DNA from: a virus
Reading direction: 5' to 3' (one strand)
Virus record (IMG/VR): IMGVR_UViG_3300035698_011774
Span: 1 to 47,430 of that record
Length of the DNA: 47,430 bases
Shown here: positions 1 through 47,430 of the stretch, piece by piece
Layout: each line of letters starts with the position of its first letter
Position numbering within the stretch: the stretch's first letter is position 1
Made by a program: the position numbers and the translations under genes
Notes under the pieces: model-generated
Told to the model about the DNA's origin: nothing
Seen by the model: the letters and a program-made list of their open reading frames with translations, nothing else
The model's database searches: none

Positions 1-8
1 ATATTGCA

Positions 9-290
9 ATGACAATTAGCAAAGTTGCTTCATCAACAAGTGTATATTATGTTCATACTACCATCCAGACTCCAAGGCAAGATGTTGGACATACGATAAA
101 ACCAGCAGGATACATAAAGGTCTTTGATGGAGGTTTCTATTATCATTCAACAACGAGAGATTGGAATACATATATGTTCAATACTTATTTGAATTATTCT
201 ATAGGAACTACATCTATCATAGGAAAAAATGGCACAATACAAATTAACAAACAATATTTCATCAACGGTCAGGAGTCTGTATTTCTGTAA
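9..290 (+). CDS. Hypothetical protein, probably the 3' end of a gene starting outside the window
   Basis: The frame is open to the left window edge, so the ATG at 9 may be internal and the real start may lie upstream. The 93 visible residues are rich in Tyr, Thr and Ser with short alternating hydrophobic stretches, as in beta-rich phage tail or fibre proteins. There is no recognised motif. Its TAA stop overlaps the ATG of the next gene (TAATG), so the two are probably translationally coupled. The tail/virion role is inferred only from composition and from the LamG adhesin two genes downstream. Confidence 0.5.
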   Translation: MTISKVASSTSVYYVHTTIQTPRQDVGHTIKPAGYIKVFDGGFYYHSTTRDWNTYMFNTYLNYSIGTTSIIGKNGTIQINKQYFINGQESVFL

Positions 291-1174
291 TGGCTAATTT
301 AAGTGAAACTTGGCTAACATGCCATAATAATATAGCAAAAGCTATCGCCCTTATGTATCCCCAACAGGCGGAATCACAGGCTGCGTATGCATATATTGTT
401 GCCAGTCATGATGTGGCGACAGAAGTGGATTTGTTGTATCCGATGCTAATTGCTGCTGATCCGTATACAGATGAAGCCATAGTTGGATTGTTCAAACCGA
501 TGGTGGAATATTTAGTAGAACTGGCCAGAAATGGGTTTGTTGCAGAATATAACTCAGTGTATGCAAAAATAACAGGTCAACTCGTAGAGGAACTAACATT
601 AAATGAATTTTTGGAATTAAAAGGATACAAAATCAGTCAAGCCATACTTGACATTTTACTTTACGCGGAAAACTATTCCGTAGAGTACCCTCAACAAAAT
701 AACAATAATATATCTAATCTAACCGGTGTGTCTCAAGATGCGAAACAAGCACAGACCAAATTATTACCCGGTTTATATGTTAATTCACAAAATATCTACA
801 CAGAAGGATATTGGGAATTTAACACATCAGTATCTAGCACCGGATGTTCTGGCAATTATTATGATTTCATATTAGAAGCAGCTACTGATGTTGCGTTTAC
901 TGATGTACTACAAACATTAGACACAAGAACATCAGTGATAGGTTGGAGTTATGAAACGGCTGAAGATACTGAAGGCAATATATACTATGATTTTTTCCCG
1001 GAAGGAGGATTATACAAAGAATACATAGGAAGAAGAGTCCGCTTCTCAAGTATGCCGAATATGATAGACACAACTAATATGGGCAGAGGAGACGTTTACT
1101 TTACAAGGATAACTAGAATAGCTGATGATGCTGTTTGCGATGCAGTAATAGCAGAGGATGTCGTGTATACATGA
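290..1174 (+). CDS. Hypothetical virion-type protein (294 aa)
   Basis: The ATG overlaps the upstream stop and the TGA at 1172-1174 overlaps the ATG of the next gene at 1171, so it sits inside a tightly coupled operon. I do not recognise the family. The N-terminal half (about residues 1-130) looks alpha-helical. The C-terminal half (about 150-294) is rich in Tyr, Thr and Gly and looks beta-rich, a layout seen in baseplate or tail-collar proteins. There is no signal peptide, membrane segment or catalytic motif. A structural role next to the adhesin is an inference. Confidence 0.6.
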   Translation: MANLSETWLTCHNNIAKAIALMYPQQAESQAAYAYIVASHDVATEVDLLYPMLIAADPYTDEAIVGLFKPMVEYLVELARNGFVAEYNSVYAKITGQLVEELTLNEFLELKGYKISQAILDILLYAENYSVEYPQQNNNNISNLTGVSQDAKQAQTKLLPGLYVNSQNIYTEGYWEFNTSVSSTGCSGNYYDFILEAATDVAFTDVLQTLDTRTSVIGWSYETAEDTEGNIYYDFFPEGGLYKEYIGRRVRFSSMPNMIDTTNMGRGDVYFTRITRIADDAVCDAVIAEDVVYT

Positions 1175-3216
1175 TAGCCCCATCCACGTATAAATCAATT
1201 GCTGATACTTTTTCATACAATTATGATGGTAATATCCTTATGTCTAGATTTTTGCAACTAGCGTATAATGAAATCAACACTTATGTAACAGACAATGAAT
1301 TTGATGATGCCACAAAGAACAAAATGGTAGGACACTCCTTACGTGATTCTATTTATACAATTTTGGACAGAGAGATAGATAGCAGAAGACTTGATATGGC
1401 GACAGATCAAGTCGAAGCCGTGAAGGCACTTCAATACCATGTAACTTTTCATTATGGAAGTGTTAATGGATTTTTGTCGGATAATGGTCTTACAGTTATG
1501 TGTAGTTTTGCTGTCCTGTCTGAAAAGGCAGGATATATCATTGACCCGGAGTATATCGATCCTCCATGTGATTTGAGTTCATCAAGTTCGTCGGAATCTT
1601 TGTCATCGTCATCGAGTGTATCCACGGAATCTACTTCAAGTTCATCATCGAGTAGTTCTTCAAGTTCATCAACGAGTTCTTCTTCGAGTTCATCGACCAG
1701 TAGTTCTAGTAGTAGTTCAAGTTCAAGTAGTTCAAGTTCAAATACTCCAAGTTCGTCAAGTTCAAGCAGTAACACCCCAAGTTCAACAAGCTCGTCGAGT
1801 TCAAGTTCAAGTAGTTCAAGCTCTAATACCCCAAGTTCTACAAGTAGTAGTTCGTCAAGCTCGTCAAGTTCGAATACCCCAAGCTCAACCAGTAGTAGTT
1901 CGAGTAGTTCGAATACCCCAAGCTCGACCAGTAGTAGTTCAAGCAGTTCGAATACTCCAAGCTCGACCAGTAGTAGTTCAAGTAGTCCTACCTCATTAAC
2001 CTCAAGTTCGAGTAGTTCATTATCAAGTGTTTCTTCACCTAGCAGTCCAAGTAGTAGTTCGCCAAGTAGTACAAGTAGTTCTTCGTCAAGCAGTCCAAGT
2101 TCTAACACTCCAAGTTCTAGTTCTAGCTCCAATACACCAAGTTCTACTTCGTCAAGTAGTAGTTCGCCAACATCAGAAAGTAGTGAAAGTTCTAATACTC
2201 CAAGTTCTTCAAGCAGTTCAAGTAGTAATACGCCCAGTTCTTCCAGTTCCAGTAGTTCAAGTGATAACGATCAAAGTTCTATTAGCTCAAGCAGTTCGAG
2301 TTCTTCTGATTTGTCTAGTAGCTCAAGCAGTTCTTCAAGTTCTCCAAGCTCAAATACTCCGAGTTCAGAAAGCAGCAATACACCGAGTTCATCAAGTAGT
2401 TCGTCGAGTTCTGAAAGTTCTAATACACCGAGTTCCTCTAGTAGTTCTTCTGCGGTCTTGCCAATGGCAATGACAATAAACCCCGTAGTTCAAACAAAAA
2501 AACCAGAACTTTGGACTCCTGGAATTCGTTATGACCATCCAATTTCTCAAGGATTAGTGGCATACTGGCCATTCTGGGAAGGCGGCGGAAGTAGACTTTC
2601 CGATGTAGGTGGTCAAGGGCGTCACGCTGCTATCGTAAGTTCTGCTCCTATTGGTAACTGGACAATGGGTCCAAATGGTTCTATATACAAGTTTGACGGA
2701 ACTGCCGATTACGCTCAGGTTCCTGACAGTTTTGCATGGCTACCTCATGAGAAAATAACCATCTTTGCTCGTTACAGAAATGACGATCAACAGCAGTCCG
2801 CAATAATTGATTGGAACGATGGGGATTTAAACAATCGTATCGCGTTGTATGCACCGTGGTCTACTGGATTTTACTTCTGGTATTTCGGAAATACAGTAGA
2901 CGGTGGGATCAGTGGAATATGGCCAGGAATTGAAGGTGAGTGGGGAAGCATTGCTGTTACAGCAAGTCCTGCCGGTCAAGAAGTCTATTGGAATGGGCAA
3001 TTAATCAATAGTGATGCTACCGGTGATACGATAACTGCCGCTGTCCAGCCATTAGTTATTGCGAGTGCCAGGACGGGTGCAAGAAGAATGGAAGGTGCGA
3101 TTGATTGTCTTGCTATGTGGAATAGGGTATTGACTGCTTCAGAAATTCTAGAACTTTACTATGATCCATATGGGTTGATAACGCCTAAGAAATGGGTTCA
3201 GTTACAAAAGGAATGA
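1171..3216 (+). CDS. Ser-rich stalk / LamG-like domain adhesin (tail-fibre candidate)
   Basis: I place the start at the ATG at 1171, which overlaps the previous stop (ATGA), rather than the in-frame ATG at 1135. The layout has three parts. An N-terminal globular region (about 130 aa) is followed by about 290 residues of almost pure Ser broken by NTPSS, ESSNTPSS and similar units. Then comes a C-terminal LamG/concanavalin-like jelly-roll of about 240 aa, with the typical RYDHPISQGLVAYWPF entry strand, a DGTADYAQVPDSF strand and a late IDCLAMWNRVLTASEI motif. LamG domains bind carbohydrate or protein surfaces, so a receptor-binding virion protein on a flexible stalk is likely. The position just before terL fits the end of a tail module. 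Host attachment is inferred. Confidence 0.75.
   Translation: MIAPSTYKSIADTFSYNYDGNILMSRFLQLAYNEINTYVTDNEFDDATKNKMVGHSLRDSIYTILDREIDSRRLDMATDQVEAVKALQYHVTFHYGSVNGFLSDNGLTVMCSFAVLSEKAGYIIDPEYIDPPCDLSSSSSSESLSSSSSVSTESTSSSSSSSSSSSSTSSSSSSSTSSSSSSSSSSSSSSNTPSSSSSSSNTPSSTSSSSSSSSSSSSNTPSSTSSSSSSSSSSNTPSSTSSSSSSSNTPSSTSSSSSSSNTPSSTSSSSSSPTSLTSSSSSSLSSVSSPSSPSSSSPSSTSSSSSSSPSSNTPSSSSSSNTPSSTSSSSSSPTSESSESSNTPSSSSSSSSNTPSSSSSSSSSDNDQSSISSSSSSSSDLSSSSSSSSSSPSSNTPSSESSNTPSSSSSSSSSESSNTPSSSSSSSAVLPMAMTINPVVQTKKPELWTPGIRYDHPISQGLVAYWPFWEGGGSRLSDVGGQGRHAAIVSSAPIGNWTMGPNGSIYKFDGTADYAQVPDSFAWLPHEKITIFARYRNDDQQQSAIIDWNDGDLNNRIALYAPWSTGFYFWYFGNTVDGGISGIWPGIEGEWGSIAVTASPAGQEVYWNGQLINSDATGDTITAAVQPLVIASARTGARRMEGAIDCLAMWNRVLTASEILELYYDPYGLITPKKWVQLQKE
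1576..2450 (+). repeat. Degenerate Ser-codon tandem repeat (stalk)
   Basis: About 870 nt made almost entirely of TCA, TCG, TCT, AGT and AGC codons, interrupted by units encoding NTPSS. Codon choice varies from copy to copy while Ser is kept, which indicates selection on the peptide rather than simple DNA slippage. It forms the flexible linker between the N-terminal domain and the LamG tip of the surrounding gene. Long open frames on the other strand and in shifted frames here are by-products of the low complexity. Confidence 0.85.
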
Positions 3217-3218
3217 AA

Positions 3219-6200
3219 ATGCCGAGAAAAGAATATAAAAAATTAAGTACGATACTTGAAGATGTACAATCTTCTTTAAACGCGTCACATTCAGGATTTG
3301 CTATACCTGACATTGTGACATTCTGTGAAAGTACCCAATACCTTGGACTCAAAATTTTTAATCAATACGAAGAAATCATGACAGATTTGTATCCTATGCA
3401 AAAAATAATCCTAAAGATTTTTTATAGGGGATCTCATGGTAATGAAAATCTTACACTAACTGATGAAGAAATTCAATTTTGCAAAGATATTAATCTAGAT
3501 GATGGGCATCATGGGGATGCTTTAGAAAAATATTTCACTACTTCTAAATTCAGAGACTTAATACTTGTCTGGGGACGACGTTCTGGTAAAACATTTTTAT
3601 TCTCCGTTATAGCGGCATACGAAGCGATGAAGCTAATTGAGAGTCCTGGTGGAGATCCATATGCGATATATGGTAAAGGTGCTGGTGCTCCCATATCAAT
3701 CTTAACGGTAGCGAGTTCATCCGATCAGGCAGGTTTAGCTTTTTCGGAGATTAAAGAAAAAATTATTAACAGTGAATATTTTTCTGACAAATATATGCCA
3801 GAAGGTATTGGTGCTGATTCAATTTGCTTATTAACACCAAAAGATAAGCAAGATAATATAGAGAGACAGAGCAGAAAAATTGCGAGAAAAAAAGGTTCTA
3901 TCATCATAGAAGTTGGTCATAGTAATTCTAGTATATTACGTGGTAAATCTATTCATACATTGCTATTTGATGAAATGGCATCTTATAATGTTACTTCCGG
4001 TCCATCCTCTGATGTCAGGCTATATCAAGCATTAGAACCAGCCGTAAACACATATTTCAGAAAAGTCAAAATATTTGATGATGACGGAAATCCAATTATA
4101 GACAATTATGGTAATCAAAAAACAAAGAAAGAATTTGATGGTAAAATCATTTGTATTTCATCTCCTATGGGTAAAGAGGGAGTTCTGTTTGATTTATATA
4201 CTAAATCTCCACAAAAACATAATAGAGTATCGTGTAGAATACCAACATGGAATGTAGACCCGAACCTTTCCGAACAGGACCTGAGAGATGTTAGCAATCT
4301 GCCTGATGAAGAATTTCGTCAAGAATATGGAGCAGAGTTTGCAGGGACAGCAGGTACAACTTTCTTCCCAAGAGAATCAGTGGAAGCACTATTCGATGCA
4401 GGTCGTGGAATGAGCTTTTTAGAATATGGGGAACCGGGAGTTGCGTATTTTGCCCATCTTGACCCAGCAAGCACAAGCCACAACTACGCTTTAGCTGTTT
4501 GTCATAAACAGGTTTTTTTGAACAGGGAAACGAGGACTGCTGATTTTCGCGTTGTTGTTGACCATATCAAATATTGGAGTCCCACAGCAGGAAAACCTAT
4601 CTTAGTTGAAGAGGTTGATAAATATATGATTTATTTGAAGAGTCGATTTTTCTTGGCATCTGTAACATTTGACCAATGGAATAGTGCAGGCAGTATACAT
4701 AAATTGCGGCAGGAAGGTATAGCGGCTAAATGTACTAAATTTGATAACAAATATATCATGGCAATATATGACGAACTATACAGTTTAGTTGTTAGCGGGA
4801 AAATTGTCATTCCATATCACAAACTATTAATGGACGAAATGTTGAATCTTCAAAGAAGACCAACTCCTCGTGGTTACAAAAAAGAACCTAGTAAAACTGG
4901 AACGGTAAAAACGGATGATTTATGTGTAGAACCATCGACAATGGTATTTACTATTGATGGGCCAAAAGAAATTCACCATCTACATATAAATGATATGATT
5001 TTGACACATACAGGAGAATATCGTGGTATCAAAGGAATCAGTCGTCATCGTCCTACTCATAAAATGATGAACATACAACCTTATTATGGGTTTCAATTAA
5101 CAGCTACAGAGAATCATCCAATAGAAGTTATGGATAAAGACGAAACTCGTCTTTGGAAACAAATAAAATACATAACAAAGAAGGATAAAATAATTAAATC
5201 ATTTGATATCGAACAGAAAAAATTCAAAATAGATATATCCGATTATGTCAAACAAAACAACAAAATCAATTTTGTTAATCCGTGGTTAAAGCCTAACAAG
5301 GTAAAGAGTAAAAACCCCGATGGCAAATGGCACAATAGGTTTATTAAATCTGATTACAATTTTGGTTATTTGTGCGGTCTATTCGTTGCCGAAGGGTCAA
5401 TCGGCGATCATTCTATTAGTTTTGCCGGGAATATAGAAGAAGAACATATCTATGAAAAAACTAAAAAAATATCACATAATATTTTTGGAGTATGCCCCAC
5501 ACAACGGTATCAGTTTAGTCCAGATAATAAGGGAATACAATATGATATAAACAGCCAAATAATTAAACGTTTATTTTTATTCTTGTTCCAACGTAAAAAA
5601 GCGATAGGAAAGTTTATACCGCACATGTTTATGATTGCACCGCATAATTTCCAGATTGGTTTACTACATGGGATGTTCGATGGTGATGGTTCTAGTAATG
5701 ATCAACAAATGACATTTACAACTTCATCAAAAAAACTGGCCCATCAAATACAGCAAATATTATTGAGATTTAGAATAATATCCGGTGTGAGTATTTCCCG
5801 TCGCAAAGGAAAAATTGTAAAAATTTGTGACAAGATCAGCAGGCATAATGCGGATTTATATAACATACGGGTAATAGATGCTAAATCTTTTAATAGATTA
5901 AGCGATATGCTGAGGCTTGGTAAGGAGAAACAGCAATCTAAATATCATAAGCCTAAATATATGTTTATAGATGATCATTCAGTAGCGTGTCAAGTATACA
6001 AAATAAACAATGATGCAAAATGCGACGAAGTAATTAATCTTTCTATTAATACAGATAAGTCCTATGTTTCAGAAAGTGTTAATTCTCATAATTGTGACGC
6101 GATTGCAGGGGCATCCTTTATGGCTATACAGTCTCAATTCAACAGATTGCCCAAAGGTAGCTTGGTTGATACCGGAACAGGGACTTCTTCCGGTGCAAGA

Positions 6201-6299
6201 ATGTGGAATTCTATGTCTGGGCCAATGGGGTATGGAACTGGGACGCAGGTTTCAAAACGTTTAGAAAGAATTAATTCGTGGCCAAATAGCAAAAGGTGA
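3219..6299 (+). CDS. terL: Terminase large subunit (TerL), intein-containing
   Basis: Packaging motor ATPase/nuclease. From the most upstream in-frame ATG (3192), the Walker A motif GRRSGKT lies near residues 128-134 and the Walker B motif TLLFDEM near residue 260. The RNase H-like nuclease begins at the HLDPAST motif. A catalytic KTDDL-CDAIAGA motif is interrupted by an intein at 4923-6092; without it the protein is about 640 aa, usual for TerL. In-frame starts exist at 3192, 3213 (ATGA overlap with the adhesin stop) and 3219. I prefer 3219 because AAAAGGA at 3206-3212 is then correctly spaced. No small terminase is recognisable nearby. Splicing must occur to rebuild the nuclease centre. Confidence 0.92.
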   Translation: MPRKEYKKLSTILEDVQSSLNASHSGFAIPDIVTFCESTQYLGLKIFNQYEEIMTDLYPMQKIILKIFYRGSHGNENLTLTDEEIQFCKDINLDDGHHGDALEKYFTTSKFRDLILVWGRRSGKTFLFSVIAAYEAMKLIESPGGDPYAIYGKGAGAPISILTVASSSDQAGLAFSEIKEKIINSEYFSDKYMPEGIGADSICLLTPKDKQDNIERQSRKIARKKGSIIIEVGHSNSSILRGKSIHTLLFDEMASYNVTSGPSSDVRLYQALEPAVNTYFRKVKIFDDDGNPIIDNYGNQKTKKEFDGKIICISSPMGKEGVLFDLYTKSPQKHNRVSCRIPTWNVDPNLSEQDLRDVSNLPDEEFRQEYGAEFAGTAGTTFFPRESVEALFDAGRGMSFLEYGEPGVAYFAHLDPASTSHNYALAVCHKQVFLNRETRTADFRVVVDHIKYWSPTAGKPILVEEVDKYMIYLKSRFFLASVTFDQWNSAGSIHKLRQEGIAAKCTKFDNKYIMAIYDELYSLVVSGKIVIPYHKLLMDEMLNLQRRPTPRGYKKEPSKTGTVKTDDLCVEPSTMVFTIDGPKEIHHLHINDMILTHTGEYRGIKGISRHRPTHKMMNIQPYYGFQLTATENHPIEVMDKDETRLWKQIKYITKKDKIIKSFDIEQKKFKIDISDYVKQNNKINFVNPWLKPNKVKSKNPDGKWHNRFIKSDYNFGYLCGLFVAEGSIGDHSISFAGNIEEEHIYEKTKKISHNIFGVCPTQRYQFSPDNKGIQYDINSQIIKRLFLFLFQRKKAIGKFIPHMFMIAPHNFQIGLLHGMFDGDGSSNDQQMTFTTSSKKLAHQIQQILLRFRIISGVSISRRKGKIVKICDKISRHNADLYNIRVIDAKSFNRLSDMLRLGKEKQQSKYHKPKYMFIDDHSVACQVYKINNDAKCDEVINLSINTDKSYVSESVNSHNCDAIAGASFMAIQSQFNRLPKGSLVDTGTGTSSGARMWNSMSGPMGYGTGTQVSKRLERINSWPNSKR
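4923..6092 (+). mobile_element. TerL intein with LAGLIDADG (DOD) homing endonuclease
   Basis: 390-residue in-frame insertion between exteins ending KTDDL and resuming CDAIAGA. It begins with Cys (block A, CVEPSTMVFT) and ends with HN before Cys (SVNSHN|C), the standard class 1 splice junctions. A block B-like TENHP motif is present near the N-terminus. The two endonuclease motifs are CGLFVAEGS and LHGMFDGDGS, both with the acidic catalytic residue. The insertion point is the most conserved nuclease motif of TerL, a typical intein niche. All splicing residues look intact, so it is probably active. Confidence 0.93.
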
Positions 6300-6353
6300 T
6301 TGTGAATAAAAATAGAATAAATAATAGAGTACTCAAGTATTTGGAGAAAATAA

Positions 6354-6980
6354 ATGGCTAAATTTAACCTAAAGAAACAATCTGAAAGCGTTACACCTTA
6401 TTCTAAAAGACTGGTGAAACAAGTGGATGACTATGATATCAGAGCAGAAAAAGCAAAGAATTACACAAAATTATTGGAACCAACCCGGAAAAATCCGGAA
6501 GGTGACAAGAATTACGAGAAGTTGCTTAATGATGAAAATAAAGTCAAAACCAGAGTAGAGTCAAGTGAGAAAATCACTGATGGTCAATTAGAAGCGGATT
6601 CAAAACAAAGACATGATGATGGAGTTCCCCTTATGGATATGGCTAAGAAGGTCACAACGGATAAAGATCCAAAAGCAGAATCCAAAAAGTCATTCTGGGA
6701 TGCATATGTAGGAGATGATATTCCAGCAGATCAAAAGACCAAGGTTGTTGGAAATACTCAAATAAGCCAATTGCTGTCCAATTATGACACAAGAGAGGAT
6801 TTTGAGAAAAGCAATCCATCTATTAAAAAAAGTGCATCTGCTAATAAATTATTAGTTGCTGATGCTCTTTTGTATCATACGTACAGAGTTGCTGCTGCTG
6901 AAGGCAGAGAGTTGAGTGAGGCAGAAACAAAGATAGTAGAACAAGTTAATAAAGAAAAAATGGATATTTTAGAGTTTTAA
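6354..6980 (+). CDS. Hypothetical protein (208 aa), highly charged
   Basis: GGAGAAA lies about 7 nt before the ATG, a good ribosome binding site. The protein is Lys/Asp/Glu-rich and predicted helical. It begins MAKFNLKKQ; the FNLKK peptide recurs in several other proteins of this module. There is no known domain, signal peptide or membrane segment. Its place immediately after terL in a same-strand run suggests a virion or head-assembly role, but nothing in the sequence proves this. Confidence 0.6.
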   Translation: MAKFNLKKQSESVTPYSKRLVKQVDDYDIRAEKAKNYTKLLEPTRKNPEGDKNYEKLLNDENKVKTRVESSEKITDGQLEADSKQRHDDGVPLMDMAKKVTTDKDPKAESKKSFWDAYVGDDIPADQKTKVVGNTQISQLLSNYDTREDFEKSNPSIKKSASANKLLVADALLYHTYRVAAAEGRELSEAETKIVEQVNKEKMDILEF

Positions 6981-6986
6981 TAAAAA

Positions 6987-7508
6987 ATGAGACTGATTAT
7001 TACAAGTAATTTCTCGCATCGTGAAGTATTTGCTTTACGAGGTAACATAGAACGGATGAACAATCCTATACAAGACCCGTATGCACATGAGAACCCAGGA
7101 GAAATAGGCACCGGTGGGGTGTCCTACAGAACCAGGGTTGGCGATGAGAGCGGGATGTCTGGTTCTGCGTCCATGGGCGGGACTAGGGCCAGGAAAGGGT
7201 TCCCACGCGGCACTAGTTCAAGAGAAGACGAATATGACATACAACGAGAAAGGGATATTCCGGCATCAGATCATATGTTTATTGACAACGAGGATTCCAC
7301 TGGAAGTCAAAAATTAAGAAAAGGTAATCTGACAGGAATAGATAGCACAAAAAGACAAGATTTTACCGATGAAAGAGAAAGACCTGTCCCTGATGAAGAA
7401 ATTTGGCCGGATGTATCAAGAATTCAGAACATGAATGAAGGAATTGGCCGAATAAATAACAGGTACAGGAACACTAGAGAGAGAATTAAAGGAGTTTACA
7501 ACAAATGA
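6987..7508 (+). CDS. Hypothetical protein (173 aa), low complexity, Gly/Arg/Asp-rich
   Basis: It starts 7 nt after the upstream stop, with only a weak ribosome binding site. An internal ATG at 7056 (MNNPIQDPYAHENPG) is an alternative start. The middle is Gly/Ser/Arg-rich and the rest is charged, so it is probably largely disordered. The stop overlaps the next ATG (7505). No family recognised. Confidence 0.5.
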   Translation: MRLIITSNFSHREVFALRGNIERMNNPIQDPYAHENPGEIGTGGVSYRTRVGDESGMSGSASMGGTRARKGFPRGTSSREDEYDIQRERDIPASDHMFIDNEDSTGSQKLRKGNLTGIDSTKRQDFTDERERPVPDEEIWPDVSRIQNMNEGIGRINNRYRNTRERIKGVYNK

Positions 7509-8305
7509 GTACTCACAAATTAAGAGTTAATCCGTTACGAGTCAGAGGCGAAATTGTTATCCCAAGTATCAATTACCCGATAAAGGGTGGTTCGGTAATT
7601 ACTTTAGAAGAAGATGATTTTTTGAAGAGTGATATTCAGGGATCTATCAAAAGTGGTTTTCTAATTGAAGAACCACTAAATGTGGATATTATCCTTCCTG
7701 ATGAGGCTTTTGAAGAAGATGATGAAGATATGATAGATATCCCTCTTGAAGTAGTACAGACAACACCCCCAAAGAAAAAGGGTAAAGTTGTTTTCAGAAA
7801 TAAAAATGCCAAGGGGCAGGATATTAATGAAGTAGTAAAGAACATCAATGCAGAAGAAGAAAAGATGGCCAGTAACACAGAAATTGATCCACGAGATTTC
7901 GATAATACTGATACTACTCCACTTGTTTGGGATGGTGGCAACCAACAGGCGTTGACAGCTAAAGAAGGCAGGAAGAAAGTTCTGAATGATTTGTCAACAT
8001 TTGAGATGGATGCTCAGTCCGGTGATATTGATTTTGATGCACAAACTGAGGTTCCCAAAAAAATGGTTAAAAAGGCTTCCAAGAAAAAAAAGAAAGTTAA
8101 AAAAGCCAAAGTCCAAAAGACTCTTCCTGTTCCCGATCTTGGTGATATAGACTTGGTTTTTGACGATGAAAGTGAAGATATTGGGTTTGTCGATCAAGAA
8201 CAGAGTGCGGCCAAAATTGCTGCACATCCGGTTTTGAGTAAAAAGAAGAAAACCAGAAAGTTCAAGAAAGCTAAAAGGGCTAAAATGAATGAGGAAATTG
8301 AGTGA
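7505..8305 (+). CDS. Hypothetical protein (266 aa) with small N-terminal domain and Lys/Asp-rich tail
   Basis: The ATG overlaps the preceding TGA. Residues 1-60 (about LRVNPLRVRGEIVIPSI onward) look like a compact beta domain. The remainder alternates acidic stretches with Lys-rich clusters (KKMVKKASKKKKK, KKKKTRKFKKAKRAK), the pattern of a disordered nucleic-acid- or capsid-contacting tail. No enzyme motif is seen. It is coupled to the next small gene through a GTGA overlap. Confidence 0.55.
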   Translation: MSTHKLRVNPLRVRGEIVIPSINYPIKGGSVITLEEDDFLKSDIQGSIKSGFLIEEPLNVDIILPDEAFEEDDEDMIDIPLEVVQTTPPKKKGKVVFRNKNAKGQDINEVVKNINAEEEKMASNTEIDPRDFDNTDTTPLVWDGGNQQALTAKEGRKKVLNDLSTFEMDAQSGDIDFDAQTEVPKKMVKKASKKKKKVKKAKVQKTLPVPDLGDIDLVFDDESEDIGFVDQEQSAAKIAAHPVLSKKKKTRKFKKAKRAKMNEEIE

Positions 8306-8457
8306 GATTAATAGTATCTAAAAAGAGAGATAAGGGGAAAAGGACAAAAAAAGAAAAAGAATTTGTCGTGTATTGGAGCGTCTTAGAGCCTCCTCCTTAC
8401 CCTGATTTGATGATTGCTGAAGATGAAGAGAACATTACAAAAATTGCTAAAGAATAG
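8302..8457 (+). CDS. Small hypothetical protein (51 aa), GTG start
   Basis: A GTG at 8302 overlaps the TGA of the preceding gene (GTGA), with GAGGAA about 6 nt upstream. The 51-residue product has a basic N-terminal half (SKKRDKGKRTKKEKE) and a short hydrophobic/acidic C-terminal half ending ITKIAKE. It fills an otherwise empty 155-nt gap and ends 3 nt before the next ATG, which supports it as a real gene. Function unknown. Confidence 0.5.
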   Translation: MRLIVSKKRDKGKRTKKEKEFVVYWSVLEPPPYPDLMIAEDEENITKIAKE

Positions 8458-8460
8458 AAT

Positions 8461-9270
8461 ATGCTTGATACTTGGAAAACGCTTACTAAAGAACTTGCCA
8501 TTTATGGCATTAAACTCCTTAATGCCAGGGAATGTTCCGTCTATGATAAAAGACAATATATAAACACTACTATCGATAAAGTCCTTGGAAGTGTCAAAAA
8601 AAGACTAGTTAATAATGGAAAACTATTTGAAGACGAGTTGAAAGACATGTTATGTCTTGTTCAGCAGGAGCAGCCGTTTGGTACTAAAGATCCTGTTGAC
8701 GAATTGTCTTTGAAATTTTTCATTCATTCTTTAAAAGACTTGTATGATTTAATTTTGTTAGTATGTGGTCATTTTGTGTTAGACGACCAGGAGATGCAAA
8801 ATATTTTGCCGCAAAAAATAAAAGAAGCGTTAGAAAAAGATTACACACAATTCCCAAAGGCATCTATTTTAGATATACCTGATAGTAAAATCATTTTAGA
8901 TTGGACTTTTAGGAAGATGTCTCTGTTGGCCTATATCAAAACATTACTTCGTTTTGCTAAAATGGGTCCAACCAAATTATCTAAATTAGAGATTAAAACA
9001 GCAAGAGGTATTTCAGGTCCTTGGGCTAATCTTGATTTGCCAATGCTTGAAAGAAAATACCCTTGGCATGATATCGTAGAAGAATTAATGGGAAGAGATA
9101 GAGATAAGAAGAGACAGAGAAGATATAAAAAAGGATTTGATTATTATAACGATCCTTATGGGCGTGCAGGAGAAGGACACTATTGGAGAGAGATGAGGAA
9201 TGAACCTTATTCTTGGAGTGACCGTGCAAACGAGAGCCCATATCCATCAAGAAATTTATTAATGGGGTGA
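8461..9270 (+). CDS. Hypothetical protein (269 aa)
   Basis: Predicted mostly helical over residues 1-190. The C-terminal tail (about 200-269) is basic/aromatic and rich in Arg, Tyr and Asp. Cys residues are scattered and not arranged as a zinc site. No recognised domain. The ribosome binding site is weak and the gene sits between two same-strand virion-type genes, so coupling is likely. Confidence 0.55.
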   Translation: MLDTWKTLTKELAIYGIKLLNARECSVYDKRQYINTTIDKVLGSVKKRLVNNGKLFEDELKDMLCLVQQEQPFGTKDPVDELSLKFFIHSLKDLYDLILLVCGHFVLDDQEMQNILPQKIKEALEKDYTQFPKASILDIPDSKIILDWTFRKMSLLAYIKTLLRFAKMGPTKLSKLEIKTARGISGPWANLDLPMLERKYPWHDIVEELMGRDRDKKRQRRYKKGFDYYNDPYGRAGEGHYWREMRNEPYSWSDRANESPYPSRNLLMG

Positions 9271-9276
9271 TAAAAA

Positions 9277-10068
9277 ATGAATAAGATTTTTGTATTAGAA
9301 GATTGTCCACAAAGAATTGAATGGTTCAAAAAAACCTTTACTGATTGTGATTTAGTCATCACATCTGATGTCAATGATGCATTTCAGAAATTGAGTAATC
9401 AAGAATTTGATATCATCTTCCTTGATAGGGATTTAAGCAATCCAAGTGAGAATGGAGAAGATCTAGCATGGACAATGAAAGATCACAAAGTGGCATCTTC
9501 CACTCCGATTGTCATTCATTCAGAAAATACGAGAGGACAACGAGTAATATCTAGATATTTGCGTACTTATCACAATGACATAACGATTATACCTTTTAAC
9601 AGATTGCAAAGTCATTCAAAAAACGAAATATTCAAAATGAACAAATTAGGTGTTTCCGAGGAACCAACGAGAGAAGCTGATAACTCTACAATGGACACAT
9701 TTTTGCGAATGCAATCACCAGAATCACAGCAGAAGACACAAGCAGCAGAAGCTTTATTTAGACTGTGGTCAAGCAAAGGAAACAAAATAAGTAAAACCAG
9801 ATATAGACAACCTACCAATATTTCTTCGAATGATGTAGATTATATGTGTAAAGAAGGCTTAGTCAAAACAATTGGTAATAACCTTGAGATTACTAATATG
9901 GGTTCTGAAGTCATTAAGATTATGATTTTAGGAGACAATAGATGTGCTCTGGAAAAGGATTATGATGTTCCTATTGATATACGAGTAGCTCAGGCTGATA
10001 TTAATAAGAAAAAGAAGACAAAAAGTAGCAAACATGAACGAGATTGGTGGAGCAGATTTATGACATGA
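9277..10068 (+). CDS. cREC-type receiver-domain protein with C-terminal winged-helix-like region
   Basis: Residues 1-110 have the receiver fold pattern: an acidic pair at E8-D9, FLDRDL with D50 and D52, and an IVIHSENTRG strand. The D-x-D-L plus HSxN arrangement (H81, S82, N84) and the absence of the usual receiver Lys match the cyclic-phosphate-processing receiver family (cREC) rather than a two-component phospho-acceptor. Residues about 145-220 resemble a small winged helix (NDVDYMCKEGLVKTIGNNLEITNMG). The tail is Lys-rich. Acting on a 2',3'-cyclic phosphate or a nucleotide end is family knowledge; the actual role in this phage is unknown. The stop overlaps the next ATG. Confidence 0.6.
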   Translation: MNKIFVLEDCPQRIEWFKKTFTDCDLVITSDVNDAFQKLSNQEFDIIFLDRDLSNPSENGEDLAWTMKDHKVASSTPIVIHSENTRGQRVISRYLRTYHNDITIIPFNRLQSHSKNEIFKMNKLGVSEEPTREADNSTMDTFLRMQSPESQQKTQAAEALFRLWSSKGNKISKTRYRQPTNISSNDVDYMCKEGLVKTIGNNLEITNMGSEVIKIMILGDNRCALEKDYDVPIDIRVAQADINKKKKTKSSKHERDWWSRFMT

Positions 10069-10532
10069 AATTTGTAGTATACAAACAAACCAGAAGAGTT
10101 CCTAAGAAAGAGCCCGTCACGCGGACTCTTCTTTGGTATGATAAGTTCTATGGAAAGATGGATACATTTGATTGTACCAGCATAGAATTTGATTACAAAG
10201 AAGAAAAATTTGTTGAAGTCCCAGAAAATGGCGTATTAAAAAAAATCCCAGAAAATGAAGCAACACAAATCCAAAAGGATGTTCTTGGCGTAAGAGGAGT
10301 TTGGTGCATGAGGCCGAGACCGGTGATTCATGACAAGGTTGTTATTAATGTAGAAGAAATTAATCCCGTTGAACCTTGGTTTAACAAATTTATGAATTAT
10401 AGTAGCCTTGACATATCTATTGTTGACAAAGACAATGGCAGTATGACTTTTCAAGTAGATGGAGGAAAAGATGCTGATGAGTTTGAAGATGAACTATATA
10501 GAAATAGGTTTAACTACAAAAGGTCGGATTAA
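10065..10532 (+). CDS. Hypothetical protein (155 aa)
   Basis: I choose the ATG at 10065 because it overlaps the upstream TGA (ATGA) as elsewhere in this operon; an in-frame ATG at 10044 would add seven residues. The chain looks alpha/beta, with several aromatic residues and an acidic C-terminus. No family recognised. The stop overlaps the start of the DUF192 gene. Confidence 0.55.
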   Translation: MKFVVYKQTRRVPKKEPVTRTLLWYDKFYGKMDTFDCTSIEFDYKEEKFVEVPENGVLKKIPENEATQIQKDVLGVRGVWCMRPRPVIHDKVVINVEEINPVEPWFNKFMNYSSLDISIVDKDNGSMTFQVDGGKDADEFEDELYRNRFNYKRSD

Positions 10533-10939
10533 TGTCAAGAAAAGTTTTATATATTGAGGTTGCTGATACCCCATATAAACAGCAGCAAGGGTTGATGTTT
10601 CGTAAACATCTTCCTAAACATGCTGGTATGTTATTTAAATTTCCTAAGTCAAGAAAGTTACAATTCTGGGGAATGAATACATTTATTCCTTTAGATATTG
10701 CTTTTATTTCTGAGGAAAATAAAATAACAAAGATAGGAAGAATTAAGCCTTATGATTTGACAGCGGTTGCTAGTGATGAAGATTGCTGTATGGCATTAGA
10801 AGCAAATGATGGTTATTTCGGTTCTAATGGAATTAAAATCGGAGATGTGATTAAAGTAGACAGAGAAGACAATACAGATATCATCGTTTTCGGACCAGAT
10901 GATAAAGTACCTATATCTTTAAGAGATATTTTTAGCTAG
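10532..10939 (+). CDS. DUF192 family protein
   Basis: 135 aa, close to the usual size of the DUF192 core. The diagnostic string is present: EVADTPYKQQQGLMFRKHLP, then GMLFKFP, FWGMNTFIPLDIAFI, and ALEANDGYFGSNGIKIGDVI. DUF192 proteins occur in bacteria, archaea and many large phages; the fold is a small beta-barrel and the biochemical role is not established. There is no signal peptide, unlike many bacterial members. It is coupled by overlap to the upstream gene. Confidence 0.88.
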   Translation: MSRKVLYIEVADTPYKQQQGLMFRKHLPKHAGMLFKFPKSRKLQFWGMNTFIPLDIAFISEENKITKIGRIKPYDLTAVASDEDCCMALEANDGYFGSNGIKIGDVIKVDREDNTDIIVFGPDDKVPISLRDIFS

Positions 10940-10948
10940 GAGATTGTA

Positions 10949-11353
10949 ATGAGAGTTATTAAAACCGCATTATACAAAAAAGTAGCAATTGATAGATACC
11001 CAACTACGCCAGGAAGACCAACCTGGAGTGATATGCCTTCAACTCAAGGAGATGATACAATTGAAGTGGAATTGAGTAGAGAAGGCGTTGAAATTCCGGT
11101 TATAGTTAGTTATTCTTATGAGGCAGGAGATCCGGATACTGGATTCGCTGCTGGTGCTGATCTATATGGTGCTACTGAAAGAGATACTGGTAAACCGGTT
11201 GTCCTTCAGCCTAATGAAGAAGAGTATGTCAAAAATAGGATAACTGAAGTTACCAGAGAACAGACGCAACAACCTGGATACGATGATTCTGGATCACGTT
11301 TTGACGGTGATTATTTAGAAGAATTACGTGGAGAAAAAGCAGAACCATGGTAA
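10949..11353 (+). CDS. Hypothetical protein (134 aa)
   Basis: AGGAGA lies 6-7 nt before the ATG, a strong ribosome binding site. It starts MRVIKTALYKKVAI, a short basic/hydrophobic leader resembling those on other proteins of this module. The middle includes a beta-rich stretch (EIPVIVSYSYEAGDP). The gene ends in a TAA that overlaps the next ATG at 11347. No family recognised. Confidence 0.55.
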   Translation: MRVIKTALYKKVAIDRYPTTPGRPTWSDMPSTQGDDTIEVELSREGVEIPVIVSYSYEAGDPDTGFAAGADLYGATERDTGKPVVLQPNEEEYVKNRITEVTREQTQQPGYDDSGSRFDGDYLEELRGEKAEPW

Positions 11354-11997
11354 GAATAATCTCTACTAATAAGTTTGCTCAGATCCAACAGGACCCAAAT
11401 GACCCATATCTATATGACGAATTGGGAAGGCCGGTTTACGATAAGCGTGGAGTTCAAATGCGTAAGCCATCTCTCAAAGATGACAATAGACCATTTAATG
11501 ATTATCTGGATACATTGACACCAGATGATATTGGGCAAGATTTTTTAGTAGATGAAAGAGAAGATGAAGGAGAATTACCAACAGAACCAGAAGATGAAGA
11601 AATAGAAGAAAAGGAATACCCGGAATTTAGTGCTTTATTCCAGGCATTCCGATGGGCCAAGGATAATGGTGAAGTCATGAGACTTCACTATATAACCGTT
11701 AAGGGAACTTACATTATAAGAGATGTAGAACCACACGGGGATTTTTGGGCTAGAACTACTTTAAAGAGAATATTGGTAACATGGGATGAGACGGCTGAAG
11801 CGAGTGGTATGGCCGCTCAAGGAGGAATCCCCTTTGTTAGAGCTTTTAGGTTAGAGAATGTACAGAAGTATGATTTTGTCGGGAAACAATTTACGCACAA
11901 ATTTAATTTCTCGAACGTGCAGCATAACTATAAGAGACGACTAAGAAGAAGGAAACAAAAAAGAGAACATGATAGAGAAAACCACGATTTAATGTGA
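11347..11997 (+). CDS. Hypothetical protein (216 aa), possible WYL-like beta domain
   Basis: An N-terminal ~90 residues, acidic and probably disordered, precede a compact domain. Its motif order (MRLHYITVKGTYIIRDVEPHGDF, then ILVTWDET, then VRAFRLENV) is reminiscent of WYL-type SH3-like ligand-binding domains. The C-terminal ~30 residues are strongly basic. The WYL resemblance is by eye only and weak. There is no DNA-binding helix-turn-helix, so even if correct this need not be a regulator. Confidence 0.5.
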   Translation: MVRIISTNKFAQIQQDPNDPYLYDELGRPVYDKRGVQMRKPSLKDDNRPFNDYLDTLTPDDIGQDFLVDEREDEGELPTEPEDEEIEEKEYPEFSALFQAFRWAKDNGEVMRLHYITVKGTYIIRDVEPHGDFWARTTLKRILVTWDETAEASGMAAQGGIPFVRAFRLENVQKYDFVGKQFTHKFNFSNVQHNYKRRLRRRKQKREHDRENHDLM

Positions 11998-12014
11998 ATA
12001 AAAGGTAATAAATT

Positions 12015-13436
12015 ATGACTGAACAATCAAATTTTTCGACAGCTATTAAAGCGATTACAGATATGGCCGGTGATTTCGATGGTTTAAAGAAACCTCGACT
12101 TGCCAAAAAACTAACAACTGTAGCAAGAAATCTAGTCAATATCAAGACTGCTCAATTTGTAGGTGGCCAAGGATATTGGGTTAGAAATACTCGTTGTTGG
12201 GATAATTGTTATAGACAGAAGAGAGCTACAGATACAAATAAAACAGCACAAGAAGTCTGGACAGCATGTCATGAAGAATATCTGAAATCTATTAATGATT
12301 CTAAAAGTGGATGGGAAAAATATGCAGATACCATAGGCACTTTTAAATTTGCCGGAAAAAATATGAAGAACACGATCAAAACAGCGGCTCAAACATTCCA
12401 CAAAGAAATGACAGATAGGATTAATTCTGGAGTCGATGTTGGAGTGGCCGTTCATGCAACGATTCAAGACAATATGGAAAAATACAACAACTCATTTTTA
12501 GAAGAATTACAAGAATTAACAAAAGTAGCCACATATCTAAAAGACAACAAACAGGATAAAAGTGCTTCTACATTAACAGGTGCAATTAATGAATTGGTTA
12601 AGGAGGCAAGATGGTGGAACCCTTTTGATTGGGGGGAGAAGATGTATTTTCTCCCGCAAATTAAGAAAAATTTGTCTCAAATTTCTGGTATGTTAAAAGA
12701 GAAAATCAAGGGATTAAATAGTTTTGAACGAAAACAACGACAAACTAATCCCCAATATACGCTTACTCAGAATGATATCAATCAAGTGATGAGGAGATTT
12801 AATGACGAAGTTGCATCGGCTGGACTGATAACCCAAATAGGTGATTTGCTGAATAACACGAAAGATCCGAAGTTGAATCAACAATTTGGGAATATGTTCG
12901 TGAATATACAGAATGCGTTATCATCGTTACTTAATGCCGATTCTATGAATCTATTATACACGGGCCTTAGAAATTTTGACAAAATGTCCCTTGATAGTTT
13001 ACAACAGATGGAATCAATGCAAAAGGGCCAAAGTGGACAGACTCCTGCTCCAACGTCAAATAGACCCTCTCCTAGCGTTCCAACGGCTGATATATCGGAA
13101 AAGCCCGTACAACCAACAGTACATCCAGACGACATAACACAAGTGGTATCAGAATATGTCAAACGTCAATTGGATAGGGGGGACCCGAAACAATTAGAAC
13201 GATTATCATCGACCTTGCAACAGATGATAGGATTGGTTAACAACGCTAAGAATCAAGGTGACAATCAGAATAAACCAGTACAACCAGCATCACCTATACC
13301 ACCAGTAGCGGCAGGTCCGGAACAACAAGCACCAGCACCAACAGCAGGGCCAGCAGGGATACCTATGAATAAAGGTCCAAAGGCGGTGATACAACCACAA
13401 GGGGCTCTATCTGAAGTATACCGTTTAACAAAATAA
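12015..13436 (+). CDS. Hypothetical virion-type protein (473 aa), helical with Pro/Gln-rich linker
   Basis: Residues 1-330 are predicted helical, with a Trp/Cys-containing patch near residues 55-75 (WVRNTRCWDNCYR). Residues 335-370 and 415-465 are Pro/Ala/Gln-rich linkers, and a short amphipathic helical segment lies between them. Such linker-rich proteins are common among large-phage structural or internal head proteins. No catalytic motif. It ends about 65 nt before the ORF-less RNA element. Confidence 0.6.
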   Translation: MTEQSNFSTAIKAITDMAGDFDGLKKPRLAKKLTTVARNLVNIKTAQFVGGQGYWVRNTRCWDNCYRQKRATDTNKTAQEVWTACHEEYLKSINDSKSGWEKYADTIGTFKFAGKNMKNTIKTAAQTFHKEMTDRINSGVDVGVAVHATIQDNMEKYNNSFLEELQELTKVATYLKDNKQDKSASTLTGAINELVKEARWWNPFDWGEKMYFLPQIKKNLSQISGMLKEKIKGLNSFERKQRQTNPQYTLTQNDINQVMRRFNDEVASAGLITQIGDLLNNTKDPKLNQQFGNMFVNIQNALSSLLNADSMNLLYTGLRNFDKMSLDSLQQMESMQKGQSGQTPAPTSNRPSPSVPTADISEKPVQPTVHPDDITQVVSEYVKRQLDRGDPKQLERLSSTLQQMIGLVNNAKNQGDNQNKPVQPASPIPPVAAGPEQQAPAPTAGPAGIPMNKGPKAVIQPQGALSEVYRLTK

Positions 13437-13500
13437 AATATTACAAAAAATGAAAAGGATTATCAAGGAAAATTAAGTAAGTATAGAAACAAGGAGTTAT

Positions 13501-13795
13501 TATGTCAACAACCCCTCTTAAAGGAAGGGCTTAAGAAGTGATTTTTAAGGGCAACTTGTTGACCAGAACACTAATAGGAGAAATTAAAGTTGTTAGTAAA
13601 CGTTAAAAAGAATGTAGAAACCTTGGAATGCCGTCCCAGTTCCTCGCTCTTTCGTGGCTCTGTAAACAAAGACGAAAGTCTTAGTCAACCACATTGCGAA
13701 GTCTTTTTAACCGTTCGAGGGGAAGCCGGACTCTATAGTAACTCCGATACTATGGATACGCACTACTCTACTTTGAGGAGGGCATAACTTGAGAG
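13501..13795 (+). ncRNA. Orphan HEARO/omegaRNA-like RNA (locus A)
   Basis: An ORF-less structured locus. An outer 8-bp stem (13504-13511 with 13556-13563) encloses two hairpins: CCCT/AGGG at 13513-13529 and CTTAA/TTAAG at 13530-13548. The RNA at the isrB locus (17748-17807) has the same layout with different bases: GTCAT/ATGAC, CCATG/CATGG and TTAAGA/TCTTAA. Downstream both share a GAATnCC..CC.AGTT..C.CTCTT block (13628 here, 17879 there) and a later GGGGAA element. This covariation by eye makes the two loci members of one RNA family. No nuclease gene is present here. It begins on an ATGTCA with a strong SD upstream, so it may have inserted into the start of a lost gene. RNA ends are approximate. 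Confidence 0.55.
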
Positions 13796-13841
13796 TATAT
13801 GTCATAAATCAAAGAATAAGTTTACAGGAAATGACAATAAT

Positions 13842-13889
13842 GGAGATACGAAAGGTGTCTCCAATTCATCCCGTCCCTAAAGGAACGGG
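13842..13889 (+). other. Right-end hairpins of locus A (IS200/IS605-like end)
   Basis: Two adjacent hairpins: GGAGATAC/GTGTCTCC (13842-13862) and CCCGTCCC-TAAA-GGAACGGG (13870-13889, one mismatch). The second is followed by TTTCTTT and preceded by AATTCAT. An AATTCATCCCG...CGGGTTTCTT end is the style of subterminal hairpins at IS200/IS605 and tnpB-type element ends, so locus A may be a miniature element of about 390 nt. It could also serve as a terminator. The next gene's ribosome binding site (GGAGAAA) follows directly. Confidence 0.45.
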
Positions 13890-13907
13890 TTTCTTTGGAG
13901 AAAATAT

Positions 13908-14489
13908 ATGAAGTTCGTAACAAACAAAATAAGCATGAACCCTGGAACCTTCGATGATTTCGTCAATAAAGTTCTATCAGGAGGAGAAACTGTTAAGACT
14001 GCTTCTGTCAAAACGGCAGAGCAGGATGAAGCCGAAAGCAGTGGACAGCCAGAAGCTGAAGCAAAATTAGTCAATGATCCTGAAAAGGAAGGCGGAAAGT
14101 CAGGTAAAGCTGATAACAGCGAAGCTCCCAGCAGTGGACAACCTGAAGCCGAAGCCAAGTTAGTCAACGATCCTAAAAAGGACTGCGACAAAGAAGCTGC
14201 TGGTGCCGATAATTTCGGTGGCAAGCAAGCACCTCCATTTGGTAGTGAGGATGACGACAAGAAAGACGACAAAGAAGATGACGATGACAAAGAAGATGAC
14301 AAGAAAGATGACGATGACGAGGAAGAGGATAAAGAAGCCTCTGCCGACGTTACAAAAAAAGAATCTTTCAGAAAATTGGCTTTGCTTAAAGTTTCAGCAT
14401 TAAATGCTCCAACGAAAGCCATGTTGAGAACATATTGGCTTACAATGTATCCTTCTGACTACGTTGATGCAATGCTTGCCGAGAAATAA
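13908..14489 (+). CDS. Hypothetical acidic protein (193 aa) with internal duplication
   Basis: GGAGAAA lies about 7 nt before the ATG. Residues about 43-90 contain two near-identical copies of SSGQPEAEAKLVNDP separated by about 34 residues. Residues 105-145 are an almost pure Asp/Lys tract. The C-terminal 40 residues form a compact segment (TKAMLRTYWLTMYPSDYVDAMLAEK). A similar Asp/Lys tract occurs in the giant scaffold-like chain at about 26230. A scaffold-associated or internal head role is an inference from composition. Confidence 0.55.
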   Translation: MKFVTNKISMNPGTFDDFVNKVLSGGETVKTASVKTAEQDEAESSGQPEAEAKLVNDPEKEGGKSGKADNSEAPSSGQPEAEAKLVNDPKKDCDKEAAGADNFGGKQAPPFGSEDDDKKDDKEDDDDKEDDKKDDDDEEEDKEASADVTKKESFRKLALLKVSALNAPTKAMLRTYWLTMYPSDYVDAMLAEK

Positions 14490-14533
14490 GTTAGGATAAA
14501 GTTTTTAGTTGGTTTGAACTAAGGAGTGTTAGT

Positions 14534-15223
14534 ATGCCAATTGTCCCAAGAGGGAAGAAGCGTATAATGGAAGCTCAATATCCTGCTGGTCAGGAAGATC
14601 AATGGGGAACCGATTTATTAGGTCCCTCTGATAATTTTCCGGCAGATCAGAATGGGGGTCCAACTGTTGATATGGATGTAGAACAACCTGGAGAACAAAT
14701 AGATGTAGGCGAAACAGATCCAAACGCTGGTGCAGAAGAGCCGGATATCAACTCATATATCTATAAGAAGTTAGAAGGGTTTGGCTATCCTCCTCGCAGA
14801 ATTGAAGAGTTTTCAGACGAATTCATAGAAGAGAAGATCTATCCAGGTGGCGTTAAAGATGTTACTATTGTACTGCCTGATAGATATTATGGAAAGAAAA
14901 AGCAGATAACTGATCCTGATTTGACTCAGATTGTGAGTGAGATTCAGAATCAGTTTGGGTTGACCATGACAGACGCTGTAAGAAAAGAGAAGAAAATCAC
15001 ATTAAACTTTACTTCCCAGCCTGCTGGCCCAGAGGAAGGGGAAGAAGAAATGATGGGAGATGAACTCGATGAGATTTTTGGTCCCAGTCACGGTCCTGCG
15101 AAGTCAAAGAAAAAAAAGAAAGATAGCAGATTAGCCGAAACCATAACTGAAATTATCGAAGCTGGTAGATCCGGATTATTGGTGAAGTTGGCTGACCTGT
15201 CTAAGGAGAAAAAAAATGATTAA
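14534..15223 (+). CDS. Hypothetical protein (229 aa)
   Basis: AAGGAG lies about 8 nt before the ATG, a strong ribosome binding site. Residues 1-75 are Pro/Gly/Asp-rich and probably disordered. Residues 75-160 form a likely alpha/beta domain (SYIYKKLEGFGYPPRRIEEF.. and GGVKDVTIVLPDRYYG). The C-terminal segment is Lys-rich and helical, with ITEIIEAGRSGLLVKLADLSKE at the end. The stop overlaps the next ATG. No family recognised. Confidence 0.6.
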   Translation: MPIVPRGKKRIMEAQYPAGQEDQWGTDLLGPSDNFPADQNGGPTVDMDVEQPGEQIDVGETDPNAGAEEPDINSYIYKKLEGFGYPPRRIEEFSDEFIEEKIYPGGVKDVTIVLPDRYYGKKKQITDPDLTQIVSEIQNQFGLTMTDAVRKEKKITLNFTSQPAGPEEGEEEMMGDELDEIFGPSHGPAKSKKKKKDSRLAETITEIIEAGRSGLLVKLADLSKEKKND

Positions 15224-15857
15224 TAAGAATGAAGATGCTCACAGAATTAAATTCCTAGAAGAAGCAATATTTGGTCCACAAGCAGAGCCGGAAGAGCAAA
15301 AGCCATTACACAGCACACAGCCTGTTGAAGAGAAAGATCTTGATGACTTTAAAAATGACCGTTCTATTTTGAGTGCTGGTGTAGGTGATATCAAAGATAC
15401 AGGTGGACCGAATCAACTTGGTACTCGAACGAATAACAGTATTTGGGATTCAACCATTCTTGATAAGTTGGCAGGGACACCTTCTAACAAAGAAAAAACC
15501 TTAGAGAAGAGAGAAAATATTAATCAATTAAGAGACTCCTTAAAACAGGGACGAATCAATGATATGGTTAAGTCCTTACAAAGTATAGATACTAGAAAAG
15601 ACGCAGAAGTTCGCAATATTGGTGAATATACTGAACGTGGTGCAAAGTATCAATTGCCATCAAGACATATGAGTATATTCGATAATGATACAGATTTTGG
15701 TAGAGTTCCACAAAAAACCGCAGGAGAAGCAGTGACAGACGAAGTTAATAAGCCTAAAGAAAAAGATGATTCATGGAAGGATGTCAGAGGAACAAAGAAA
15801 ATCAACAATGTTTTAGATAACTTTTTCGATCATATAACAAAAAACGATAATAAATAA
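15216..15857 (+). CDS. Hypothetical protein (213 aa)
   Basis: A strong SD (AAGGAG) lies in the end of the upstream gene, with which it overlaps by 8 nt. The product is charged and polar with few hydrophobic blocks and is probably extended. The C-terminal ~30 residues may be helical (DVRGTKKINNVLDNFFDHITK). The stop overlaps the next gene (TAATG). No family recognised; position suggests a head or neck accessory protein. Confidence 0.55.
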   Translation: MINKNEDAHRIKFLEEAIFGPQAEPEEQKPLHSTQPVEEKDLDDFKNDRSILSAGVGDIKDTGGPNQLGTRTNNSIWDSTILDKLAGTPSNKEKTLEKRENINQLRDSLKQGRINDMVKSLQSIDTRKDAEVRNIGEYTERGAKYQLPSRHMSIFDNDTDFGRVPQKTAGEAVTDEVNKPKEKDDSWKDVRGTKKINNVLDNFFDHITKNDNK

Positions 15858-17221
15858 TGCCCGGAATTGACAGTGGACAAAATTTACAAACCGCAATTGA
15901 AATGACAGCAAATCTCAGTACTGTCATTGGTCAGGTCCAAATGACAGTAAACGGCATCACTGTAGGAGACATTCCAGAAGGTGCGGCAAATCCACAGCAA
16001 TCACTTGAATTTATTAATCAACAAATGATATTACTTCAACAGTTAGGAGAATCTGTCAATGATGCAGTAACCAGTATACAAAATTTACAACAAAATGTGC
16101 AAAGTCGCAGTGCTGCTATTGTAAGTGTGAGAGATGCTAACATGCAGATGATGGCTGCTCCCCAAGCTGCACCACCAATAGCGGCATCTGAAGTTTTTAA
16201 TCTGAAAAAAGTAGGTCAATTTCCTCCACAGCAACCGGCGGCTTTACCCCCTGTCCAACCACAGGTTCAGGCTCCTGTTCAACCACAAAAAGGAATTCCT
16301 ACACAAAACGCAGAACCTATAGAAGAGTTTAAGTTTATGGATTCTGCCGAGTTAAGAGATTGGATGGAACAACAGGTTGATGGAGAGATTGTAAGAGAAA
16401 AACTTCTTAATGAAGCAGATAATGAAAAGTCAGATTTAATTGCGGATGTAGTAAAAAGATTTTTTGAAACAGAAATAGAAGAACAAAAATTAGATTATGC
16501 GGAGGAGATTTGGGACAATATGCCTAATAGTATTAAAAAGGAAAGTCCGCAAGTACAGGAGAATGTCATGACAACACGCTTTGTGTCACCAAAATCAAAG
16601 GCAGCAGAAACAGTACGGGAAGCCAACGATTCTATTAAGAAACTGGCACAAGCAGATGCGAAGAAAGCAACCACTTTTAATTTGCATAAGACCGCTCAAG
16701 CTAAATCTATGGAAAATGTTATTCTGTTTGGCCCCGATCAAACATATGTTGACCCATTCACAAGACAGCCTGCTTCTGATTGGAGTTTGGTAGAACGTAA
16801 TAAAGGCTTTGGATTAGTTGTAGATGATGTTTGGAATATAGATTGGGAAAGAGTATGGCGTCAAAACGTTATGGATAAATATAGCCGTCCATACAGAGAT
16901 GGTGATGGAAACTGGGTTGGTGGATATATTCAAAAAAGATTTGAAGTTGATAAATGGATTCCAGAAAAGAATAATTACCAACTAAAACCTGGACAGCTAA
17001 GAAAAGATTATATCCCGGAAGAAAGATTGACTGAGACCAGAATGGTCGCTCAAAGAGCAAGTGCTGATTCTCCATATAAATCTGATGATAAGAGTAAACC
17101 TTTTAATTGGAAGGAAGCATCGAAGAAGGAAGCAACGGCTCCAGCGGTTACTGAGAAGCCAATGCCAATTCAAGAAACATCATTTAATCTGAAAGAAGCT
17201 GAGACTAAAAAAAAAAGTTAG
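15857..17221 (+). CDS. Hypothetical virion-type protein (454 aa), ends at an A10 tract
   Basis: Residues 1-95 look like a coiled-coil (Gln/Asn-rich helices). Residues 115-150 are a Pro/Gln linker. A helical acidic domain (about 155-230) and a Trp/Tyr-rich domain (about 285-385, VDPFTRQPASDWSLVERNKGFG) follow. The peptide FNLKK or close variants occurs four times (VFNLKKVG, TFNLHKTA, PFNWKEAS, SFNLKEAE). The gene stops at TAG 17219-17221 just after ten consecutive A residues. In the -1 frame the reading continues into a zinc-ribbon segment with no start of its own, so a frameshifted longer product is possible. No family recognised. Confidence 0.65.
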   Translation: MPGIDSGQNLQTAIEMTANLSTVIGQVQMTVNGITVGDIPEGAANPQQSLEFINQQMILLQQLGESVNDAVTSIQNLQQNVQSRSAAIVSVRDANMQMMAAPQAAPPIAASEVFNLKKVGQFPPQQPAALPPVQPQVQAPVQPQKGIPTQNAEPIEEFKFMDSAELRDWMEQQVDGEIVREKLLNEADNEKSDLIADVVKRFFETEIEEQKLDYAEEIWDNMPNSIKKESPQVQENVMTTRFVSPKSKAAETVREANDSIKKLAQADAKKATTFNLHKTAQAKSMENVILFGPDQTYVDPFTRQPASDWSLVERNKGFGLVVDDVWNIDWERVWRQNVMDKYSRPYRDGDGNWVGGYIQKRFEVDKWIPEKNNYQLKPGQLRKDYIPEERLTETRMVAQRASADSPYKSDDKSKPFNWKEASKKEATAPAVTEKPMPIQETSFNLKEAETKKKS

Positions 17222-17733
17222 CATATAATAATCCGTTTGACAGAGAACATCGTCGTTCACCTGCTGAAGTTTATTTAGAAGGCAAAAAACCGAATCCAAC
17301 AGGTGGCGTACAATATATCTGTCCTATCTGTAGAACACTTCTTGATACCACTGTTTTAACTGATGGTGCTAAACCTCGTTGTAAAAATTGTACTGATGCC
17401 AGAGGATTAGGACAAGAAGGAATTCAAATGGGATATAAGAATTGTCCTGATTCAAAAAAAGTCGCAAATAAAACCGCAAAAAAAAAGTTGTCTCCAGAAG
17501 AACAAAAAAAAAGATTAAAGAAACAAATTAATAGAAGAAGAGGTCCAATCGAAGAAAAAGCAAGACCGCATACAATCCCAGCAGAACTAACTGATTGTGG
17601 TGTGGAGGACTGTAAAACTGAAAAGGAAGACGAATTTAATATGCTTTTGGCTCCTAATTCCGATATTAAAAGAAAAACTAAGAATTTAAAATCAGTCGAT
17701 ACTTCATTACTTGACTTAGAGATTGATGGCTAA
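17209..17733 (+). CDS. Zinc-ribbon segment in the -1 frame: likely frameshift extension of the upstream gene
   Basis: This frame opens inside the A10 tract after a TAA at 17206-17208 and has no ATG/GTG/TTG before a Cys4 zinc-ribbon (CPIC ... CKNC). The first ATG is at 17428, downstream of the zinc site, though AGAAGGA precedes it. A -1 slip on A-AAA-AAA at 17209-17215 would add about 170 residues to the 454-residue protein. Alternatives are transcriptional slippage on A10, a one-base sequencing or assembly error, or a real mutation leaving only the 101-residue product from 17428. The remainder is Lys-rich with a second Cys pair (DCGVEDCK). Confidence 0.55.
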   Translation, partial: KKKLAYNNPFDREHRRSPAEVYLEGKKPNPTGGVQYICPICRTLLDTTVLTDGAKPRCKNCTDARGLGQEGIQMGYKNCPDSKKVANKTAKKKLSPEEQKKRLKKQINRRRGPIEEKARPHTIPAELTDCGVEDCKTEKEDEFNMLLAPNSDIKRKTKNLKSVDTSLLDLEIDG

Positions 17734-17744
17734 TAAAGGAATAT

Positions 17745-18006
17745 AATGTCATATGTCCATGGGAGTAAAACATGGTTTAAGAAAGGCATCTTAACGTAAG
17801 CAATGACTAGACTAATGAGAAGTTTTATGAAAAAGAAAACAATATCTACCAGCATAAAATGCTATAAGAACGGTACGAATTCCTCCCGAGTTTTGCCCTC
17901 TTCTGGGACCGCCGATCCCGATGTATCTTCTGATACTAAGCATAATGTTGCTTGTCTACGGGGAAATACTGGTGACAGTGCCAGACCGAATGTCGGTAAT
18001 CACACT
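17745..18006 (+). ncRNA. omegaRNA/HEARO-like RNA of the isrB locus (locus B)
   Basis: Directly upstream of and overlapping the isrB open frame, where IscB/IsrB guide RNAs lie. An outer stem (17748-17752 with 17803-17807) encloses hairpins CCATG/CATGG (17757-17775) and TTAAGA/TCTTAA (17777-17794). Further hairpins are CTGG..CCAG near 17970 and CCGA-ATG-TCGG near 17990. The fold and the block at 17879-17904 match locus A. In this family the guide lies 5' of the scaffold, so the candidate guide is the roughly 16-20 nt before 17745. The 3' end should be close to where the conserved protein begins (18007). Confidence 0.6.
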
Positions 18007-19014
18007 GTTTTTGTCCTAAATTACGAAGGAAAACCGTTAACACCCACTACATCAGCAAAGGCAAGAAAACTTTTGAAAGGAGGTAAAGCAAAGAAAGTTT
18101 GGAGTAAATTTAATACTTTTGGCATTCAACTGTTTGAAGAAACGAGAGAAAAAATACAAGATACTACTCTTGGTTATGATCCCGGTACTAAATTCGAAGG
18201 TGTATCAGTTGTTTGTGGTGATGAAAATAATCTTTCGGTGAAATGGGATTTGCCAGATAAAAAACAGATTGTTAAAAGGATGAAAAAACGCAGAATTTTA
18301 AGGAGAACTAGAAGGCAACGAAATTGTAGAAGACGTAAGGCTAGGTTTAAAAATAGAAGTAGAAAGGGATTTATAGCACCTTCTCAATTAGCAATTGTTC
18401 AATCCAGGTTAAAAGTATTAAGAGAATTTTGTAAAATTTACCCTATTCAGAATGTTGCAATAGAAGATGTAAAATTTAATCATTACAAATATCGTTGGGG
18501 TAGTAATTTTAGTACTATCGAAATAGGGAAAGAGAAAATAAGAGAATTTTTCATAGATAAAGATATTAATATTTTTGAATATCGGGGTTTTGAGACAGCA
18601 GAATTAAGAAAGAAATATGGTTATAAGAAAACAAGAATTAAGAATGCCGATAAATTTTCTACTCATTGTTCTGATTCGTTAACCCTTGCCGTTGATGTAA
18701 ATTGCGGAGAAAGAGTCCCTGAAGGAAATTTTTTAGTAGTGGATGATACTTACCGTCATGTTAGAAGACGATTACATGATACACAATTTTCTAAAGGTGG
18801 CATTCGATATAAATATTCTCACGGTAACGCAAATGGTGTTGGCAAAGGGATAATGATAGGAACGAGCAAAGGTAACATTGGACAACTTTGTGGGACCAAG
18901 AATGGTTCTTTTAGATACTATGATTCAAAAGGTAAACGCCAAGTGATTAAAAAACTATTTTGGATTAACAATCAGTTTAAAATCAAAGGAGATACACGGA
19001 TTACTGTTGGATAA
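17803..19014 (+). CDS. isrB: IsrB-like RNA-guided nuclease (RuvC only, no HNH)
   Basis: 403 residues from the ATG at 17803; the conserved protein starts at VFVLNYEGKPLTP (18007). Domains in order: PLMP-type N-terminus (PLTPTTSAKARKLL), RuvC-I with Asp (GYDPG, D126), Arg-rich bridge helix (about 160-192), RuvC-II with Glu (VAIEDV), RuvC-III with HCSDS, and a C-terminal TAM-recognition-like part (KGNIGQLCG, YYDSKGKR). Between RuvC-II and RuvC-III only about 55 residues intervene and there is no HNH, which separates IsrB from IscB. IsrB enzymes are RNA-guided nickases. The first ~66 residues coincide with the RNA element. No ATG, GTG or TTG lies immediately before VFVL, so an N-terminal extension or an unusual start is required. 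Confidence 0.85.
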   Translation: MTRLMRSFMKKKTISTSIKCYKNGTNSSRVLPSSGTADPDVSSDTKHNVACLRGNTGDSARPNVGNHTVFVLNYEGKPLTPTTSAKARKLLKGGKAKKVWSKFNTFGIQLFEETREKIQDTTLGYDPGTKFEGVSVVCGDENNLSVKWDLPDKKQIVKRMKKRRILRRTRRQRNCRRRKARFKNRSRKGFIAPSQLAIVQSRLKVLREFCKIYPIQNVAIEDVKFNHYKYRWGSNFSTIEIGKEKIREFFIDKDINIFEYRGFETAELRKKYGYKKTRIKNADKFSTHCSDSLTLAVDVNCGERVPEGNFLVVDDTYRHVRRRLHDTQFSKGGIRYKYSHGNANGVGKGIMIGTSKGNIGQLCGTKNGSFRYYDSKGKRQVIKKLFWINNQFKIKGDTRITVG

Positions 19015-19047
19015 GTTTTAACTGTGTTCTGTGTGTAATAAAATAAT

Positions 19048-21843
19048 ATGGGAATTAAATTCTCTATCAGTAATAAACAAGTGAAGAGAAAATTTTCCGC
19101 ACACTCAAGAAGTCTGGCTCAACCTGCTGGCCTGATTCAACATCATGCCGCATCAACTACCGCACCTACACCATTAACCAAAAGTATCGTAGAACCATAC
19201 ACAAAAATGGGACAAGCAATGGGTTCAGGTGGTGGGTTACCCAATGTAATGTATGGACAACCTATGTTCTTTTCACCACTCCATACACCACAAAACTGGC
19301 AAATTGCTAGTAAAAAGAGAGAAATTTATCAGTGGGCCAGATTCTATTACTGTTTTACACCAGAATCTTTGGTGCTAATGGAAGATGGTACAGAAAAAAG
19401 GATAGACGAGATAAACATCGGGGATAAAGTTGTTAATGGTGCAGGATGTTTCAGTATTGTTAAAAAAATTCATACGAGAGATATTGCTGAAGATATTCTA
19501 TCAGTCAAAATAGGTGGCATAAACAGAGAGATCAATGTTACTAAATCACATGAAATATCTGTCGTTAAACAAGAGAATTGGAAAAAACACATACGGGATG
19601 GTAGTCTTAAAGAAGAATTGATTGAGGCATTGGATATAAAGATAGGAGATAGGTTGTATACTCCATCTATAAAAACAGAAAACAGATTATATAGGGTAGT
19701 AATATCGATACAAGAAGAATATTACGAGGGAGAGGTGTATGATTTAGAGTTAGAGGGAGAACATAGTTATTGCGTAAATAGATGCGTTGTGCATAATTCG
19801 AACGAGCCGAAGGTAGCAGCTGGCATCGACTTCTACTCAGAATTTCCGCTTAATAATTTCGTTTTAGAATGCAAAGATAAAAAAATATTGAAGTTTTACG
19901 AGAGAGTTGCAAAAAAATTAAAATTGAATTACTGGCTTAAAGCCATTGGCTTTGAGAGATATTTATTAGGTGATGTATATCCTTTCGTAGAATATTCGTG
20001 TCCAAAATGTGCTGGATCAGGTAGATTGAAAGATGGAACCGCTTGTAATCACCCAGGTGGAACTGTAAGTAAACTCAAGATATTAAACCCTGATTGGATT
20101 ACAGTACATAAGAATCCAATATCAGAAGAAGCCGTTTATATGTTAGAACCAGATGACGAGTTGAAAGGTATCATTGCTACGAAACGTCCAGAAGCCATAT
20201 ATAATAGTCTACCGGCTGCTTTGATCGAATCTGTATCCACAGGGCAGCCTATTATATTGTCCAACAGAAATATCAGTCATATAAAATATGGTGGCAGTCC
20301 ATATAGTGCTTATGGGACTTCTATGATCCGTAGAATGTTCACGTATTTAGCATACAAAACGAAGTTGATGACAGCGAACTGGATTATTGCCGAAAGGTTA
20401 GTTCTCCCTATCCGTATTGTCAAATTGGGTTCAGATCAGCGTCCTGCCACCGCTGCTGATATTGCAGATGTTTCATCACAATTAGTAGCCGTTGCAAACG
20501 ATCCTAATTTGACACTTGTTACCCATAATAATTTTGATTATGAGTGGATTGGTGCCGCTGGCAAGATACATAACATCACTAACGAATTAGAAGAAATTGG
20601 CAAAGAAATCCTAGATGGCTTTATGTTAAACCAAGCTATTCTTAACGGCGAGGCTAGTTCTTATTCTTCTGCCCAAGTTGGTATTGAAATTATGATTGCT
20701 CGTCTTGAGAGTTGGAGAAACGAATTAGCAGATTGGGTTGAAAACCATATTTTCTTACCAATAGCTATGATGCAGAATTTTAAAGACGAACAAGAAAGTG
20801 CGGAAGCTGATGAAGATGTGTTTATCTATCCAAAATTAAAATGGGATGATTTACAGTTGCGTGATCGAACAAACTTCAGACAAATTCTTATGCAACTGCA
20901 TGATAAGGGACTTATTTCTGCTCAGCGTTTGTTGGAAGAATTCGATATCGATTACGATCAGGAAACAAGAAAAATTAGAGAAGAAAATGCATTAGCTTCT
21001 GCAACCGGACAATTCCTCGGGCAGCAACAGGGAGGAATGGGCGGTATGGGCGGAATGCCAATGGGTGGAGGAATGGGCGGAATGCCACCAATGGACATAG
21101 GTGGTGGAGGAATGCCAGGAATGGAGCCAGGAGGGATGCCAGGGGCAGCACCAGGGATGCCAGGAGCAGAACCCGGAGGAATGCCTGGGGCAGCACCACC
21201 AGCGGTAGCTGCCGCTCAACCAGTTTCACCTGCACCTACTTTTATAAGTAAACGAGGTAAAGGTGGAAAATCTCTTGCCGAACAACAGCAGGAGCAATCT
21301 CAGCAACAGGCTCAACAGTTCCAGCAAAGTTTACAGAATATTCGGCTGACTACTCTTGAACAGAAGATGTTGAATGGGTTGTCGATGTTGTCTGGACAGA
21401 TACCTTATAAATTCTACTTACAGTATAAGATAGCTACAGCTGGTTCTCCACAGCCTTATGTATTAGATTTTGCATATCCAGATATTAGTGTCGGAATTGA
21501 GGCCGAAGGCGAGGTCTGGCACGATCAAATGGATCAAAAAATTCACGATCAACAGAGGGATCAGGTTCTTGCTAATATAGGATGGAGAGTATTGAGGTTT
21601 AAAGAAGAAGCCATTGACGGTAAGATGCCGGAAATCCTTAAAGTGATTTTCAATAATATTGCCGAAGCTGCCAAAGAAAAGTCTGGCCAAGTTAACAAAG
21701 CTGCCAGTGCAGATGAGAGAATTAAATTAGCTGGACCACCATTACAAATATTGGATATCAATAATAATTTAAAGGAAGGTTTGAAGTTTCGTAGAATAGA
21801 TATGCAGGACGGTTTAGGACATATTTATCTCATAGGAACTTGA
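19048..21843 (+). CDS. Portal protein with mini-intein and C-terminal DUF559/Vsr-like nuclease domain
   Basis: The portal core follows a Trp/Tyr-rich N-terminus (QPMFFSPLHTPQNWQIASKKREIY). It includes a zinc-knuckle-like CPKC..ACNH insert (about 19999-20055), the FERYLLGDVYPFVEY segment, and long helices that should line the DNA channel. A Gly/Met/Pro-rich linker (21000-21230) leads to a C-terminal domain (about 21340-21660). That domain has the DUF559/Vsr-type PD-(D/E)XK pattern: YVLDFAYPD, IEAEGEVWHDQ, RDQVLANIGWRVLRF. A 149-residue intein lies at 19351-19797. The order terL ... portal ... protease ... MCP is standard. Nuclease activity of the tail is inferred. Confidence 0.85.
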   Translation: MGIKFSISNKQVKRKFSAHSRSLAQPAGLIQHHAASTTAPTPLTKSIVEPYTKMGQAMGSGGGLPNVMYGQPMFFSPLHTPQNWQIASKKREIYQWARFYYCFTPESLVLMEDGTEKRIDEINIGDKVVNGAGCFSIVKKIHTRDIAEDILSVKIGGINREINVTKSHEISVVKQENWKKHIRDGSLKEELIEALDIKIGDRLYTPSIKTENRLYRVVISIQEEYYEGEVYDLELEGEHSYCVNRCVVHNSNEPKVAAGIDFYSEFPLNNFVLECKDKKILKFYERVAKKLKLNYWLKAIGFERYLLGDVYPFVEYSCPKCAGSGRLKDGTACNHPGGTVSKLKILNPDWITVHKNPISEEAVYMLEPDDELKGIIATKRPEAIYNSLPAALIESVSTGQPIILSNRNISHIKYGGSPYSAYGTSMIRRMFTYLAYKTKLMTANWIIAERLVLPIRIVKLGSDQRPATAADIADVSSQLVAVANDPNLTLVTHNNFDYEWIGAAGKIHNITNELEEIGKEILDGFMLNQAILNGEASSYSSAQVGIEIMIARLESWRNELADWVENHIFLPIAMMQNFKDEQESAEADEDVFIYPKLKWDDLQLRDRTNFRQILMQLHDKGLISAQRLLEEFDIDYDQETRKIREENALASATGQFLGQQQGGMGGMGGMPMGGGMGGMPPMDIGGGGMPGMEPGGMPGAAPGMPGAEPGGMPGAAPPAVAAAQPVSPAPTFISKRGKGGKSLAEQQQEQSQQQAQQFQQSLQNIRLTTLEQKMLNGLSMLSGQIPYKFYLQYKIATAGSPQPYVLDFAYPDISVGIEAEGEVWHDQMDQKIHDQQRDQVLANIGWRVLRFKEEAIDGKMPEILKVIFNNIAEAAKEKSGQVNKAASADERIKLAGPPLQILDINNNLKEGLKFRRIDMQDGLGHIYLIGT
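19351..19797 (+). mobile_element. Portal mini-intein (no endonuclease)
   Basis: In-frame insertion of 149 residues between RFYY and SNEPKV. It starts with Cys (CFTPESLVLMEDG) and ends CVVHN before Ser. Block B-like TKSHE and block F-like YDLELEGEHSYCV motifs are visible. There is no LAGLIDADG or HNH domain, so it is a splicing-only mini-intein that can no longer home by itself. The insertion site lies in the conserved portal N-terminal clip/wing region. Confidence 0.92.
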
Positions 21844-21844
21844 T

Positions 21845-22291
21845 TTGTCATACAATCTCAAAAAAGCCAGAGAAGCAAAAAAAATCAAAGTGGCTGGTCC
21901 CAGAAGGATTAGGGACAGAGGCATAAGATGGAAAGAGCACTATGGTGAAAAGTCCTTACCTCTCAAGAAAAGATTAGATCAACTCGTAGGTCCAGGCGTT
22001 TATCACAGATGGGAAGGCCACGATTATACGACATTTTCTGATTATTTCATCGTTGTTGGCCCTTCTCAGGAAAGATACGGCAAGAAATCATTTTTTGTCG
22101 GAATTAAAAAACTACCACCAAAATGGAAGAGAAAAAAGGTATATGCTCCTGATGGAGAATACTTCTCTAACATAGCTTCAGCATTGAGTCATGCTGCGAA
22201 AAAATGGGGAGTTCCCTATCCAAGGGACCAGCACAACTACTCCGCAGCAGATCTTGCAAATGTAGAAATTCCAAGGCATATCAAAGGTTAA
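21845..22291 (+). CDS. Hypothetical protein (148 aa), TTG start
   Basis: It starts at a TTG 1 nt after the portal stop; AGGAAC lies about 8 nt upstream. It begins MSYNLKKAREAKKIKVAGP, again carrying the NLKKA-type leader. A compact basic alpha/beta domain follows (VGPGVYHRWEGHDYTTFSDY, then FFVGIKKLPPKWKRKKVYAP). No family recognised. The position between portal and protease suggests a head-assembly or packaged protein. Confidence 0.55.
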   Translation: MSYNLKKAREAKKIKVAGPRRIRDRGIRWKEHYGEKSLPLKKRLDQLVGPGVYHRWEGHDYTTFSDYFIVVGPSQERYGKKSFFVGIKKLPPKWKRKKVYAPDGEYFSNIASALSHAAKKWGVPYPRDQHNYSAADLANVEIPRHIKG

Positions 22292-22383
22292 CAAAAAATA
22301 AAAGAAGGAATTTTTCTACTAATACTTGTAATATCAACAAGTTAGACTGTGGCCACATTCTACACTGATAAGGAAATTTTTGT

Positions 22384-25300
22384 ATGATTAATAAACCAGT
22401 TATTAAACTGGCTATTCAATCTATCGAGCCATTGAATAAGCCGGATTGGGCAGAGTATAATTTAACAAGAATCAAAGTCGCATCAATCGATAAATCAAAA
22501 GATTTAGCAGGGTTCGATTTAGAGGCAGCAAAGCAAGAACATCCAGATCATCTCTTTGTAAAAGTTTTCGCAATTAGGGAGGATGAAGTCAACGACAATG
22601 GGGACGCATTCTCTAAAAGCGAATTACAGAAAGCATATCAGACATTTGTTGGGGTGCCAATTTTCACAAATCACCAAAATGATGATGTGGAAAAAGCCAA
22701 AGGCAAATGTGTTCATTCATGGTATGACGAAAAAGCCGGTGGGATTTACATCATATCAATGATTGACAAAGTTGCATATCCCAGATTAGCCAGAGGAATC
22801 AGCGAGCGTTATGTAGAGGGATCTTCGATGGGATGCTTTCCTGGAGAGATGAGGGTTCTTCTGTCATCCGGTAAGTATAAGCAAATTAAGGATATACGAC
22901 AAAATGACCATGTAATCACGCACAAAGGTAATATCAAACCAGTAATTAATGTACAGAGGCATCTTGACAAAGAAGATGATTTTGTTTATGATATTAAAGT
23001 GGAAGGACTCCCCAATATCATCTCTAGTACAAAAGAGCATCCATTCTATGTTCTAAAGACTCATAATAAATGCTTTATCACGGGTGATGATATACCAGTG
23101 GCCAATGGATACAATAGATTTAAACGTAGAACTAAATTCGGAGTTTATCAAAAAGAAGAATATGCTGTTGCTGTTAAAAACCGAGAATTAGAAAAATATG
23201 ATTTTGAATGGAAAACGGCAGAAAATCTGACAACGAGGGACATGGTTGCATTCCCAATTTCTGACTATACGAAAAATCACGAAGATGCTACACAAGAAAA
23301 AGCACGGCTTATAGGATACTTTTTGGCAGAAGGAAGTTATTTAAAATATAAAGGTGAAAAAACAGCTGTTGAATTTAATTTTTCTTTATCCGAAAGAAAC
23401 ACACTCGTCAAAGAGGTTGATAAACTATTAAGATTAGCTTTTCCTGGATTCAGAAATGAACCAAAAATTCAATATAGACCAAAACGCAATACATGTATGA
23501 TTCGTTTGTATGGCAAAGATATTGCACAATGGTTCTATAAATACTGCGGAGAATATTCACACGAAAAAAGACTGTTTGGTCCTACTCTCTATTGGCCAAA
23601 GGAAATACAAACACATATCGTGGCTACCTGGATCAATGGGGACGGGACAAGACGCAGAATATGCCACAAGAAAAATAAAAAAATATATGATAATCTAGTA
23701 GGTACAACATGTTCTGAAACCCTTTTATATCAGATGAGATTTATATTGTCTCGTTTGGGTATCTATTCCACTATTAACCATCGCAAGGCAATAAACATGA
23801 CGAAATGTACCAGGGATCGTTATGACCTTTCAATGGGTAGTGCGGAATCTAAAAAATTAAATGGTTATGTTTGTGCCGCAAAACGCTGTTATGGCAGTTA
23901 CAAAAGAACTTGGTTTAGAAAAGCTGACAGTTACATGGTTATGCCAATAAAAAAAATTACTAAAAAGTATAATACAGAGCCAGTTTATAATCTTCAAGTA
24001 CAAGATGACCATTCGTATATAGTAGAGGGGGTTGCTGTTAAAAATTGTGCTGTGGACTATTCATGTTGCTCTATTTGCCATAATAAAAGTAACGTAGCAG
24101 ACGAATATTGCGATCATATCAGAAATCAAAAAAGCAGAAAAATCAGTGCTGTTGTTCCTTGTAAATATCATGAAAGCAAGAACCAACCAAAAGATGATTG
24201 TCCAATATGTGGGCAATCATATTCAGAATACAAAGTTGGTTCTGTGAATAAGTTCAAACATTCAGAATCTCAGGTTTATGAATGGAACTATGGAATCAAA
24301 TTTATTGAAGATTCTTTCGTTGTAAATCCAGCATGCCATGATTGTCTCGTACAAGACATCCTTAATCCAGATGCTATAAATAGAAAGATTGCAGACATCC
24401 AAAAAAAGTTAGATAAGATGAAAAAGGTTGCTTCCTGCACGACTGGATGTAACCTAGAAAAATTTGCAGGTGAAAAAGAATTAAACTTTTTAGAAGAAGC
24501 TATGAATAAAATAATTGTTGTTTCCAAAAGTTTAATGGCTCAAAATAAACAAGTTTCAATGGAGTATGTTTCTAACCTAGTAGATGTGTTAGCAAACTTA
24601 CAAACCACAGCAGACGAACTCACGGAAATGGGGTACGGCGAACTGCCATCTCCAGATCCATCAGCAGTCGAAAATATGGAAGTCCCTTCAGAAGAAGAAC
24701 TTACGGAAGAAACACAACAGCCAGTACCAGAACAGCCACAAGGTTCTACCATGCAACCGCAAATTCCTCCAGCCGGTCAACCAGTGGTAACCCAGCCTGC
24801 ACCAGGAGTTATGACAGAACAGTTTGGAGACCTTGGATCGGTTACAAAGCCTAAGTTCTCAGCAGTAGTTAGAAAAAAGAAAGAGGACTTTTTACAAGCT
24901 TCTGCTATTATTGTAGATAAGCTAGATGAGCTACAGGAAAAGTACACTGAAATGGAAAATACACATAAAAAGGAAAACACCACCATGAGTGATACTAAAC
25001 AGGGTAAAAGCGAACCTACTATTGAGAAGGTCGCAGGTCCAGAGCATCGAGTAGATGTTATTAATGAAAAACAACTAGACGATGCCGAGTTTACTGGTGA
25101 GAGACAGGATGAGAAATATCCTAAAGTCATCACAGAAAAGCAAATGAATGATCCCGAGAGGGATGTTAATGTAACTACAAGCGAGAGTCCACAGCCAAGA
25201 CAGGATGATAGTCCTAATGTTATCACTGAAAAGCAATTTAATAGCATTAGTGGTACTCACGTTACTCGTTGGGATGATTTCCCCAATGTAATCACAGAAA

Positions 25301-28300
25301 AGCAGTGGACCGAAACAAGCCGCAGGCTAGGTTCAGAATTATCAAAAGATCAATCAAATATCATCACAGAAAAGCAGTTGATTGATTTCTTGGATCACCA
25401 CAGATATGTGGAAAGAAATACAATCACTGAAAAGCAGCTTAACGACGATGCGTTGACCACGACTGGTGACCTATCTCGTTGGGCATATGTTTATGATGCT
25501 GATCGTCTAGTCAAATCAGCAGCAGAAGCAATGTCGGATGCTATTGCTTATTATGGGTATACTCCAGATGAGATCAAACAAGCATCAGCATTTATCACAG
25601 AAAGTCCTAGAAATAGGAATAAAGCAGCATATCTTACTCTTATTAACGCATTACCTCATAAAAAGGCCGCAAGAGACAATGAAAAAGCCCGTTATGAGTA
25701 CTTTGCGAAAACAGCTAATAAGGAAGTCCGACCAGAAGTCGTTGATGCTCTTATTCTGTCTATGGCAGATGCTGTTTCTGATATGAGTGCTGATGATCTT
25801 ATTGATACAGTTTCACATGTTGCATATTCTGATAAGGCATTTGTTAAAGTTGACAAAATGGCTTCAGATAAGATGAACTCAACAAAAGAAAAGAAAGATG
25901 GTGGAAGCAAGATGAATGCGTTGAAAAATGCTATCGCAGATCTTGGGACTGATAAAGAAGATGATGGTCTCTACGAAGTTAGAGCACATCTTGATGATCT
26001 GGGTGTGACTGATGATTCAGATACAAATGAAGTTTCAAAAGCAGCATATAATTTTGCGAATAAAAAAATCGCAGAAAGTGTTGGAGAAGCAGTAGATACA
26101 GCGTTAATGAATGTTAAAACTAATAAAGAAACCGGCCAAGTTGTTTCCCTATTAAAAGAAGCAAGTAAATTGACAACCGAAGAATCAGAAGCTTGGGGAC
26201 AAGCAAAAACGGCATGGAACTTTGATAAGAAGAAAGATGATGACAAGGATGATGACGATGACAAGAAAGATGATGACAAGGATGATGACGATGACAAGAA
26301 AGATGATGACAAAGAATCTGAAGCAACAGAAGACACCAAAACAGCAGCAAGAGAAGAGATCGTCAAGGAAGCTCAACTGTTAGGTGGAGAAATGGGTGGA
26401 CAAGCCGGAGCAGCACAGGGTCCAGGTGCAGGTGCAGCAGCACCACAACCACCTGAAGCTGGTGGTGCCCCATTAGAGAGTTTTGAAGATAGTGATCTGG
26501 GTGGTGAGTTAGAAGGTGAAGGTGATCTTCAACCTAAACCACCTGGAACGTTCTGCCATGTCTGTACATCAGAGGATGTTGATGTTGCTGGTGGACAAGG
26601 CAGATGTAATAACTGTGGTGCAAGATGGACAAACGAGATTGTCACAAAGACACTTGAATGGCCAGAAACTCTTGAAACAGCAAAAGAACCTGCAATCGGA
26701 GAAGATGAAGAATTCGGTGAAGAAGGTGGATTCGAAATGCCAGAAGTTCCTGAACCAGGAGCAGCAGCACCACCTCCAATGCCAGCAGCACCAGCAATGC
26801 CAGCAGCTGCAAGTACTGACAATAATAAAATGACAAAAACAGCAGCAGCTGAATACGCTGATTTTGCAGAGTTCATGAGAAAGCATGGAAAATTTGCTTC
26901 TACAACCCGCATTACTTCAGAAATGATATCTAAAGCGGAAGAAAGTAAAATCGCATTAGGTTCTGTAAGTCCATTTACAGGATCAACAAATACTATTAAA
27001 CTGGCAAATGGAGACCGAGTATGTTTGGATACAGGGTCTTCTTATACAGTAGAATACAGAGTACATAAAGATGATCCTAAAAAGGTATATGCAAGATGGG
27101 TTTGGAATCCAGATGGAGCCAAAGTTGGTTGCTCGCAGTGTGAGCGTGGCCGTCTAGCGTTCGTTGAAGCCCTTAGTAAACATGACATCACGGAAGCAGC
27201 ATTCGATGCCATGGGACTAAAAGAAAAGGGTGATACTATATTACAGATGAAGACAGCAGGCTCAATCAAGACCATTAAAACTGCATCCAAAGAAAAGAAT
27301 GTTTTGAGTATGGTTAAAGAGGCTTCAGTTAGCCTAGAAGCAGATGATTTCCCAATGGAATCATGTGTTCAGAAATTAGCAAACCGTTATGGTGAAGATG
27401 CTGTTGCATTGAGCGGACCATGTGAAGGTAAAAATCTTGCTGACTGCGTATGTAAGTCATTGAAGAAAGCAGGCGTTTATTCAAATGGTTTGGCCCTCAA
27501 GGTTGCTGATGTATGGAAAGATAAAAGTAGTATTTCCGAATGTTTGGAAGACTTCGTAAGACTTGGGCACGATTTAAAAACCGCATCAAGTATTTGCGAA
27601 GCTATGAAAACAAAATATGCACAGTTCGATGACGAATTCACAGAAGATGTTGAAGGCGTAATTGATGAAGACCCCGAATTCGTTGAAGATGAGTTCGGTG
27701 GAGAAGATGATTTTGGTATGGGTGAAGAAATTAGCCCATTCGAAGATGAAGGAATGGAAGAACTTGGTGGTGATGATGTTGCTAAAGCTTTGGCCGATCT
27801 GACAAGAGCATTGGGCAAAGAAGATGCCGTCAGCGATGAATTATCAGGTGGTGGAGATCTCGGCGTAGAACCAGAAGGTGAAATGGTTGTAGACGTAACA
27901 GATGAAATTATGCCGGGTGAAGAAGGTGGAATCGAAGAAGAAATTGGAATTATTGACGATATTCCAGGAAGCCCTGAAGAAAATGCTATCGAAGAGGAAG
28001 TTGGGATTGAAGAAGATGAATGTGCAGGTGGAGCAGTGGCTCCTATGGAAGGTGGAGAAGTTGCCCCAGAGGGTGATATAGAAGGTGGAGAATTAGCACC
28101 AGCTAAAGGTGGAGAGGTAGAAGTGGAAGTAGAAGTTGAGAATGATGATGACGACGATGATCGTCTACATAGAAATAGAAGAAATGATAATGCGGGAGTA
28201 CTGAACGAAGAAGAAACTGATGAAAAAGTGGAAAAAGAAGGTGACGACGATGACGACAATGACGATGATTTCAGAGGTAGTAGACCCAGAAATAAGGACA

Positions 28301-29454
28301 ACCCTGACAGAACTTGTACGGAAGGTGGAGAGAGGCGTCATGACGGAGGACGAAGGCGTTATACAGAACAGGAGGCTGCCATCATGAGACATGGATATAT
28401 TGGTAAAACCGATGAACTGAACCATCTAGATTTCAGTAAACTGGAAGGTTTGCTCGACAAGCAGGCTAATGATATTAAGTCAAAGCCAGCACAAGAAGTG
28501 GCCCCAGGACCGATTAGCGGTAAAACAAAGATCGGTGATGAAGATGCCTTCACAGCCGACAAGCCATCTGCACCGTCAAAGGGTGATGCTTCTAAAATTA
28601 AGAATGAAGAACCCCCAAAGGCAGAAAAAGCAACTGCACCTGTGTCTGATGCTAGAATGGGTGGAGAAAAATCTGAACCTGACTTGAAGCCAGAACTTGA
28701 TGATGTTGCAACTGGTGGAGACGAAGGTCAGGGTACTTCAAGAGCAGCATCAACGAAGGAAAGAATCAACCGTTTGGCAGATTCCATTATTGCACAAACG
28801 CAGATTAAGAGGAAGCAGGACCAAGATGATGAAGACACAAAACCATATTCCGGTGATAGTTTCATCGGTGGTGAAAAGGATTCAATCGGTGATATACCCG
28901 ATTCAAAACCTGCTGGAGAACAAGATATTCCTCGTAATGAAGCCTTTATTGGTAATGAAAAAGAATCAATTGGTGAAAAACCAAGTGAAAAAGATATGCC
29001 TGATATCCCAACAAAGGATGACAGGATTGGTGGAGAAACAGATAATGAAGTTTTGAAACCAGAAAAAGATGATGTTGCAACTGGAAATGTAAAAGAAATG
29101 TCTGCATCGACAGAAGTTAGTGGTGAAGCAATCCGCCTTGCTGGTAGAATGCTTCAGGATGGGAAGATCGGAATCAACGATCTTTCAATGAAAATTGCCG
29201 AATTGCAGCGTTACGAAATAGAACAGTTAAAAGATTTTGAAAAGAATATTTTTGAGACAAAAGGACTTGAAGCAAAGTCTAGCGGTTTAGAGCAAGCACC
29301 GGTAATTTCTGAATCTGCTAATATACCAAAGACGGCATCTACTAAGGAAGAATTAGTGGATGCAATCCAAGGTATGTTTAAGTTAGATCGCAGAAACAAA
29401 CAGGCTCAGCAGGATGATGATATTCATCTAAGGAAAGAATTTGGGATGCTGTAA
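22384..29454 (+). CDS. Prohead protease fused to a giant scaffold-like chain, intein-containing
   Basis: 2356 residues; AAGGAAA precedes the ATG. The N-terminal protease resembles T4 gp21/S80-type prohead proteases: the FTNHQNDDVEKAKGK motif has His97 and VEGSSMGC has Ser147/148. A Cys-rich segment (CCSICHNK..YCDHI) follows once the intein (22834-24045) is removed. The rest, about 1800 residues, is mostly acidic. It has an ITEKQ repeat region (25057-25440), Asp/Lys tracts, a zinc-ribbon (CHVC...CNNC, about 26552-26620), Pro/Ala/Gly linkers and long Glu/Gly-rich blocks. Such a chain fits a scaffold or core cleaved by its own protease. An internal ATG at 24985 with AAAAGGAAAA upstream could yield a separate scaffold product. 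Confidence 0.82.
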   Translation: MINKPVIKLAIQSIEPLNKPDWAEYNLTRIKVASIDKSKDLAGFDLEAAKQEHPDHLFVKVFAIREDEVNDNGDAFSKSELQKAYQTFVGVPIFTNHQNDDVEKAKGKCVHSWYDEKAGGIYIISMIDKVAYPRLARGISERYVEGSSMGCFPGEMRVLLSSGKYKQIKDIRQNDHVITHKGNIKPVINVQRHLDKEDDFVYDIKVEGLPNIISSTKEHPFYVLKTHNKCFITGDDIPVANGYNRFKRRTKFGVYQKEEYAVAVKNRELEKYDFEWKTAENLTTRDMVAFPISDYTKNHEDATQEKARLIGYFLAEGSYLKYKGEKTAVEFNFSLSERNTLVKEVDKLLRLAFPGFRNEPKIQYRPKRNTCMIRLYGKDIAQWFYKYCGEYSHEKRLFGPTLYWPKEIQTHIVATWINGDGTRRRICHKKNKKIYDNLVGTTCSETLLYQMRFILSRLGIYSTINHRKAINMTKCTRDRYDLSMGSAESKKLNGYVCAAKRCYGSYKRTWFRKADSYMVMPIKKITKKYNTEPVYNLQVQDDHSYIVEGVAVKNCAVDYSCCSICHNKSNVADEYCDHIRNQKSRKISAVVPCKYHESKNQPKDDCPICGQSYSEYKVGSVNKFKHSESQVYEWNYGIKFIEDSFVVNPACHDCLVQDILNPDAINRKIADIQKKLDKMKKVASCTTGCNLEKFAGEKELNFLEEAMNKIIVVSKSLMAQNKQVSMEYVSNLVDVLANLQTTADELTEMGYGELPSPDPSAVENMEVPSEEELTEETQQPVPEQPQGSTMQPQIPPAGQPVVTQPAPGVMTEQFGDLGSVTKPKFSAVVRKKKEDFLQASAIIVDKLDELQEKYTEMENTHKKENTTMSDTKQGKSEPTIEKVAGPEHRVDVINEKQLDDAEFTGERQDEKYPKVITEKQMNDPERDVNVTTSESPQPRQDDSPNVITEKQFNSISGTHVTRWDDFPNVITEKQWTETSRRLGSELSKDQSNIITEKQLIDFLDHHRYVERNTITEKQLNDDALTTTGDLSRWAYVYDADRLVKSAAEAMSDAIAYYGYTPDEIKQASAFITESPRNRNKAAYLTLINALPHKKAARDNEKARYEYFAKTANKEVRPEVVDALILSMADAVSDMSADDLIDTVSHVAYSDKAFVKVDKMASDKMNSTKEKKDGGSKMNALKNAIADLGTDKEDDGLYEVRAHLDDLGVTDDSDTNEVSKAAYNFANKKIAESVGEAVDTALMNVKTNKETGQVVSLLKEASKLTTEESEAWGQAKTAWNFDKKKDDDKDDDDDKKDDDKDDDDDKKDDDKESEATEDTKTAAREEIVKEAQLLGGEMGGQAGAAQGPGAGAAAPQPPEAGGAPLESFEDSDLGGELEGEGDLQPKPPGTFCHVCTSEDVDVAGGQGRCNNCGARWTNEIVTKTLEWPETLETAKEPAIGEDEEFGEEGGFEMPEVPEPGAAAPPPMPAAPAMPAAASTDNNKMTKTAAAEYADFAEFMRKHGKFASTTRITSEMISKAEESKIALGSVSPFTGSTNTIKLANGDRVCLDTGSSYTVEYRVHKDDPKKVYARWVWNPDGAKVGCSQCERGRLAFVEALSKHDITEAAFDAMGLKEKGDTILQMKTAGSIKTIKTASKEKNVLSMVKEASVSLEADDFPMESCVQKLANRYGEDAVALSGPCEGKNLADCVCKSLKKAGVYSNGLALKVADVWKDKSSISECLEDFVRLGHDLKTASSICEAMKTKYAQFDDEFTEDVEGVIDEDPEFVEDEFGGEDDFGMGEEISPFEDEGMEELGGDDVAKALADLTRALGKEDAVSDELSGGGDLGVEPEGEMVVDVTDEIMPGEEGGIEEEIGIIDDIPGSPEENAIEEEVGIEEDECAGGAVAPMEGGEVAPEGDIEGGELAPAKGGEVEVEVEVENDDDDDDRLHRNRRNDNAGVLNEEETDEKVEKEGDDDDDNDDDFRGSRPRNKDNPDRTCTEGGERRHDGGRRRYTEQEAAIMRHGYIGKTDELNHLDFSKLEGLLDKQANDIKSKPAQEVAPGPISGKTKIGDEDAFTADKPSAPSKGDASKIKNEEPPKAEKATAPVSDARMGGEKSEPDLKPELDDVATGGDEGQGTSRAASTKERINRLADSIIAQTQIKRKQDQDDEDTKPYSGDSFIGGEKDSIGDIPDSKPAGEQDIPRNEAFIGNEKESIGEKPSEKDMPDIPTKDDRIGGETDNEVLKPEKDDVATGNVKEMSASTEVSGEAIRLAGRMLQDGKIGINDLSMKIAELQRYEIEQLKDFEKNIFETKGLEAKSSGLEQAPVISESANIPKTASTKEELVDAIQGMFKLDRRNKQAQQDDDIHLRKEFGML
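22834..24045 (+). mobile_element. Prohead-protease intein with LAGLIDADG endonuclease
   Basis: 404-residue in-frame insertion between GSSMG and CAVDYSC. It begins with Cys (CFPGEMRVLLSSG) and ends VAVKN before Cys, so the penultimate residue is Lys rather than the usual His; Asn is kept. Block B-like TKEHP and block F-like YNLQVQDDHSYIVEGV are present. The two LAGLIDADG motifs are IGYFLAEGSY and VATWINGDGT. It sits two residues after the catalytic-Ser motif, so splicing is needed for protease activity. Confidence 0.92.
25057..25440 (+). repeat. Six-fold I-T/N-E-K-Q repeat in the scaffold-like chain
   Basis: Within about 130 residues, six copies of (V/I/T)I(T/N)EKQ(L/M/F/W) occur, spaced roughly 15-30 residues apart by acidic, Asp/Pro-rich spacers. 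The spacers differ but the pentapeptide is nearly invariant. T4-type prohead proteases cut after (L/I)-x-E, and I-T-E fits that rule, so each repeat could be a maturation cleavage site. Site function is inferred. Confidence 0.6.
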
Positions 29455-29487
29455 GGCAACCCAAGGAAACAAAACAGGAGATAGATT

Positions 29488-30039
29488 ATGGCACTTATTG
29501 AAGTTTTACACGTAGCAGCTGATATGTTCCTAGTAGATCCAGACTGGGCTAATGATATCCTTGAAGGTCAATGGGTTTCTTTGACAACAGTCTCAGGAAC
29601 CGTATATGCCGGAAGAGCCGATGGCTCTGCTGATCGCGTTATTGGTGTTGCAGGTGATACACAGTCGAATACAACCGCCGCAACTCCCTATGCCGCCGCA
29701 GTAACTATTAATTCAGCCGGTGCAACTCGTCAGACAGAAAACAGAGTTTCTGATTTCTTCAACGAGACAATTGCATCAGGGAAAATTACAGTTTACCACT
29801 CCGGTGGAACCTTTTGGACAGACAGATTACGTGCAGGCGTGACCTTTGCCGCTAGCAATCAGCTTTTTGTTGATGCTAATGGTAATACTACAAATGCCGA
29901 CGCAGGTAATGCTCAAGTTTGTGGTGTTTGCCTCCAGGGTATTACCGCTTATCCAAGCGGTGTCCCAGGAACCGATACCACAGATGGATCTATCAGTCTA
30001 GGTAACTATGTAAAGTTCAGGCTGAATATCGATAGTTGA
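29488..30039 (+). CDS. Capsid decoration/stabilisation-like protein (183 aa)
   Basis: AGGAGA lies about 7 nt before the ATG. The chain is beta-rich, rich in Gly, Thr, Ala and Val, with little charge. Its place between the protease/scaffold gene and the MCP is where large phages usually encode head decoration or structural barrel proteins (GQWVSLTTVSGTVYAGR, VIGVAGDTQ). I recognise the type of protein from context and composition, not from a defined signature. Confidence 0.55.
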   Translation: MALIEVLHVAADMFLVDPDWANDILEGQWVSLTTVSGTVYAGRADGSADRVIGVAGDTQSNTTAATPYAAAVTINSAGATRQTENRVSDFFNETIASGKITVYHSGGTFWTDRLRAGVTFAASNQLFVDANGNTTNADAGNAQVCGVCLQGITAYPSGVPGTDTTDGSISLGNYVKFRLNIDS

Positions 30040-30126
30040 TTTTAGGAAAAGTGTAATCTATCATTTTAGGATCTGCTTAATTTTAGTGGAGACCTAGAAA
30101 TAGACAAACAAATAAGGAGATTCAAT

Positions 30127-30228
30127 ATGATTACCAAGAATGGTATCACAGATGAACAGAAGCTGCAAGTAATTGAAGCCGCACTTAATACAGATGAAGG
30201 TCGCGTGGCATTGGCCCAAGCGAAAGTT
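30127..30228 (+). CDS. Major capsid protein, exon 1
   Basis: ATG with AAGGAG about 7 nt upstream. It encodes 34 residues ending ALAQAKV, after which an in-frame TAA would end the protein if the intron were not removed. Joined to exon 2 it reads ALAQAKV-VEPIRRSLEY, matching the usual start of this HK97-fold MCP type. Exons 1-3 together give about 290 residues. The exact last base is inferred from reading-frame continuity. Confidence 0.75.
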
Positions 30229-31499
30229 TAACTATCGCCACCACCTTTAATGGGTGGTGAAAAAAAACGCTATATGCAGGAAAATCCTGAGATTTTTTTC
30301 CGACTAATAAGGTAACACAGGAGAGAAAAATGGACAACCCGCAGGAAACTGAAAATTTAAACATAAAATGGCTTGCCGGTTTTTTCGATGCTGAAGGTTC
30401 AGTTGGTTTTAATGATAAACCAATTATTACGATTATGAATGTTTGTCCCAATACGTCTTTTGTTATAAAAGATACGATGATAAAAATAGGAATTATTCCT
30501 GACACTCATATAAGAGAGAAACCTTCAAAAAGTAGTAAGAAATTAAGATGGAATCTATTTCTTAGATATGAAGAACAAATTTTACCTTTTTTGAAATATG
30601 TTAAACCATATGTAAAAGGTAAGAAAAAACAATTAGAATTATTAGAAGAATGGTATGAAAATCAATCAGAAACAATTCAAGACAAATTATTTTTTGCTAA
30701 TCAAGTTTGTAATTACATTATTTGTAATCCGCAAAAAATTATGCAAAGATTAAAAATAAATAGTCTTGAACAGTATGTGGATATACCAGTTTTAAATGAC
30801 GATGATGGATATATCATTACGAATAATTTTAATTGTTTGGAATATTGTGCAGGATTGCTGGATGCTGATGGAAGTTTTAATTTAGACTTCATGTCAATAA
30901 AAGGTAAAAGCAAATATACTCCACAAATAATTTTGATGAACAAAAATAAAGAAATAATTAAAAGTTATTGCTCCGTTCTGACGAATAATAGTATTGGATG
31001 TCATGTTCTATTCAATACAAGTGAAAAAAAAGCGGATAAAAGAAAATGGAAAATAACAGTATCAGGATGTAAAAGATGTATAAAAATGCTAGAATTAATA
31101 ACATCGAAAATTCATACTAAAAGAGAGCAAGCCAATCTTCTGTTACAATATTGCAGATATAAATTAGAAAATTCCTCTAATGCTAATGATATCACTGGTT
31201 TTGAGTGTAAAAAAGCGTTGGAAGGAATGAAGAAAGGTTTTTATGTTTAAGAACAAAATCCTCAACGACTGTATGCGTTTTATCGTAATTTAATTAAAAT
31301 CTACTTGTAGATTTTAATGACGATAGTGAGACAGTCTGATCTGCATGGTAACATGCAGAGATAAGCAGAAATGACTTATCCCTTGATTTTGTATATACAT
31401 GCTTAGAAATTTCAAGTATAGTTAAAAAATTATAAGTCTATATATACAAGTATATTTAGAAGTTGTAAGTATATATATAATCAAGAGTAACAAATTGTG
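30229..31499 (+). ncRNA. Group I intron 1 in the MCP gene
   Basis: About 1271 nt between MCP exons 1 and 2, with a LAGLIDADG ORF inside. Core elements by eye: a hairpin CACCACC/GGGTGGTG near 30239-30260, a P-type element TATGCAGGAAAAT near 30273, and CCTCAACGACTGTATGC (31259-31275) with its partner AGACAGTCTGATC (about 31330) as P7-type strands. The P9-type hairpin CTGCATGG-TAA-CATGCAG follows. The stretch AATCCTCAACGAC is shared exactly with intron 2. I could not find a convincing P1 pairing, so the 5' splice site is set by frame and may be off by a base or two. Confidence 0.75.
30330..31250 (+). CDS. LAGLIDADG homing endonuclease in intron 1
   Basis: 306 residues, GGAGAG about 6 nt before the ATG. 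Two LAGLIDADG motifs, LAGFFDAEGS near residue 15 and CAGLLDADGS near residue 174, make it a double-motif monomeric enzyme with both catalytic acids present. Its length and the basic residues after each motif fit the family. It would cut the intron-less MCP allele near the exon 1/2 junction and drive intron homing. It is translated from within the intron; some such proteins also help splicing. Confidence 0.9.
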   Translation: MDNPQETENLNIKWLAGFFDAEGSVGFNDKPIITIMNVCPNTSFVIKDTMIKIGIIPDTHIREKPSKSSKKLRWNLFLRYEEQILPFLKYVKPYVKGKKKQLELLEEWYENQSETIQDKLFFANQVCNYIICNPQKIMQRLKINSLEQYVDIPVLNDDDGYIITNNFNCLEYCAGLLDADGSFNLDFMSIKGKSKYTPQIILMNKNKEIIKSYCSVLTNNSIGCHVLFNTSEKKADKRKWKITVSGCKRCIKMLELITSKIHTKREQANLLLQYCRYKLENSSNANDITGFECKKALEGMKKGFYV

Positions 31500-31760
31500 G
31501 TTGAGCCAATTCGCAGAAGTTTGGAGTATCAGGCTGTAGGTCGTAAGTTGCTGATGGTTGACGAGCTGCCCCAAGGTGCTCTTGCTCGTTATGAGCGTGA
31601 TGTAGCCGCGATTGCACACGTAGTTTCGCGTCGTGGTGCTGTACCTGACCAAATTCAGGAAGGTGAAGAGGTTCTTGTTCCTACTTTTGAAATTGCCGCA
31701 CATCCCACAGTTCGTATGAGTGAGATCAAGGCAAGACGATTCTATATAGTCGATCGTGCT
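31500..31760 (+). CDS. Major capsid protein, exon 2
   Basis: 87 codons, VEPIRRSLEYQAVGRKLLMVDELPQ and onward, ending FYIVDRA. This is the conserved N-arm/E-loop region of a widespread large-phage MCP group (YERDVAAIAHVVSRRGAVPDQI, EIAAHPTVRMSEIKARRF). Codon usage here is less AT-rich than in the flanking intron, as expected for a highly expressed gene. The exon ends with T at 31760, the base before the intron 2 splice site. Confidence 0.85.
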
Positions 31761-32792
31761 AAACTGATTTGGGCACGTAAGACCGCCATATGCTGGAAAC
31801 TCTCGAACTTGACGATAAGATTAAGATAGGATAATACGGATAAAAACAAATTATTCCTAAACGAGACAATCAGCAGGAAAGGCTTTGGATATAAAATATG
31901 GATAAAAGAAAAAAAGCATTAATAAATGAAATAAAGCACTGTATATTGAAAGAAAAAATATCAATTAGTGAAGTGTCAAGAAGAACTAAATTGACTAGAA
32001 GAACAATAGTAAAATGGATGAAACAAGAAGGTATATTGAATAAGAATGCATGGATATTTAAATCTCCGGACAAAATATCAAAAATGCAATTACAAGTATT
32101 AAGAGGAACCGTTTTAGGGGATGATTGTATATACATTTTCCCGACATGTGTCAATCCTAAATTACTTGTTTACCATTCTATCGCTCAGAAAGAATACGCA
32201 AATTTGAAATTACAAATATGGAAAGATTTTGTATTTGCTGATAAACTGAAAGTCAGCAAAAGGAAAAAAGGTACGAGAGTACATTTTGAAACAGCTGTAC
32301 ACAAAGGTTTTTTACCAATATACAATGCTACATATATTAATAAAAAGAAAACAATCACAGCAGAATTTTTAGAAACACTAACTCCATTATCACTGGCTTT
32401 TTGGTTCCAGGATGATGGGAGTAGATGTAAAAATCGTGGGTTAACAATACATACTAATTGTTTTTCCTTAGAAGAAGTGGAAATTTCTTGTAGTTTTTTG
32501 AAAAACAGATATAATATTAAATGTAATCCACAACGAAGGAAAAAAGATCAATATGTCATATTTTTTAGTAATGCTACTAGTAAAAATTTCGCAGAGATGA
32601 TATTACCATGGGTACACCCATCGATGAGATATAAGTTAGAAGGTATATATCCGAAGAATCCTCAACGACCATACGCGGTCCCTTTTAAGTTCGAAAATCT
32701 TAAAAGTGAAGATATGGTCTCCTCTGCATAGCGATATGCAGCCTGTAAAACAGGAAAACTTATTAATGAAAAAATGAGTTTTAAGATACTTG
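31761..32792 (+). ncRNA. Group I intron 2 in the MCP gene
   Basis: 1032 nt. P1 is clear: exon end CGTGCT (31755-31760) pairs with intron GGCACG (near 31773), giving the required U-G at the splice site. The core follows: TATGCTGGAAAC (P element), AATCAGCAGG (Q element), CCTCAACGACCATACGCGGTCC and GAAGATATGGTCTCC (R/S elements of P7), then a P9-type hairpin CTGCATAGCGATATGCAG. The intron ends in G at 32792. Removing it joins GTG-CT to CAG in frame (VDRA-QIKAKEAIQ). An endonuclease gene lies between the core halves. Confidence 0.9.
31898..32731 (+). CDS. LAGLIDADG_2-type homing endonuclease in intron 2
   Basis: 277 residues. An N-terminal helix-turn-helix (ISEVSRRTKLTRRTIVKWMK, about residues 22-42) precedes a LAGLIDADG DNA endonuclease core of the organellar/phage type. 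The two motifs are LRGTVLGDDC and SLAFWFQDDGS. It differs from the enzyme in intron 1, so the two introns acquired unrelated endonucleases. The C-terminal coding end overlaps part of the intron core (through the conserved P7 strand), a common compaction in such introns. Confidence 0.87.
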   Translation: MDKRKKALINEIKHCILKEKISISEVSRRTKLTRRTIVKWMKQEGILNKNAWIFKSPDKISKMQLQVLRGTVLGDDCIYIFPTCVNPKLLVYHSIAQKEYANLKLQIWKDFVFADKLKVSKRKKGTRVHFETAVHKGFLPIYNATYINKKKTITAEFLETLTPLSLAFWFQDDGSRCKNRGLTIHTNCFSLEEVEISCSFLKNRYNIKCNPQRRKKDQYVIFFSNATSKNFAEMILPWVHPSMRYKLEGIYPKNPQRPYAVPFKFENLKSEDMVSSA

Positions 32793-33302
32793 CAGATTAA
32801 AGCCAAAGAAGCTATTCAAAAGGAAGAGGACACGAACATTTTTAACGCTCTGATTGCTGCTGCAACAACTCTGGGAACCCAGATCGTAACTAACGTTGGT
32901 ACACTAAGTGTAACTTCGTTGAACACCGCGTATCGTATGATCGAGGAACACGATTTGGTTACAACTAAAGTTGTTATGCATGCTCGTCAGTTCGCTTCAA
33001 TCCGTATTTTGGGTAAAGATTTCTATGATGAGGCAACTCAGAGAGAAATCATCACAACAGGGTTATACGGTCATTTATGGACCGCTGACCTTCACGTGTC
33101 AAGTCGTATGGACGTAACCACGGTTATTTGTGTTGCATCCCCAGATACAGTTGGAGCTTTTCCGATTCGTCAGGATATTACAGTACTACCAGCAGACGAT
33201 CCTAAGAAAATCCGTTTGGGATGGGTAATCTACGAAGAGATCGGAATCGTAATCTTAAATGATTACGCTATCAGTCTAATCGAGGTAACCGCTGGTTCGT
33301 AA
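32793..33302 (+). CDS. Major capsid protein, exon 3
   Basis: 169 codons plus stop. It starts QIKAKEAIQKEEDTNIFNAL, continuing the capsid spine helix from exon 2. It ends in a P-domain/beta-tongue region (GLYGHLWTADLHVSSRMDVTTVI) and a hydrophobic C-terminal strand (EEIGIVILNDYAISLIEV). A strong terminator follows 14 nt after the stop, marking the end of the head operon. The TTG at 32790 belongs to the intron and is not a start. Confidence 0.85.
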   Translation, partial: QIKAKEAIQKEEDTNIFNALIAAATTLGTQIVTNVGTLSVTSLNTAYRMIEEHDLVTTKVVMHARQFASIRILGKDFYDEATQREIITTGLYGHLWTADLHVSSRMDVTTVICVASPDTVGAFPIRQDITVLPADDPKKIRLGWVIYEEIGIVILNDYAISLIEVTAGS

Positions 33303-33316
33303 AGGATTTATAGCAC

Positions 33317-33353
33317 TTTAAAGAGAGCCGCCAATTAGGCGGCTCTCTTTAAA
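33317..33353 (+). terminator. Strong intrinsic terminator after the MCP
   Basis: A perfect 16-bp inverted repeat (TTTAAAGAGAGCCGCC, loop AATTA, and its complement) with a T-rich 3' arm. Because the stem is a full palindrome with A and T tracts on both sides it can work in both directions. It isolates the highly expressed MCP from the endonuclease gene downstream. The following 155 nt up to 33508 are AT-rich with no clear promoter that I can defend. Confidence 0.9.
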
Positions 33354-33508
33354 TATATACATATTTAGCCACTATTGTATATACAATCACATCTACGAGT
33401 ATAGATTTTTCTCAAAAAATGTAAGATTTCTTGAAAGTTTTTCTTGATAATTGCCGATACATAATGTAGAGACGCACTTAATGTGAAATTTTTAAGGAGT
33501 TTACAATC

Positions 33509-34498
33509 ATGAGAGAACAACCACATTACACTAATTTGTTGACTAAGGAATTTTTCGAACTACATTACGAACAAGAGAGAATGTCATTCCCGGATATTAA
33601 GAAGATGCTCGATAAACAGGGACACAATATCGTAACTAGTACGATATATAGTTATGCTAAAAAGTTTGGTATTGGACGATCAATCGCAGCAGGTCGAGCA
33701 GACCTAGATTATAGCAAAACTTTTATGACAGAGGAGATTGTAGAAGCGGTTGACGGTTTTATTATTGGAGATGGTGGCATCACTTCAAAAGCAGGATGCC
33801 CGTCTGCAAGATTAAGTTGCGGAGTAGAGCATGAAGAATTTTGTATATACATGATGGACCATTTTACAGATTATTGTGTATCTTATAAGAAACGTATTGA
33901 CGACACAATGAAACAAGGATTCGTATGGAGAAGTACCACTAAACATCACCCTGATATTCAACAGCAGTATCTTCGTTGGTATCCTGAAATCAATGGTAAG
34001 AGAACGAAGCAGCCACCTAATGATGTAAGGATTACCCCTCTTTCTGTTATGATGTGGTATCTTGGAGACGGCTCCGTTGTTGTTAATAACAAGTCCAATA
34101 CTATTATGCTAAGGTTGTCAACTGATAGTTTTTTACCGGAAAAAGTAGAATTTCTGGTTGATAAATTAAATGACATTTCAATTTATTGCCATAGGACAAA
34201 AGAAAACAGAATAATGGTTGACGCCAAAGGCATCCCTGCCTTTTTTAATTTTATTGGCAAGAAATCCCCAATAAAATGTTATGATTACAAATTTGACAGA
34301 GTTCCCATATGGAGATTTTCTTCGAAAAGAATGTCAGAAGTTGCTGAAGAAATTGGTGTATCATATGGACGATTGTCTTATTTGGTTAAACAAGGAAAAA
34401 TTGGTTGCTATAGAGCGAGCGAGAGAGGAAGACCTCGTTTATTGCCTGAACATGTTGAACAAGCCATAGAACTTATCTATGAAGGTTCATTGTATTGA
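33509..34498 (+). CDS. Free-standing LAGLIDADG homing endonuclease
   Basis: 329 residues, AAGGAG about 9 nt before the ATG. Two motifs, DGFIIGDGG (near residue 88) and VMMWYLGDGS (near residue 184), place it in the LAGLIDADG_2 group, like the intron 2 enzyme but with different flanks. The N-terminus has a DNA-binding-type helix-turn-helix (FPDIKKMLDKQGHNIVTSTI). The C-terminal ~50 residues resemble a MerR/excisionase helix-turn-helix (MSEVAEEIGVSYGRLSYLVK). No intron core is visible around it, so it appears to be free-standing, next to the most conserved gene of the genome. Confidence 0.85.
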   Translation: MREQPHYTNLLTKEFFELHYEQERMSFPDIKKMLDKQGHNIVTSTIYSYAKKFGIGRSIAAGRADLDYSKTFMTEEIVEAVDGFIIGDGGITSKAGCPSARLSCGVEHEEFCIYMMDHFTDYCVSYKKRIDDTMKQGFVWRSTTKHHPDIQQQYLRWYPEINGKRTKQPPNDVRITPLSVMMWYLGDGSVVVNNKSNTIMLRLSTDSFLPEKVEFLVDKLNDISIYCHRTKENRIMVDAKGIPAFFNFIGKKSPIKCYDYKFDRVPIWRFSSKRMSEVAEEIGVSYGRLSYLVKQGKIGCYRASERGRPRLLPEHVEQAIELIYEGSLY

Positions 34499-34523
34499 CT
34501 ATAATGGTATGAAAGGGATTATT

Positions 34524-35705
34524 ATGAAACAAGAGAGTATTATCGTAAGGGTTAATTCTGAAGAACACAATTTAATTAAAGACAAATCTGCTTTATGTGG
34601 GCAAAAAAAATCTGCATTCATTCGTGAAGCATGCTTTGTTCATTTGCCTGAATCAAAAAATAGTGAATATTTTAAAAAACTTTTGAAAGAATATCAGGAT
34701 GGAGATGATGACAGAAAACAATCAATTGTCAACATTTTATTTGAATATTATCGTAGAACTGGTTATCCTCATAATTTTTTGACAGATGAACAAAAAACAA
34801 AGAGGATGAGACAATTGAGAAAAACCACTTGTAAATTGACTGATCAAAATGAAATATCTCGTAATTTCGTCGCTTTAGATTTAGCAAATTTTTTCCATCC
34901 ACATCTCGTCAAGGTCAAATCTAAATGGTTTGACACCCCTCACAGTCGTTATGTGGACGATGATGGCCTAAAGGACTGTATCGCAAGGTGGATGGACCTG
35001 GACAAGGTTCCTAGCCCCTCTGGTATACGCCGGATTCTACGTACTCGAAACGGCGTCAAATCTGCCGTCAATTTCAAACCTGCTGTCGCAAAATTGATTT
35101 ACGAGAGATATGCTCCTGATTATGGAAAAGTTTTAGACCCTTGTTCTGGATTTTCCGGCAGATTAGCCGGATGTATTGCTTCTGGGAAGAATCTTCATTA
35201 TTATGGAATTGATCCTGATCACAGGACTGCTCGTGGTAATATGGAATGTGCATCATTTTTTCATGGTGTAATAGATGATTTATTTGAGGAGAGGGAATTC
35301 AAATTTGGATTTACATTTGATATTGGTTGTGCTGAGGAGGTTATGGAGAATTATCGTGATTCATATTTTGATTTAATATTTACTTCTCCTCCTTATTATT
35401 CTACTGAGGAGTATTCTACTGATGGTAGTCAGAGCATGCATCGGTATTCGAGTTATGAGGAATGGAGAAGGGAATTTTTGTTTAAGGTCTGTGTTGAGGC
35501 TTTGCGTATATTGAAGGTTGGTGGATATTTTATTATGAATTTGAAGAATTACGCAAATTACAAAATTGCTAATGATTTTAAGATATATTGTCAGAGGAAG
35601 GGGTTTGTTCTTGTTGAAGAATTGGGGATGACCTTATCTAATAGTGAGTATAATAGGGATAGGGGTTCTTATCATACTGAACCTATTATTGTGTTGAGAA
35701 AGTGA
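34524..35705 (+). CDS. DNA methyltransferase (SPPY class) with ribbon-helix-helix-like N-terminus
   Basis: I choose the ATG at 34524 (AAAGGGA upstream) over the in-frame ATG at 34479 inside the previous gene. The SAM-binding motif I is LDPCSGFSGRLAG and the catalytic motif IV is TSPPYYSTEEY, typical of amino (N6-adenine or N4-cytosine) methyltransferases. The first ~45 residues (SIIVRVNSEEHNLIKDKSA..KKSAFIREACF) look like a ribbon-helix-helix DNA-binding module. No restriction enzyme is adjacent, apart from a possible PD-(D/E)XK protein at 36032. Self-modification against host restriction is the likely role. Target unknown. Confidence 0.82.
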   Translation: MKQESIIVRVNSEEHNLIKDKSALCGQKKSAFIREACFVHLPESKNSEYFKKLLKEYQDGDDDRKQSIVNILFEYYRRTGYPHNFLTDEQKTKRMRQLRKTTCKLTDQNEISRNFVALDLANFFHPHLVKVKSKWFDTPHSRYVDDDGLKDCIARWMDLDKVPSPSGIRRILRTRNGVKSAVNFKPAVAKLIYERYAPDYGKVLDPCSGFSGRLAGCIASGKNLHYYGIDPDHRTARGNMECASFFHGVIDDLFEEREFKFGFTFDIGCAEEVMENYRDSYFDLIFTSPPYYSTEEYSTDGSQSMHRYSSYEEWRREFLFKVCVEALRILKVGGYFIMNLKNYANYKIANDFKIYCQRKGFVLVEELGMTLSNSEYNRDRGSYHTEPIIVLRK

Positions 35706-35765
35706 TTGAGTTTTTAATTATTTTCTGTTGTAGTATTTAATTTTGCGGAAAAAATTATTTCACAG

Positions 35766-35819
35766 CCTGGATACAGGGTTGAAGATATTCGGTCTCCGCT
35801 TTGTATTCAGGTTTTTTTT
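35766..35819 (+). terminator. Intrinsic terminator after the methyltransferase
   Basis: An imperfect inverted repeat CCTGGATACA ... TGTATTCAGG with a 26-nt loop, followed by eight T residues (35812-35819). It separates the methyltransferase from the tagged small-gene array that starts at 35856. Confidence 0.7.
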
Positions 35820-35855
35820 CTTCATTTTGATTGTCTTTCTAGTCGATATTATTAT

Positions 35856-36029
35856 ATGACGATACCCGAAGATGCCGCATTTGAAGAATATTTCTCTTTG
35901 TTACTTGCTGAGAAAAGATTTGGAGAAGCAGTAGTATTATTATCAGACAAAACACGCGATAAATACTATAGATATTTATATAGCGATTTTGAAGAAAAAA
36001 TAAAAGATAGGATAGACGAGGAAATTTAA
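35856..36029 (+). CDS. Array protein 1 (57 aa), C-terminal KIKDR tag
   Basis: First member of the tagged small-gene array. An acidic helical N-terminal part (about 40 aa) is followed by YSDFEEKIKDRI near the C-terminus, then four extra residues. There is no strong SD. The next gene begins 2 nt after its stop. The tag, not the N-terminal part, links it to the genes downstream. Confidence 0.6.
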   Translation: MTIPEDAAFEEYFSLLLAEKRFGEAVVLLSDKTRDKYYRYLYSDFEEKIKDRIDEEI

Positions 36030-36031
36030 AA

Positions 36032-36562
36032 TTGGGCAAACAAAAAAAGTACATCGATCCAATCTTGGAGGATCGCAGACGCCAAGAGATAAACAATGAA
36101 AAATATTTTCATACTTATTTGAGTACAATATTTAATTTAACATGTGAAAAACCGGATTATTTATTACCATATGGATATGAATTAACTCCTGATTTTGTAG
36201 TTTTACAGAAACGAATAATCACATACGTATTTGAGGTCGTTACTCTCCATATCCCTGATAATAAAGATGAAGGCCGTAAAAGTACAGCAAGGATTTTCCG
36301 GACTTTACAAAAAAAAAGAGACAAGTATAAAAAATTGGTTACAAAGGAAGCATCTAAATTTATTATATGTCTCGCATTAGATCCTAGAATTACCATTGAT
36401 GATCATTCTTTTTTGTCTGTATCTCAAGATATTTTTCGTGGCGTGGATGACCAACAAATTAGAACACACGTAAGTGGGATTTTATTAAAACGAGAAAATG
36501 GTCTTGGTCCTATATTTTATCAGAATCTTAACGCCAAGCAGCGTGTTTATGTACAATTCTGA
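36032..36562 (+). CDS. Possible PD-(D/E)XK nuclease-fold protein (176 aa), TTG start
   Basis: It starts at a TTG with GAGGAAA about 8 nt upstream, inside the end of array gene 1. The segment ELTPDFVVLQ..YVFEVV (Asp54, Glu68) fits the PD...E core of restriction-like folds, but the usual Lys after Glu is replaced. The helix with RKSTARIFRTLQKKRDKYKKL that follows is also typical. It lacks the array tag. Beside a methyltransferase two genes upstream, it could be a nuclease, but activity is uncertain. Confidence 0.5.
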   Translation: MGKQKKYIDPILEDRRRQEINNEKYFHTYLSTIFNLTCEKPDYLLPYGYELTPDFVVLQKRIITYVFEVVTLHIPDNKDEGRKSTARIFRTLQKKRDKYKKLVTKEASKFIICLALDPRITIDDHSFLSVSQDIFRGVDDQQIRTHVSGILLKRENGLGPIFYQNLNAKQRVYVQF

Positions 36563-36574
36563 ATGCTGTTTTAA

Positions 36575-36592
36575 TTTTTTCCGCAAAAAAAA
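36575..36592 (+). promoter_or_regulatory. Intergenic T6-CCGC-A8 motif
   Basis: TTTTTTCCGCAAAAAAAA between array genes. Similar blocks occur in other gene gaps: 35741-35756 (inverted), 37867-37881, 42434-42449 and 45797-45808. Recurrence only in or next to gaps suggests a shared regulatory or transcript-processing site. It has no -10/-35 pattern I can defend. Confidence 0.35.
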
Positions 36593-36625
36593 TAAACACT
36601 GCCTATGATGATATGGAGAGAAAAA

Positions 36626-36811
36626 ATGTATGATGGAATTGAAATCAGCAGTATTAGAGCATACAACGAAGACGGTGAGGAAATGATGGGTATTTCGGTA
36701 GTATTTACAAAAAAATACTATAAACAAATTATAGATGCGATTGATAGTATCAATGAGTGTGGCGAACAATATAACGATTTCCAAGACAAGACAGGAGATA
36801 GATTACAATGA
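36626..36811 (+). CDS. Array protein 2 (61 aa), helical module + tag
   Basis: Start at 36626 because GGAGAG lies 6 nt upstream; an in-frame ATG at 36605 lacks an SD. The N-terminal part is a beta-hairpin followed by a helix (TKKYYKQIIDAIDSINE), shared in outline with array proteins 3 and 7. The C-terminus is YNDFQDKTGDRLQ, a diverged tag. ATGA overlap with the next gene. Confidence 0.7.
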   Translation: MYDGIEISSIRAYNEDGEEMMGISVVFTKKYYKQIIDAIDSINECGEQYNDFQDKTGDRLQ

Positions 36812-37173
36812 AATTTAAAGTTGGAGATAGAGTCAAATACAAAGATATGTACGATCCGCTCGATTTTCATGGGGAGGGGACTATTATTTACATAGGAACA
36901 GTACCCAATCGTTATTATGTAGACTGGGATGAATTACCCACTTTTTGTACTTCTATGAAATTAAAATACCTCACTTGGGTTTCTCCCGAACAAGCCATGT
37001 ATGATCATGATTTTAAAGAAGAAATCACACTTTTAGATGATGGTGATTTTGAAATTACATTGAGATTGAGTAAACAGAACTATTATAGGATTATGGAACT
37101 GGCTAGAGAAATCGCAAAAGGAGTCGATCAGCATGATGATTTTGAAAAAAAGATAAAAGATAGATTACAATGA
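36808..37173 (+). CDS. Array protein 3 (121 aa), SH3-like + helical module + tag
   Basis: The largest tagged member. It has an N-terminal SH3/KOW-like barrel (FKVGDRVKYKD, then GTIIYIG, then YYVDWDELP). A second module (FEITLRLSKQNYYRIMELA) resembles the one in array proteins 2 and 7, and the tag HDDFEKKIKDRLQ follows. It therefore combines both N-terminal module types of the array in one chain. ATGA overlaps on both sides. Confidence 0.72.
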   Translation: MKFKVGDRVKYKDMYDPLDFHGEGTIIYIGTVPNRYYVDWDELPTFCTSMKLKYLTWVSPEQAMYDHDFKEEITLLDDGDFEITLRLSKQNYYRIMELAREIAKGVDQHDDFEKKIKDRLQ

Positions 37174-37388
37174 AATTTAAAATAGGAGACAGAGTGATTC
37201 TGCGTAAGGAGTATAGCAAGCAGCCTCAAAGAATCAGATATGGTATTGTAGTATCAAACGTGTTAGGTGATCCAGAGGTTTTATGGGATGATGAAAAATA
37301 TGATGGAACGATATTGTATCATCCACAGGCACTTATACTTGACCCTTATGCTGACTTTGAAGAAAGAATAAAAGACAGGATGTTTTAA
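37170..37388 (+). CDS. Array protein 4 (72 aa), SH3-like + tag
   Basis: It begins MKFKIGDRVILRKEY, with a GIVVSNVLGDPEVLWDDE strand pair typical of the array's SH3/KOW-like barrels. It ends YADFEERIKDRMF. Start overlaps the upstream stop (ATGA) and its TAA overlaps the next ATG (TAATG). Confidence 0.72.
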   Translation: MKFKIGDRVILRKEYSKQPQRIRYGIVVSNVLGDPEVLWDDEKYDGTILYHPQALILDPYADFEERIKDRMF

Positions 37389-37633
37389 TGGAATTACATG
37401 TAGGAGATTTAGTTAGATTAAAAGATACCGAGAAGGATGGTGTAATTTGGATTAAAGAGGAGTCTAATTTTATGTATCCAGAAGGAGTTTATGTTGTTAA
37501 ATGGGATAATTACTCGAAACTTACTCTGAATCAACCTTCGGATTTGGTTTTTGTCGCTTCAGGTTTTAGTCTTTTTGTTGCCAATTCATATTTTGGATTT
37601 AGAGACAAAATTAGAGATAGAATGAAAGGATAA
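37388..37633 (+). CDS. Array protein 5 (81 aa), SH3-like + tag
   Basis: It begins MELHVGDLVRLKDTEKDGVI and has VYVVKWDNYSK, the W-D strand common to array barrels. The tag is YFGFRDKIRDRM plus KG. Here the usual Asp before Phe is Gly, showing which tag position tolerates change. Confidence 0.7.
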   Translation: MELHVGDLVRLKDTEKDGVIWIKEESNFMYPEGVYVVKWDNYSKLTLNQPSDLVFVASGFSLFVANSYFGFRDKIRDRMKG

Positions 37634-37638
37634 TAAGT

Positions 37639-37866
37639 ATGGTATTAACAGTGAAAGATTTAAGAGAGAAGTTATCTGAGAGGGGTGATGACGAACAGCT
37701 AATATGTTTTATGAAAACTGATACTGGATTGAAAGTTTTTGATATTGTAGATATAACATCAGAGAAAATTATTTCTTTTCGTGAGAATGGGAAAGTCCAA
37801 TTTCGTATTGAGCCTGATGGGCCAAATGAGAAATGGTCGTTGATTGAAATCACAGATGATGTATGA
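37639..37866 (+). CDS. Array protein 6 (75 aa), without the tag
   Basis: The one member of the array without the C-terminal tag. It begins MVLTVKDLREKLSERGDDEQLICF and continues as a small alpha/beta chain ending LIEITDDV. The phrase VKDLREKL..DD..I resembles a domain seen in many phage and plasmid small proteins whose function is unknown. It is followed by the T/CCGC/A motif and a fresh SD, so the array may be split into two transcripts or translation units here. Confidence 0.6.
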   Translation: MVLTVKDLREKLSERGDDEQLICFMKTDTGLKVFDIVDITSEKIISFRENGKVQFRIEPDGPNEKWSLIEITDDV

Positions 37867-37886
37867 TTTTTCCGCAAAAAAAGGAG
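37867..37886 (+). promoter_or_regulatory. T5-CCGC-A7 motif merged with a strong SD
   Basis: TTTTTCCGCAAAAAAAGGAG: the recurrent intergenic motif followed directly by AAGGAG, 5 nt before the ATG at 37892. This is the strongest ribosome binding site in the array and favours 37892 as the start over the in-frame ATG at 37844. Confidence 0.4.
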
Positions 37887-37891
37887 ATACT

Positions 37892-38068
37892 ATGTCAGAG
37901 AAGGTTAAGATATTAGGGGCTTCTGGTGGTGGTAATGGGGGAACATTTGGTTTACAATTAGAAATCCCATCAAAACATTATCAAGATATCACGGATTTTA
38001 TTGATGGTTTAAATAAAAAAGAAGAATATGAAGAGTTCAGAGATAAAATAACAGACAGGTTAGCATGA
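37892..38068 (+). CDS. Array protein 7 (58 aa), helical module + tag
   Basis: It starts MSEKVKILGASGGGNGG. The middle strand-helix (LQLEIPSKHYQDITDFIDGLNKK) parallels array proteins 2 and 3. It ends YEEFRDKITDRLA. ATGA overlap with the next gene. Confidence 0.7.
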   Translation: MSEKVKILGASGGGNGGTFGLQLEIPSKHYQDITDFIDGLNKKEEYEEFRDKITDRLA

Positions 38069-38286
38069 AGAGATTTAAAGTTGGTGATATAGTTGTTCAT
38101 AAAATGGATTACGATTTACATCTATATGGGGTTGGCACTATCATATTGTGTAGAAAGGGGGAGTACTATAATGTCGAGTTTAAAACACTTATTAGTAGTC
38201 TGATATTCCATGGCTCTTATTTAAAATTATTCGATCCTCATTTTTATGCGGATTTTATGGACAGGATCGAGGATAGACTATTATGA
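38065..38286 (+). CDS. Array protein 8 (73 aa), SH3-like + tag
   Basis: MKRFKVGDIVVHKMDYD start, a GTIILCRKGEYYNVEF strand pair, tag YADFMDRIEDRLL. Overlaps both neighbours by ATGA. Confidence 0.7.
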   Translation: MKRFKVGDIVVHKMDYDLHLYGVGTIILCRKGEYYNVEFKTLISSLIFHGSYLKLFDPHFYADFMDRIEDRLL

Positions 38287-38528
38287 ATAAATTAAAGATC
38301 GGAGATAGGGTAGTACATGTTAAGTGTAAAAATCATGGTTTTGGGATTATTATAGCGATAGACGGCTTATTTGGTACACAAAAAGGCCAGTATCTGGTCC
38401 AATGGGACTCTGTAGATCCACACAAAGTACAGATACAACAACTATTATTTCCTTATGACGAAATTAGATTGGTAGATGAAGAAATTTATCAAGATTTTCT
38501 AGACAAAATTGAGGATAGGTTATCATGA
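38283..38528 (+). CDS. Array protein 9 (81 aa), SH3-like + tag
   Basis: MNKLKIGDRVVHVKCKNHGFGIII start, YLVQWDSVDPHKVQIQQL strand, tag YQDFLDKIEDRLS. ATGA overlaps on both sides. Confidence 0.7.
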   Translation: MNKLKIGDRVVHVKCKNHGFGIIIAIDGLFGTQKGQYLVQWDSVDPHKVQIQQLLFPYDEIRLVDEEIYQDFLDKIEDRLS

Positions 38529-38725
38529 AGTTTAAAATCGGGGATAAAGTATATTACAAAGATATGGAGAATCGCCTTGGGACAATCACTAGTGTCAATG
38601 ATTTTGGACATCCTTGGGTTGAATGGGAAGACGAATTAGGATCAATTCCATATTATAAATGGCTAATTGTTCATTGTGATTATCATAACGATTTTTTAGA
38701 AAAGATAAAAGACAGGATGTTATGA
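38525..38725 (+). CDS. Array protein 10 (66 aa), SH3-like + tag
   Basis: MKFKIGDKVYYKDMENRLGTIT start, PWVEWEDELGSIPYY strand, tag HNDFLEKIKDRML. This is the cleanest minimal barrel-plus-tag member. ATGA overlaps on both sides. Confidence 0.72.
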   Translation: MKFKIGDKVYYKDMENRLGTITSVNDFGHPWVEWEDELGSIPYYKWLIVHCDYHNDFLEKIKDRML

Positions 38726-38967
38726 AATTAGTAATTGGACAAGAAATGTTTTTTAGGAATGATTATGGTGGGCCGTTAATCACCGGTGTAATAGATATAA
38801 TTAATCGAAATAGAGAATACAAATATTCAGTAATTTGGCGTGATGGCATTAGAAATAGTTATAGATATAAGGAGATTATCCTTTTTATAAAAAGATACGA
38901 TCCATATTTTACAGATTTTTTCGATAAGATAAAAGAAAGATTACCATGTATTCAAATAAATGTTTAA
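38722..38967 (+). CDS. Array protein 11 (81 aa), SH3-like + tag with short tail
   Basis: MKLVIGQEMFFRNDYGG start, YSVIWRDGIRNSY strand. The tag FTDFFDKIKERL is followed by PCIQINV, because the gene reads 20 nt past the usual end and overlaps the next start by 22 nt. The overlap suggests loss of the original stop. Confidence 0.65.
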   Translation: MKLVIGQEMFFRNDYGGPLITGVIDIINRNREYKYSVIWRDGIRNSYRYKEIILFIKRYDPYFTDFFDKIKERLPCIQINV

Positions 38968-39086
38968 CAGAATTGATTGATTTAGGAGACAAAGCTCTTC
39001 GTTCGGAGGAAGAAGAAGCGTATTATGATTTTCGCGAAAAAATAATAGATAGACTTGGTAAAGATTATGTTAGAACGATACAATGA
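38946..39086 (+). CDS. Array protein 12 (46 aa), short helix + tag
   Basis: ATG at 38946, inside the end of the previous gene. The product is an acidic helix (CLTELIDLGDKALRSEEEEA) then YYDFREKIIDRLG and an extra KDYVRTIQ. At 46 residues it is the shortest member; half of it is the tag and tail. Confidence 0.6.
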   Translation: MYSNKCLTELIDLGDKALRSEEEEAYYDFREKIIDRLGKDYVRTIQ

Positions 39087-39087
39087 A

Positions 39088-39255
39088 ATGACGAAACAAT
39101 TTAAGAATATGGTTAATGCTATTAAACAATTACGTCATACTATCGATAGTACGCAGACAACATTCGATAATGCCTTGTGGAGAATGTTTAAAAAATCAAG
39201 TTCCGAACAAGATCATAATGATTTTCTCGATAAAATAAAAGACAGGATGGAATAA
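39088..39255 (+). CDS. Array protein 13 (55 aa), helical + tag
   Basis: I take the ATG at 39088, just after the previous stop. In-frame ATG 39067 and TTG 39055 are alternatives. A long helix (FKNMVNAIKQLRHTIDSTQ) precedes HNDFLDKIKDRME. TAATG overlap with the next gene. Confidence 0.62.
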   Translation: MTKQFKNMVNAIKQLRHTIDSTQTTFDNALWRMFKKSSSEQDHNDFLDKIKDRME

Positions 39256-39413
39256 TGACCGAAAGGGAATGGGAAGAATATGGAGAGGATCTTGCAGAGA
39301 TGTTAGATTTTTTTGGTCCATCTCTTCCTAAGTTGCTATCTGCTTATGCGGATTTTCAAGAGAGAATTAATGAAAGGATCGGGAAAAATGACAAAACCAC
39401 CTTTACATCCTAA
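39255..39413 (+). CDS. Array protein 14 (52 aa), acidic helix + tag
   Basis: ATG overlaps the upstream TAA. It begins MTEREWEEYGEDLAEMLDFFG; the tag YADFQERINERI is followed by about ten extra residues. The next gene's ATG lies inside this tail. Confidence 0.58.
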   Translation: MTEREWEEYGEDLAEMLDFFGPSLPKLLSAYADFQERINERIGKNDKTTFTS

Positions 39414-39591
39414 AATAAATCCTAACCATCCTTTGTTAAAAGGACTGGTGGGAGTGTTTATGTGTGGTGTGGCATACGACAAAAATCTCATACAAAAATG
39501 GTACAACATTGGACCACATGCTTCTGATTATTATGCCGATTATTACAAAGATTTTGAAGATAAAATCAAAGACAGAATGGGAGAAAATTAA
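39388..39591 (+). CDS. Array protein 15 (67 aa), LamG-lead-like segment + tag
   Basis: Start at 39388 (GATCGGGAAAA upstream), within the previous gene; in-frame starts further up lie in that gene's coding region. The N-terminal phrase INPNHPLLKGLVGVFMCG resembles the entry strand of LamG-type phage adhesins, such as RYDHPISQGLVAYWPFWEG in this window's own adhesin. It ends YKDFEDKIKDRMGEN. TAATG overlap with the next gene. Confidence 0.62.
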   Translation: MTKPPLHPKINPNHPLLKGLVGVFMCGVAYDKNLIQKWYNIGPHASDYYADYYKDFEDKIKDRMGEN

Positions 39592-39752
39592 TGTCTTATA
39601 ACGATTTCGCAGACAGGATTAAAGATAGGATTGGGATAGAAATAGAACCTTTTGTAGAATGGACGGCGGTGCAAATGACTAAACCTGTGTTTTTCCCATC
39701 ATGCAATGGATGGATACCGGATTGGCAAAAAAGTAGAAAAGATAAGAGATAG
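39591..39752 (+). CDS. Array protein 16 (53 aa), N-terminal tag, frameshifted C-terminus
   Basis: The tag sits at the N-terminus (MSYNDFADRIKDRIG). The middle (TKPVFFPSCNGWIPDWQKS) resembles the portal phrase QPMFFSPLHTPQNWQIASKK. The frame ends at TAG 39750-39752, but the neighbouring frame right after the AAAAAA run (39727-39732) reads VEKIRDRMGEN to a TAA, the same C-terminal ending as the previous gene. A single-base indel therefore probably removed its C-terminal tag. It shares a near-identical ~75-nt start with the next gene, so the two are a tandem duplication. Confidence 0.6.
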   Translation: MSYNDFADRIKDRIGIEIEPFVEWTAVQMTKPVFFPSCNGWIPDWQKSRKDKR

Positions 39753-39767
39753 AATGGGAGAAAATTA

Positions 39768-40073
39768 ATGTCTTATGATGATTTCGCAGACAAAATTAGA
39801 GATAGACTTGGGATAGAAATAGAACCCGTGATGGATTGGCCGATTAACAATCAACCTATGTATTTTGGCCCAAGCCACAAACCGCAACCTTGGCAAACTA
39901 ATAATAAAAAATCGCAGGTATATAAAACGGAATACAAGGCTGAGTGGACGCAACCTTTGAGTGTTGTCCTACACCCCGTTCATACTCCACAAACTTGGCT
40001 AATAGCCCAGGAAAGATATGATATATATCATTACAAAGATTTTGAAGACAAAATTAAGGATAGATTAGGATGA
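39768..40073 (+). CDS. Array protein 17 (101 aa), tags at both ends, two portal-like segments
   Basis: N-terminal tag SYDDFADKIRDRLG and C-terminal tag YKDFEDKIKDRLG flank two repeats. These are NQPMYFGPSHKPQPWQTNNKK and VVLHPVHTPQTWLIAQERYDIY, and both resemble the portal N-terminal phrase QPMFFSPLHTPQNWQIASKK. This is the clearest case of virion-protein fragments placed in the tag framework. GGGAG lies about 7 nt before the ATG. ATGA overlap downstream. Confidence 0.72.
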   Translation: MSYDDFADKIRDRLGIEIEPVMDWPINNQPMYFGPSHKPQPWQTNNKKSQVYKTEYKAEWTQPLSVVLHPVHTPQTWLIAQERYDIYHYKDFEDKIKDRLG

Positions 40074-40300
40074 AACATAAATTTAAAGTAGGAGACAGAG
40101 TAAGATATATCCATGATATTAGTGACAAAGGAACCATTATCCAATTGTATGGCATTAACAGGGGAAAAATTCCAGATTATGACGTTTCATGGGATTCGGG
40201 CCTTTATCATATATGCCATCCAGAAGACGAACTGATTAGTGATTTTTTCATTAGTCAACATGAAGAATTTTCGGCAAAAATTAAGGATAGATTAGGATGA
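40070..40300 (+). CDS. Array protein 18 (76 aa), SH3-like + tag
   Basis: MKHKFKVGDRVRYIHDISDKGTII start, YDVSWDSGLYHI strand, tag HEEFSAKIKDRLG. ATGA overlaps on both sides; AAGGATAG in the upstream tag codons acts as its SD-like sequence. Confidence 0.72.
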   Translation: MKHKFKVGDRVRYIHDISDKGTIIQLYGINRGKIPDYDVSWDSGLYHICHPEDELISDFFISQHEEFSAKIKDRLG

Positions 40301-40536
40301 CAGAATTCAAGGTGGGAGATGAAGTGAAATTGGATATAGAGAATTATCCTATATGGAACCGACATATGAGAAATGAAGGAATACTATATGGTGTAATATC
40401 TGCGATTACTCCTTCTGGGGAGTGTGACATAAATTGGCCATGTGGCTTAGAATATAGGTATCAATTAGAATATGTTGAACACTATATTGGTCCATATGAG
40501 GACTTTATGGATAAAATTAGAGATAGACTAAAATGA
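40297..40536 (+). CDS. Array protein 19 (79 aa), SH3-like + tag
   Basis: MTEFKVGDEVKLDIENY start, longer loop (NRHMRNEGILYGVISAI), CDINWPCGLEYRYQ strand, tag YEDFMDKIRDRLK. ATGA overlaps on both sides. Confidence 0.7.
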   Translation: MTEFKVGDEVKLDIENYPIWNRHMRNEGILYGVISAITPSGECDINWPCGLEYRYQLEYVEHYIGPYEDFMDKIRDRLK

Positions 40537-40727
40537 AAGAATCAGAACGTTATATTGATAAAAATGGGAAGATATGTATAGAGAAAGAGGATGGGACAAT
40601 ATATACTTGGCAAATGGACTGTTATTCCCAGACAGTTGAAGAAGTTATGGAAGAGATGATTCCTAATTGGGCAGAGAAAAAGCAACATCGACGTTTTCTT
40701 GAGAAAATTGAGGATAGACTAAAATGA
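40533..40727 (+). CDS. Array protein 20 (64 aa), beta-hairpin/helix + tag
   Basis: MKESERYIDKNGKICIEKEDG start, then helix VEEVMEEMIPNWAEKK and the tag HRRFLEKIEDRLK. It has a tandem paralog immediately downstream that is 11 residues shorter. ATGA overlaps. Confidence 0.68.
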   Translation: MKESERYIDKNGKICIEKEDGTIYTWQMDCYSQTVEEVMEEMIPNWAEKKQHRRFLEKIEDRLK

Positions 40728-40885
40728 AAGAATTAGAATATTATATTGATAAAAATGGGAAGATAGGTATAGAGAAAGAGGATGGGTCAATTGGAGAAGT
40801 TATGGAGGAATGGTTCCCTAATTGGGTAGGGGAAGAGCAACATCGACGTTTTCTTGAGAAAATAAGAGACAGATTATACATATGA
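40724..40885 (+). CDS. Array protein 21 (53 aa), shortened duplicate of array protein 20
   Basis: ATG 40724 overlaps the upstream stop. Its first ~22 codons and last ~20 codons are nearly identical in DNA to array protein 20, but about 11 codons in the middle are missing. It ends HRRFLEKIRDRL plus YI. This is a recent duplication with an in-frame deletion; the tag is intact. Confidence 0.62.
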   Translation: MKELEYYIDKNGKIGIEKEDGSIGEVMEEWFPNWVGEEQHRRFLEKIRDRLYI

Positions 40886-41124
40886 AGATGAAAATACACA
40901 AATTAAAGATAGGTGATCTTATAGAATACACTCGCGGTGATGGCATGGTAGTTTGTGGAAAAATAGAGAATATATATGGTGTAGAAGAAACATATTTTAG
41001 CGTTCGTTGGGATGACATGAGTGACCTATCATGGGACCATAACGCCGGAGACATGTTAAGATTTCTTCATCGTGGACCTTATCCTGAAGATTTTTTTGAA
41101 AGAATAAGGGACAGATTAGGGTAA
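40882..41124 (+). CDS. Array protein 22 (80 aa), SH3-like + tag; last gene of the array
   Basis: MKMKIHKLKIGDLIEYTRGDG start, YFSVRWDDMSDLSWD strand, tag PEDFFERIRDRLG. It converges with the minus-strand ArdC-like gene and the two coding ends overlap by 9 nt, so no terminator separates them. Confidence 0.7.
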   Translation: MKMKIHKLKIGDLIEYTRGDGMVVCGKIENIYGVEETYFSVRWDDMSDLSWDHNAGDMLRFLHRGPYPEDFFERIRDRLG

Positions 41125-42429
41125 TCCTGTCTGTTCTCCCATATCCATTTCTGCCGCTTTTTTATTAATCCCCGTAATTATCGTTTTAACTGATTTAGAT
41201 ATAGCTTCTCTTCTTCTTCTCACATCTGCTCCTGTTCCTTGCCACAATGCGATATATCTTGGCGTATCCTTTGTTTCAAAACTATAATGATTAAGAACTA
41301 TAAACGCTGTTGATTCTGCGTCAATTTCTAAATCTTTTCTTGTCAATGTTTTTCTTTCTTTTTTACCTTCCAATGACCAGTGTAGAATTTCGTGAGCAAG
41401 TTCGTGGACTAACGTGCTAAATTTGTTAATACCATCGAATGTGTCATTAATTCTTATCTTTTGACCAGCTGCGTATCCACCTAATTCTGTTTGCATTTCT
41501 TCTGTTCCCATATCTATTCCTAATTCCACTGCCCAATCCCAAGCCGAATTAATGAGGAATGTGATTTCTTCTAATTGTTCGTTGGGATCTTGTCTCCATT
41601 CTTTAGGTTCATAGGGGCCTTCTCCTTCTTTCCCTTTCCATCCGGCCATAGCTTCTGTGTCTGCAAAATCATAGACAATAGCCGGAACAAAGTACATATA
41701 CTCATGTTGGCTTCTGTTTGGAAAATTAAACCATTGATCTGTAGACATCGTTGCTTTTAGTTTTTTACCTTCTTGTGTTAGGCCTGTTCTTGGGGCTATA
41801 ATTTCTATTTTATTTCCCCAGTTTGTAACCTGTCTTCCGAATTTAGCCATCCATTGTTTTGCTCCTGCAACTTTAATAGATTTTGGATTTTGGAACCAGA
41901 TTAGAATTTGGTTTCCAAAACTGTAGTTGTGGAATTTGGCCGCGAATGATAGATAGCTTCTTACGAATTCGGTTGCGGCTTCAGAGTCTACTCTTAATGC
42001 TAATTCATTAATCATCTTGTGGGCATAATCTATAATGGCTTTTGCTTTATCACTTGCTTTTCCGGCTTCTCCTTTTGCTTTTTCTATACCTGCTTTCATT
42101 TTATCCAATTCTATTTCTACTGGTGATTTTGGTTCTGTTGGTACGGCAGGTGGGGCTTCTATCTGCGGTTGTCCTTCTTGGGCGTCTGGAGAATCAAGAA
42201 GTGATAGATCGAGGTCTAAGGCTTCTAATGCTTGTCTTTTTTCTGGAGTGATGAATTTGATTGCTGTTGACCACGTTCCTTTGAAAAATCTGAATCCAAG
42301 GCTTCTTAGTGTGTCTTTGATTGCGAATGTATTTCCCATTAATGCTAGGAATTTCATGCCAGTTTTTTTGTTGACAGTAATTCCAGCTTGGACTCCTTGG
42401 GCTATTTTAACTATTTTATACCAGTTCAT
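41116..42429 (-). CDS. ArdC-like antirestriction protein with zincin (HExxH) domain and MNWYK tag
   Basis: 437 residues. Residues 1-10 are MNWYKIVKIA, the tag shared with the next three genes. Residues about 31-53 (MGNTFAIKDTLRSLGFRF..GTW) form a small domain often found before DNA-processing domains. Residues about 150-255 match the ArdC N-terminal ssDNA-binding domain (SFGNQILIWFQNP, AGAKQWMAKFGRQV..KIEIIAPR). A metallopeptidase with HELAH (342-346) and downstream EIDAEST follows. ArdC proteins protect incoming DNA from restriction. GCGGAGA lies about 5 nt before the ATG, preceded by the intergenic T-run motif. Confidence 0.8.
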   Translation of the reverse strand: MNWYKIVKIAQGVQAGITVNKKTGMKFLALMGNTFAIKDTLRSLGFRFFKGTWSTAIKFITPEKRQALEALDLDLSLLDSPDAQEGQPQIEAPPAVPTEPKSPVEIELDKMKAGIEKAKGEAGKASDKAKAIIDYAHKMINELALRVDSEAATEFVRSYLSFAAKFHNYSFGNQILIWFQNPKSIKVAGAKQWMAKFGRQVTNWGNKIEIIAPRTGLTQEGKKLKATMSTDQWFNFPNRSQHEYMYFVPAIVYDFADTEAMAGWKGKEGEGPYEPKEWRQDPNEQLEEITFLINSAWDWAVELGIDMGTEEMQTELGGYAAGQKIRINDTFDGINKFSTLVHELAHEILHWSLEGKKERKTLTRKDLEIDAESTAFIVLNHYSFETKDTPRYIALWQGTGADVRRRREAISKSVKTIITGINKKAAEMDMGEQTGLP

Positions 42430-42446
42430 TATTTCTCCGCAAAAAA

Positions 42447-43103
42447 TTATACATAACTATATTCTCTGTCTTCCACTTCAACTCCTGGAGTTGGAGAAAC
42501 GGGATTATCTTCTGGTTCATCGTTGTCATCTCCTCCTCCAAAATAGAAATTATTAATTGTTGTTTTTACATATTGTCCTACTTCGTAAGGAGTTTTCAGT
42601 TGTCCTTTATCGCTTTCTCCTATTTCTTCGATATTGAAGTACCCTTTATTTCGTGGCTCTATTCTTGCTCCCCACAGCACAGTTGTAAAGTCTATTAATT
42701 CATTTCCTGTTTCTGAATTATATTCATTGGCTTCCATTGGTTTCATTTGGTCCAAATAGTATTGTCTGAATTCCATGGTGTCTTCAAATACTGTTGGTGT
42801 CATATCTGGTTCATCCCATCCTCTTGTCATCCCATAAGAACCTTCGGACGGATGGACAACATGAGGGGCTTTTCTAATATAAACATATGTTTTGATATGG
42901 AACCAATCTCCTGGCATAACGACATCTGTACCTGTCAATTTACATCTAAATCTTTTTTGGTCTTTGTATCCTGGTGCTAAGTTTTCTGTTTCTATTGTCC
43001 AATTTCCGTTGTTCTGTAATTGGATTGATTCAAATATATGTTGGCACATATCGCCTACAGGTATCATCTGATCCGCTAGTTTTATCTGTTTATACCAATT
43101 CAT
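42447..43103 (-). CDS. MNWYKQIKLA-tagged hypothetical protein (218 aa)
   Basis: It starts MNWYKQIKLADQMIPVG. The rest is beta-rich with several aromatic residues (WTIETENLAPGYKDQKRFRCKL, WFHIKTYVYIRKAP) and an acidic, Pro-rich C-terminal tail. No domain recognised. Its ATG overlaps the stop of the upstream minus-strand gene at 43103. It shares only the first ten residues with its neighbours, so the leader is a transferable signal rather than a sign of overall homology. Confidence 0.62.
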   Translation of the reverse strand: MNWYKQIKLADQMIPVGDMCQHIFESIQLQNNGNWTIETENLAPGYKDQKRFRCKLTGTDVVMPGDWFHIKTYVYIRKAPHVVHPSEGSYGMTRGWDEPDMTPTVFEDTMEFRQYYLDQMKPMEANEYNSETGNELIDFTTVLWGARIEPRNKGYFNIEEIGESDKGQLKTPYEVGQYVKTTINNFYFGGGDDNDEPEDNPVSPTPGVEVEDREYSYV

Positions 43104-43444
43104 TAATGAAAAATCACCATATGAGGATTATTAAAAGCCTTATCTAATATCGATTTTATTTTATTTTCCACGAAAGCGTATCTATCAGGATTTTCATGTT
43201 TAAAACTAATAACAGCACTTAGCATATGTGTTCCTGGAACATATCTCCCAGTTGCAAAAACATCTTTTACTGGACCTGATGTCATAGCCTCATATTCATG
43301 ACAATTATTAGACATAGTATCCCAAGTGACCAGTTTAAAATCTGAGTCTATGAACCATAAGGTCACTTCAGTAGGATTATCCTCGTTATGTCCAATATCT
43401 GTATAATAGATAGCGGCTAATTTTATTTGTCTATACCAATTCAT
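43103..43444 (-). CDS. MNWYRQIKLA-tagged hypothetical protein (113 aa), paralog of the next gene
   Basis: It starts MNWYRQIKLAAIYYTDIGHNED. The body (VTLWFIDSDFKLVTWDTMS, VFATGRYVPG, ISFKHENP) aligns throughout with the protein encoded at 43444-43848, so the two are tandem paralogs. No known domain. Stop and start overlap with both neighbours in a minus-strand operon. Confidence 0.65.
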   Translation of the reverse strand: MNWYRQIKLAAIYYTDIGHNEDNPTEVTLWFIDSDFKLVTWDTMSNNCHEYEAMTSGPVKDVFATGRYVPGTHMLSAVISFKHENPDRYAFVENKIKSILDKAFNNPHMVIFH

Positions 43445-43848
43445 TATCTAAATACCGTAATTTTTGGATTGTTAAATTCCGCATCTATTATGGATATTAC
43501 TCTTTTTTCTAGATAATCGTTTTGTTTGGGATTCTCGTATTTGAAATTTATTGCAATGCTTGCGACATCAGATGACGGGTCATATCTACCACTTGCGAAA
43601 ATCTTTTGATCCCGTTCATTCATCCGTTCCCAATCTTCATGAGACTGATCAGACGTTGTTTCCCAGGTAAAGAGAATGAAGTTAGAGTTTACAAACCATA
43701 AGACCACATCCACTGGCTTGCCTCTAATATCATAAATGTCTGGGGCTATCTCTATTTTCTCTTTCCTGCCATGACCTATGTCCATAAACGACAAATCATT
43801 ATTTGGCACAACTGGAAAAGCTAATTTTATCTGTCTATACCAGTTCAT
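43444..43848 (-). CDS. MNWYRQIKLA-tagged hypothetical protein (134 aa)
   Basis: I start it at 43848, where the product begins MNWYRQIKLAFPVVPNN like its three neighbours. The frame stays open for 54 further codons upstream, but that part overlaps the opposite-strand pseudopilin gene and has no matching leader. Body strands VVLWFVNSNFILFTWETTS, IFASGRYDPS and INFKYENP match the 113-residue paralog. First gene of the four-gene minus-strand operon. Confidence 0.68.
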   Translation of the reverse strand: MNWYRQIKLAFPVVPNNDLSFMDIGHGRKEKIEIAPDIYDIRGKPVDVVLWFVNSNFILFTWETTSDQSHEDWERMNERDQKIFASGRYDPSSDVASIAINFKYENPKQNDYLEKRVISIIDAEFNNPKITVFR

Positions 43849-43939
43849 AGTTATAGTATTCTTTGATTTGTGTTCTTTTCCTTTGCCGAAAAAAAGGTAG
43901 GGAAGCAAGAAAGTTTGAATTATAATAGGGAGATTAAAC

Positions 43940-44647
43940 ATGATCAAAAAAGCCTTTACATTAATTGAGATGTTAGTAGTCGTTACAATTATATCTGTAC
44001 TATTAGCCATTCTATCTCCATCTGCTAGAATGTCTGTAATCAGAGGGGAGATGACCGAATGTGCCCATCATATGAGGCAATTAACGATTGCATGGCAACA
44101 GCACTCCGTAGAACATCGAATGGTTTTAGTAGAATCGAATACGCATAATGGATGTTGGGCCGCTAGTAGTAGTCAAGGCGGAAATACGATTGAAGGGATG
44201 ACTGTGGGGGAATTATGGCCTTATATCCTAAACATAGATATATATAGTTGTCCGACTCCTGTTTATGATTATTACATTACATATGCTTTGAGTGGAATGC
44301 TACATGGAGAGGGAGGCTTTAGTGGTAGGGTCTTTAAATGGATGCATATCACAAATCCCAGCGAAATTATGTGTTATATTGAAGAAGATGATTATCGTGG
44401 TTATAACATGAACTCATTTATGTGTTCCAGTCAGCCTGGAAAATGGATTGATTATGTTGCTGGCAATCACGATGGTGGTGATAATATTTCGTTTTGTGAT
44501 GGTCATGTTGAATATCACAAGTGGCTAGATCCAGATACCCTAACATTTCCCTACCCGCCATCCGGTGAAGGCACCAGGAGTCATGGGTATGTTGATGCGG
44601 GAAGTGTTGACGTTGAATACCTTCAAGAAATTTTTTGGCAATACTGA
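43940..44647 (+). CDS. Prepilin-like protein with H-X9-DG motif (type II secretion pseudopilin type)
   Basis: 235 residues, GGGAGA about 8 nt before the ATG. The N-terminus KKAFTLIEMLVVVTIISVLLAIL is a type IV prepilin signal and transmembrane helix, with Ala instead of the usual Gly before FTLIE. Near the C-terminus, NHDGGDNISFCDGHVEYHKW contains the H-X9-DG processing-associated motif of large prepilin families of Planctomycetes, Lentisphaerae and Verrucomicrobia. This is host-type sequence inside phage genes, so it was probably acquired from the host. It could change host pili or display a surface protein. Divergent from the MNWYR operon. Confidence 0.8.
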   Translation: MIKKAFTLIEMLVVVTIISVLLAILSPSARMSVIRGEMTECAHHMRQLTIAWQQHSVEHRMVLVESNTHNGCWAASSSQGGNTIEGMTVGELWPYILNIDIYSCPTPVYDYYITYALSGMLHGEGGFSGRVFKWMHITNPSEIMCYIEEDDYRGYNMNSFMCSSQPGKWIDYVAGNHDGGDNISFCDGHVEYHKWLDPDTLTFPYPPSGEGTRSHGYVDAGSVDVEYLQEIFWQY

Positions 44648-44734
44648 AAAATTTGCAGAGGAAAAAATAGTAATATAGGGAATATATGAGTTATAGGGAA
44701 TATAAATAATTTTATTAAAAATCAAGAAGGTTTT

Positions 44735-44763
44735 TTGACAATATTTCGCTATATAATTATAGT
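44735..44763 (+). promoter_or_regulatory. Sigma70-like promoter for the orphan RNA
   Basis: TTGACA (44735-44740), 17-nt spacer, TATAGT (44758-44763): a consensus -35 and a near-consensus -10 at ideal spacing. Transcription would begin about 44770, just at the structured RNA. It is the best promoter match I see in the window. Confidence 0.7.
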
Positions 44764-44925
44764 TAGTAAGAGCTAACTCTACCGTGGGACACACGGGAAG
44801 TAACGCCTGTGGAGATGGGAAGGTTACAGAGCTACGTTGTGGTTCAGTGCCCGTCTGCGAAGCAGGAAAAAGAATGGTAGGATAACCTACCAAATGCCAC
44901 GGGGCTTGCCCCGTGGAGTGTCACA
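44761..44925 (+). ncRNA. Orphan TnpB-type right-end/omegaRNA-like RNA (locus C)
   Basis: About 165 nt without a real ORF and full of hairpins: AGTTAG/CTAACT (44761-44778), CCGTG/CACGG (44782-44796), GTAAC/GTTAC (about 44801-44828), GGTAGG-ATAA-CCTACC (about 44876-44891) and CCACGGGG-CTTG-CCCCGTGG (about 44897-44916). The last is followed by AGTGTCAC. The phrases CCGTGGGACACACGG, AACGCC and GCGAAGCAGGAA before a terminal hairpin resemble the 3'-end RNAs of tnpB elements. No tnpB is present. A guide would be the phage sequence right after 44925, the beginning of the next gene. It differs in fold from loci A and B. Confidence 0.5.
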
Positions 44926-44938
44926 GGGAATATAACGA

Positions 44939-45691
44939 TTGAGACTATTATCTAAACAATCCGGGTTTTTTTCTGAACCAGAGATAGAAAAACCAAAATT
45001 CATATCTCGATATAAACCTGGAGATATTGTTGAATTTACCTATAAAGGCCAGACAAGAACTGCCCCTATTTTATTTGTCAATCAAGATAGAGAGCGTATT
45101 GTTGTAGAATTTGCTGGTGAGCAAGTTGAATTACACGAGTCAAAAGTCAAAAAAGTAGAGGATACTATGCCTATGTTCGCATTTGAAAGTATATTTGATT
45201 TAGGATTATTCAAAATAGCAAAAAAGAGAAAAGACAAAAGTCCAGGTGGATTAGCGGACAAAAAAGACCCATCTGATTTTGATTCAAAATCTTTAGAAAA
45301 AGGCATAAAAACAGAATTAGAACATACAGATGATAAAGATTTAGCAGAAGAAATCACTATGGATCACCTTGAAGAACATCCAAAATATTATGATGAAGAA
45401 TTTTTGCCAACAATGGAAGAAGAGTTAACAAAAGATGAAAAAAAATTAGAAGCTGCAACCACATATTTCGACCTTATGAAAACTGCCAAAGAAAAAGATG
45501 ACAAGTGGATACAAGATGCAGTTCCCAAATCCCATGAAGGCAAATTTGGTAAATGGTGTAAGAGTAATGGGTTTAAAGGAGTTTGTCAATCATGTATAGA
45601 TAAAGCCATTGGCCAAGGAGGAAATTCCAGCAAAATGGCCAATTTCGCTATTAACGTTTCTAAGGGGAAATATAACCATCCGAAATCATAA
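44939..45691 (+). CDS. DUF5661-like protein (250 aa), TTG start
   Basis: TTG start with AGGGAA about 8 nt upstream, immediately after the orphan RNA. Three parts are visible. An SH3/KOW-like N-terminus (YKPGDIVEFTYKGQTRTAPILFV) comes first. A central region (DPSDFDSKSLEKGIKTELEHTDD..AEEITMDHLEEHPKYYDEEF) matches the DUF5661 pattern. The C-terminus (WIQDAVPKSHEGKFGKWCKSNG..CQSCIDKAIGQGG) is of a type found in many phage proteins. Role unknown; DUF5661-type proteins are frequent among large-phage structural genes. Confidence 0.65.
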   Translation: MRLLSKQSGFFSEPEIEKPKFISRYKPGDIVEFTYKGQTRTAPILFVNQDRERIVVEFAGEQVELHESKVKKVEDTMPMFAFESIFDLGLFKIAKKRKDKSPGGLADKKDPSDFDSKSLEKGIKTELEHTDDKDLAEEITMDHLEEHPKYYDEEFLPTMEEELTKDEKKLEAATTYFDLMKTAKEKDDKWIQDAVPKSHEGKFGKWCKSNGFKGVCQSCIDKAIGQGGNSSKMANFAINVSKGKYNHPKS

Positions 45692-45774
45692 TTTCATATT
45701 AATATTCTCTTCCCACGGGAAGTTGATCGAGAGTCAATAGCCACTGTCGTAGTATCTTGTGTCTTCCCTATTAG

Positions 45775-45802
45775 CCCCATTTAACGATGGGGTTAATTTT
45801 TT
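45775..45802 (+). terminator. Intrinsic terminator before the radical SAM gene
   Basis: CCCCAT-TTAACG-ATGGGG followed by TTAATTTTTT. The 80 nt before it also contain a tight CTTCCC/GGGAAG hairpin (about 45707-45720). It separates the DUF5661-like gene from the next transcription unit, whose SD (GAGGAG) lies at 45818-45823. Confidence 0.65.
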
Positions 45803-45830
45803 GCCGAAATAATAAGTAGAGGAGAAAAAT

Positions 45831-46652
45831 ATGAAAGCAAAGTGGATTCACAAAATAGAAACATCATCACGCTGTAATCTAAAGTGCCCATATTGTCCCC
45901 ATTCAAAAGGATTATCATACGGCAATGGCAATATGTCCCAAGATACATTTGATAGAGTTTGTTATTGGGCAAAAATTCTTAATCCTTCAGGACAACCAAA
46001 TGATGAACATATTGTATGGCTTCATGGAATAGGAGAACCTTTACTAAATCCCAATATACTAGACTTTATTAAGCAACTAAGCCAAATAGTTAAAGTTGGG
46101 TTAAGTACGAATGGTGTATTGATAACACCTAAACTGGTGGAACAATTTAGCCACTCTGGATTATCACATCTTACAATTAGCCAACATAACAAGCAAATAA
46201 CAGAAAAAGTTTTGAAAATAATAAAAGAAGTTAAAATGTCTCAAATATTTACGCTTGATATCCAATCTGCATTTAATGATGATTGGGCAGGGCAAATAAA
46301 CGAAGATGATGTCCCGAATAAAGACAAAACAACATTCCCATGTGCTCATATCGAAAAAGGTGGAGTTCATGTTCTATGGAATGGGAATATTGTTAATTGT
46401 TGTGTTGATTCTCAATCTTATCCCATTTTAGGAAGTGTCTATGATGATGAAATTAGAAATATCGATATCGAGATTATTCCTCTGTGCAAAAATTGTAGGA
46501 GTGGTAAATCTGTTGTACAAAAAGAATTACGACAATATTCTAATAGTTTGACTCAAGAAGAAAAACACAAGTTATTGTGGAAACAAGTAAAAGTAGATAT
46601 CGAATACAGAAATAGACCAGATTATTATGCTTTAGGAATAGAACAAAAATGA
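45831..46652 (+). CDS. Radical SAM / SPASM-like enzyme
   Basis: 273 residues, GAGGAGA about 7 nt before the ATG. The 4Fe-4S motif is C-NLK-C-PY-C (Cys15, Cys19, Cys22), followed by GIGEPLLNPNILDFI and the STNG strand, hallmarks of radical SAM enzymes. The C-terminal part has further Cys (FPCAH, NCCVD, CKNC) as in SPASM auxiliary-cluster domains. Substrate unknown. The stop overlaps the start of a glycosyltransferase gene, so both may act on a sugar, peptide or nucleotide modification pathway. Confidence 0.85.
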   Translation: MKAKWIHKIETSSRCNLKCPYCPHSKGLSYGNGNMSQDTFDRVCYWAKILNPSGQPNDEHIVWLHGIGEPLLNPNILDFIKQLSQIVKVGLSTNGVLITPKLVEQFSHSGLSHLTISQHNKQITEKVLKIIKEVKMSQIFTLDIQSAFNDDWAGQINEDDVPNKDKTTFPCAHIEKGGVHVLWNGNIVNCCVDSQSYPILGSVYDDEIRNIDIEIIPLCKNCRSGKSVVQKELRQYSNSLTQEEKHKLLWKQVKVDIEYRNRPDYYALGIEQK

Positions 46653-47430
46653 AATTCGTTAATTTAACAAAAAATACAATACATATAGGTGATTTAAATA
46701 GAGATATACTATATCTTGAAGATAACTCTCCCCAAGAAATAACGTTAGATGATGTAAAAAAATCCGCAGGTTTCAGAAAATTAATCAAAATGGGCGGATT
46801 TCGTATTACAAGGTGTGGAAAATCAATATTTGAAAAGAATCTATTGAGACTACAAGACCAAGCTGTGATCCTACAACAGAATGCTCTTAAAACGGCCCAG
46901 GAAGCCCATAGAGAGGTCGTAGGAGAAAAAGTGGAGTCTATACAGGATAAAATAGAAGTGAGGCTTAGAGGGCATTTCTACGAGCTTGGAGGATATGCCA
47001 AAGTAAATAGAAATCTGGCAATAGGATTACATAATGAAGGTGTGAAAGTATCAGTAGAACCGGTAAACAAACAAAATAATCAATTAGACGAAGATGGAAT
47101 AATCAAATTGGGAGAAATCCATTCACAAGTATCCAGGAATGCTATTGTTATAGAAAGTGTTATTCCTACTTTGAGTATTTCTTCATTTGGCAAATATAAT
47201 ATTTTATATACTACGATTGAAGCAAAAACAATTCCTAAACAATTTCTTGAGATAGCCAACATGTATCATGAAGTGTGGGTTAACTCCAATTTTTGTATAG
47301 ACGTATTGAGATCGGCAGGGTTTAAAAGAGACATTTTCGTTCTTCCTAATAGTTTTGACATAGAAGCATATAATCAAGATTGTGAACCATATACATTTCG
47401 TCCTCAATTGAACAGTTTTGTATTTTTAAG
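46649..47430 (+). CDS. Glycosyltransferase (GT4-like), 3' end outside the window
   Basis: ATGA overlap with the radical SAM gene. The frame stays open to the window end (260 codons). Residues about 107-135 (GHFYELGGYAKVNRNLAIGL) form the Gly-rich N-terminal loop of GT-B enzymes. YNILYTTIEAKTIPKQFLEIANMYHEVWVNSNFC and VLPNSFD, given here as separate short parts of one region, are typical of GT4-like glycosyltransferases. The first ~90 residues, with a coiled-coil (LRLQDQAVILQQNALKTA), are unlike a glycosyltransferase and may anchor it to another protein. Target could be DNA, virion protein or host envelope. Confidence 0.75.
   Translation, partial: MKFVNLTKNTIHIGDLNRDILYLEDNSPQEITLDDVKKSAGFRKLIKMGGFRITRCGKSIFEKNLLRLQDQAVILQQNALKTAQEAHREVVGEKVESIQDKIEVRLRGHFYELGGYAKVNRNLAIGLHNEGVKVSVEPVNKQNNQLDEDGIIKLGEIHSQVSRNAIVIESVIPTLSISSFGKYNILYTTIEAKTIPKQFLEIANMYHEVWVNSNFCIDVLRSAGFKRDIFVLPNSFDIEAYNQDCEPYTFRPQLNSFVFL

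Follow-up and report, generated by a model that had tools for sequence, protein, structure and literature searches.

Locus A, a 404-base insertion at positions 13504-13907 of the 47,430-base viral sequence analysed here (the window), is very probably an IscB (HEARO/OMEGA) element that has suffered an internal deletion and is no longer autonomous; its last base lies immediately before a phage gene's start codon, at 13908. Rfam lists the omega RNA of nucleases of the IscB type under the name HEARO. Using Rfam with its curated cut-offs, a single RF02033 (HEARO) match was obtained within the window, at 13504-13731 on the + strand (as are all features of loci A and B given below), with 95.2 bits against a curated cut-off of 83 bits, an E-value of 2.5e-18 and full-length coverage of the model (positions 1-211). 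An earlier note on this DNA had proposed a guide-like structured RNA at this place, and one is indeed found there; the extent it gave, 13501-13889, fits the RNA plus its terminal hairpin, though the element itself spans 13504-13907. The outer stem around two hairpins that it described is part of the RF02033 family model, and it co-varies. When the family structure was projected onto a plain MAFFT alignment of locus A and nine relatives (ten sequences, the alignment not being fitted to the structure), 83.9% of the cells were paired and both sides had changed in 35 of 61 pairs; with the pairing slid by 1-3 columns in the same ten sequences, at most 44% of the cells were paired and at most 19 pairs were double-changed. 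This comparison thus indicates that the outer stem and inner hairpins of A are real, a conserved and co-varying secondary structure. The folding energy of A alone was no better than that of shuffled sequences (z 0.15), so energy by itself would have missed the structure.

When viral contigs were searched with a core segment of A's RNA, a complete IscB element was found on a phage contig, IMG/VR 3300035698_017885 (L017; L023 is one and the same contig). From the start of the RNA through the first nine IscB codons, A is 93% identical to it over 318 nt, and the identity is 82% over the final 76 nt, a stretch that takes in the terminal hairpin and runs on to ATGAA; between these two matching parts the L017 reading frame is continuous. 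Relative to this element A is short of 1134 bp, exactly 378 codons, in frame, and in the full-length copy AGA is found at each end of the deleted stretch, with the junction in A at 13813-13816. What remains is an ORF of 40 codons (13789-13911), with a TTG start after GAGGAGG, in which nine N-terminal IscB codons are joined in frame to the IscB C-terminal tail; its stop codon, TGA, shares bases with the following gene's ATG (ATGA), and in L023 the stop of the full-length IscB overlaps the next start codon likewise. Since the L017 protein matches solved IscBs across both RuvC and HNH, A's RNA belongs to an IscB element. L017 has the omega RNA followed by a RuvC+HNH protein that makes up such an element, whereas A has only the 40 remnant codons; the claim that A lacks a nuclease gene holds, though a scrap of the IscB frame persists. 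L017 is a relative of A, not necessarily its direct parent.

Both termini of A match the full-length element, with the middle gone, as in MITE-like internal deletions. The left-end hairpin CCCCTCTTAAAGGAAGGG (13512-13529) resembles the right-end hairpin CCCGTCCCTAAAGGAACGGG (13870-13889), whose stem is kept in L017 and which is the IS605-style hairpin that the note had seen at the end of A. It is followed by the right end TTTCTTTGGAGAAAATAT (13890-13907), arranged alike in L023, which stops at the start codon and brings a new Shine-Dalgarno-like GGAG about 8 nt before the ATG. MITE/PATE-type deletion derivatives of IS200/IS605 elements keep both ends and lose the internal coding region. A resembles them in this, but it also keeps a complete guide RNA, is present in one copy in the window and has no TnpA seen with it. 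The reading of A as a miniature element, which the note had offered as one of two options, is well supported, since A retains its two ends and its entire RNA, the gene is deleted and relatives have the empty site.

Those relatives, L002 and L003, have the same gene order as the window, with neither A nor isrB (described below) present. At site A they have AAGGAG, six bases and ATGAAGTTC, where the window has AAGGAGTTATTAT, the element and ATGAAGTTC; at site B they have AAGGA, eight bases and ATGGGAATT, where the window has AAAGGAATATAAT, the element and ATGGGAATT. Neither insertion requires a target duplication. The left flank of A, which the note had proposed to look for in relatives lacking the element, aligns with their empty sites; these prove insertion, not movement of the deleted form. 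The interrupted gene (13908-14489) is intact, encoding a 193-aa protein of no assigned function that is 62-64% identical to the L002 and L003 proteins, with the start at the same position. By tblastn, IscB/IsrB was absent from 21 relatives covering the region, and HEARO was not found in 13 of those 21; in the data examined, the A and isrB insertions both appear specific to the window's lineage.

No match was obtained by blastn of A with its flanks against 50,697 phage records, and scans of genome contigs, for IsrB relatives and for a HEARO core pattern, found nothing; exact core-pattern matches in L018, L020 and L021 were rejected as chance, no HEARO being detected there. The window's portal and its 408-aa protein (34479-35705) were not found in L017's record, and L017's PhoH-like protein is absent from the window and its two close relatives, though it matches a 186 kb phage in which the gene upstream of A likewise has a relative. 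At 36808-41124 the window encodes a run of small proteins with (D/E)KI(K/R)DRL tails, and L017's contig has short proteins ending in DKIKDRL. Elsewhere, an IscB element on a Pseudoalteromonas plasmid (L014:2461-3300, with no annotated gene there) shows an internal deletion and a frameshift, and at L015:2427-2503 a group II intron directly adjoins a truncated HEARO/IscB locus.

The differences between A and L017 are unevenly spread: 17/228 in the RNA, 0/27 in the nine N-terminal codons, 19/45 in the C-terminal scrap and 6/44 in the right end (segment borders set by hand, at most 3 bases off the ORF start), the RNA being better conserved than the scrap (Fisher P 4e-8). Within the RNA, 14 of the 20 differing alignment columns lie outside pairs, and the others still form standard pairs in A. 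That A is a dead relic drifting away is a serious possibility, if one we lean against: its nuclease gene is deleted, it is a single copy, and its first hairpin has lost one base pair relative to L017; on the other side, its RNA is full length and above the family cut-off, the differences fall mainly outside pairs, both end hairpins are intact and the remnant ORF remains open. The pattern of differences, as far as sequence comparison goes, fits retention of the RNA, yet it is not assignable to A's branch alone because L017 itself is presumably functional and under selection; the extra divergence of the C-terminal scrap could also stem from a parent other than L017. The note had held that a degenerate RuvC frame would make A merely a dead copy; a deleted copy of a nuclease element it is, but that it is "merely dead" does not follow either, given the contrast between RNA and scrap.

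The nuclease gene nearest to hand is isrB (17803-19014; RRXRR, PF14239 at 142.7 bits), 4 kb from A, which encodes an RRXRR/RuvC protein without HNH in the range of about 350-400 aa, as expected of an IsrB. Its closest solved relative is IsrB of D. thermocuniculi (8dmb), to which it aligns through the RuvC motifs, the alignment ending before the target-motif residues. It is the second insertion, independent of A, and lies before the start codon of the portal gene (19048), with an empty site in relatives. The RNA region of this locus B (17748-18000, from family search and folding) lies 5' of isrB and overlaps it; it is divergent and did not reach the RF02033 cut-off, with no match at E<=1 or at E<=10. 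It folds as an outer stem with two hairpins, and a relative, L012, keeps those stems with changed bases (judged by eye); the folding energy is uninformative (z -0.59, a single sequence). The isrB frame (17803-18001) continues backwards across the RNA region of its own locus, and close to the first conserved residues it has no ATG in frame. The L012 record, a 149 kb phage contig, has two different RRXRR nucleases (G011:C1:16238-16747 and 95639-96118), one of them related to the window's IsrB.

The earlier note placed A in the same family as the isrB RNA and suggested that A could supply IsrB with a second guide in trans. The common 5' layout, an outer stem with two hairpins, stands, but B is not a close relative of A, and the sequence blocks that the two were said to share did not show up: a repeat search listed nothing common to both RNAs. 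A role as second guide for IsrB is very improbable. The two do lie in one genome with RNAs of one layout, RRXRR loci with ORFs of about 350 aa and without obvious HNH (L029, L033) carry HEARO-type RNAs, and stand-alone omega RNAs can work with a related IscB, according to work cited in PMC9581776; but the HEARO model that A matches well misses the IsrB RNA altogether, A's RNA belongs with an HNH-bearing IscB element that is 93% identical to it and of another lineage, and the insertions are independent. A lacks a protein like 8dmb, and it has an RNA of the IscB type.

The window is heavily loaded with homing elements besides. Inteins (LAGLIDADG/Hint) are present in the terminase and portal genes, a third large ORF seems to contain one too, and ORFs resembling homing endonucleases lie among possible pieces of the capsid gene; homing-element or intein stretches are at 3192-6299, 19048-21843, 22384-29454, 30330-31250, 31898-32731 and 33509-34498.

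As a deleted IscB element, A may instead provide a putative trans-acting guide for an IscB from elsewhere, a reading that we hold tentatively. By analogy with IscB/IsrB omega RNA, the presumed guide is the stretch of about 20 nt directly 5' of the scaffold (13484-13503), and this is the leader and Shine-Dalgarno sequence (AAGGAG) of the interrupted gene. The element inserted between this Shine-Dalgarno and the ATGA start codon, as the empty sites record, and an in-frame deletion, seen against the full-length copy, has left about 40 IscB codons together with the left hairpin, the whole omega RNA and the right hairpin. Read-through of the phage operon could give an omega RNA with the host gene's leader as guide, which would be aimed at the uninterrupted allele beside its ATGA; a matching IscB acting in trans could cut empty alleles and so help A to persist. 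Its source might be the unseen remainder of the genome or a co-infecting phage. The partner is hypothetical, as the 47 kb window shows no IscB gene; it may lie beyond the window, which may be a fragment, given that related contigs are as long as 186-548 kb and that IscB/IsrB genes occur on some large phage contigs.

The right end, with its new GGAG and the overlapping stop of the remnant ORF, may also restore the start region of the host gene. It is conceivable, though unlikely, that A is kept for changed regulation of the downstream gene, through the new leader and the start-coupled remnant ORF, and not for guide activity. The exact position of the insertion between Shine-Dalgarno and ATG, the spacing of the new GGAG, the stop/start overlap and the preservation of the frame through the deletion would all suit this; however, the right-end arrangement is inherited from the full-length element, as L023 shows, so that no new selection is needed.

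Insertion directly before a start codon is not peculiar to A. HEARO elements insert before ATGA/GTGA, so that docking at start codons may be known in part, though no statement of it was found in the open literature searched. Among 20 elements with a visible right end, an open frame of at least 77 codons starts exactly at the post-element ATGA/ATGG, with the flanks joined, in 14; L046 is a fifteenth case by its right end alone, the frames after L037 and L040 are short (61 and 52 codons), L025 is a doubtful case, and L038 and L041 lie inside genes. The docking right ends are those of L012, L013, L023, L024, L026, L029, L034, L036, L037, L039, L040, L043, L045, L046 and L047 and those at 13908 and 19048 of the window. 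For 17 of 20 docked, P is about 1e-5 even when only non-disrupting ATGA sites are allowed (rates from the window), though as these were counted after the pattern had been noticed, and partly by eye, this is a strong lead and not a test. Independently of this count, 12/23 elements have a Shine-Dalgarno core within the final 20 nt of their left flank, against 6/69 control windows (P 3e-5). From the 20 elements, HEARO elements would seem to be placed immediately before start codons, the target-adjacent ATGA/ATGG doubling as start codon, as is presumed for the ATGA at 13908. Both ATGA (A) and ATGG (B) fit the published target-adjacent motifs of IsrB, NTGA, NTG and NTGG (PMC9581776). Such docking would explain how dense phage genomes can take up these elements with their genes unbroken, and it means that the leader of the gene behind the element usually serves as the guide.

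A second orphan was found in another phage (L034:2732-3081): a HEARO RNA of 127.4 bits with a right-end hairpin and no nuclease, between terminase small- and large-subunit-like genes and ending at the start codon of the latter. Judged by sequence, it is independent of A and did not derive from it. It may be, though we think it rather doubtful, that phages carry miniature guide-only OMEGA cassettes at the start codons of structural and packaging genes (A, and the terminase case of L034), used in trans by the IscBs of related phages.

Stand-alone omega RNAs that can function with IscB have been reported for that family (cited in PMC9581776), so guide-only loci are not a new idea. A is like the HEARO/IscB omega RNA loci in sequence, fold, position, flank-derived guide and terminal hairpin, differing in its deleted nuclease gene, and like the stand-alone omega RNAs, as that paper presents them, in having no nuclease of its own; beyond what is described there, its full-length relative, deletion ends and empty site are identified, in a phage. 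A is thus of a kind already known, but unusually well documented, a traceable case of how a stand-alone omega RNA originates by in-frame internal deletion, with full-length relative and empty site both on record. If phages do use such cassettes in trans, IscBs would cut the cassette-less alleles of rivals at the ribosome-binding site, and so spread a homing element that has no nuclease of its own.

Follow-up and report, generated by a model that had tools for sequence, protein, structure and literature searches.

Arrays of small phage genes with one shared peptide: a possible docking tag in a relative of Bacillus phage G

Encapsulin cargo-loading peptides and the encapsulation peptides of bacterial microcompartments are short, terminal peptides through which dissimilar proteins reach a protein shell. 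The microcompartment peptides are helical, and the cargo of both systems consists of enzymes whose genes are scattered in operons. In phage T4, the capsid targeting sequence (CTS) is N-terminal and is cleaved off by gp21. It directs internal proteins into the head, and targeting depends mainly on CTS residues 4 and 7 (PMC9026906).

The gene array described here is like that of the T4 proteins IPI, IPII and IPIII, which are small, have divergent bodies, come from head-associated genes and share a 10-residue peptide. It too has one short peptide, or tag, on otherwise unrelated small proteins. However, the tag is mostly C-terminal whereas the CTS is N-terminal, and arrays of the present type reach 21–31 genes, with packaging into the head as a putative role. 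Thirty-one of 45 tags fit [YHFW]x[DE]F, near MKTYQEF of IPII and IPIII and MKTFKEF of IPI; as a likeness of four residues (Y.[DE]F), this may be a chance match. Compared by description, the encapsulin and microcompartment peptides are like the tag in being borne by unlike proteins, which the tag too would bring together, and the tag is unlike them in standing in phage gene arrays.

Another relevant system is the giant Bacillus phage G, which has 32 paralogues (gp447-474 plus gp32, gp34, gp35, gp37 and gp46) in tandem small genes. Five of them lie directly after the capsid gene, and the most conserved part of the paralogues is a C-terminal helix stretch, INYWKENDRYLAKIL. A related capsid protein, tandem small genes and a conserved C-terminal tail are common to phage G and the present locus. 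In contrast, the phage G paralogues form one zinc-ribbon-like family (one BLAST cluster, except gp452), so their tail does not sit on unlike N-terminal parts, while the present array is not made of full-length paralogues. In sequence, their tail resembles neither the tag of the window nor that of the sister phage G002 described below. The KENDRYL tail of phage G occurs at background level in ten megaphage relatives.

The array and its members

The window, that is, the whole stretch of DNA analysed, comprises 47,430 nucleotides of the IMG/VR record IMGVR_UViG_3300035698_011774. A regular-expression search of it finds 22 copies of the 12-residue tag [YH]xDFx[DE]KIxDRL in 21 small open reading frames (ORFs) of the interval 35856-41124, every copy on the plus strand, and zero matches outside this interval in all six frames. 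The interval holds 23 ORFs, two of them untagged; the first-pass annotation had the number of tagged ORFs right but counted 22 in all, with a single exception. The members are as follows.

g01, 35856..36029, + strand: 57 aa; tag YSDFEEKIKDRI at 35979-36014, then DEEI
g02, 36032..36562, + strand: untagged, 176 aa, TTG start, within the array; no family match
g03, 36608..36811, + strand: strand-helix module; tag YNDFQDKTGDRL at 36770-36805
g04, 36808..37173, + strand: SH3-like, strand-helix module; tag HDDFEKKIKDRL at 37132-37167
g05, 37170..37388, + strand: SH3-like; tag YADFEERIKDRM at 37347-37382
g06, 37388..37633, + strand: SH3-like; tag YFGFRDKIRDRM at 37589-37624
g07, 37639..37866, + strand: untagged, 75 aa, within the array
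g08, 37892..38068, + strand: strand-helix module; tag YEEFRDKITDRL at 38027-38062; own strong Shine-Dalgarno (SD) site, upstream gene untagged
g09, 38065..38286, + strand: SH3-like; tag YADFMDRIEDRL at 38245-38280
g10, 38283..38528, + strand: SH3-like; tag YQDFLDKIEDRL at 38487-38522
g11, 38525..38725, + strand: SH3-like barrel (AlphaFold); tag helix HNDFLEKIKDRM at 38684-38719 (helix 53-64)
g12, 38722..38967, + strand: SH3-like; tag FTDFFDKIKERL at 38908-38943; 7 residues after the tag, yet next ATG 3' of the tag
g13, 38946..39086, + strand: 46 aa; tag YYDFREKIIDRL at 39021-39056
g14, 39067..39255, + strand: 62 aa; tag HNDFLDKIKDRM at 39214-39249
g15, 39255..39413, + strand: 52 aa; tag YADFQERINERI at 39345-39380, then 10 residues
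g16, 39388..39591, + strand: N-terminal start like LamG-type fibre proteins (weak); tag YKDFEDKIKDRM at 39544-39579
g17, 39591..39752, + strand: N-terminal tag YNDFADRIKDRI at 39597-39632; apparently a decayed copy of g18
g18, 39768..40073, + strand: tags YDDFADKIRDRL at 39774-39809 and YKDFEDKIKDRL at 40032-40067, flanking two copies of a portal N-terminal motif
g19, 40070..40300, + strand: SH3-like; tag HEEFSAKIKDRL at 40259-40294
g20, 40297..40536, + strand: SH3-like; tag YEDFMDKIRDRL at 40495-40530
g21, 40533..40727, + strand: tag HRRFLEKIEDRL at 40686-40721; paralogue of g22
g22, 40724..40885, + strand: tag HRRFLEKIRDRL at 40841-40876; paralogue of g21
g23, 40882..41124, + strand: SH3-like; tag PEDFFERIRDRL at 41083-41118; last gene of the array, convergent neighbour

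Window ORFs with a C-terminal tag have 0-10 residues after it, usually 1. Among all 45 known copies, 3 are N-terminal and the rest are separated from the C-terminus by 0-30 residues, in most cases by 0-5, so the earlier description of the tag as almost always the last residues is right about its usual place near the end but too strict. The N-terminal position noted earlier in two members is seen in g17 and in g18, which is tagged at both ends. In g17, tag-like residues (KVEKIRDRMGEN) read directly from the sequence stand out of frame around the stop, which is why this gene looks decayed.

Four kinds of N-terminal part are seen, namely SH3-like, strand-helix, virion-derived and single, and the members are not homologous over their whole length; the first three kinds were named at first pass. 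About half of the window members are SH3-like barrels. Pfam and PHROGs searches of array members gave nothing beyond sub-threshold SH3/CarD-like matches. The AlphaFold model of g11 is an SH3 barrel (pLDDT about 90) with the tag as a separate helix, and the strand-helix model of g08 is of low confidence (pLDDT 61). The hydrophobic moment of the tag is 0.60 compared to 0.32 for permuted columns, with 20 of 1000 permutations reaching 0.60. The tag is thus predicted to be a short amphipathic helix outside the payload fold. Foldseek gave the Lon factor HspQ as a weak match (E 0.11), which is no evidence of function.

Related arrays and the head region

The doubt that the tag might be absent from other phages does not hold, since arrays recur in two other phage contigs, G051 and G052 (with the window, 3 contigs of 2.9 million). 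There are 21 tagged genes in the window, 12 in G051 and 11 in G052, with 45 tag copies in total. Fifty whole relative phage records gave zero matches even with one mismatch allowed, which argues that the array is not due to chance. A de novo scan, in which C-terminal peptides common to several ORFs were sought, found arrays of this kind in the window, G051, G052 and a fourth contig, G002, and none in about 20 other relative genomes and the bacterial contigs examined.

Other searches added no array. The single tag matches in 25 other viral contigs were rejected as chance, a second copy near a C-terminus being absent, and a scan of genome contigs gave, among the matches listed, only single chance matches and no array of at least four. 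The tag plus a downstream ATGA, too strict a pattern, had 0 matches in viral contigs. Queries with a tagged SH3 profile and a tagged 169-aa protein returned no contigs beyond those already known, and tblastn of g04 against 50,697 phage records found no match. In the same phage family, other genes share N-terminal peptides (MNWYK.., MKIIKTA..). Nothing relevant to shared C-terminal tags, MNWYK, phage G paralogues or decoys turned up in the literature searched. An untagged homologue of one window N-terminal part is present in another relative, G003.

G002 (IMGVR_UViG_3300035698_014118) is a syntenic sister of the window phage, and the two halves of the window MCP are 83-93% identical to its MCP. 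The G002 MCP is in turn 55% identical to gp27 of phage G, and by this homology the window phage is Phage G-like (donellivirus-related), a distant relative of phage G. The window array lies directly after the major head gene, and the 31 small coupled genes of the G002 array lie in the same region. Both arrays are post-capsid, consist of small coupled genes with one common tail and include virion-protein fragments among the N-terminal parts: portal N-terminus fragments in the window (E 5e-9 and 9e-8) and two capsid-protein segments in G002 (E 1e-20 and 9e-6), while reversed controls reached 1.7e-3 at best. However, the G002 tail, FxWx[DEN][MI]x[IV] (tag2), is unrelated to the window tag (tag1) and is strictly C-terminal, with its last residue directly before the stop codon. 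The G002 array has no recognised SH3-like members. Because the tags are completely different despite 83-93% capsid identity and recognisable other head proteins, the receptor would either not be the capsid protein or be fast co-evolving. A 65-aa ORF with 92% identity in the window and G051 was considered as a shared partner and rejected, as it lies within a HEARO RNA.

Selection on the tag and competing explanations

In the 45 copies, F4 is kept in 44, and K/R7, D/E10 and R11 in all 45. Synonymous diversity in columns 3-10 matches the codon-usage expectation, meaning that these sites are saturated while the residues are kept, which argues that the peptide itself is under selection. Pairwise identity in the SH3 subset is 57% for the tag and 24% for the N-terminal parts. 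The original proposal of selection on the peptide is supported by the saturated sites, by recurrence on two contigs, by retention at the last gene and at N-termini and by the untagged homologue in G003. Its companion claim, that codons vary while residues are kept, is statistically sound for columns 3-10 and fails for the last two codons. There, R11 is encoded by AGR in 45 of 45 copies and L12 mostly by TTA, both far below synonymous expectation, a DNA-level constraint consistent with overlap with the ribosome site of the next gene.

Could the tag be a translation-coupling or ribosome-binding signal at the DNA level, with the peptide as a by-product? Most array starts overlap the preceding stop, and the SD energy is -4.9 compared to a synonymous expectation of -3.5 (p=0.027). 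Such a signal, raised at first pass as an objection, is indeed present, but it is secondary: nucleotide-level conservation is confined to the last two codons, and its absence at columns 3-10 already contradicts this explanation there. The tag is also retained at N-termini and on g23, where it cannot serve a downstream start because the next gene is convergent. Moreover, G002 genes are coupled equally tightly with an unrelated tag and untagged members use ordinary start sites, making this explanation very improbable. A degron, by which the tag would send short-lived small proteins to a host protease, is a little less improbable. The hydrophobic end of tag2 (x-[MI]-x-[IV]) at the stop codon is of the type seen in C-terminal degrons or PDZ ligands, and tag2 would have the free C-terminus needed. 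Tag1, by contrast, has conserved D and R and is a polar peptide without a bare hydrophobic end; g17, g18 and G052_28003 carry it at the N-terminus, and in several members another 7-30 residues come after it. Also unlikely, to a slightly smaller degree, is neutral descent from an ancestral small gene duplicated in tandem, its N-terminal parts decayed or recombined and its tail without shared function. The recent duplicates g21/g22 and g17/g18, the decaying g17, and portal- and capsid-derived parts that resemble captured fragments fit this account; kept residues at saturated synonymous sites need selection, however, and frames stay open in 21 genes of the window, 12 of G051, 11 of G052 and 31 of G002.

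A stronger competitor, though still on the unlikely side, is a bank of adaptors or decoys. Here the N-terminal parts would bind different host or rival-phage targets, and the common tag would hand the target to one effector. Targets might, at similarly modest likelihood, include defence sensors for capsid or portal, with a protease or a phage complex as a possible effector. Fast-diverging, structurally unlike N-terminal parts with one constant tail would suit such a bank, as would capsid and portal fragments in two phages with different tags, the docking-like tail conserved in phage G paralogues, and an array that is variable and missing in most relatives, as arms-race genes would be. Conceivably, then, these are modular adaptors: target-binding proteins, with the phage's own capsid and portal pieces as decoys or assembly probes, that reach a common effector through one docking tag. 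Under the same doubtful account, tags would differ between phages of the family and not be interchangeable. On the other hand, host target, protease and effector are all putative, the HspQ match is weak, and a role in the head explains the portal and capsid pieces equally well.

Possible docking at the head

The position of the tag varies (N-terminal, C-terminal or as far as 30 residues from the end), which suits a docking motif better than a terminal signal. Judged from their genes, the window and G002 arrays point to a modular route of many small proteins to one place. The tentatively preferred explanation, plausible although somewhat short of probable, is a docking helix on exchangeable payloads that binds one partner, most likely for recruitment to the head, by analogy with the T4 CTS. 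The array would be a bank of translationally coupled, small payload proteins with one docking peptide in common. The tag helix, outside the payload fold and usually at the C-terminal end but sometimes at the N-terminus, would be bound by one putative partner, most likely a component of the phage head core or scaffold. Binding would gather unlike payloads at one place, most likely inside the growing head. A link with the head is suggested by the post-capsid place of both arrays and by the portal and capsid fragments among the payloads. We infer the single partner, the recruitment and the head as destination. Counting against head docking, SH3-like barrels, which make up half of the payloads, have no known role in the head. 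Also counting against it is the complete difference between the window and G002 tags despite capsid proteins of 83-93% identity.

Long rows of tiny orphan phage genes may thus gain a testable model, in which a single peptide addresses their products as cargo or adaptors. If the tag proves to be a signal for head targeting or for adaptors, it would provide a compact addressable tag, and the functions of dozens of orphan genes could be read together. The phage-specific tags, together with the virion-protein fragments, suggest that related phages compete or are engaged in an arms race. As a cultured phage with a related array, phage G offers an entry point in the laboratory.

The tag1 array and its spread

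The peptide [YH]xDFx[DE]KIxDR[LMI], or tag1, occurs in the 47,430-base virus record as 22 copies in 21 of the 23 small plus-strand ORFs of the array, and six-frame translation of the window gives no copy outside it. The first-pass annotation was right about the 21 tagged ORFs, two of them N-terminally tagged (g17, and g18, tagged at both ends), but had counted 22 ORFs with one untagged, where there are 23 with two (g02 and g07). Most adjacent ORFs are joined by ATGA overlaps. Several members carry 7 to 30 extra residues after the tag, which argues against a strict end signal. The array is bordered by a convergent gene at 41116 and by the interrupted major head gene, the latter separated from it by a homing-endonuclease-like and a methyltransferase-like ORF:

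31497-33302, major head gene, interrupted (PHROG major head protein, E 3e-30)

With the capsid protein as query, 80 viral loci were retrieved. Among cultured phages, the best match is Bacillus phage G, with 55% identity to the capsid protein of G002, a sister phage syntenic with the window from terminase to capsid gene. Tag1 is absent from 50 whole relative records, even with one mismatch allowed. Of 2.9 million viral contigs scanned, 28 matched, and arrays beyond the window were found in two only:

G051, 44 kb, 12 tagged ORFs
G052, 68 kb, two clusters with 10 tagged ORFs in total, and one further ORF tagged N-terminally

In the remaining matching contigs, no second copy lies near a C-terminus, and a degenerate profile scan added nothing to the tag1 contigs already found. 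These scans, in which the search of viral sequences proposed earlier found the tag again in the G051 and G052 arrays, therefore make tag1 real, shared and rare; since the contigs are fragments, arrays may be missed. The proteins shared by G051 and G052 are 78-89% identical, and the capsid gene is absent from the parts examined. Both are placed in the phage family by tag1, by the array neighbours and by the likeness, by eye, of a neck-type gene.

Peptide constraint and related arrays

For 45 tag1 copies, codon differences among those sharing a residue were set against what each phage's codon usage predicts. Columns 3 to 10 agree with this expectation (F4, 0.38 observed vs 0.43 expected; I8, 0.61 vs 0.63; D10, 0.48 vs 0.36); thus the nucleotides are free and the residues fixed, as had been claimed. 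The exception is the last two codons, directly 5' of the next start: R11 is encoded by AGR only (0.40 vs 0.66) and L12 mainly by TTA (0.43 vs 0.76). The anti-Shine-Dalgarno energy is also stronger than under synonymous resampling (-4.9 vs -3.5, p=0.027). The last tag codons serve also as a ribosome site, which leaves the rest of the tag unexplained. Translation coupling, the alternative raised in the first-pass annotation, thus accounts for columns 11 and 12 but not for the free columns 3 to 10, for the tag of the last array gene, which has no gene downstream in that direction, or for the N-terminal tags.

A de novo scan of 23 relative genomes found one further array:

G002 (also locus L002), 62.6 to 76.9 kb, 31 small genes that end, exactly at the stop codon, in F-x-W-x-[DEN]-[MI]-x-[IV] (tag2)

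W is present in 31/31 and F in 26/31; the F codons vary as much as expected (0.50 vs 0.47). Only the last codon, which in many genes overlaps the next ATG, is constrained as DNA. The tails of the two arrays are unlike, so sister phages have built the same architecture from different peptides.

Scanning also revealed a common C-terminal KENDRYL stretch in the post-capsid genes of phage G, and this pattern leads to a block that is apparently undescribed so far:

L393:1394-18502 (NC_023719.1 353893-371001), phage G gp447-474, 28 genes, of which 27 are tandem paralogues

The block together with gp32, 34, 35, 37 and 46, with gp452 outside, forms one BLAST cluster of 32 proteins whose best-conserved part is the C-terminal INYWKENDRYLAKIL; the block proteins have zinc-ribbon-like CPIC motifs. 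Unlike the window's members, these are true paralogues, and the tail does not sit on unlike N-terminal parts. The phage G array suggests a model for array origin: duplication, a fixed tail and a diverging body.

Tagged bodies and other genes

The unlike N-terminal parts described earlier are borne out. An SH3/KOW-like body is seen in about half of the window members (A1 alignment), with weak Pfam matches to SH3_12 and CarD. AlphaFold predicts for one of them a barrel (pLDDT about 90) and tag1 as a separate helix (pLDDT about 67), and the nearest solved structures to the barrel are Tudor/PWWP/KOW folds (E 0.01-0.1). A strand-helix module recurs in g03, in g08 and at the end of g04. In profile searches that used the phages' own proteins, the portal N-terminal motif turned up twice in g18 (E 5e-9, 9e-8), which has an N-terminally tagged relative in G052_28003. 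G002_69944 matches the last 50 residues of the capsid protein (E 1e-20, 53% identity over 43) and G002_64893 a second capsid segment (E 9e-6); reversed-sequence controls of these searches reached 1.7e-3 at best. g16 bears a weak resemblance to LamG (E 0.006-0.03). The relative G003 has a homologue of one N-terminal part without the tag.

Elsewhere, a fibre-like protein (1135-3216, similar to G051_42822) has a long Ser-rich repeat (SSSSNTPSS...) preceding a LamG-like domain. Four minus-strand window genes (41116-44010) have MNWY[KR]xxK[IL]A at or near their start; up to 8 genes per locus begin MNWYK in relatives (L066, L080, L089, L090, L138, L042 and others), where further genes begin MK[IV]I[KR]TAxY. 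Carriers of the MNWYK-type peptide include an ArdC-like zincin candidate in the window and ADP-ribosyltransferase-like genes (YHGT) in L061 and L090, and it may direct injected enzymes to the head.

Other features of the window are:

13504-13731, HEARO (omega) RNA, 95 bits
17803-19014, IscB/IsrB-group-like ORF inside the head gene cluster, RRXRR/RuvC-like in look (translation read by eye)
36577-36590, 37868-37881 and 42433-42446, TTTTCCGCAAAAAA element, just upstream of genes without a preceding tagged gene

The IscB-type gene adjoining the RNA has shrunk to a short remnant; in G051, a 92.8% identical RNA copy lies beside an IscB-like gene. The terminase, portal, protease/scaffold and head genes (3192-6299, 19048-21843, 22384-29454, 31497-33302) have conserved halves split, by eye, by insertions, which look like inteins or intron-borne homing endonuclease genes. 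The TTTTCCGCAAAAAA element, with 5 window matches vs 0.14 expected, may be a promoter or operator. Type II secretion pseudopilin-like proteins (FTLIEMLVVV...; window 43940-44647, L002:14252-15148, L061:15283-16083) have a form known from Planctomycetes/Lentisphaerae-type bacteria, which hints at the host.

A proposed docking tag for a common partner

Short targeting peptides shared among proteins are known in principle from T4, and the aromatic-x-[DE]-F core is common to tag1 and T4 IPI-III; we found no precedent for the arrangement in arrays, for a second tag or for the virion fragments. That an amphipathic helix stays fixed as the attached bodies change is best accounted for by docking to a single partner. 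The main rival is that the tagged proteins are decoys or adaptors, because rapidly changing bodies and capsid and portal pieces fit an arms race too. As the putative docking partner, a head component is favored by inference from the gene position, the virion fragments, the T4-like core and the shared N-terminal peptides, MNWYK and MKIIKTA, that are widely used in this phage family.

Follow-up and report, generated by a model that had tools for sequence, protein, structure and literature searches.

Two look-alikes of the portal N-terminal phrase in a small tagged protein of an uncultured relative of giant phages

A protein of 101 residues (protein 17), encoded in an array of small tagged ORFs, carries two look-alikes of an N-terminal phrase of the phage's own portal, and by the sequence comparisons made here this resemblance is real, surprising and well beyond chance. 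The window analysed is the whole virus record of 47,430 bases, and its source phage is an uncultured relative of giant phages. The features concerned are given in Table 1. The segments of proteins 15, 16 and 17 quoted in a preliminary description of this DNA were all found in those proteins where it had placed them.

Table 1. Positions of the portal, adhesin and tag-array features in the window
Feature	Position	Strand	Remarks
Ser-rich stalk and LamG adhesin	1135-3216	+	PF13385 3.6e-14; entry phrase 2533-2574, placed by alignment
Portal (contains an intein; nuclease-like domain at its C-terminus)	19048-21843	+	PHROG 16240 8.5e-39; Pfam Hint, Portal_Mu, DUF559
Copied portal phrase QPMFFSPLHTPQNWQIAS	19258-19335	+	In N-terminal part of portal
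ORF array (about 20 small ORFs, most of them overlapping)	35856-41124	+	17 carry tag [DE]F..[KR]I.[DE]R[LIM]
Protein 15	39388-39591	+	ORF, 67 aa; C-tag; phrase resembling a LamG entry at 39415-39462
Protein 16	39591-39752	+	ORF, 53 aa; N-tag paralogue of protein 17
Protein 17	39768-40073	+	ORF, 101 aa; tagged at both ends, with the portal-like segments A and B (in this order) between the tags
Protein 17 segment A (QPMYFGPSHKPQPWQTNNKKSQVYK region)	39849-39926	+	29.0 bits against portal-phrase profile
Protein 17 segment B (WTQPLSVVLHPVHTPQTWLIAQERYDIYHYKDF; quoted also as TQPLSVVLHPVHTPQTWLIAQERYDIYHY)	39945-40043	+	26.0 bits against portal-phrase profile

The portal phrase and its counterparts in protein 17

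A portal-phrase profile was built from the portals of relatives (54 found, 38 distinct; the window excluded) and compared with the 2577 ORFs of five records. Protein 17 was detected in two domains, with E = 4e-15 for the whole protein; no other non-portal ORF scored better than E = 0.37. Both segments align to about portal residues 70-96. Segment A, with 13 of 25 residues identical in one register, scored SW 84 against the own portal (maximum among shuffles: 56 for whole protein 17, 50 for its N-terminal half; 0 of 1000), and segment B scored SW 69 (maximum 42; 0 of 1000). A reciprocal search with the portal consensus as query returned, besides portals, the two segments alone (segment B, 5e-7; segment A, 3.5e-6) and one match at 0.06 in record G045, which proved to be an unrelated ORF. 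The sequence PVHTPQTW in locus L208 was likewise rejected, as the stretch around it reads neither as a portal nor as a tag protein. When all proteins of the window were compared with each other, protein 17 and the portal formed the only strong pair outside the tag, SH3, MNWY, intein and LAGLIDADG-type families. A chance match is thus ruled out by the shuffles, the reciprocal search, the profile search and the all-against-all comparison, and the two look-alikes of the own portal that the preliminary description had seen inside a tag framework of protein 17 are confirmed. Protein 17 is an intact ORF within a run of genes with ATGA overlaps. It gave no PHROG and no portal Pfam match, and the portal fold is absent.

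Among 17 intein-free portals, an 18-residue window of the phrase is 99% identical per column (median 64%) and belongs to the very top windows; because of this extreme conservation the phrase probably touches something invariant. Several relatives' portals have an insertion directly after YQW, and both segments of protein 17 lose their portal resemblance at about this place. As the model of the portal was poor (pLDDT 48), T4 serves as the analogue for placing the phrase in the portal ring. In T4, attachment to the capsid depends critically on the first 73 portal residues, and the N-whisker is essential (PMC7136217). By the same analogy the phrase may do the same job here as the T4 N-terminal region.

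The portal further has a C-terminal nuclease-like domain (residues 802-871, DUF559/MTES_1575), whose nearest solved sequence, 3r3p, is that of a mobile intron protein. All 17 aligned relatives have the E.DG..WH residues of this domain unchanged. Immediately preceding the portal is an RRXRR protein (PF14239, 1e-41; 17803-19014, +), the start of which we take to be IscB/IsrB-like. The same observation extends to the stretch 13590-13911, where the ORF 13590-13787 is 92% identical to one adjoining a similar protein in contig G001. Over the loci 3192-6299, 19048-21843, 22384-29454 and 30330-34498, intein-like insertions are present in the terminase, portal and protease-like genes, and the major capsid gene is in two parts (31497-31829 and 32790-33302), with homing-endonuclease-like ORFs between and around them.

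The preliminary description had called the segments recoded, and this term is apt. At degenerate residues common to segment A and the portal, codons were the same at 8 of 11 positions (6.5 expected from genome usage), and for segment B at 4 of 9 (4.8 expected). Since codon agreement is at the level of genome usage, the protein 17 DNA is not a recent copy of the portal gene; its DNA identity to the own portal, no higher than to several other portals, also rules this out. Key portal residues are retained in both copies, though the codons agree at the genome-usage level alone. Protein 17 is represented by a single sequence, and one sequence does not separate an old duplication from convergence.

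We tentatively favour a reading of protein 17 as a two-headed mimic of the N-terminal, capsid-facing portal arm; it would occupy the binding site of the arm and tune portal assembly. Protein 17 would have been built from two diverged copies of the arm phrase, with the array tag at both ends. The arm would be the contact site with the capsid or a core partner, and protein 17 may bind, through its two heads, either this partner or the portal's own arm groove. Such binding could delay or limit portal docking, or bring the partner to a putative receptor of the array tag. Protein 16 would be a decayed sister of protein 17, and protein 15 is possibly an analogous construction on a LamG entry strand. 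If protein 17 binds the partner of the portal, the phrase would be an assembly control point, for which protein 17 would offer a natural ligand as a probe. Portals of the phage group show hardly any variation in the phrase.

The tag array and its variable island

The array tag is mostly C-terminal, often behind SH3-like barrels. Its F, I and R are identical in 17 of 17 copies; because these residues are invariant while their codons vary, the tag is preserved at the protein level. Among the heads an SH3-like barrel is the most frequent, and the tag lies in the terminal helix that comes after it (alignment; model pLDDT 85); the nearest solved folds were Tudor/SH3-like, e.g. the UvrD C-terminal domain, none of them below E = 0.001. 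That one terminal peptide is shared by some 17 dissimilar heads suggests one common receptor. A repeat protein of contig G002 (L102, 8885-9496, -), with LSEKFIEKFRDKVDW as its repeat, likewise bears the array tag, which is therefore modular.

A second shared tag, the N-terminal MNWY(K/R/N)xI(K/R), occurs on unlike proteins in the window (41116-44010, -) and in record G003 (L209, 7580-8497, -), and looks like a targeting peptide. The ORF at 43940-44647 (+) has a pilin-type N-methylation signal and a weak DUF1559 match; a similar gene is present in G003 at 6763-7563.

The search for relatives covered 50 records: the two array contigs, G001 and G002, and 48 retrieved as portal relatives. With protein 17 as query the portal was found in 47 of the 48 portal-relative records. 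No non-portal copy of the phrase was present in the related records searched (three of 334-494 kb), and no orthologue of protein 17 in the portal-bearing relatives searched, including those of 334-494 kb. A required role of protein 17 in the phage group is thus unlikely, and its absence from these relatives speaks for a lineage-specific, possibly dispensable element. Relatives of proteins 15 and 17 were also not found in phage reference genomes. Apart from the window, only G001 and G002 among viral contigs were found to have tag arrays (7 and 11 ORFs, respectively, with a looser tag pattern), and on neither of them was a portal found. Among the portal-holding relatives searched, the pairing of portal and look-alike, which the preliminary description had proposed to look for in related genomes, did not recur: none of them has a protein like protein 17. 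Four single matches obtained for tag arrays in 84,980 prokaryote genomes were, by eye, ordinary genes.

The portal core of G003 is 72% identical to that of the window. Past its major capsid gene G003 lacks the array and has different small genes; from the DUF5661 gene onward it is again syntenic with the window. As the syntenic place in G003 is without the array, the array sits in a variable island past the major capsid gene. This absence would also be expected if pieces of other genes, such as the portal gene and a LamG gene, had been captured by fusion to tag-coding repeats in a fast-changing island and were now drifting with little or no function. Portal-arm mimicry is the most economical functional reading, and the capture of drifting fragments is nearly as likely. 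It would agree with local duplication (proteins 16 and 17, and the ORFs at 40533 and 40724), with the out-of-frame C-tag of protein 16, with the missing LamG domain match of protein 15, and with the failure to find orthologues of proteins 15 and 17. Drift is less easily reconciled with the retention of key residues in both copies of protein 17 despite background-level codon agreement, or with a tag that has kept F, I and R in every copy with varied codons.

Resemblances of proteins 16 and 15

Judged by the N-terminal tag, proteins 16 and 17 are paralogues (blastp E = 3e-11, through MSYxDFADxIxDRxGIEIEP). Its C-tag, VEKIRDRMGEN, sits beyond a run of A6, out of the protein 16 frame. The portal look-alike ascribed to protein 16 in the preliminary description turned out to be weak. 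In the alignment to the own portal 435 of 1000 shuffles were equal or better, and the phrase matched segment A of protein 17 no better than shuffles did; against the portal consensus the score was reached by 306 of 5000 shuffles by alignment, and against the portal-phrase profile by 35 of 5000, so that the phrase is marginal at p = 0.007-0.06. A G002 protein (28003-28257) has the same layout as protein 16 and retains F and P.WQ, the latter common to proteins 16 and 17 and this protein; its own match to the portal is marginal (88 of 5000 by alignment, 194 of 5000 by profile).

For protein 15 a likeness to the LamG domain of the phage's own adhesin had been claimed. This was borne out in part: protein 15 is probably LamG-like, the tie to the own adhesin was not supported, and protein 15 is closer to LamG proteins of other phages. 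Its head KPPLHPKINPNHPLLKGLVGVFM resembles LamG entry strands, e.g. KPRWEWRPRLNPNHPLSIGLVGLWLFN, and has the entry phrase HPL..GLVG.W without the W. The score against the own LamG domain was reached by 22 of 1000 shuffles, and a small LamG-entry profile, with entries picked by domain alone and independent of protein 15, gave E = 1.5. The DNA phrase for NHPLxxGLVG was found in 16 stretches in 2.9 million viral contigs, 11 of them with an ORF carrying the phrase; of the ten scanned, nine match PF13385 (Laminin_G_3) and L164 matches no family, while the remaining ORF, nearly identical to one of the nine, brings the LamG-type ones to ten. The alignment of protein 15 with L173 extends beyond the phrase, with an E-value that is biased since the loci were fetched with the phrase of protein 15; a LamG profile built from sequences fetched in this way was set aside as circular. 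Protein 15 itself gave no match to PF13385, nor to any family at E up to 10. Because the phrase is nearly exclusive to LamG proteins and the match to the own domain is weak, protein 15 resembles LamG entries generally more than the own adhesin. A LamG origin or likeness of protein 15 is probable, though not a specific origin from the own adhesin.

The alignment result for protein 16 (306 of 5000) and the E of 1.5 for protein 15 with a profile not chosen from it would be explained if both resemblances were chance and that of protein 17 alone were real. We consider this improbable, as the phrase of protein 15 is almost exclusive to LamG proteins, and protein 16 reaches 35 of 5000 by profile and has P.WQ in common with protein 17 and the G002 protein.

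Convergence, modularity and comparison with known systems

A still poorer candidate is a convergent linear motif, by which protein 17 and the portal would independently have evolved a ligand for the same partner with no common descent. Codon agreement of the shared residues at the genome-usage level is consistent with it, as is the finding that segments A and B are each closer to the portal than to each other. Linear motifs usually comprise 3-10 residues, and segment A, with 13 identities over 25 residues in a single register, together with a second copy is long for such a motif.

Beyond portal-arm mimicry by protein 17, the whole array could be a modular set of tagged small proteins, with heads that include miniature copies of the best-conserved interface phrases of virion proteins and serve as decoys or adaptors in timing the assembly of the portal, and perhaps of the adhesin; this wider proposal appears rather doubtful to us.

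In open-licence papers we found no description of a tag array or of a portal-phrase mimic of this kind. The closest counterparts of protein 17 are the portals of a large uncultured phage group, whose N-terminal phrase of 26 residues was found in protein 17 as two domains; protein 17 differs from them in having the phrase alone, twice, and not the portal fold. Distant portals retain mere traces of the phrase, among them gp14 of Bacillus phage G, the nearest portal of an isolate (30% identity). Virion proteins of the LamG type (Laminin_G_3, PF13385) share with protein 15 the entry phrase KP..NPNHPL..GLVG, whereas protein 15 is without a Pfam LamG match and, with 67 aa, leaves no room for the domain. 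T4 gp40 is not known as a mimic of a portal phrase. The likeness of protein 17 to the portal assembly chaperone of the T4 gp40 type (PMC7824862) lies in the proposed role only, that of a phage protein acting on portal incorporation. The T4 proteins with a capsid targeting sequence (Alt and internal proteins; PMC7411985) are likewise dissimilar proteins that have a short terminal peptide in common, and the array differs from them in that its tag is mostly C-terminal.

Follow-up and report, generated by a model that had tools for sequence, protein, structure and literature searches.

A shared N-terminal leader on unrelated huge-phage proteins as a probable capsid-targeting sequence

Four minus-strand open reading frames (ORFs), spanning positions 41116-43848 of the window (the whole 47,430-nucleotide stretch of viral DNA analysed here), all open with MNWY[KR]xxK[LI]A. 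Judged from sequence and by analogy with known phages, this leader is probably a capsid-targeting sequence that also carries a prohead-protease site, and its cargo would be packaged, cleaved and injected. The leader occurs across a family of very large, mostly uncultured phages. Because the motif at its end is specifically enriched in those phages' own head proteins, it probably directs counter-defence enzymes into the virion, to be delivered along with the DNA. An earlier note had proposed a T4/P1-like capsid-targeting signal, and that proposal is supported by sequence predictions: many unrelated cargos, confinement to phages, a site found in head proteins, and host-takeover and counter-defence enzymes among the cargo.

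Results

Tagged proteins of the window

The tagged ORFs and their leaders, together with a nearby related protein, are as follows.

41116..42429, minus strand: tagged ORF of 437 aa, ArdC-like, with an ArdcN-type region and a HELAHE zincin motif (Pfam, sequence)
42400..42429, minus strand: leader MNWYKIVKIA(Q) of the ArdC-like protein, ending in K-I-A-Q (sequence; K.AQ is the enriched head-module site)
42447..43103, minus strand: tagged ORF of 218 aa, without a match to a known family
43074..43103, minus strand: leader MNWYKQIKLA(D) (sequence, six-frame search)
43103..43444, minus strand: tagged ORF of 113 aa, "DIGH" family (alignment)
43415..43444, minus strand: leader MNWYRQIKLA(A) (sequence, six-frame search)
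43444..43848, minus strand: tagged ORF of 134 aa, paralogue of 43103-43444 (44% identity)
43819..43848, minus strand: leader MNWYRQIKLA(F) (sequence, six-frame search)
44939..45691, plus strand: DUF5661 protein, its domain preceded by LGLFKIAKK; the G028 homologue opens with MNWYKQAK at the same place

Direct reading of the ORFs bore out the earlier claim of one decapeptide start on four proteins, the leaders being, in ORF order, MNWYKIVKIA, MNWYKQIKLA, MNWYRQIKLA and MNWYRQIKLA. The description of the bodies as three unrelated proteins plus one paralogue was likewise correct: the 113-aa and 134-aa bodies aligned as paralogues with 44% identity, and the 437-aa and 218-aa bodies showed no evident similarity to that pair or to each other. 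For the 134-aa ORF, the longest frame opens at 44010 and the ATG of MNWYR lies at 43848. The decapeptide search proposed in the earlier note, run in six frames across the window, returned those four copies and no fifth. Synonymous differences separate the four leaders in their DNA (AAC/AAT, AAA/AGA, CAG/CAA, CTA/TTA, GCC/GCG/GCT) and the 24 bases upstream are unrelated to one another, so what is conserved is the peptide rather than the DNA.

The 437-aa ORF matched PF08401 (ArdcN) with E=0.0044 and 17.6 bits, under the curated cut-off of 22.6. The HExxH motif lies in LVHELAHEILHW, for which a C-terminal zincin-type metallopeptidase is the candidate reading. No PDB match was found for this ArdC-like protein and no close relatives were found in viral contigs; its AlphaFold model, predicted from the single sequence without an alignment, had a pLDDT of 36 and was unusable. 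DIGH homologues bearing the NWYK leader were identified by alignment in G003, G017, G021 and G028. The 113-aa DIGH protein was modelled with a pLDDT of 82.6, and a fold search with it returned nothing at E<=0.001 in PDB or BFVD.

Spread of the leader

The recurrence of the leader is far beyond chance. In related large phage contigs, 153 ORFs with starts of the MNWYKxAQ or MNWY[KR]xxK[ILV]A type were gathered, and their bodies fall into 97 families. ATGAAYTGGTWYMR matched 12 of 12 records tried (reversed control, 0), and ATGAAYTGGTAYAAR matched 22 of 27 further records (reversed control, none). The concern raised earlier that the leader might be common in non-phage proteins fell away, as MNWYKxAQ gave four matches in 84,980 bacterial and archaeal genomes, every one in an ORF of 25 aa or less. 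Among DNA matches picked regardless of downstream residues, N-terminal copies continued into KxA[QS] or KxxKxA in 29 of 78 cases, compared to 0 of 44 internal copies (p=3e-7). A shared leader was upheld but the fixed decapeptide was not: the conserved unit is NWYK followed by K-x-A, either directly or about one helical turn later. [KRH]xA at residues 4-20 was present in about 70% of the tagged ORFs and absent in 44 of 153. Most tagged ORFs are short and a few are fusions, in which the tag or site recurs between domains and at the C-terminus. Tandem paralogue arrays in G003 carry in-frame leader copies. A literature search for MNWYK found no paper, and a search on head-targeting leaders common to several proteins of huge phages found nothing beyond T4, P1 and SPN3US.

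It is extremely improbable that recombination has merely passed round a 5' gene module (for example a translation enhancer or ribosome-binding site) whose encoded peptide has no function. The in-frame copies in the G003 arrays would suit such a module, whereas the absence of conservation upstream of the leaders and the presence of the peptide between domains and at C-terminal ends in fused proteins would not, and the candidate was disfavoured by codons that vary freely (AAT 50/AAC 48, AAA 80/AAG 18).

The K-x-A motif in head proteins

The window contains the tailed-phage set of major capsid protein (MCP), portal and head maturation protease, and its head module includes the following features.

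11347..11997, plus strand: head-module protein opening MVRIISTNKFAQ
12015..13436, plus strand: head-module protein with the site NIKTAQ/FVGGQGYW (homologue comparison)
15857..17221, plus strand: head-module protein with FNLHKTAQ, KKLAQ and NWKEAS sites
19048..21843, plus strand: portal protein with an intein (phrog_16240, E=8e-39; Pfam)
22384..29454, plus strand: head maturation protease with a long C-terminal (scaffold-like) region and an intein (phrog_18299, E=4e-7)
22474..22485, plus strand: KVAS, predicted autoprocessing site preceding the protease domain ([KR]-x-A in 13/13 homologues)
31497..33302, plus strand: MCP, in two pieces around a homing-endonuclease-like ORF (phrog_2522, E=5e-17 and 3e-30)

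The leader typically terminates in K-x-A, and K-x-A-[QS] is 4-5x enriched in head-module proteins of the same phages. Counts were 122 vs 25.5 expected for K.AQ and 178 vs 43.6 for K.AS, and are not independent because they were taken from homologous families, a concern that single-genome tests partly answer. In the window alone, K.A[QS] occurred 28 times vs 4.7 expected, a value reached in 0 of 1000 shuffles, and the reversed motif occurred once vs 4.8 expected. Permuted or substituted control motifs stood at 0.6-1.7x in head-module proteins, the glutamate-ended K.AE was only 1.6x enriched there, and in non-head proteins K.AQ was mildly raised (1.9x) and K.AS was at 1.05x. As a positive control, the same scan was applied to T4 head proteins, where I.E came top; I.E belongs to the established T4 site (PMC9026906). 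K.A[QS] was not enriched in those proteins (3 vs 1.6). The MCP family had 0 K-x-A-[QS] sites. Myrna-like mycobacteriophages matched the protease domain; K.A[QS] was not clearly enriched in their head proteins (5 vs 3.0) and the MNWYK-type leader pattern was unmatched in them.

In ten listed homologues, themselves picked by that pattern, the site of 12015..13436 reads K-x-A-Q-[YF]-[VI]-G, and the family of 15857..17221 had 32 K.AQ vs 2.1 expected. FNLKKxxQ was rejected as a separate structural-protein motif, being merely one context of K-x-A-Q. The protease polyprotein (22384..29454) opens with MINKPVIKLAIQ, contains 14 K-x-A-[QS] sites and has IKVAS just ahead of the protease domain. Every protease polyprotein (13/13) has a [KR]-x-A site immediately before that domain, and K.[AS] falls within residues 1-10 in 11/13 of them vs 192/2318 controls (p=1e-10). 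The window protease start, MINKPVIKLA, and the leader MNWYRQIKLA have IKLA at matching positions. Speaking against the match, three of the four window leaders continue with D, A or F, whereas head proteins prefer Q/S, and the residue between K and A is K/Q/I in leaders vs T/V in head proteins. The enrichment in head proteins and the sites ahead of the protease domain suggest that K-x-A-[QS] may be a prohead-protease cleavage site, with NIKTAQFVGG, TRIKVASIDK and MNWYRQIKLAFP as candidate site peptides.

Phage G parallel

The nearest isolate is Bacillus phage G (JN638751), whose MCP has 55% identity and whose protease and portal are also homologous. Its head module was enriched in K.AS (12 vs 2.2) and not in K.AQ (1 vs 1.0). 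Phage G also repeats an N-terminal leader across unrelated proteins, including a PARP-like ART, but with its own MKRLIKK[AS] instead of MNWYK; the fuller pattern MKRL[IVMTRF]KK[AS] was found on about 18 proteins, and products bearing the leader include those at JN638751 positions 28218-28733, 35181-36314, 245985-246467 and 255911-256453. [KR]RL.[KRST] lay in residues 1-12 of 21 ORFs, with 1, 0, 1 and 0 in the next four 12-residue windows. Mass spectrometry of the phage G virion has been reported (PMC8570332).

The leader was predicted to be helical at residues 3-15, with low confidence, in one AlphaFold model (DIGH). N-terminal aromatic-basic helices often bind membranes, and the leader could accordingly be a short amphipathic helix directed to another phage structure (membrane, early vesicle, nucleus-like shell or replication factory) with an incidental likeness at K-x-A. 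This is distinctly unlikely, as it leaves unexplained the K-x-A-[QS] held in common with head proteins, the tag-like protease start, and the differing leader yet matching site of phage G.

Cargo

Tagged bodies include ADP-ribosyltransferases, GNATs, RNA-repair kinases, Acb1, Tad6 and the ArdC-like protein, with HicA, Zeta-like and ART as toxin-like families; G6PD and tRNA nucleotidyltransferase are also among them. Many bodies are small or without assigned function, and a few are membrane-like or LysM. The recognised cargo consists mostly of enzymes acting on host or nucleotide targets, and none of these cargo domains was among the 25 families listed for an untagged length-matched control. Elsewhere, injection is known or has been proposed for these domain types (PMC5512222, PMC7824862, PMC13282480).

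It is unlikely that the leader targets the head but serves mainly structural or DNA-associated internal proteins, with no effector delivery and no need for leader removal. The small, unassigned, membrane-like and LysM bodies are compatible with such a role, and SPN3US internal proteins have been considered for assembly guidance or head stabilisation (PMC10052503), but the predominance of host- and nucleotide-directed enzymes and the match of the leader-end K-x-A to the head site argue otherwise. The toxin-like bodies could instead suggest a common docking or regulatory peptide (for a phage chaperone, protease adaptor or shared antitoxin) that holds enzymes inactive until late. That explanation is very improbable; it accounts neither for the motif of the head module nor for the parallel in phage G, and G6PD or tRNA nucleotidyltransferase would scarcely need such control.

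Discussion

Under the capsid-targeting reading, the leader would resemble the start of the protease-scaffold polyprotein that the phage itself encodes and, by binding the same core, draw unrelated proteins into the prohead. Cleavage at K-x-A by the head maturation protease would follow, the likeliest points being directly after A, whether Q, S or another residue comes next, or just past that Q. Freed cargo would remain with the DNA, enter the next host and act immediately on that cell or on its defences; the acting cargo would be ArdC-like antirestriction proteins, ADP-ribosyltransferases, acetyltransferases, RNA-repair kinases, Acb1 and Tad6.

If this is right, the leader marks which uncharacterised huge-phage proteins ride in the virion and are injected, and the DIGH family and dozens of unassigned bodies become candidate new counter-defence factors. 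It would also predict the cleavage specificity of an uncharacterised head protease class and provide a short tag for loading foreign proteins into very large phage heads. What jumbo phages inject becomes directly testable, phage G first. A broader proposition, for which the chances appear even, is that phage-G-like huge phages share a general address-label system: any enzyme could be recruited via a 7-10 residue leader copying the protease-scaffold N-terminus, leader and protease site would co-diverge by clade (MNWYKxA/Q vs MKRLIKKA/S in phage G), and fused cargo would be freed as a polyprotein at internal tags. Injected counter-defence proteins of uncultured phages could then be listed from sequence alone.

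Comparison with known systems

Polyvalent, or early-effector, proteins resemble the tagged cargo in their ART, GNAT and ArdC-type metallopeptidase domains and in being predicted to be packaged and injected, but are multidomain, whereas the proteins here are mostly single-domain with one common address tag (PMC5512222); several effector domains per polypeptide were not the rule here, most tagged ORFs being short. SPN3US and phiKZ share large heads, a prohead protease and many internal proteins, and SPN3US gp53/gp54 have an identical 15-residue N-terminus. Their head and ejection proteins are cut at the different site [AS]-x-E (PMC5694885, PMC9026906), several of their propeptides exceed 100 residues, and a short leader across many unrelated bodies has not been reported for them. 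In P1, the N-terminal signal of DarB similarly places an antirestriction protein in the head; unlike here, the consensus passage on Dar N-termini gives no shared decapeptide, a stretch of 30 residues was used in testing the DarB signal, and no matching protease site is described (PMC9024508).

The capsid-targeting sequence (CTS) of T4 IPI-IPIII and Alt is cut by gp21 at [LI]-x-E (PMC9026906). The leader differs in sequence, phage lineage and site, K-x-A-[QS] rather than [LI]-x-E; its cargo is far more numerous and varied, and is known from sequence alone. The T4-type protease site [LI]-x-E, expected of homologues of the T4 internal proteins, was not found, the enriched site being K-x-A-[QS], with which the leaders finish. 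As in T4, about ten N-terminal residues are common to differing bodies and end in a site enriched in the phage's own head proteins, an ADP-ribosyltransferase and an antirestriction protein are among the cargo, and the protease start may act likewise (PMC9026906). T4 Alt is processed at both ends, for which the tag or site copies at C-termini are the counterpart here (PMC9026906).

Four neighbouring ORFs carry a common leader

The DNA analysed (the window) is an IMG/VR virus record of 47.4 kb. The N-terminal decapeptide reported in an earlier note was present at all four starts in the interval 41116-43848, which read MNWYKIVKIA, MNWYKQIKLA, MNWYRQIKLA and MNWYRQIKLA. ORFs starting with this MNWYK-type leader are henceforth referred to as tagged, and the remainder of each protein as the body.

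41116-43848, minus strand: four neighbouring tagged ORFs
43103-43444 and 43444-43848, minus strand: two of these, small paralogues (DIGH family)
35856-41124, plus strand: 19 small ORFs (53-121 aa) with a common DFxDKIKDRLx-like motif
43940-44647, plus strand: 235 aa protein with a type IV pilin-like N-terminal motif, AFTLIEMLVVVTIISVLLAILSP
45831-46652, plus strand: radical-SAM-like protein (CNLKCPYCPH), with a glycosyltransferase-like ORF adjoining at 46649

The paralogous bodies are 44% identical, and no relation was evident for the other tagged bodies in the window. Since the leader DNA varies at synonymous positions among the copies and the upstream sequences also differ, the conserved unit is the peptide. 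In three of the four leaders the residue following the final A is D, A or F. One ORF matched an ArdC-like profile weakly (E=0.0044); its HELAHE motif supports this otherwise profile-weak assignment.

The DFxDKIKDRLx-like motif constitutes a second common tag adjoining the MNWYK leader, mostly C-terminal (17/19 ORFs; N-terminal in 2/19), and many of its bodies appear KOW-like (FKVGDxVxY). Apart from one weak match, it was absent from the other contigs examined. The pilin-like protein, which we take to resemble DUF1559-type prepilins of planctomycetes, may be a hint at the host.

Spread of the leader

Scanning IMG/VR with a degenerate DNA pattern of the leader yielded further leader-bearing records, including 12 exact copies within 13 kb of G003, a related large phage contig. 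A widened pattern recovered leaders of two lengths, a shorter MNWYK-x-A-Q and a longer MNWY[KR]-xx-K-[ILV]-A, the difference being three residues or approximately one helical turn; reversed leader patterns, used as controls, gave no match. In total, 153 tagged ORFs (≥ 60 aa) in 97 body families were collected. Across 84,980 bacterial and archaeal genomes, MNWYKxAQ occurred in four places, each within an ORF of ≤ 25 aa. The leader is thus widespread and was seen only in phages.

After M1, the near-invariant part of the leader is W3, Y4 and K5, followed by K-x-A. With DNA patterns ending at the fifth codon, which assume nothing about downstream residues, continuation as KxA[QS] or KxxKxA was observed in 29 of 78 N-terminal copies vs 0 of 44 internal ones. 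Tandem DIGH-family paralogues with the leader form an array in G003 (69505-76808; 12505-19808 of sequence L017), where one two-domain fusion has kept K-T-A at its junction and lost MNWY.

The K-x-A motif in head proteins and the protease

3192-6299: terminase, with intein/LAGLIDADG-type domains
12015-13436 and 15857-17221, plus strand: head-module ORFs
19048-21843: portal (phrog_16240), with similar domains
22384-29454, plus strand: protease polyprotein, comprising a head maturation protease domain (phrog_18299), a long scaffold-like C-terminal region and an intein, with similar domains
30330-34498: major capsid protein (MCP; phrog_2522) gene split by homing-endonuclease-like ORFs (pieces 31497-31829 and 32790-33302)
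17803-19014, plus strand: IscB-like protein within the head module, RRTRRQRNCRRRKARF motif spotted by eye
1135-3216, plus strand: protein with a long serine-rich repeat (SSSSS, NTPSS) and a LamG-like end

Thirteen of 20 contigs examined have the head module (terminase/protease, portal, 15857 family, MCP) in common with the window. Those lacking the full module have 7 to 60 proteins in common with others and are likely to be pieces of comparable genomes. Of the isolates recovered, Bacillus phage G was the closest, whose MCP and protease are 55% and 48% identical to group members.

Head-module proteins contained 122 K-x-A-Q (25.5 expected) and 178 K-x-A-S sites (43.6 expected), counts that come from homologous families and are not independent, with T or V favoured as the middle residue of K-x-A. 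Control motifs with permuted or substituted residues occurred at 0.6 to 1.7 times expectation, and non-head proteins of the same contigs gave 1.9 (K-x-A-Q) and 1.05 (K-x-A-S) times expectation. No K-x-A-[QS] site was found in MCP. Because the pooled families are homologous, the window was also tested alone: it holds 28 K-x-A-[QS] sites vs 4.7 expected, a number reached in 0 of 1000 shuffles, and the reversed motif occurs once vs 4.8 expected. When T4 head proteins were put through this unsupervised scan, the top-ranked motif was I-x-E, one of the two forms covered by the established T4 site [LI]-x-E (PMC9026906).

The sites are placed at meaningful positions. [KR]-x-A directly precedes the protease domain in 13/13 polyproteins, K-x-A-Q-[YF]-[VI]-G precedes the region conserved across the 12015 family, and 15857-family sites lie in FN[LVW]-type contexts. 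K-x-[AS] falls within the first ten residues of 11/13 protease polyproteins vs 192/2318 control proteins, and several polyproteins have leader-like starts (MAMYKRAT, MAFYKTAT, MSFMKKAK). The window protease starts MINKPVIKLA, and its I7-K8-L9-A10 recurs at the same positions in three of the four tagged ORFs nearby.

Cargo of the tagged proteins

Families found among tagged proteins (Pfam run on 138 proteins)
GNAT acetyltransferases: 6
AAA_33/polynucleotide kinase type: 5
tRNA nucleotidyltransferase head domains: 3
Methyltransferases: 3
ART-PolyVal: 2
cREC: 2
HicA: 2
2'-5' RNA ligase type: 2
Anti-CBASS Acb1: 2
Anti-Thoeris Tad6: 1

Among the 25 most frequent families of untagged, length-matched controls from the same contigs, replication, nucleotide and homing-endonuclease families appeared instead; rarer control families may still overlap with the tagged set. 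Activities like those of the tagged cargo have been proposed for injected phage effectors (PMC5512222, PMC7824862), and Tad1 is injected by phiKZ (PMC13282480). K-x-A-Q was not enriched in tagged bodies overall (8 vs 6.3 expected). In fused cargo, the site or whole tag is repeated at domain junctions or C-termini (KKYAQ in sequence L334, SWYKQAQ in sequence L080, NWYKTAQ in contigs G012 and G036, ENWYRRAQ in contig G033).

A parallel in phage G

Phage G (JN638751, L380-L399) has another repeated start, MKRL[IVMTRF]KK[AS], on about 18 unrelated proteins. [KR]RL.[KRST] was found at residues 1-12 of 21 ORFs vs 1, 0, 1 and 0 in the next four 12-residue windows. Pfam identified a PARP-like ART and a ParB-like protein among the bodies, and visual inspection showed an ART-like HGT motif in others. 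The phage G head module contains 12 K-x-A-S sites vs 2.2 expected, with K-x-A-Q unenriched (1 vs 1.0). This leader is unlike the MNWYK type in sequence, yet its end resembles phage G's own head motif. The parallel agrees with a targeting-and-cleavage model and would otherwise be hard to explain.

Proposed mechanism and comparison with T4

A model joining the direct observations (the leader, its spread and phage restriction, the motif match to head proteins and protease, and the phage G parallel) has three steps. The leader would dock on the prohead core like the polyprotein's own N-terminus, the protease would cleave at K-x-A, and the released cargo would remain with the DNA and then be ejected.

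Targeting and cleavage may be separable in the present leader, since no [KRH]-x-A lies close to the leader end in 44 of the 153 tagged ORFs. They are separable in T4 IPIII. In the ten-residue T4 capsid-targeting sequence, targeting depends chiefly on residues 4 and 7, and processing on residues 8 and 10 (PMC9026906); in the present leader, W3, Y4 and K5 precede K-x-A. The earlier proposal of a head-targeting signal like those of T4 and P1 is supported, as a hypothesis from sequence, and now extends far past the window. As both the leader and the site differ from those of T4, the likeness suggested is to the function of the T4 capsid-targeting system, rather than homologous membership in it.
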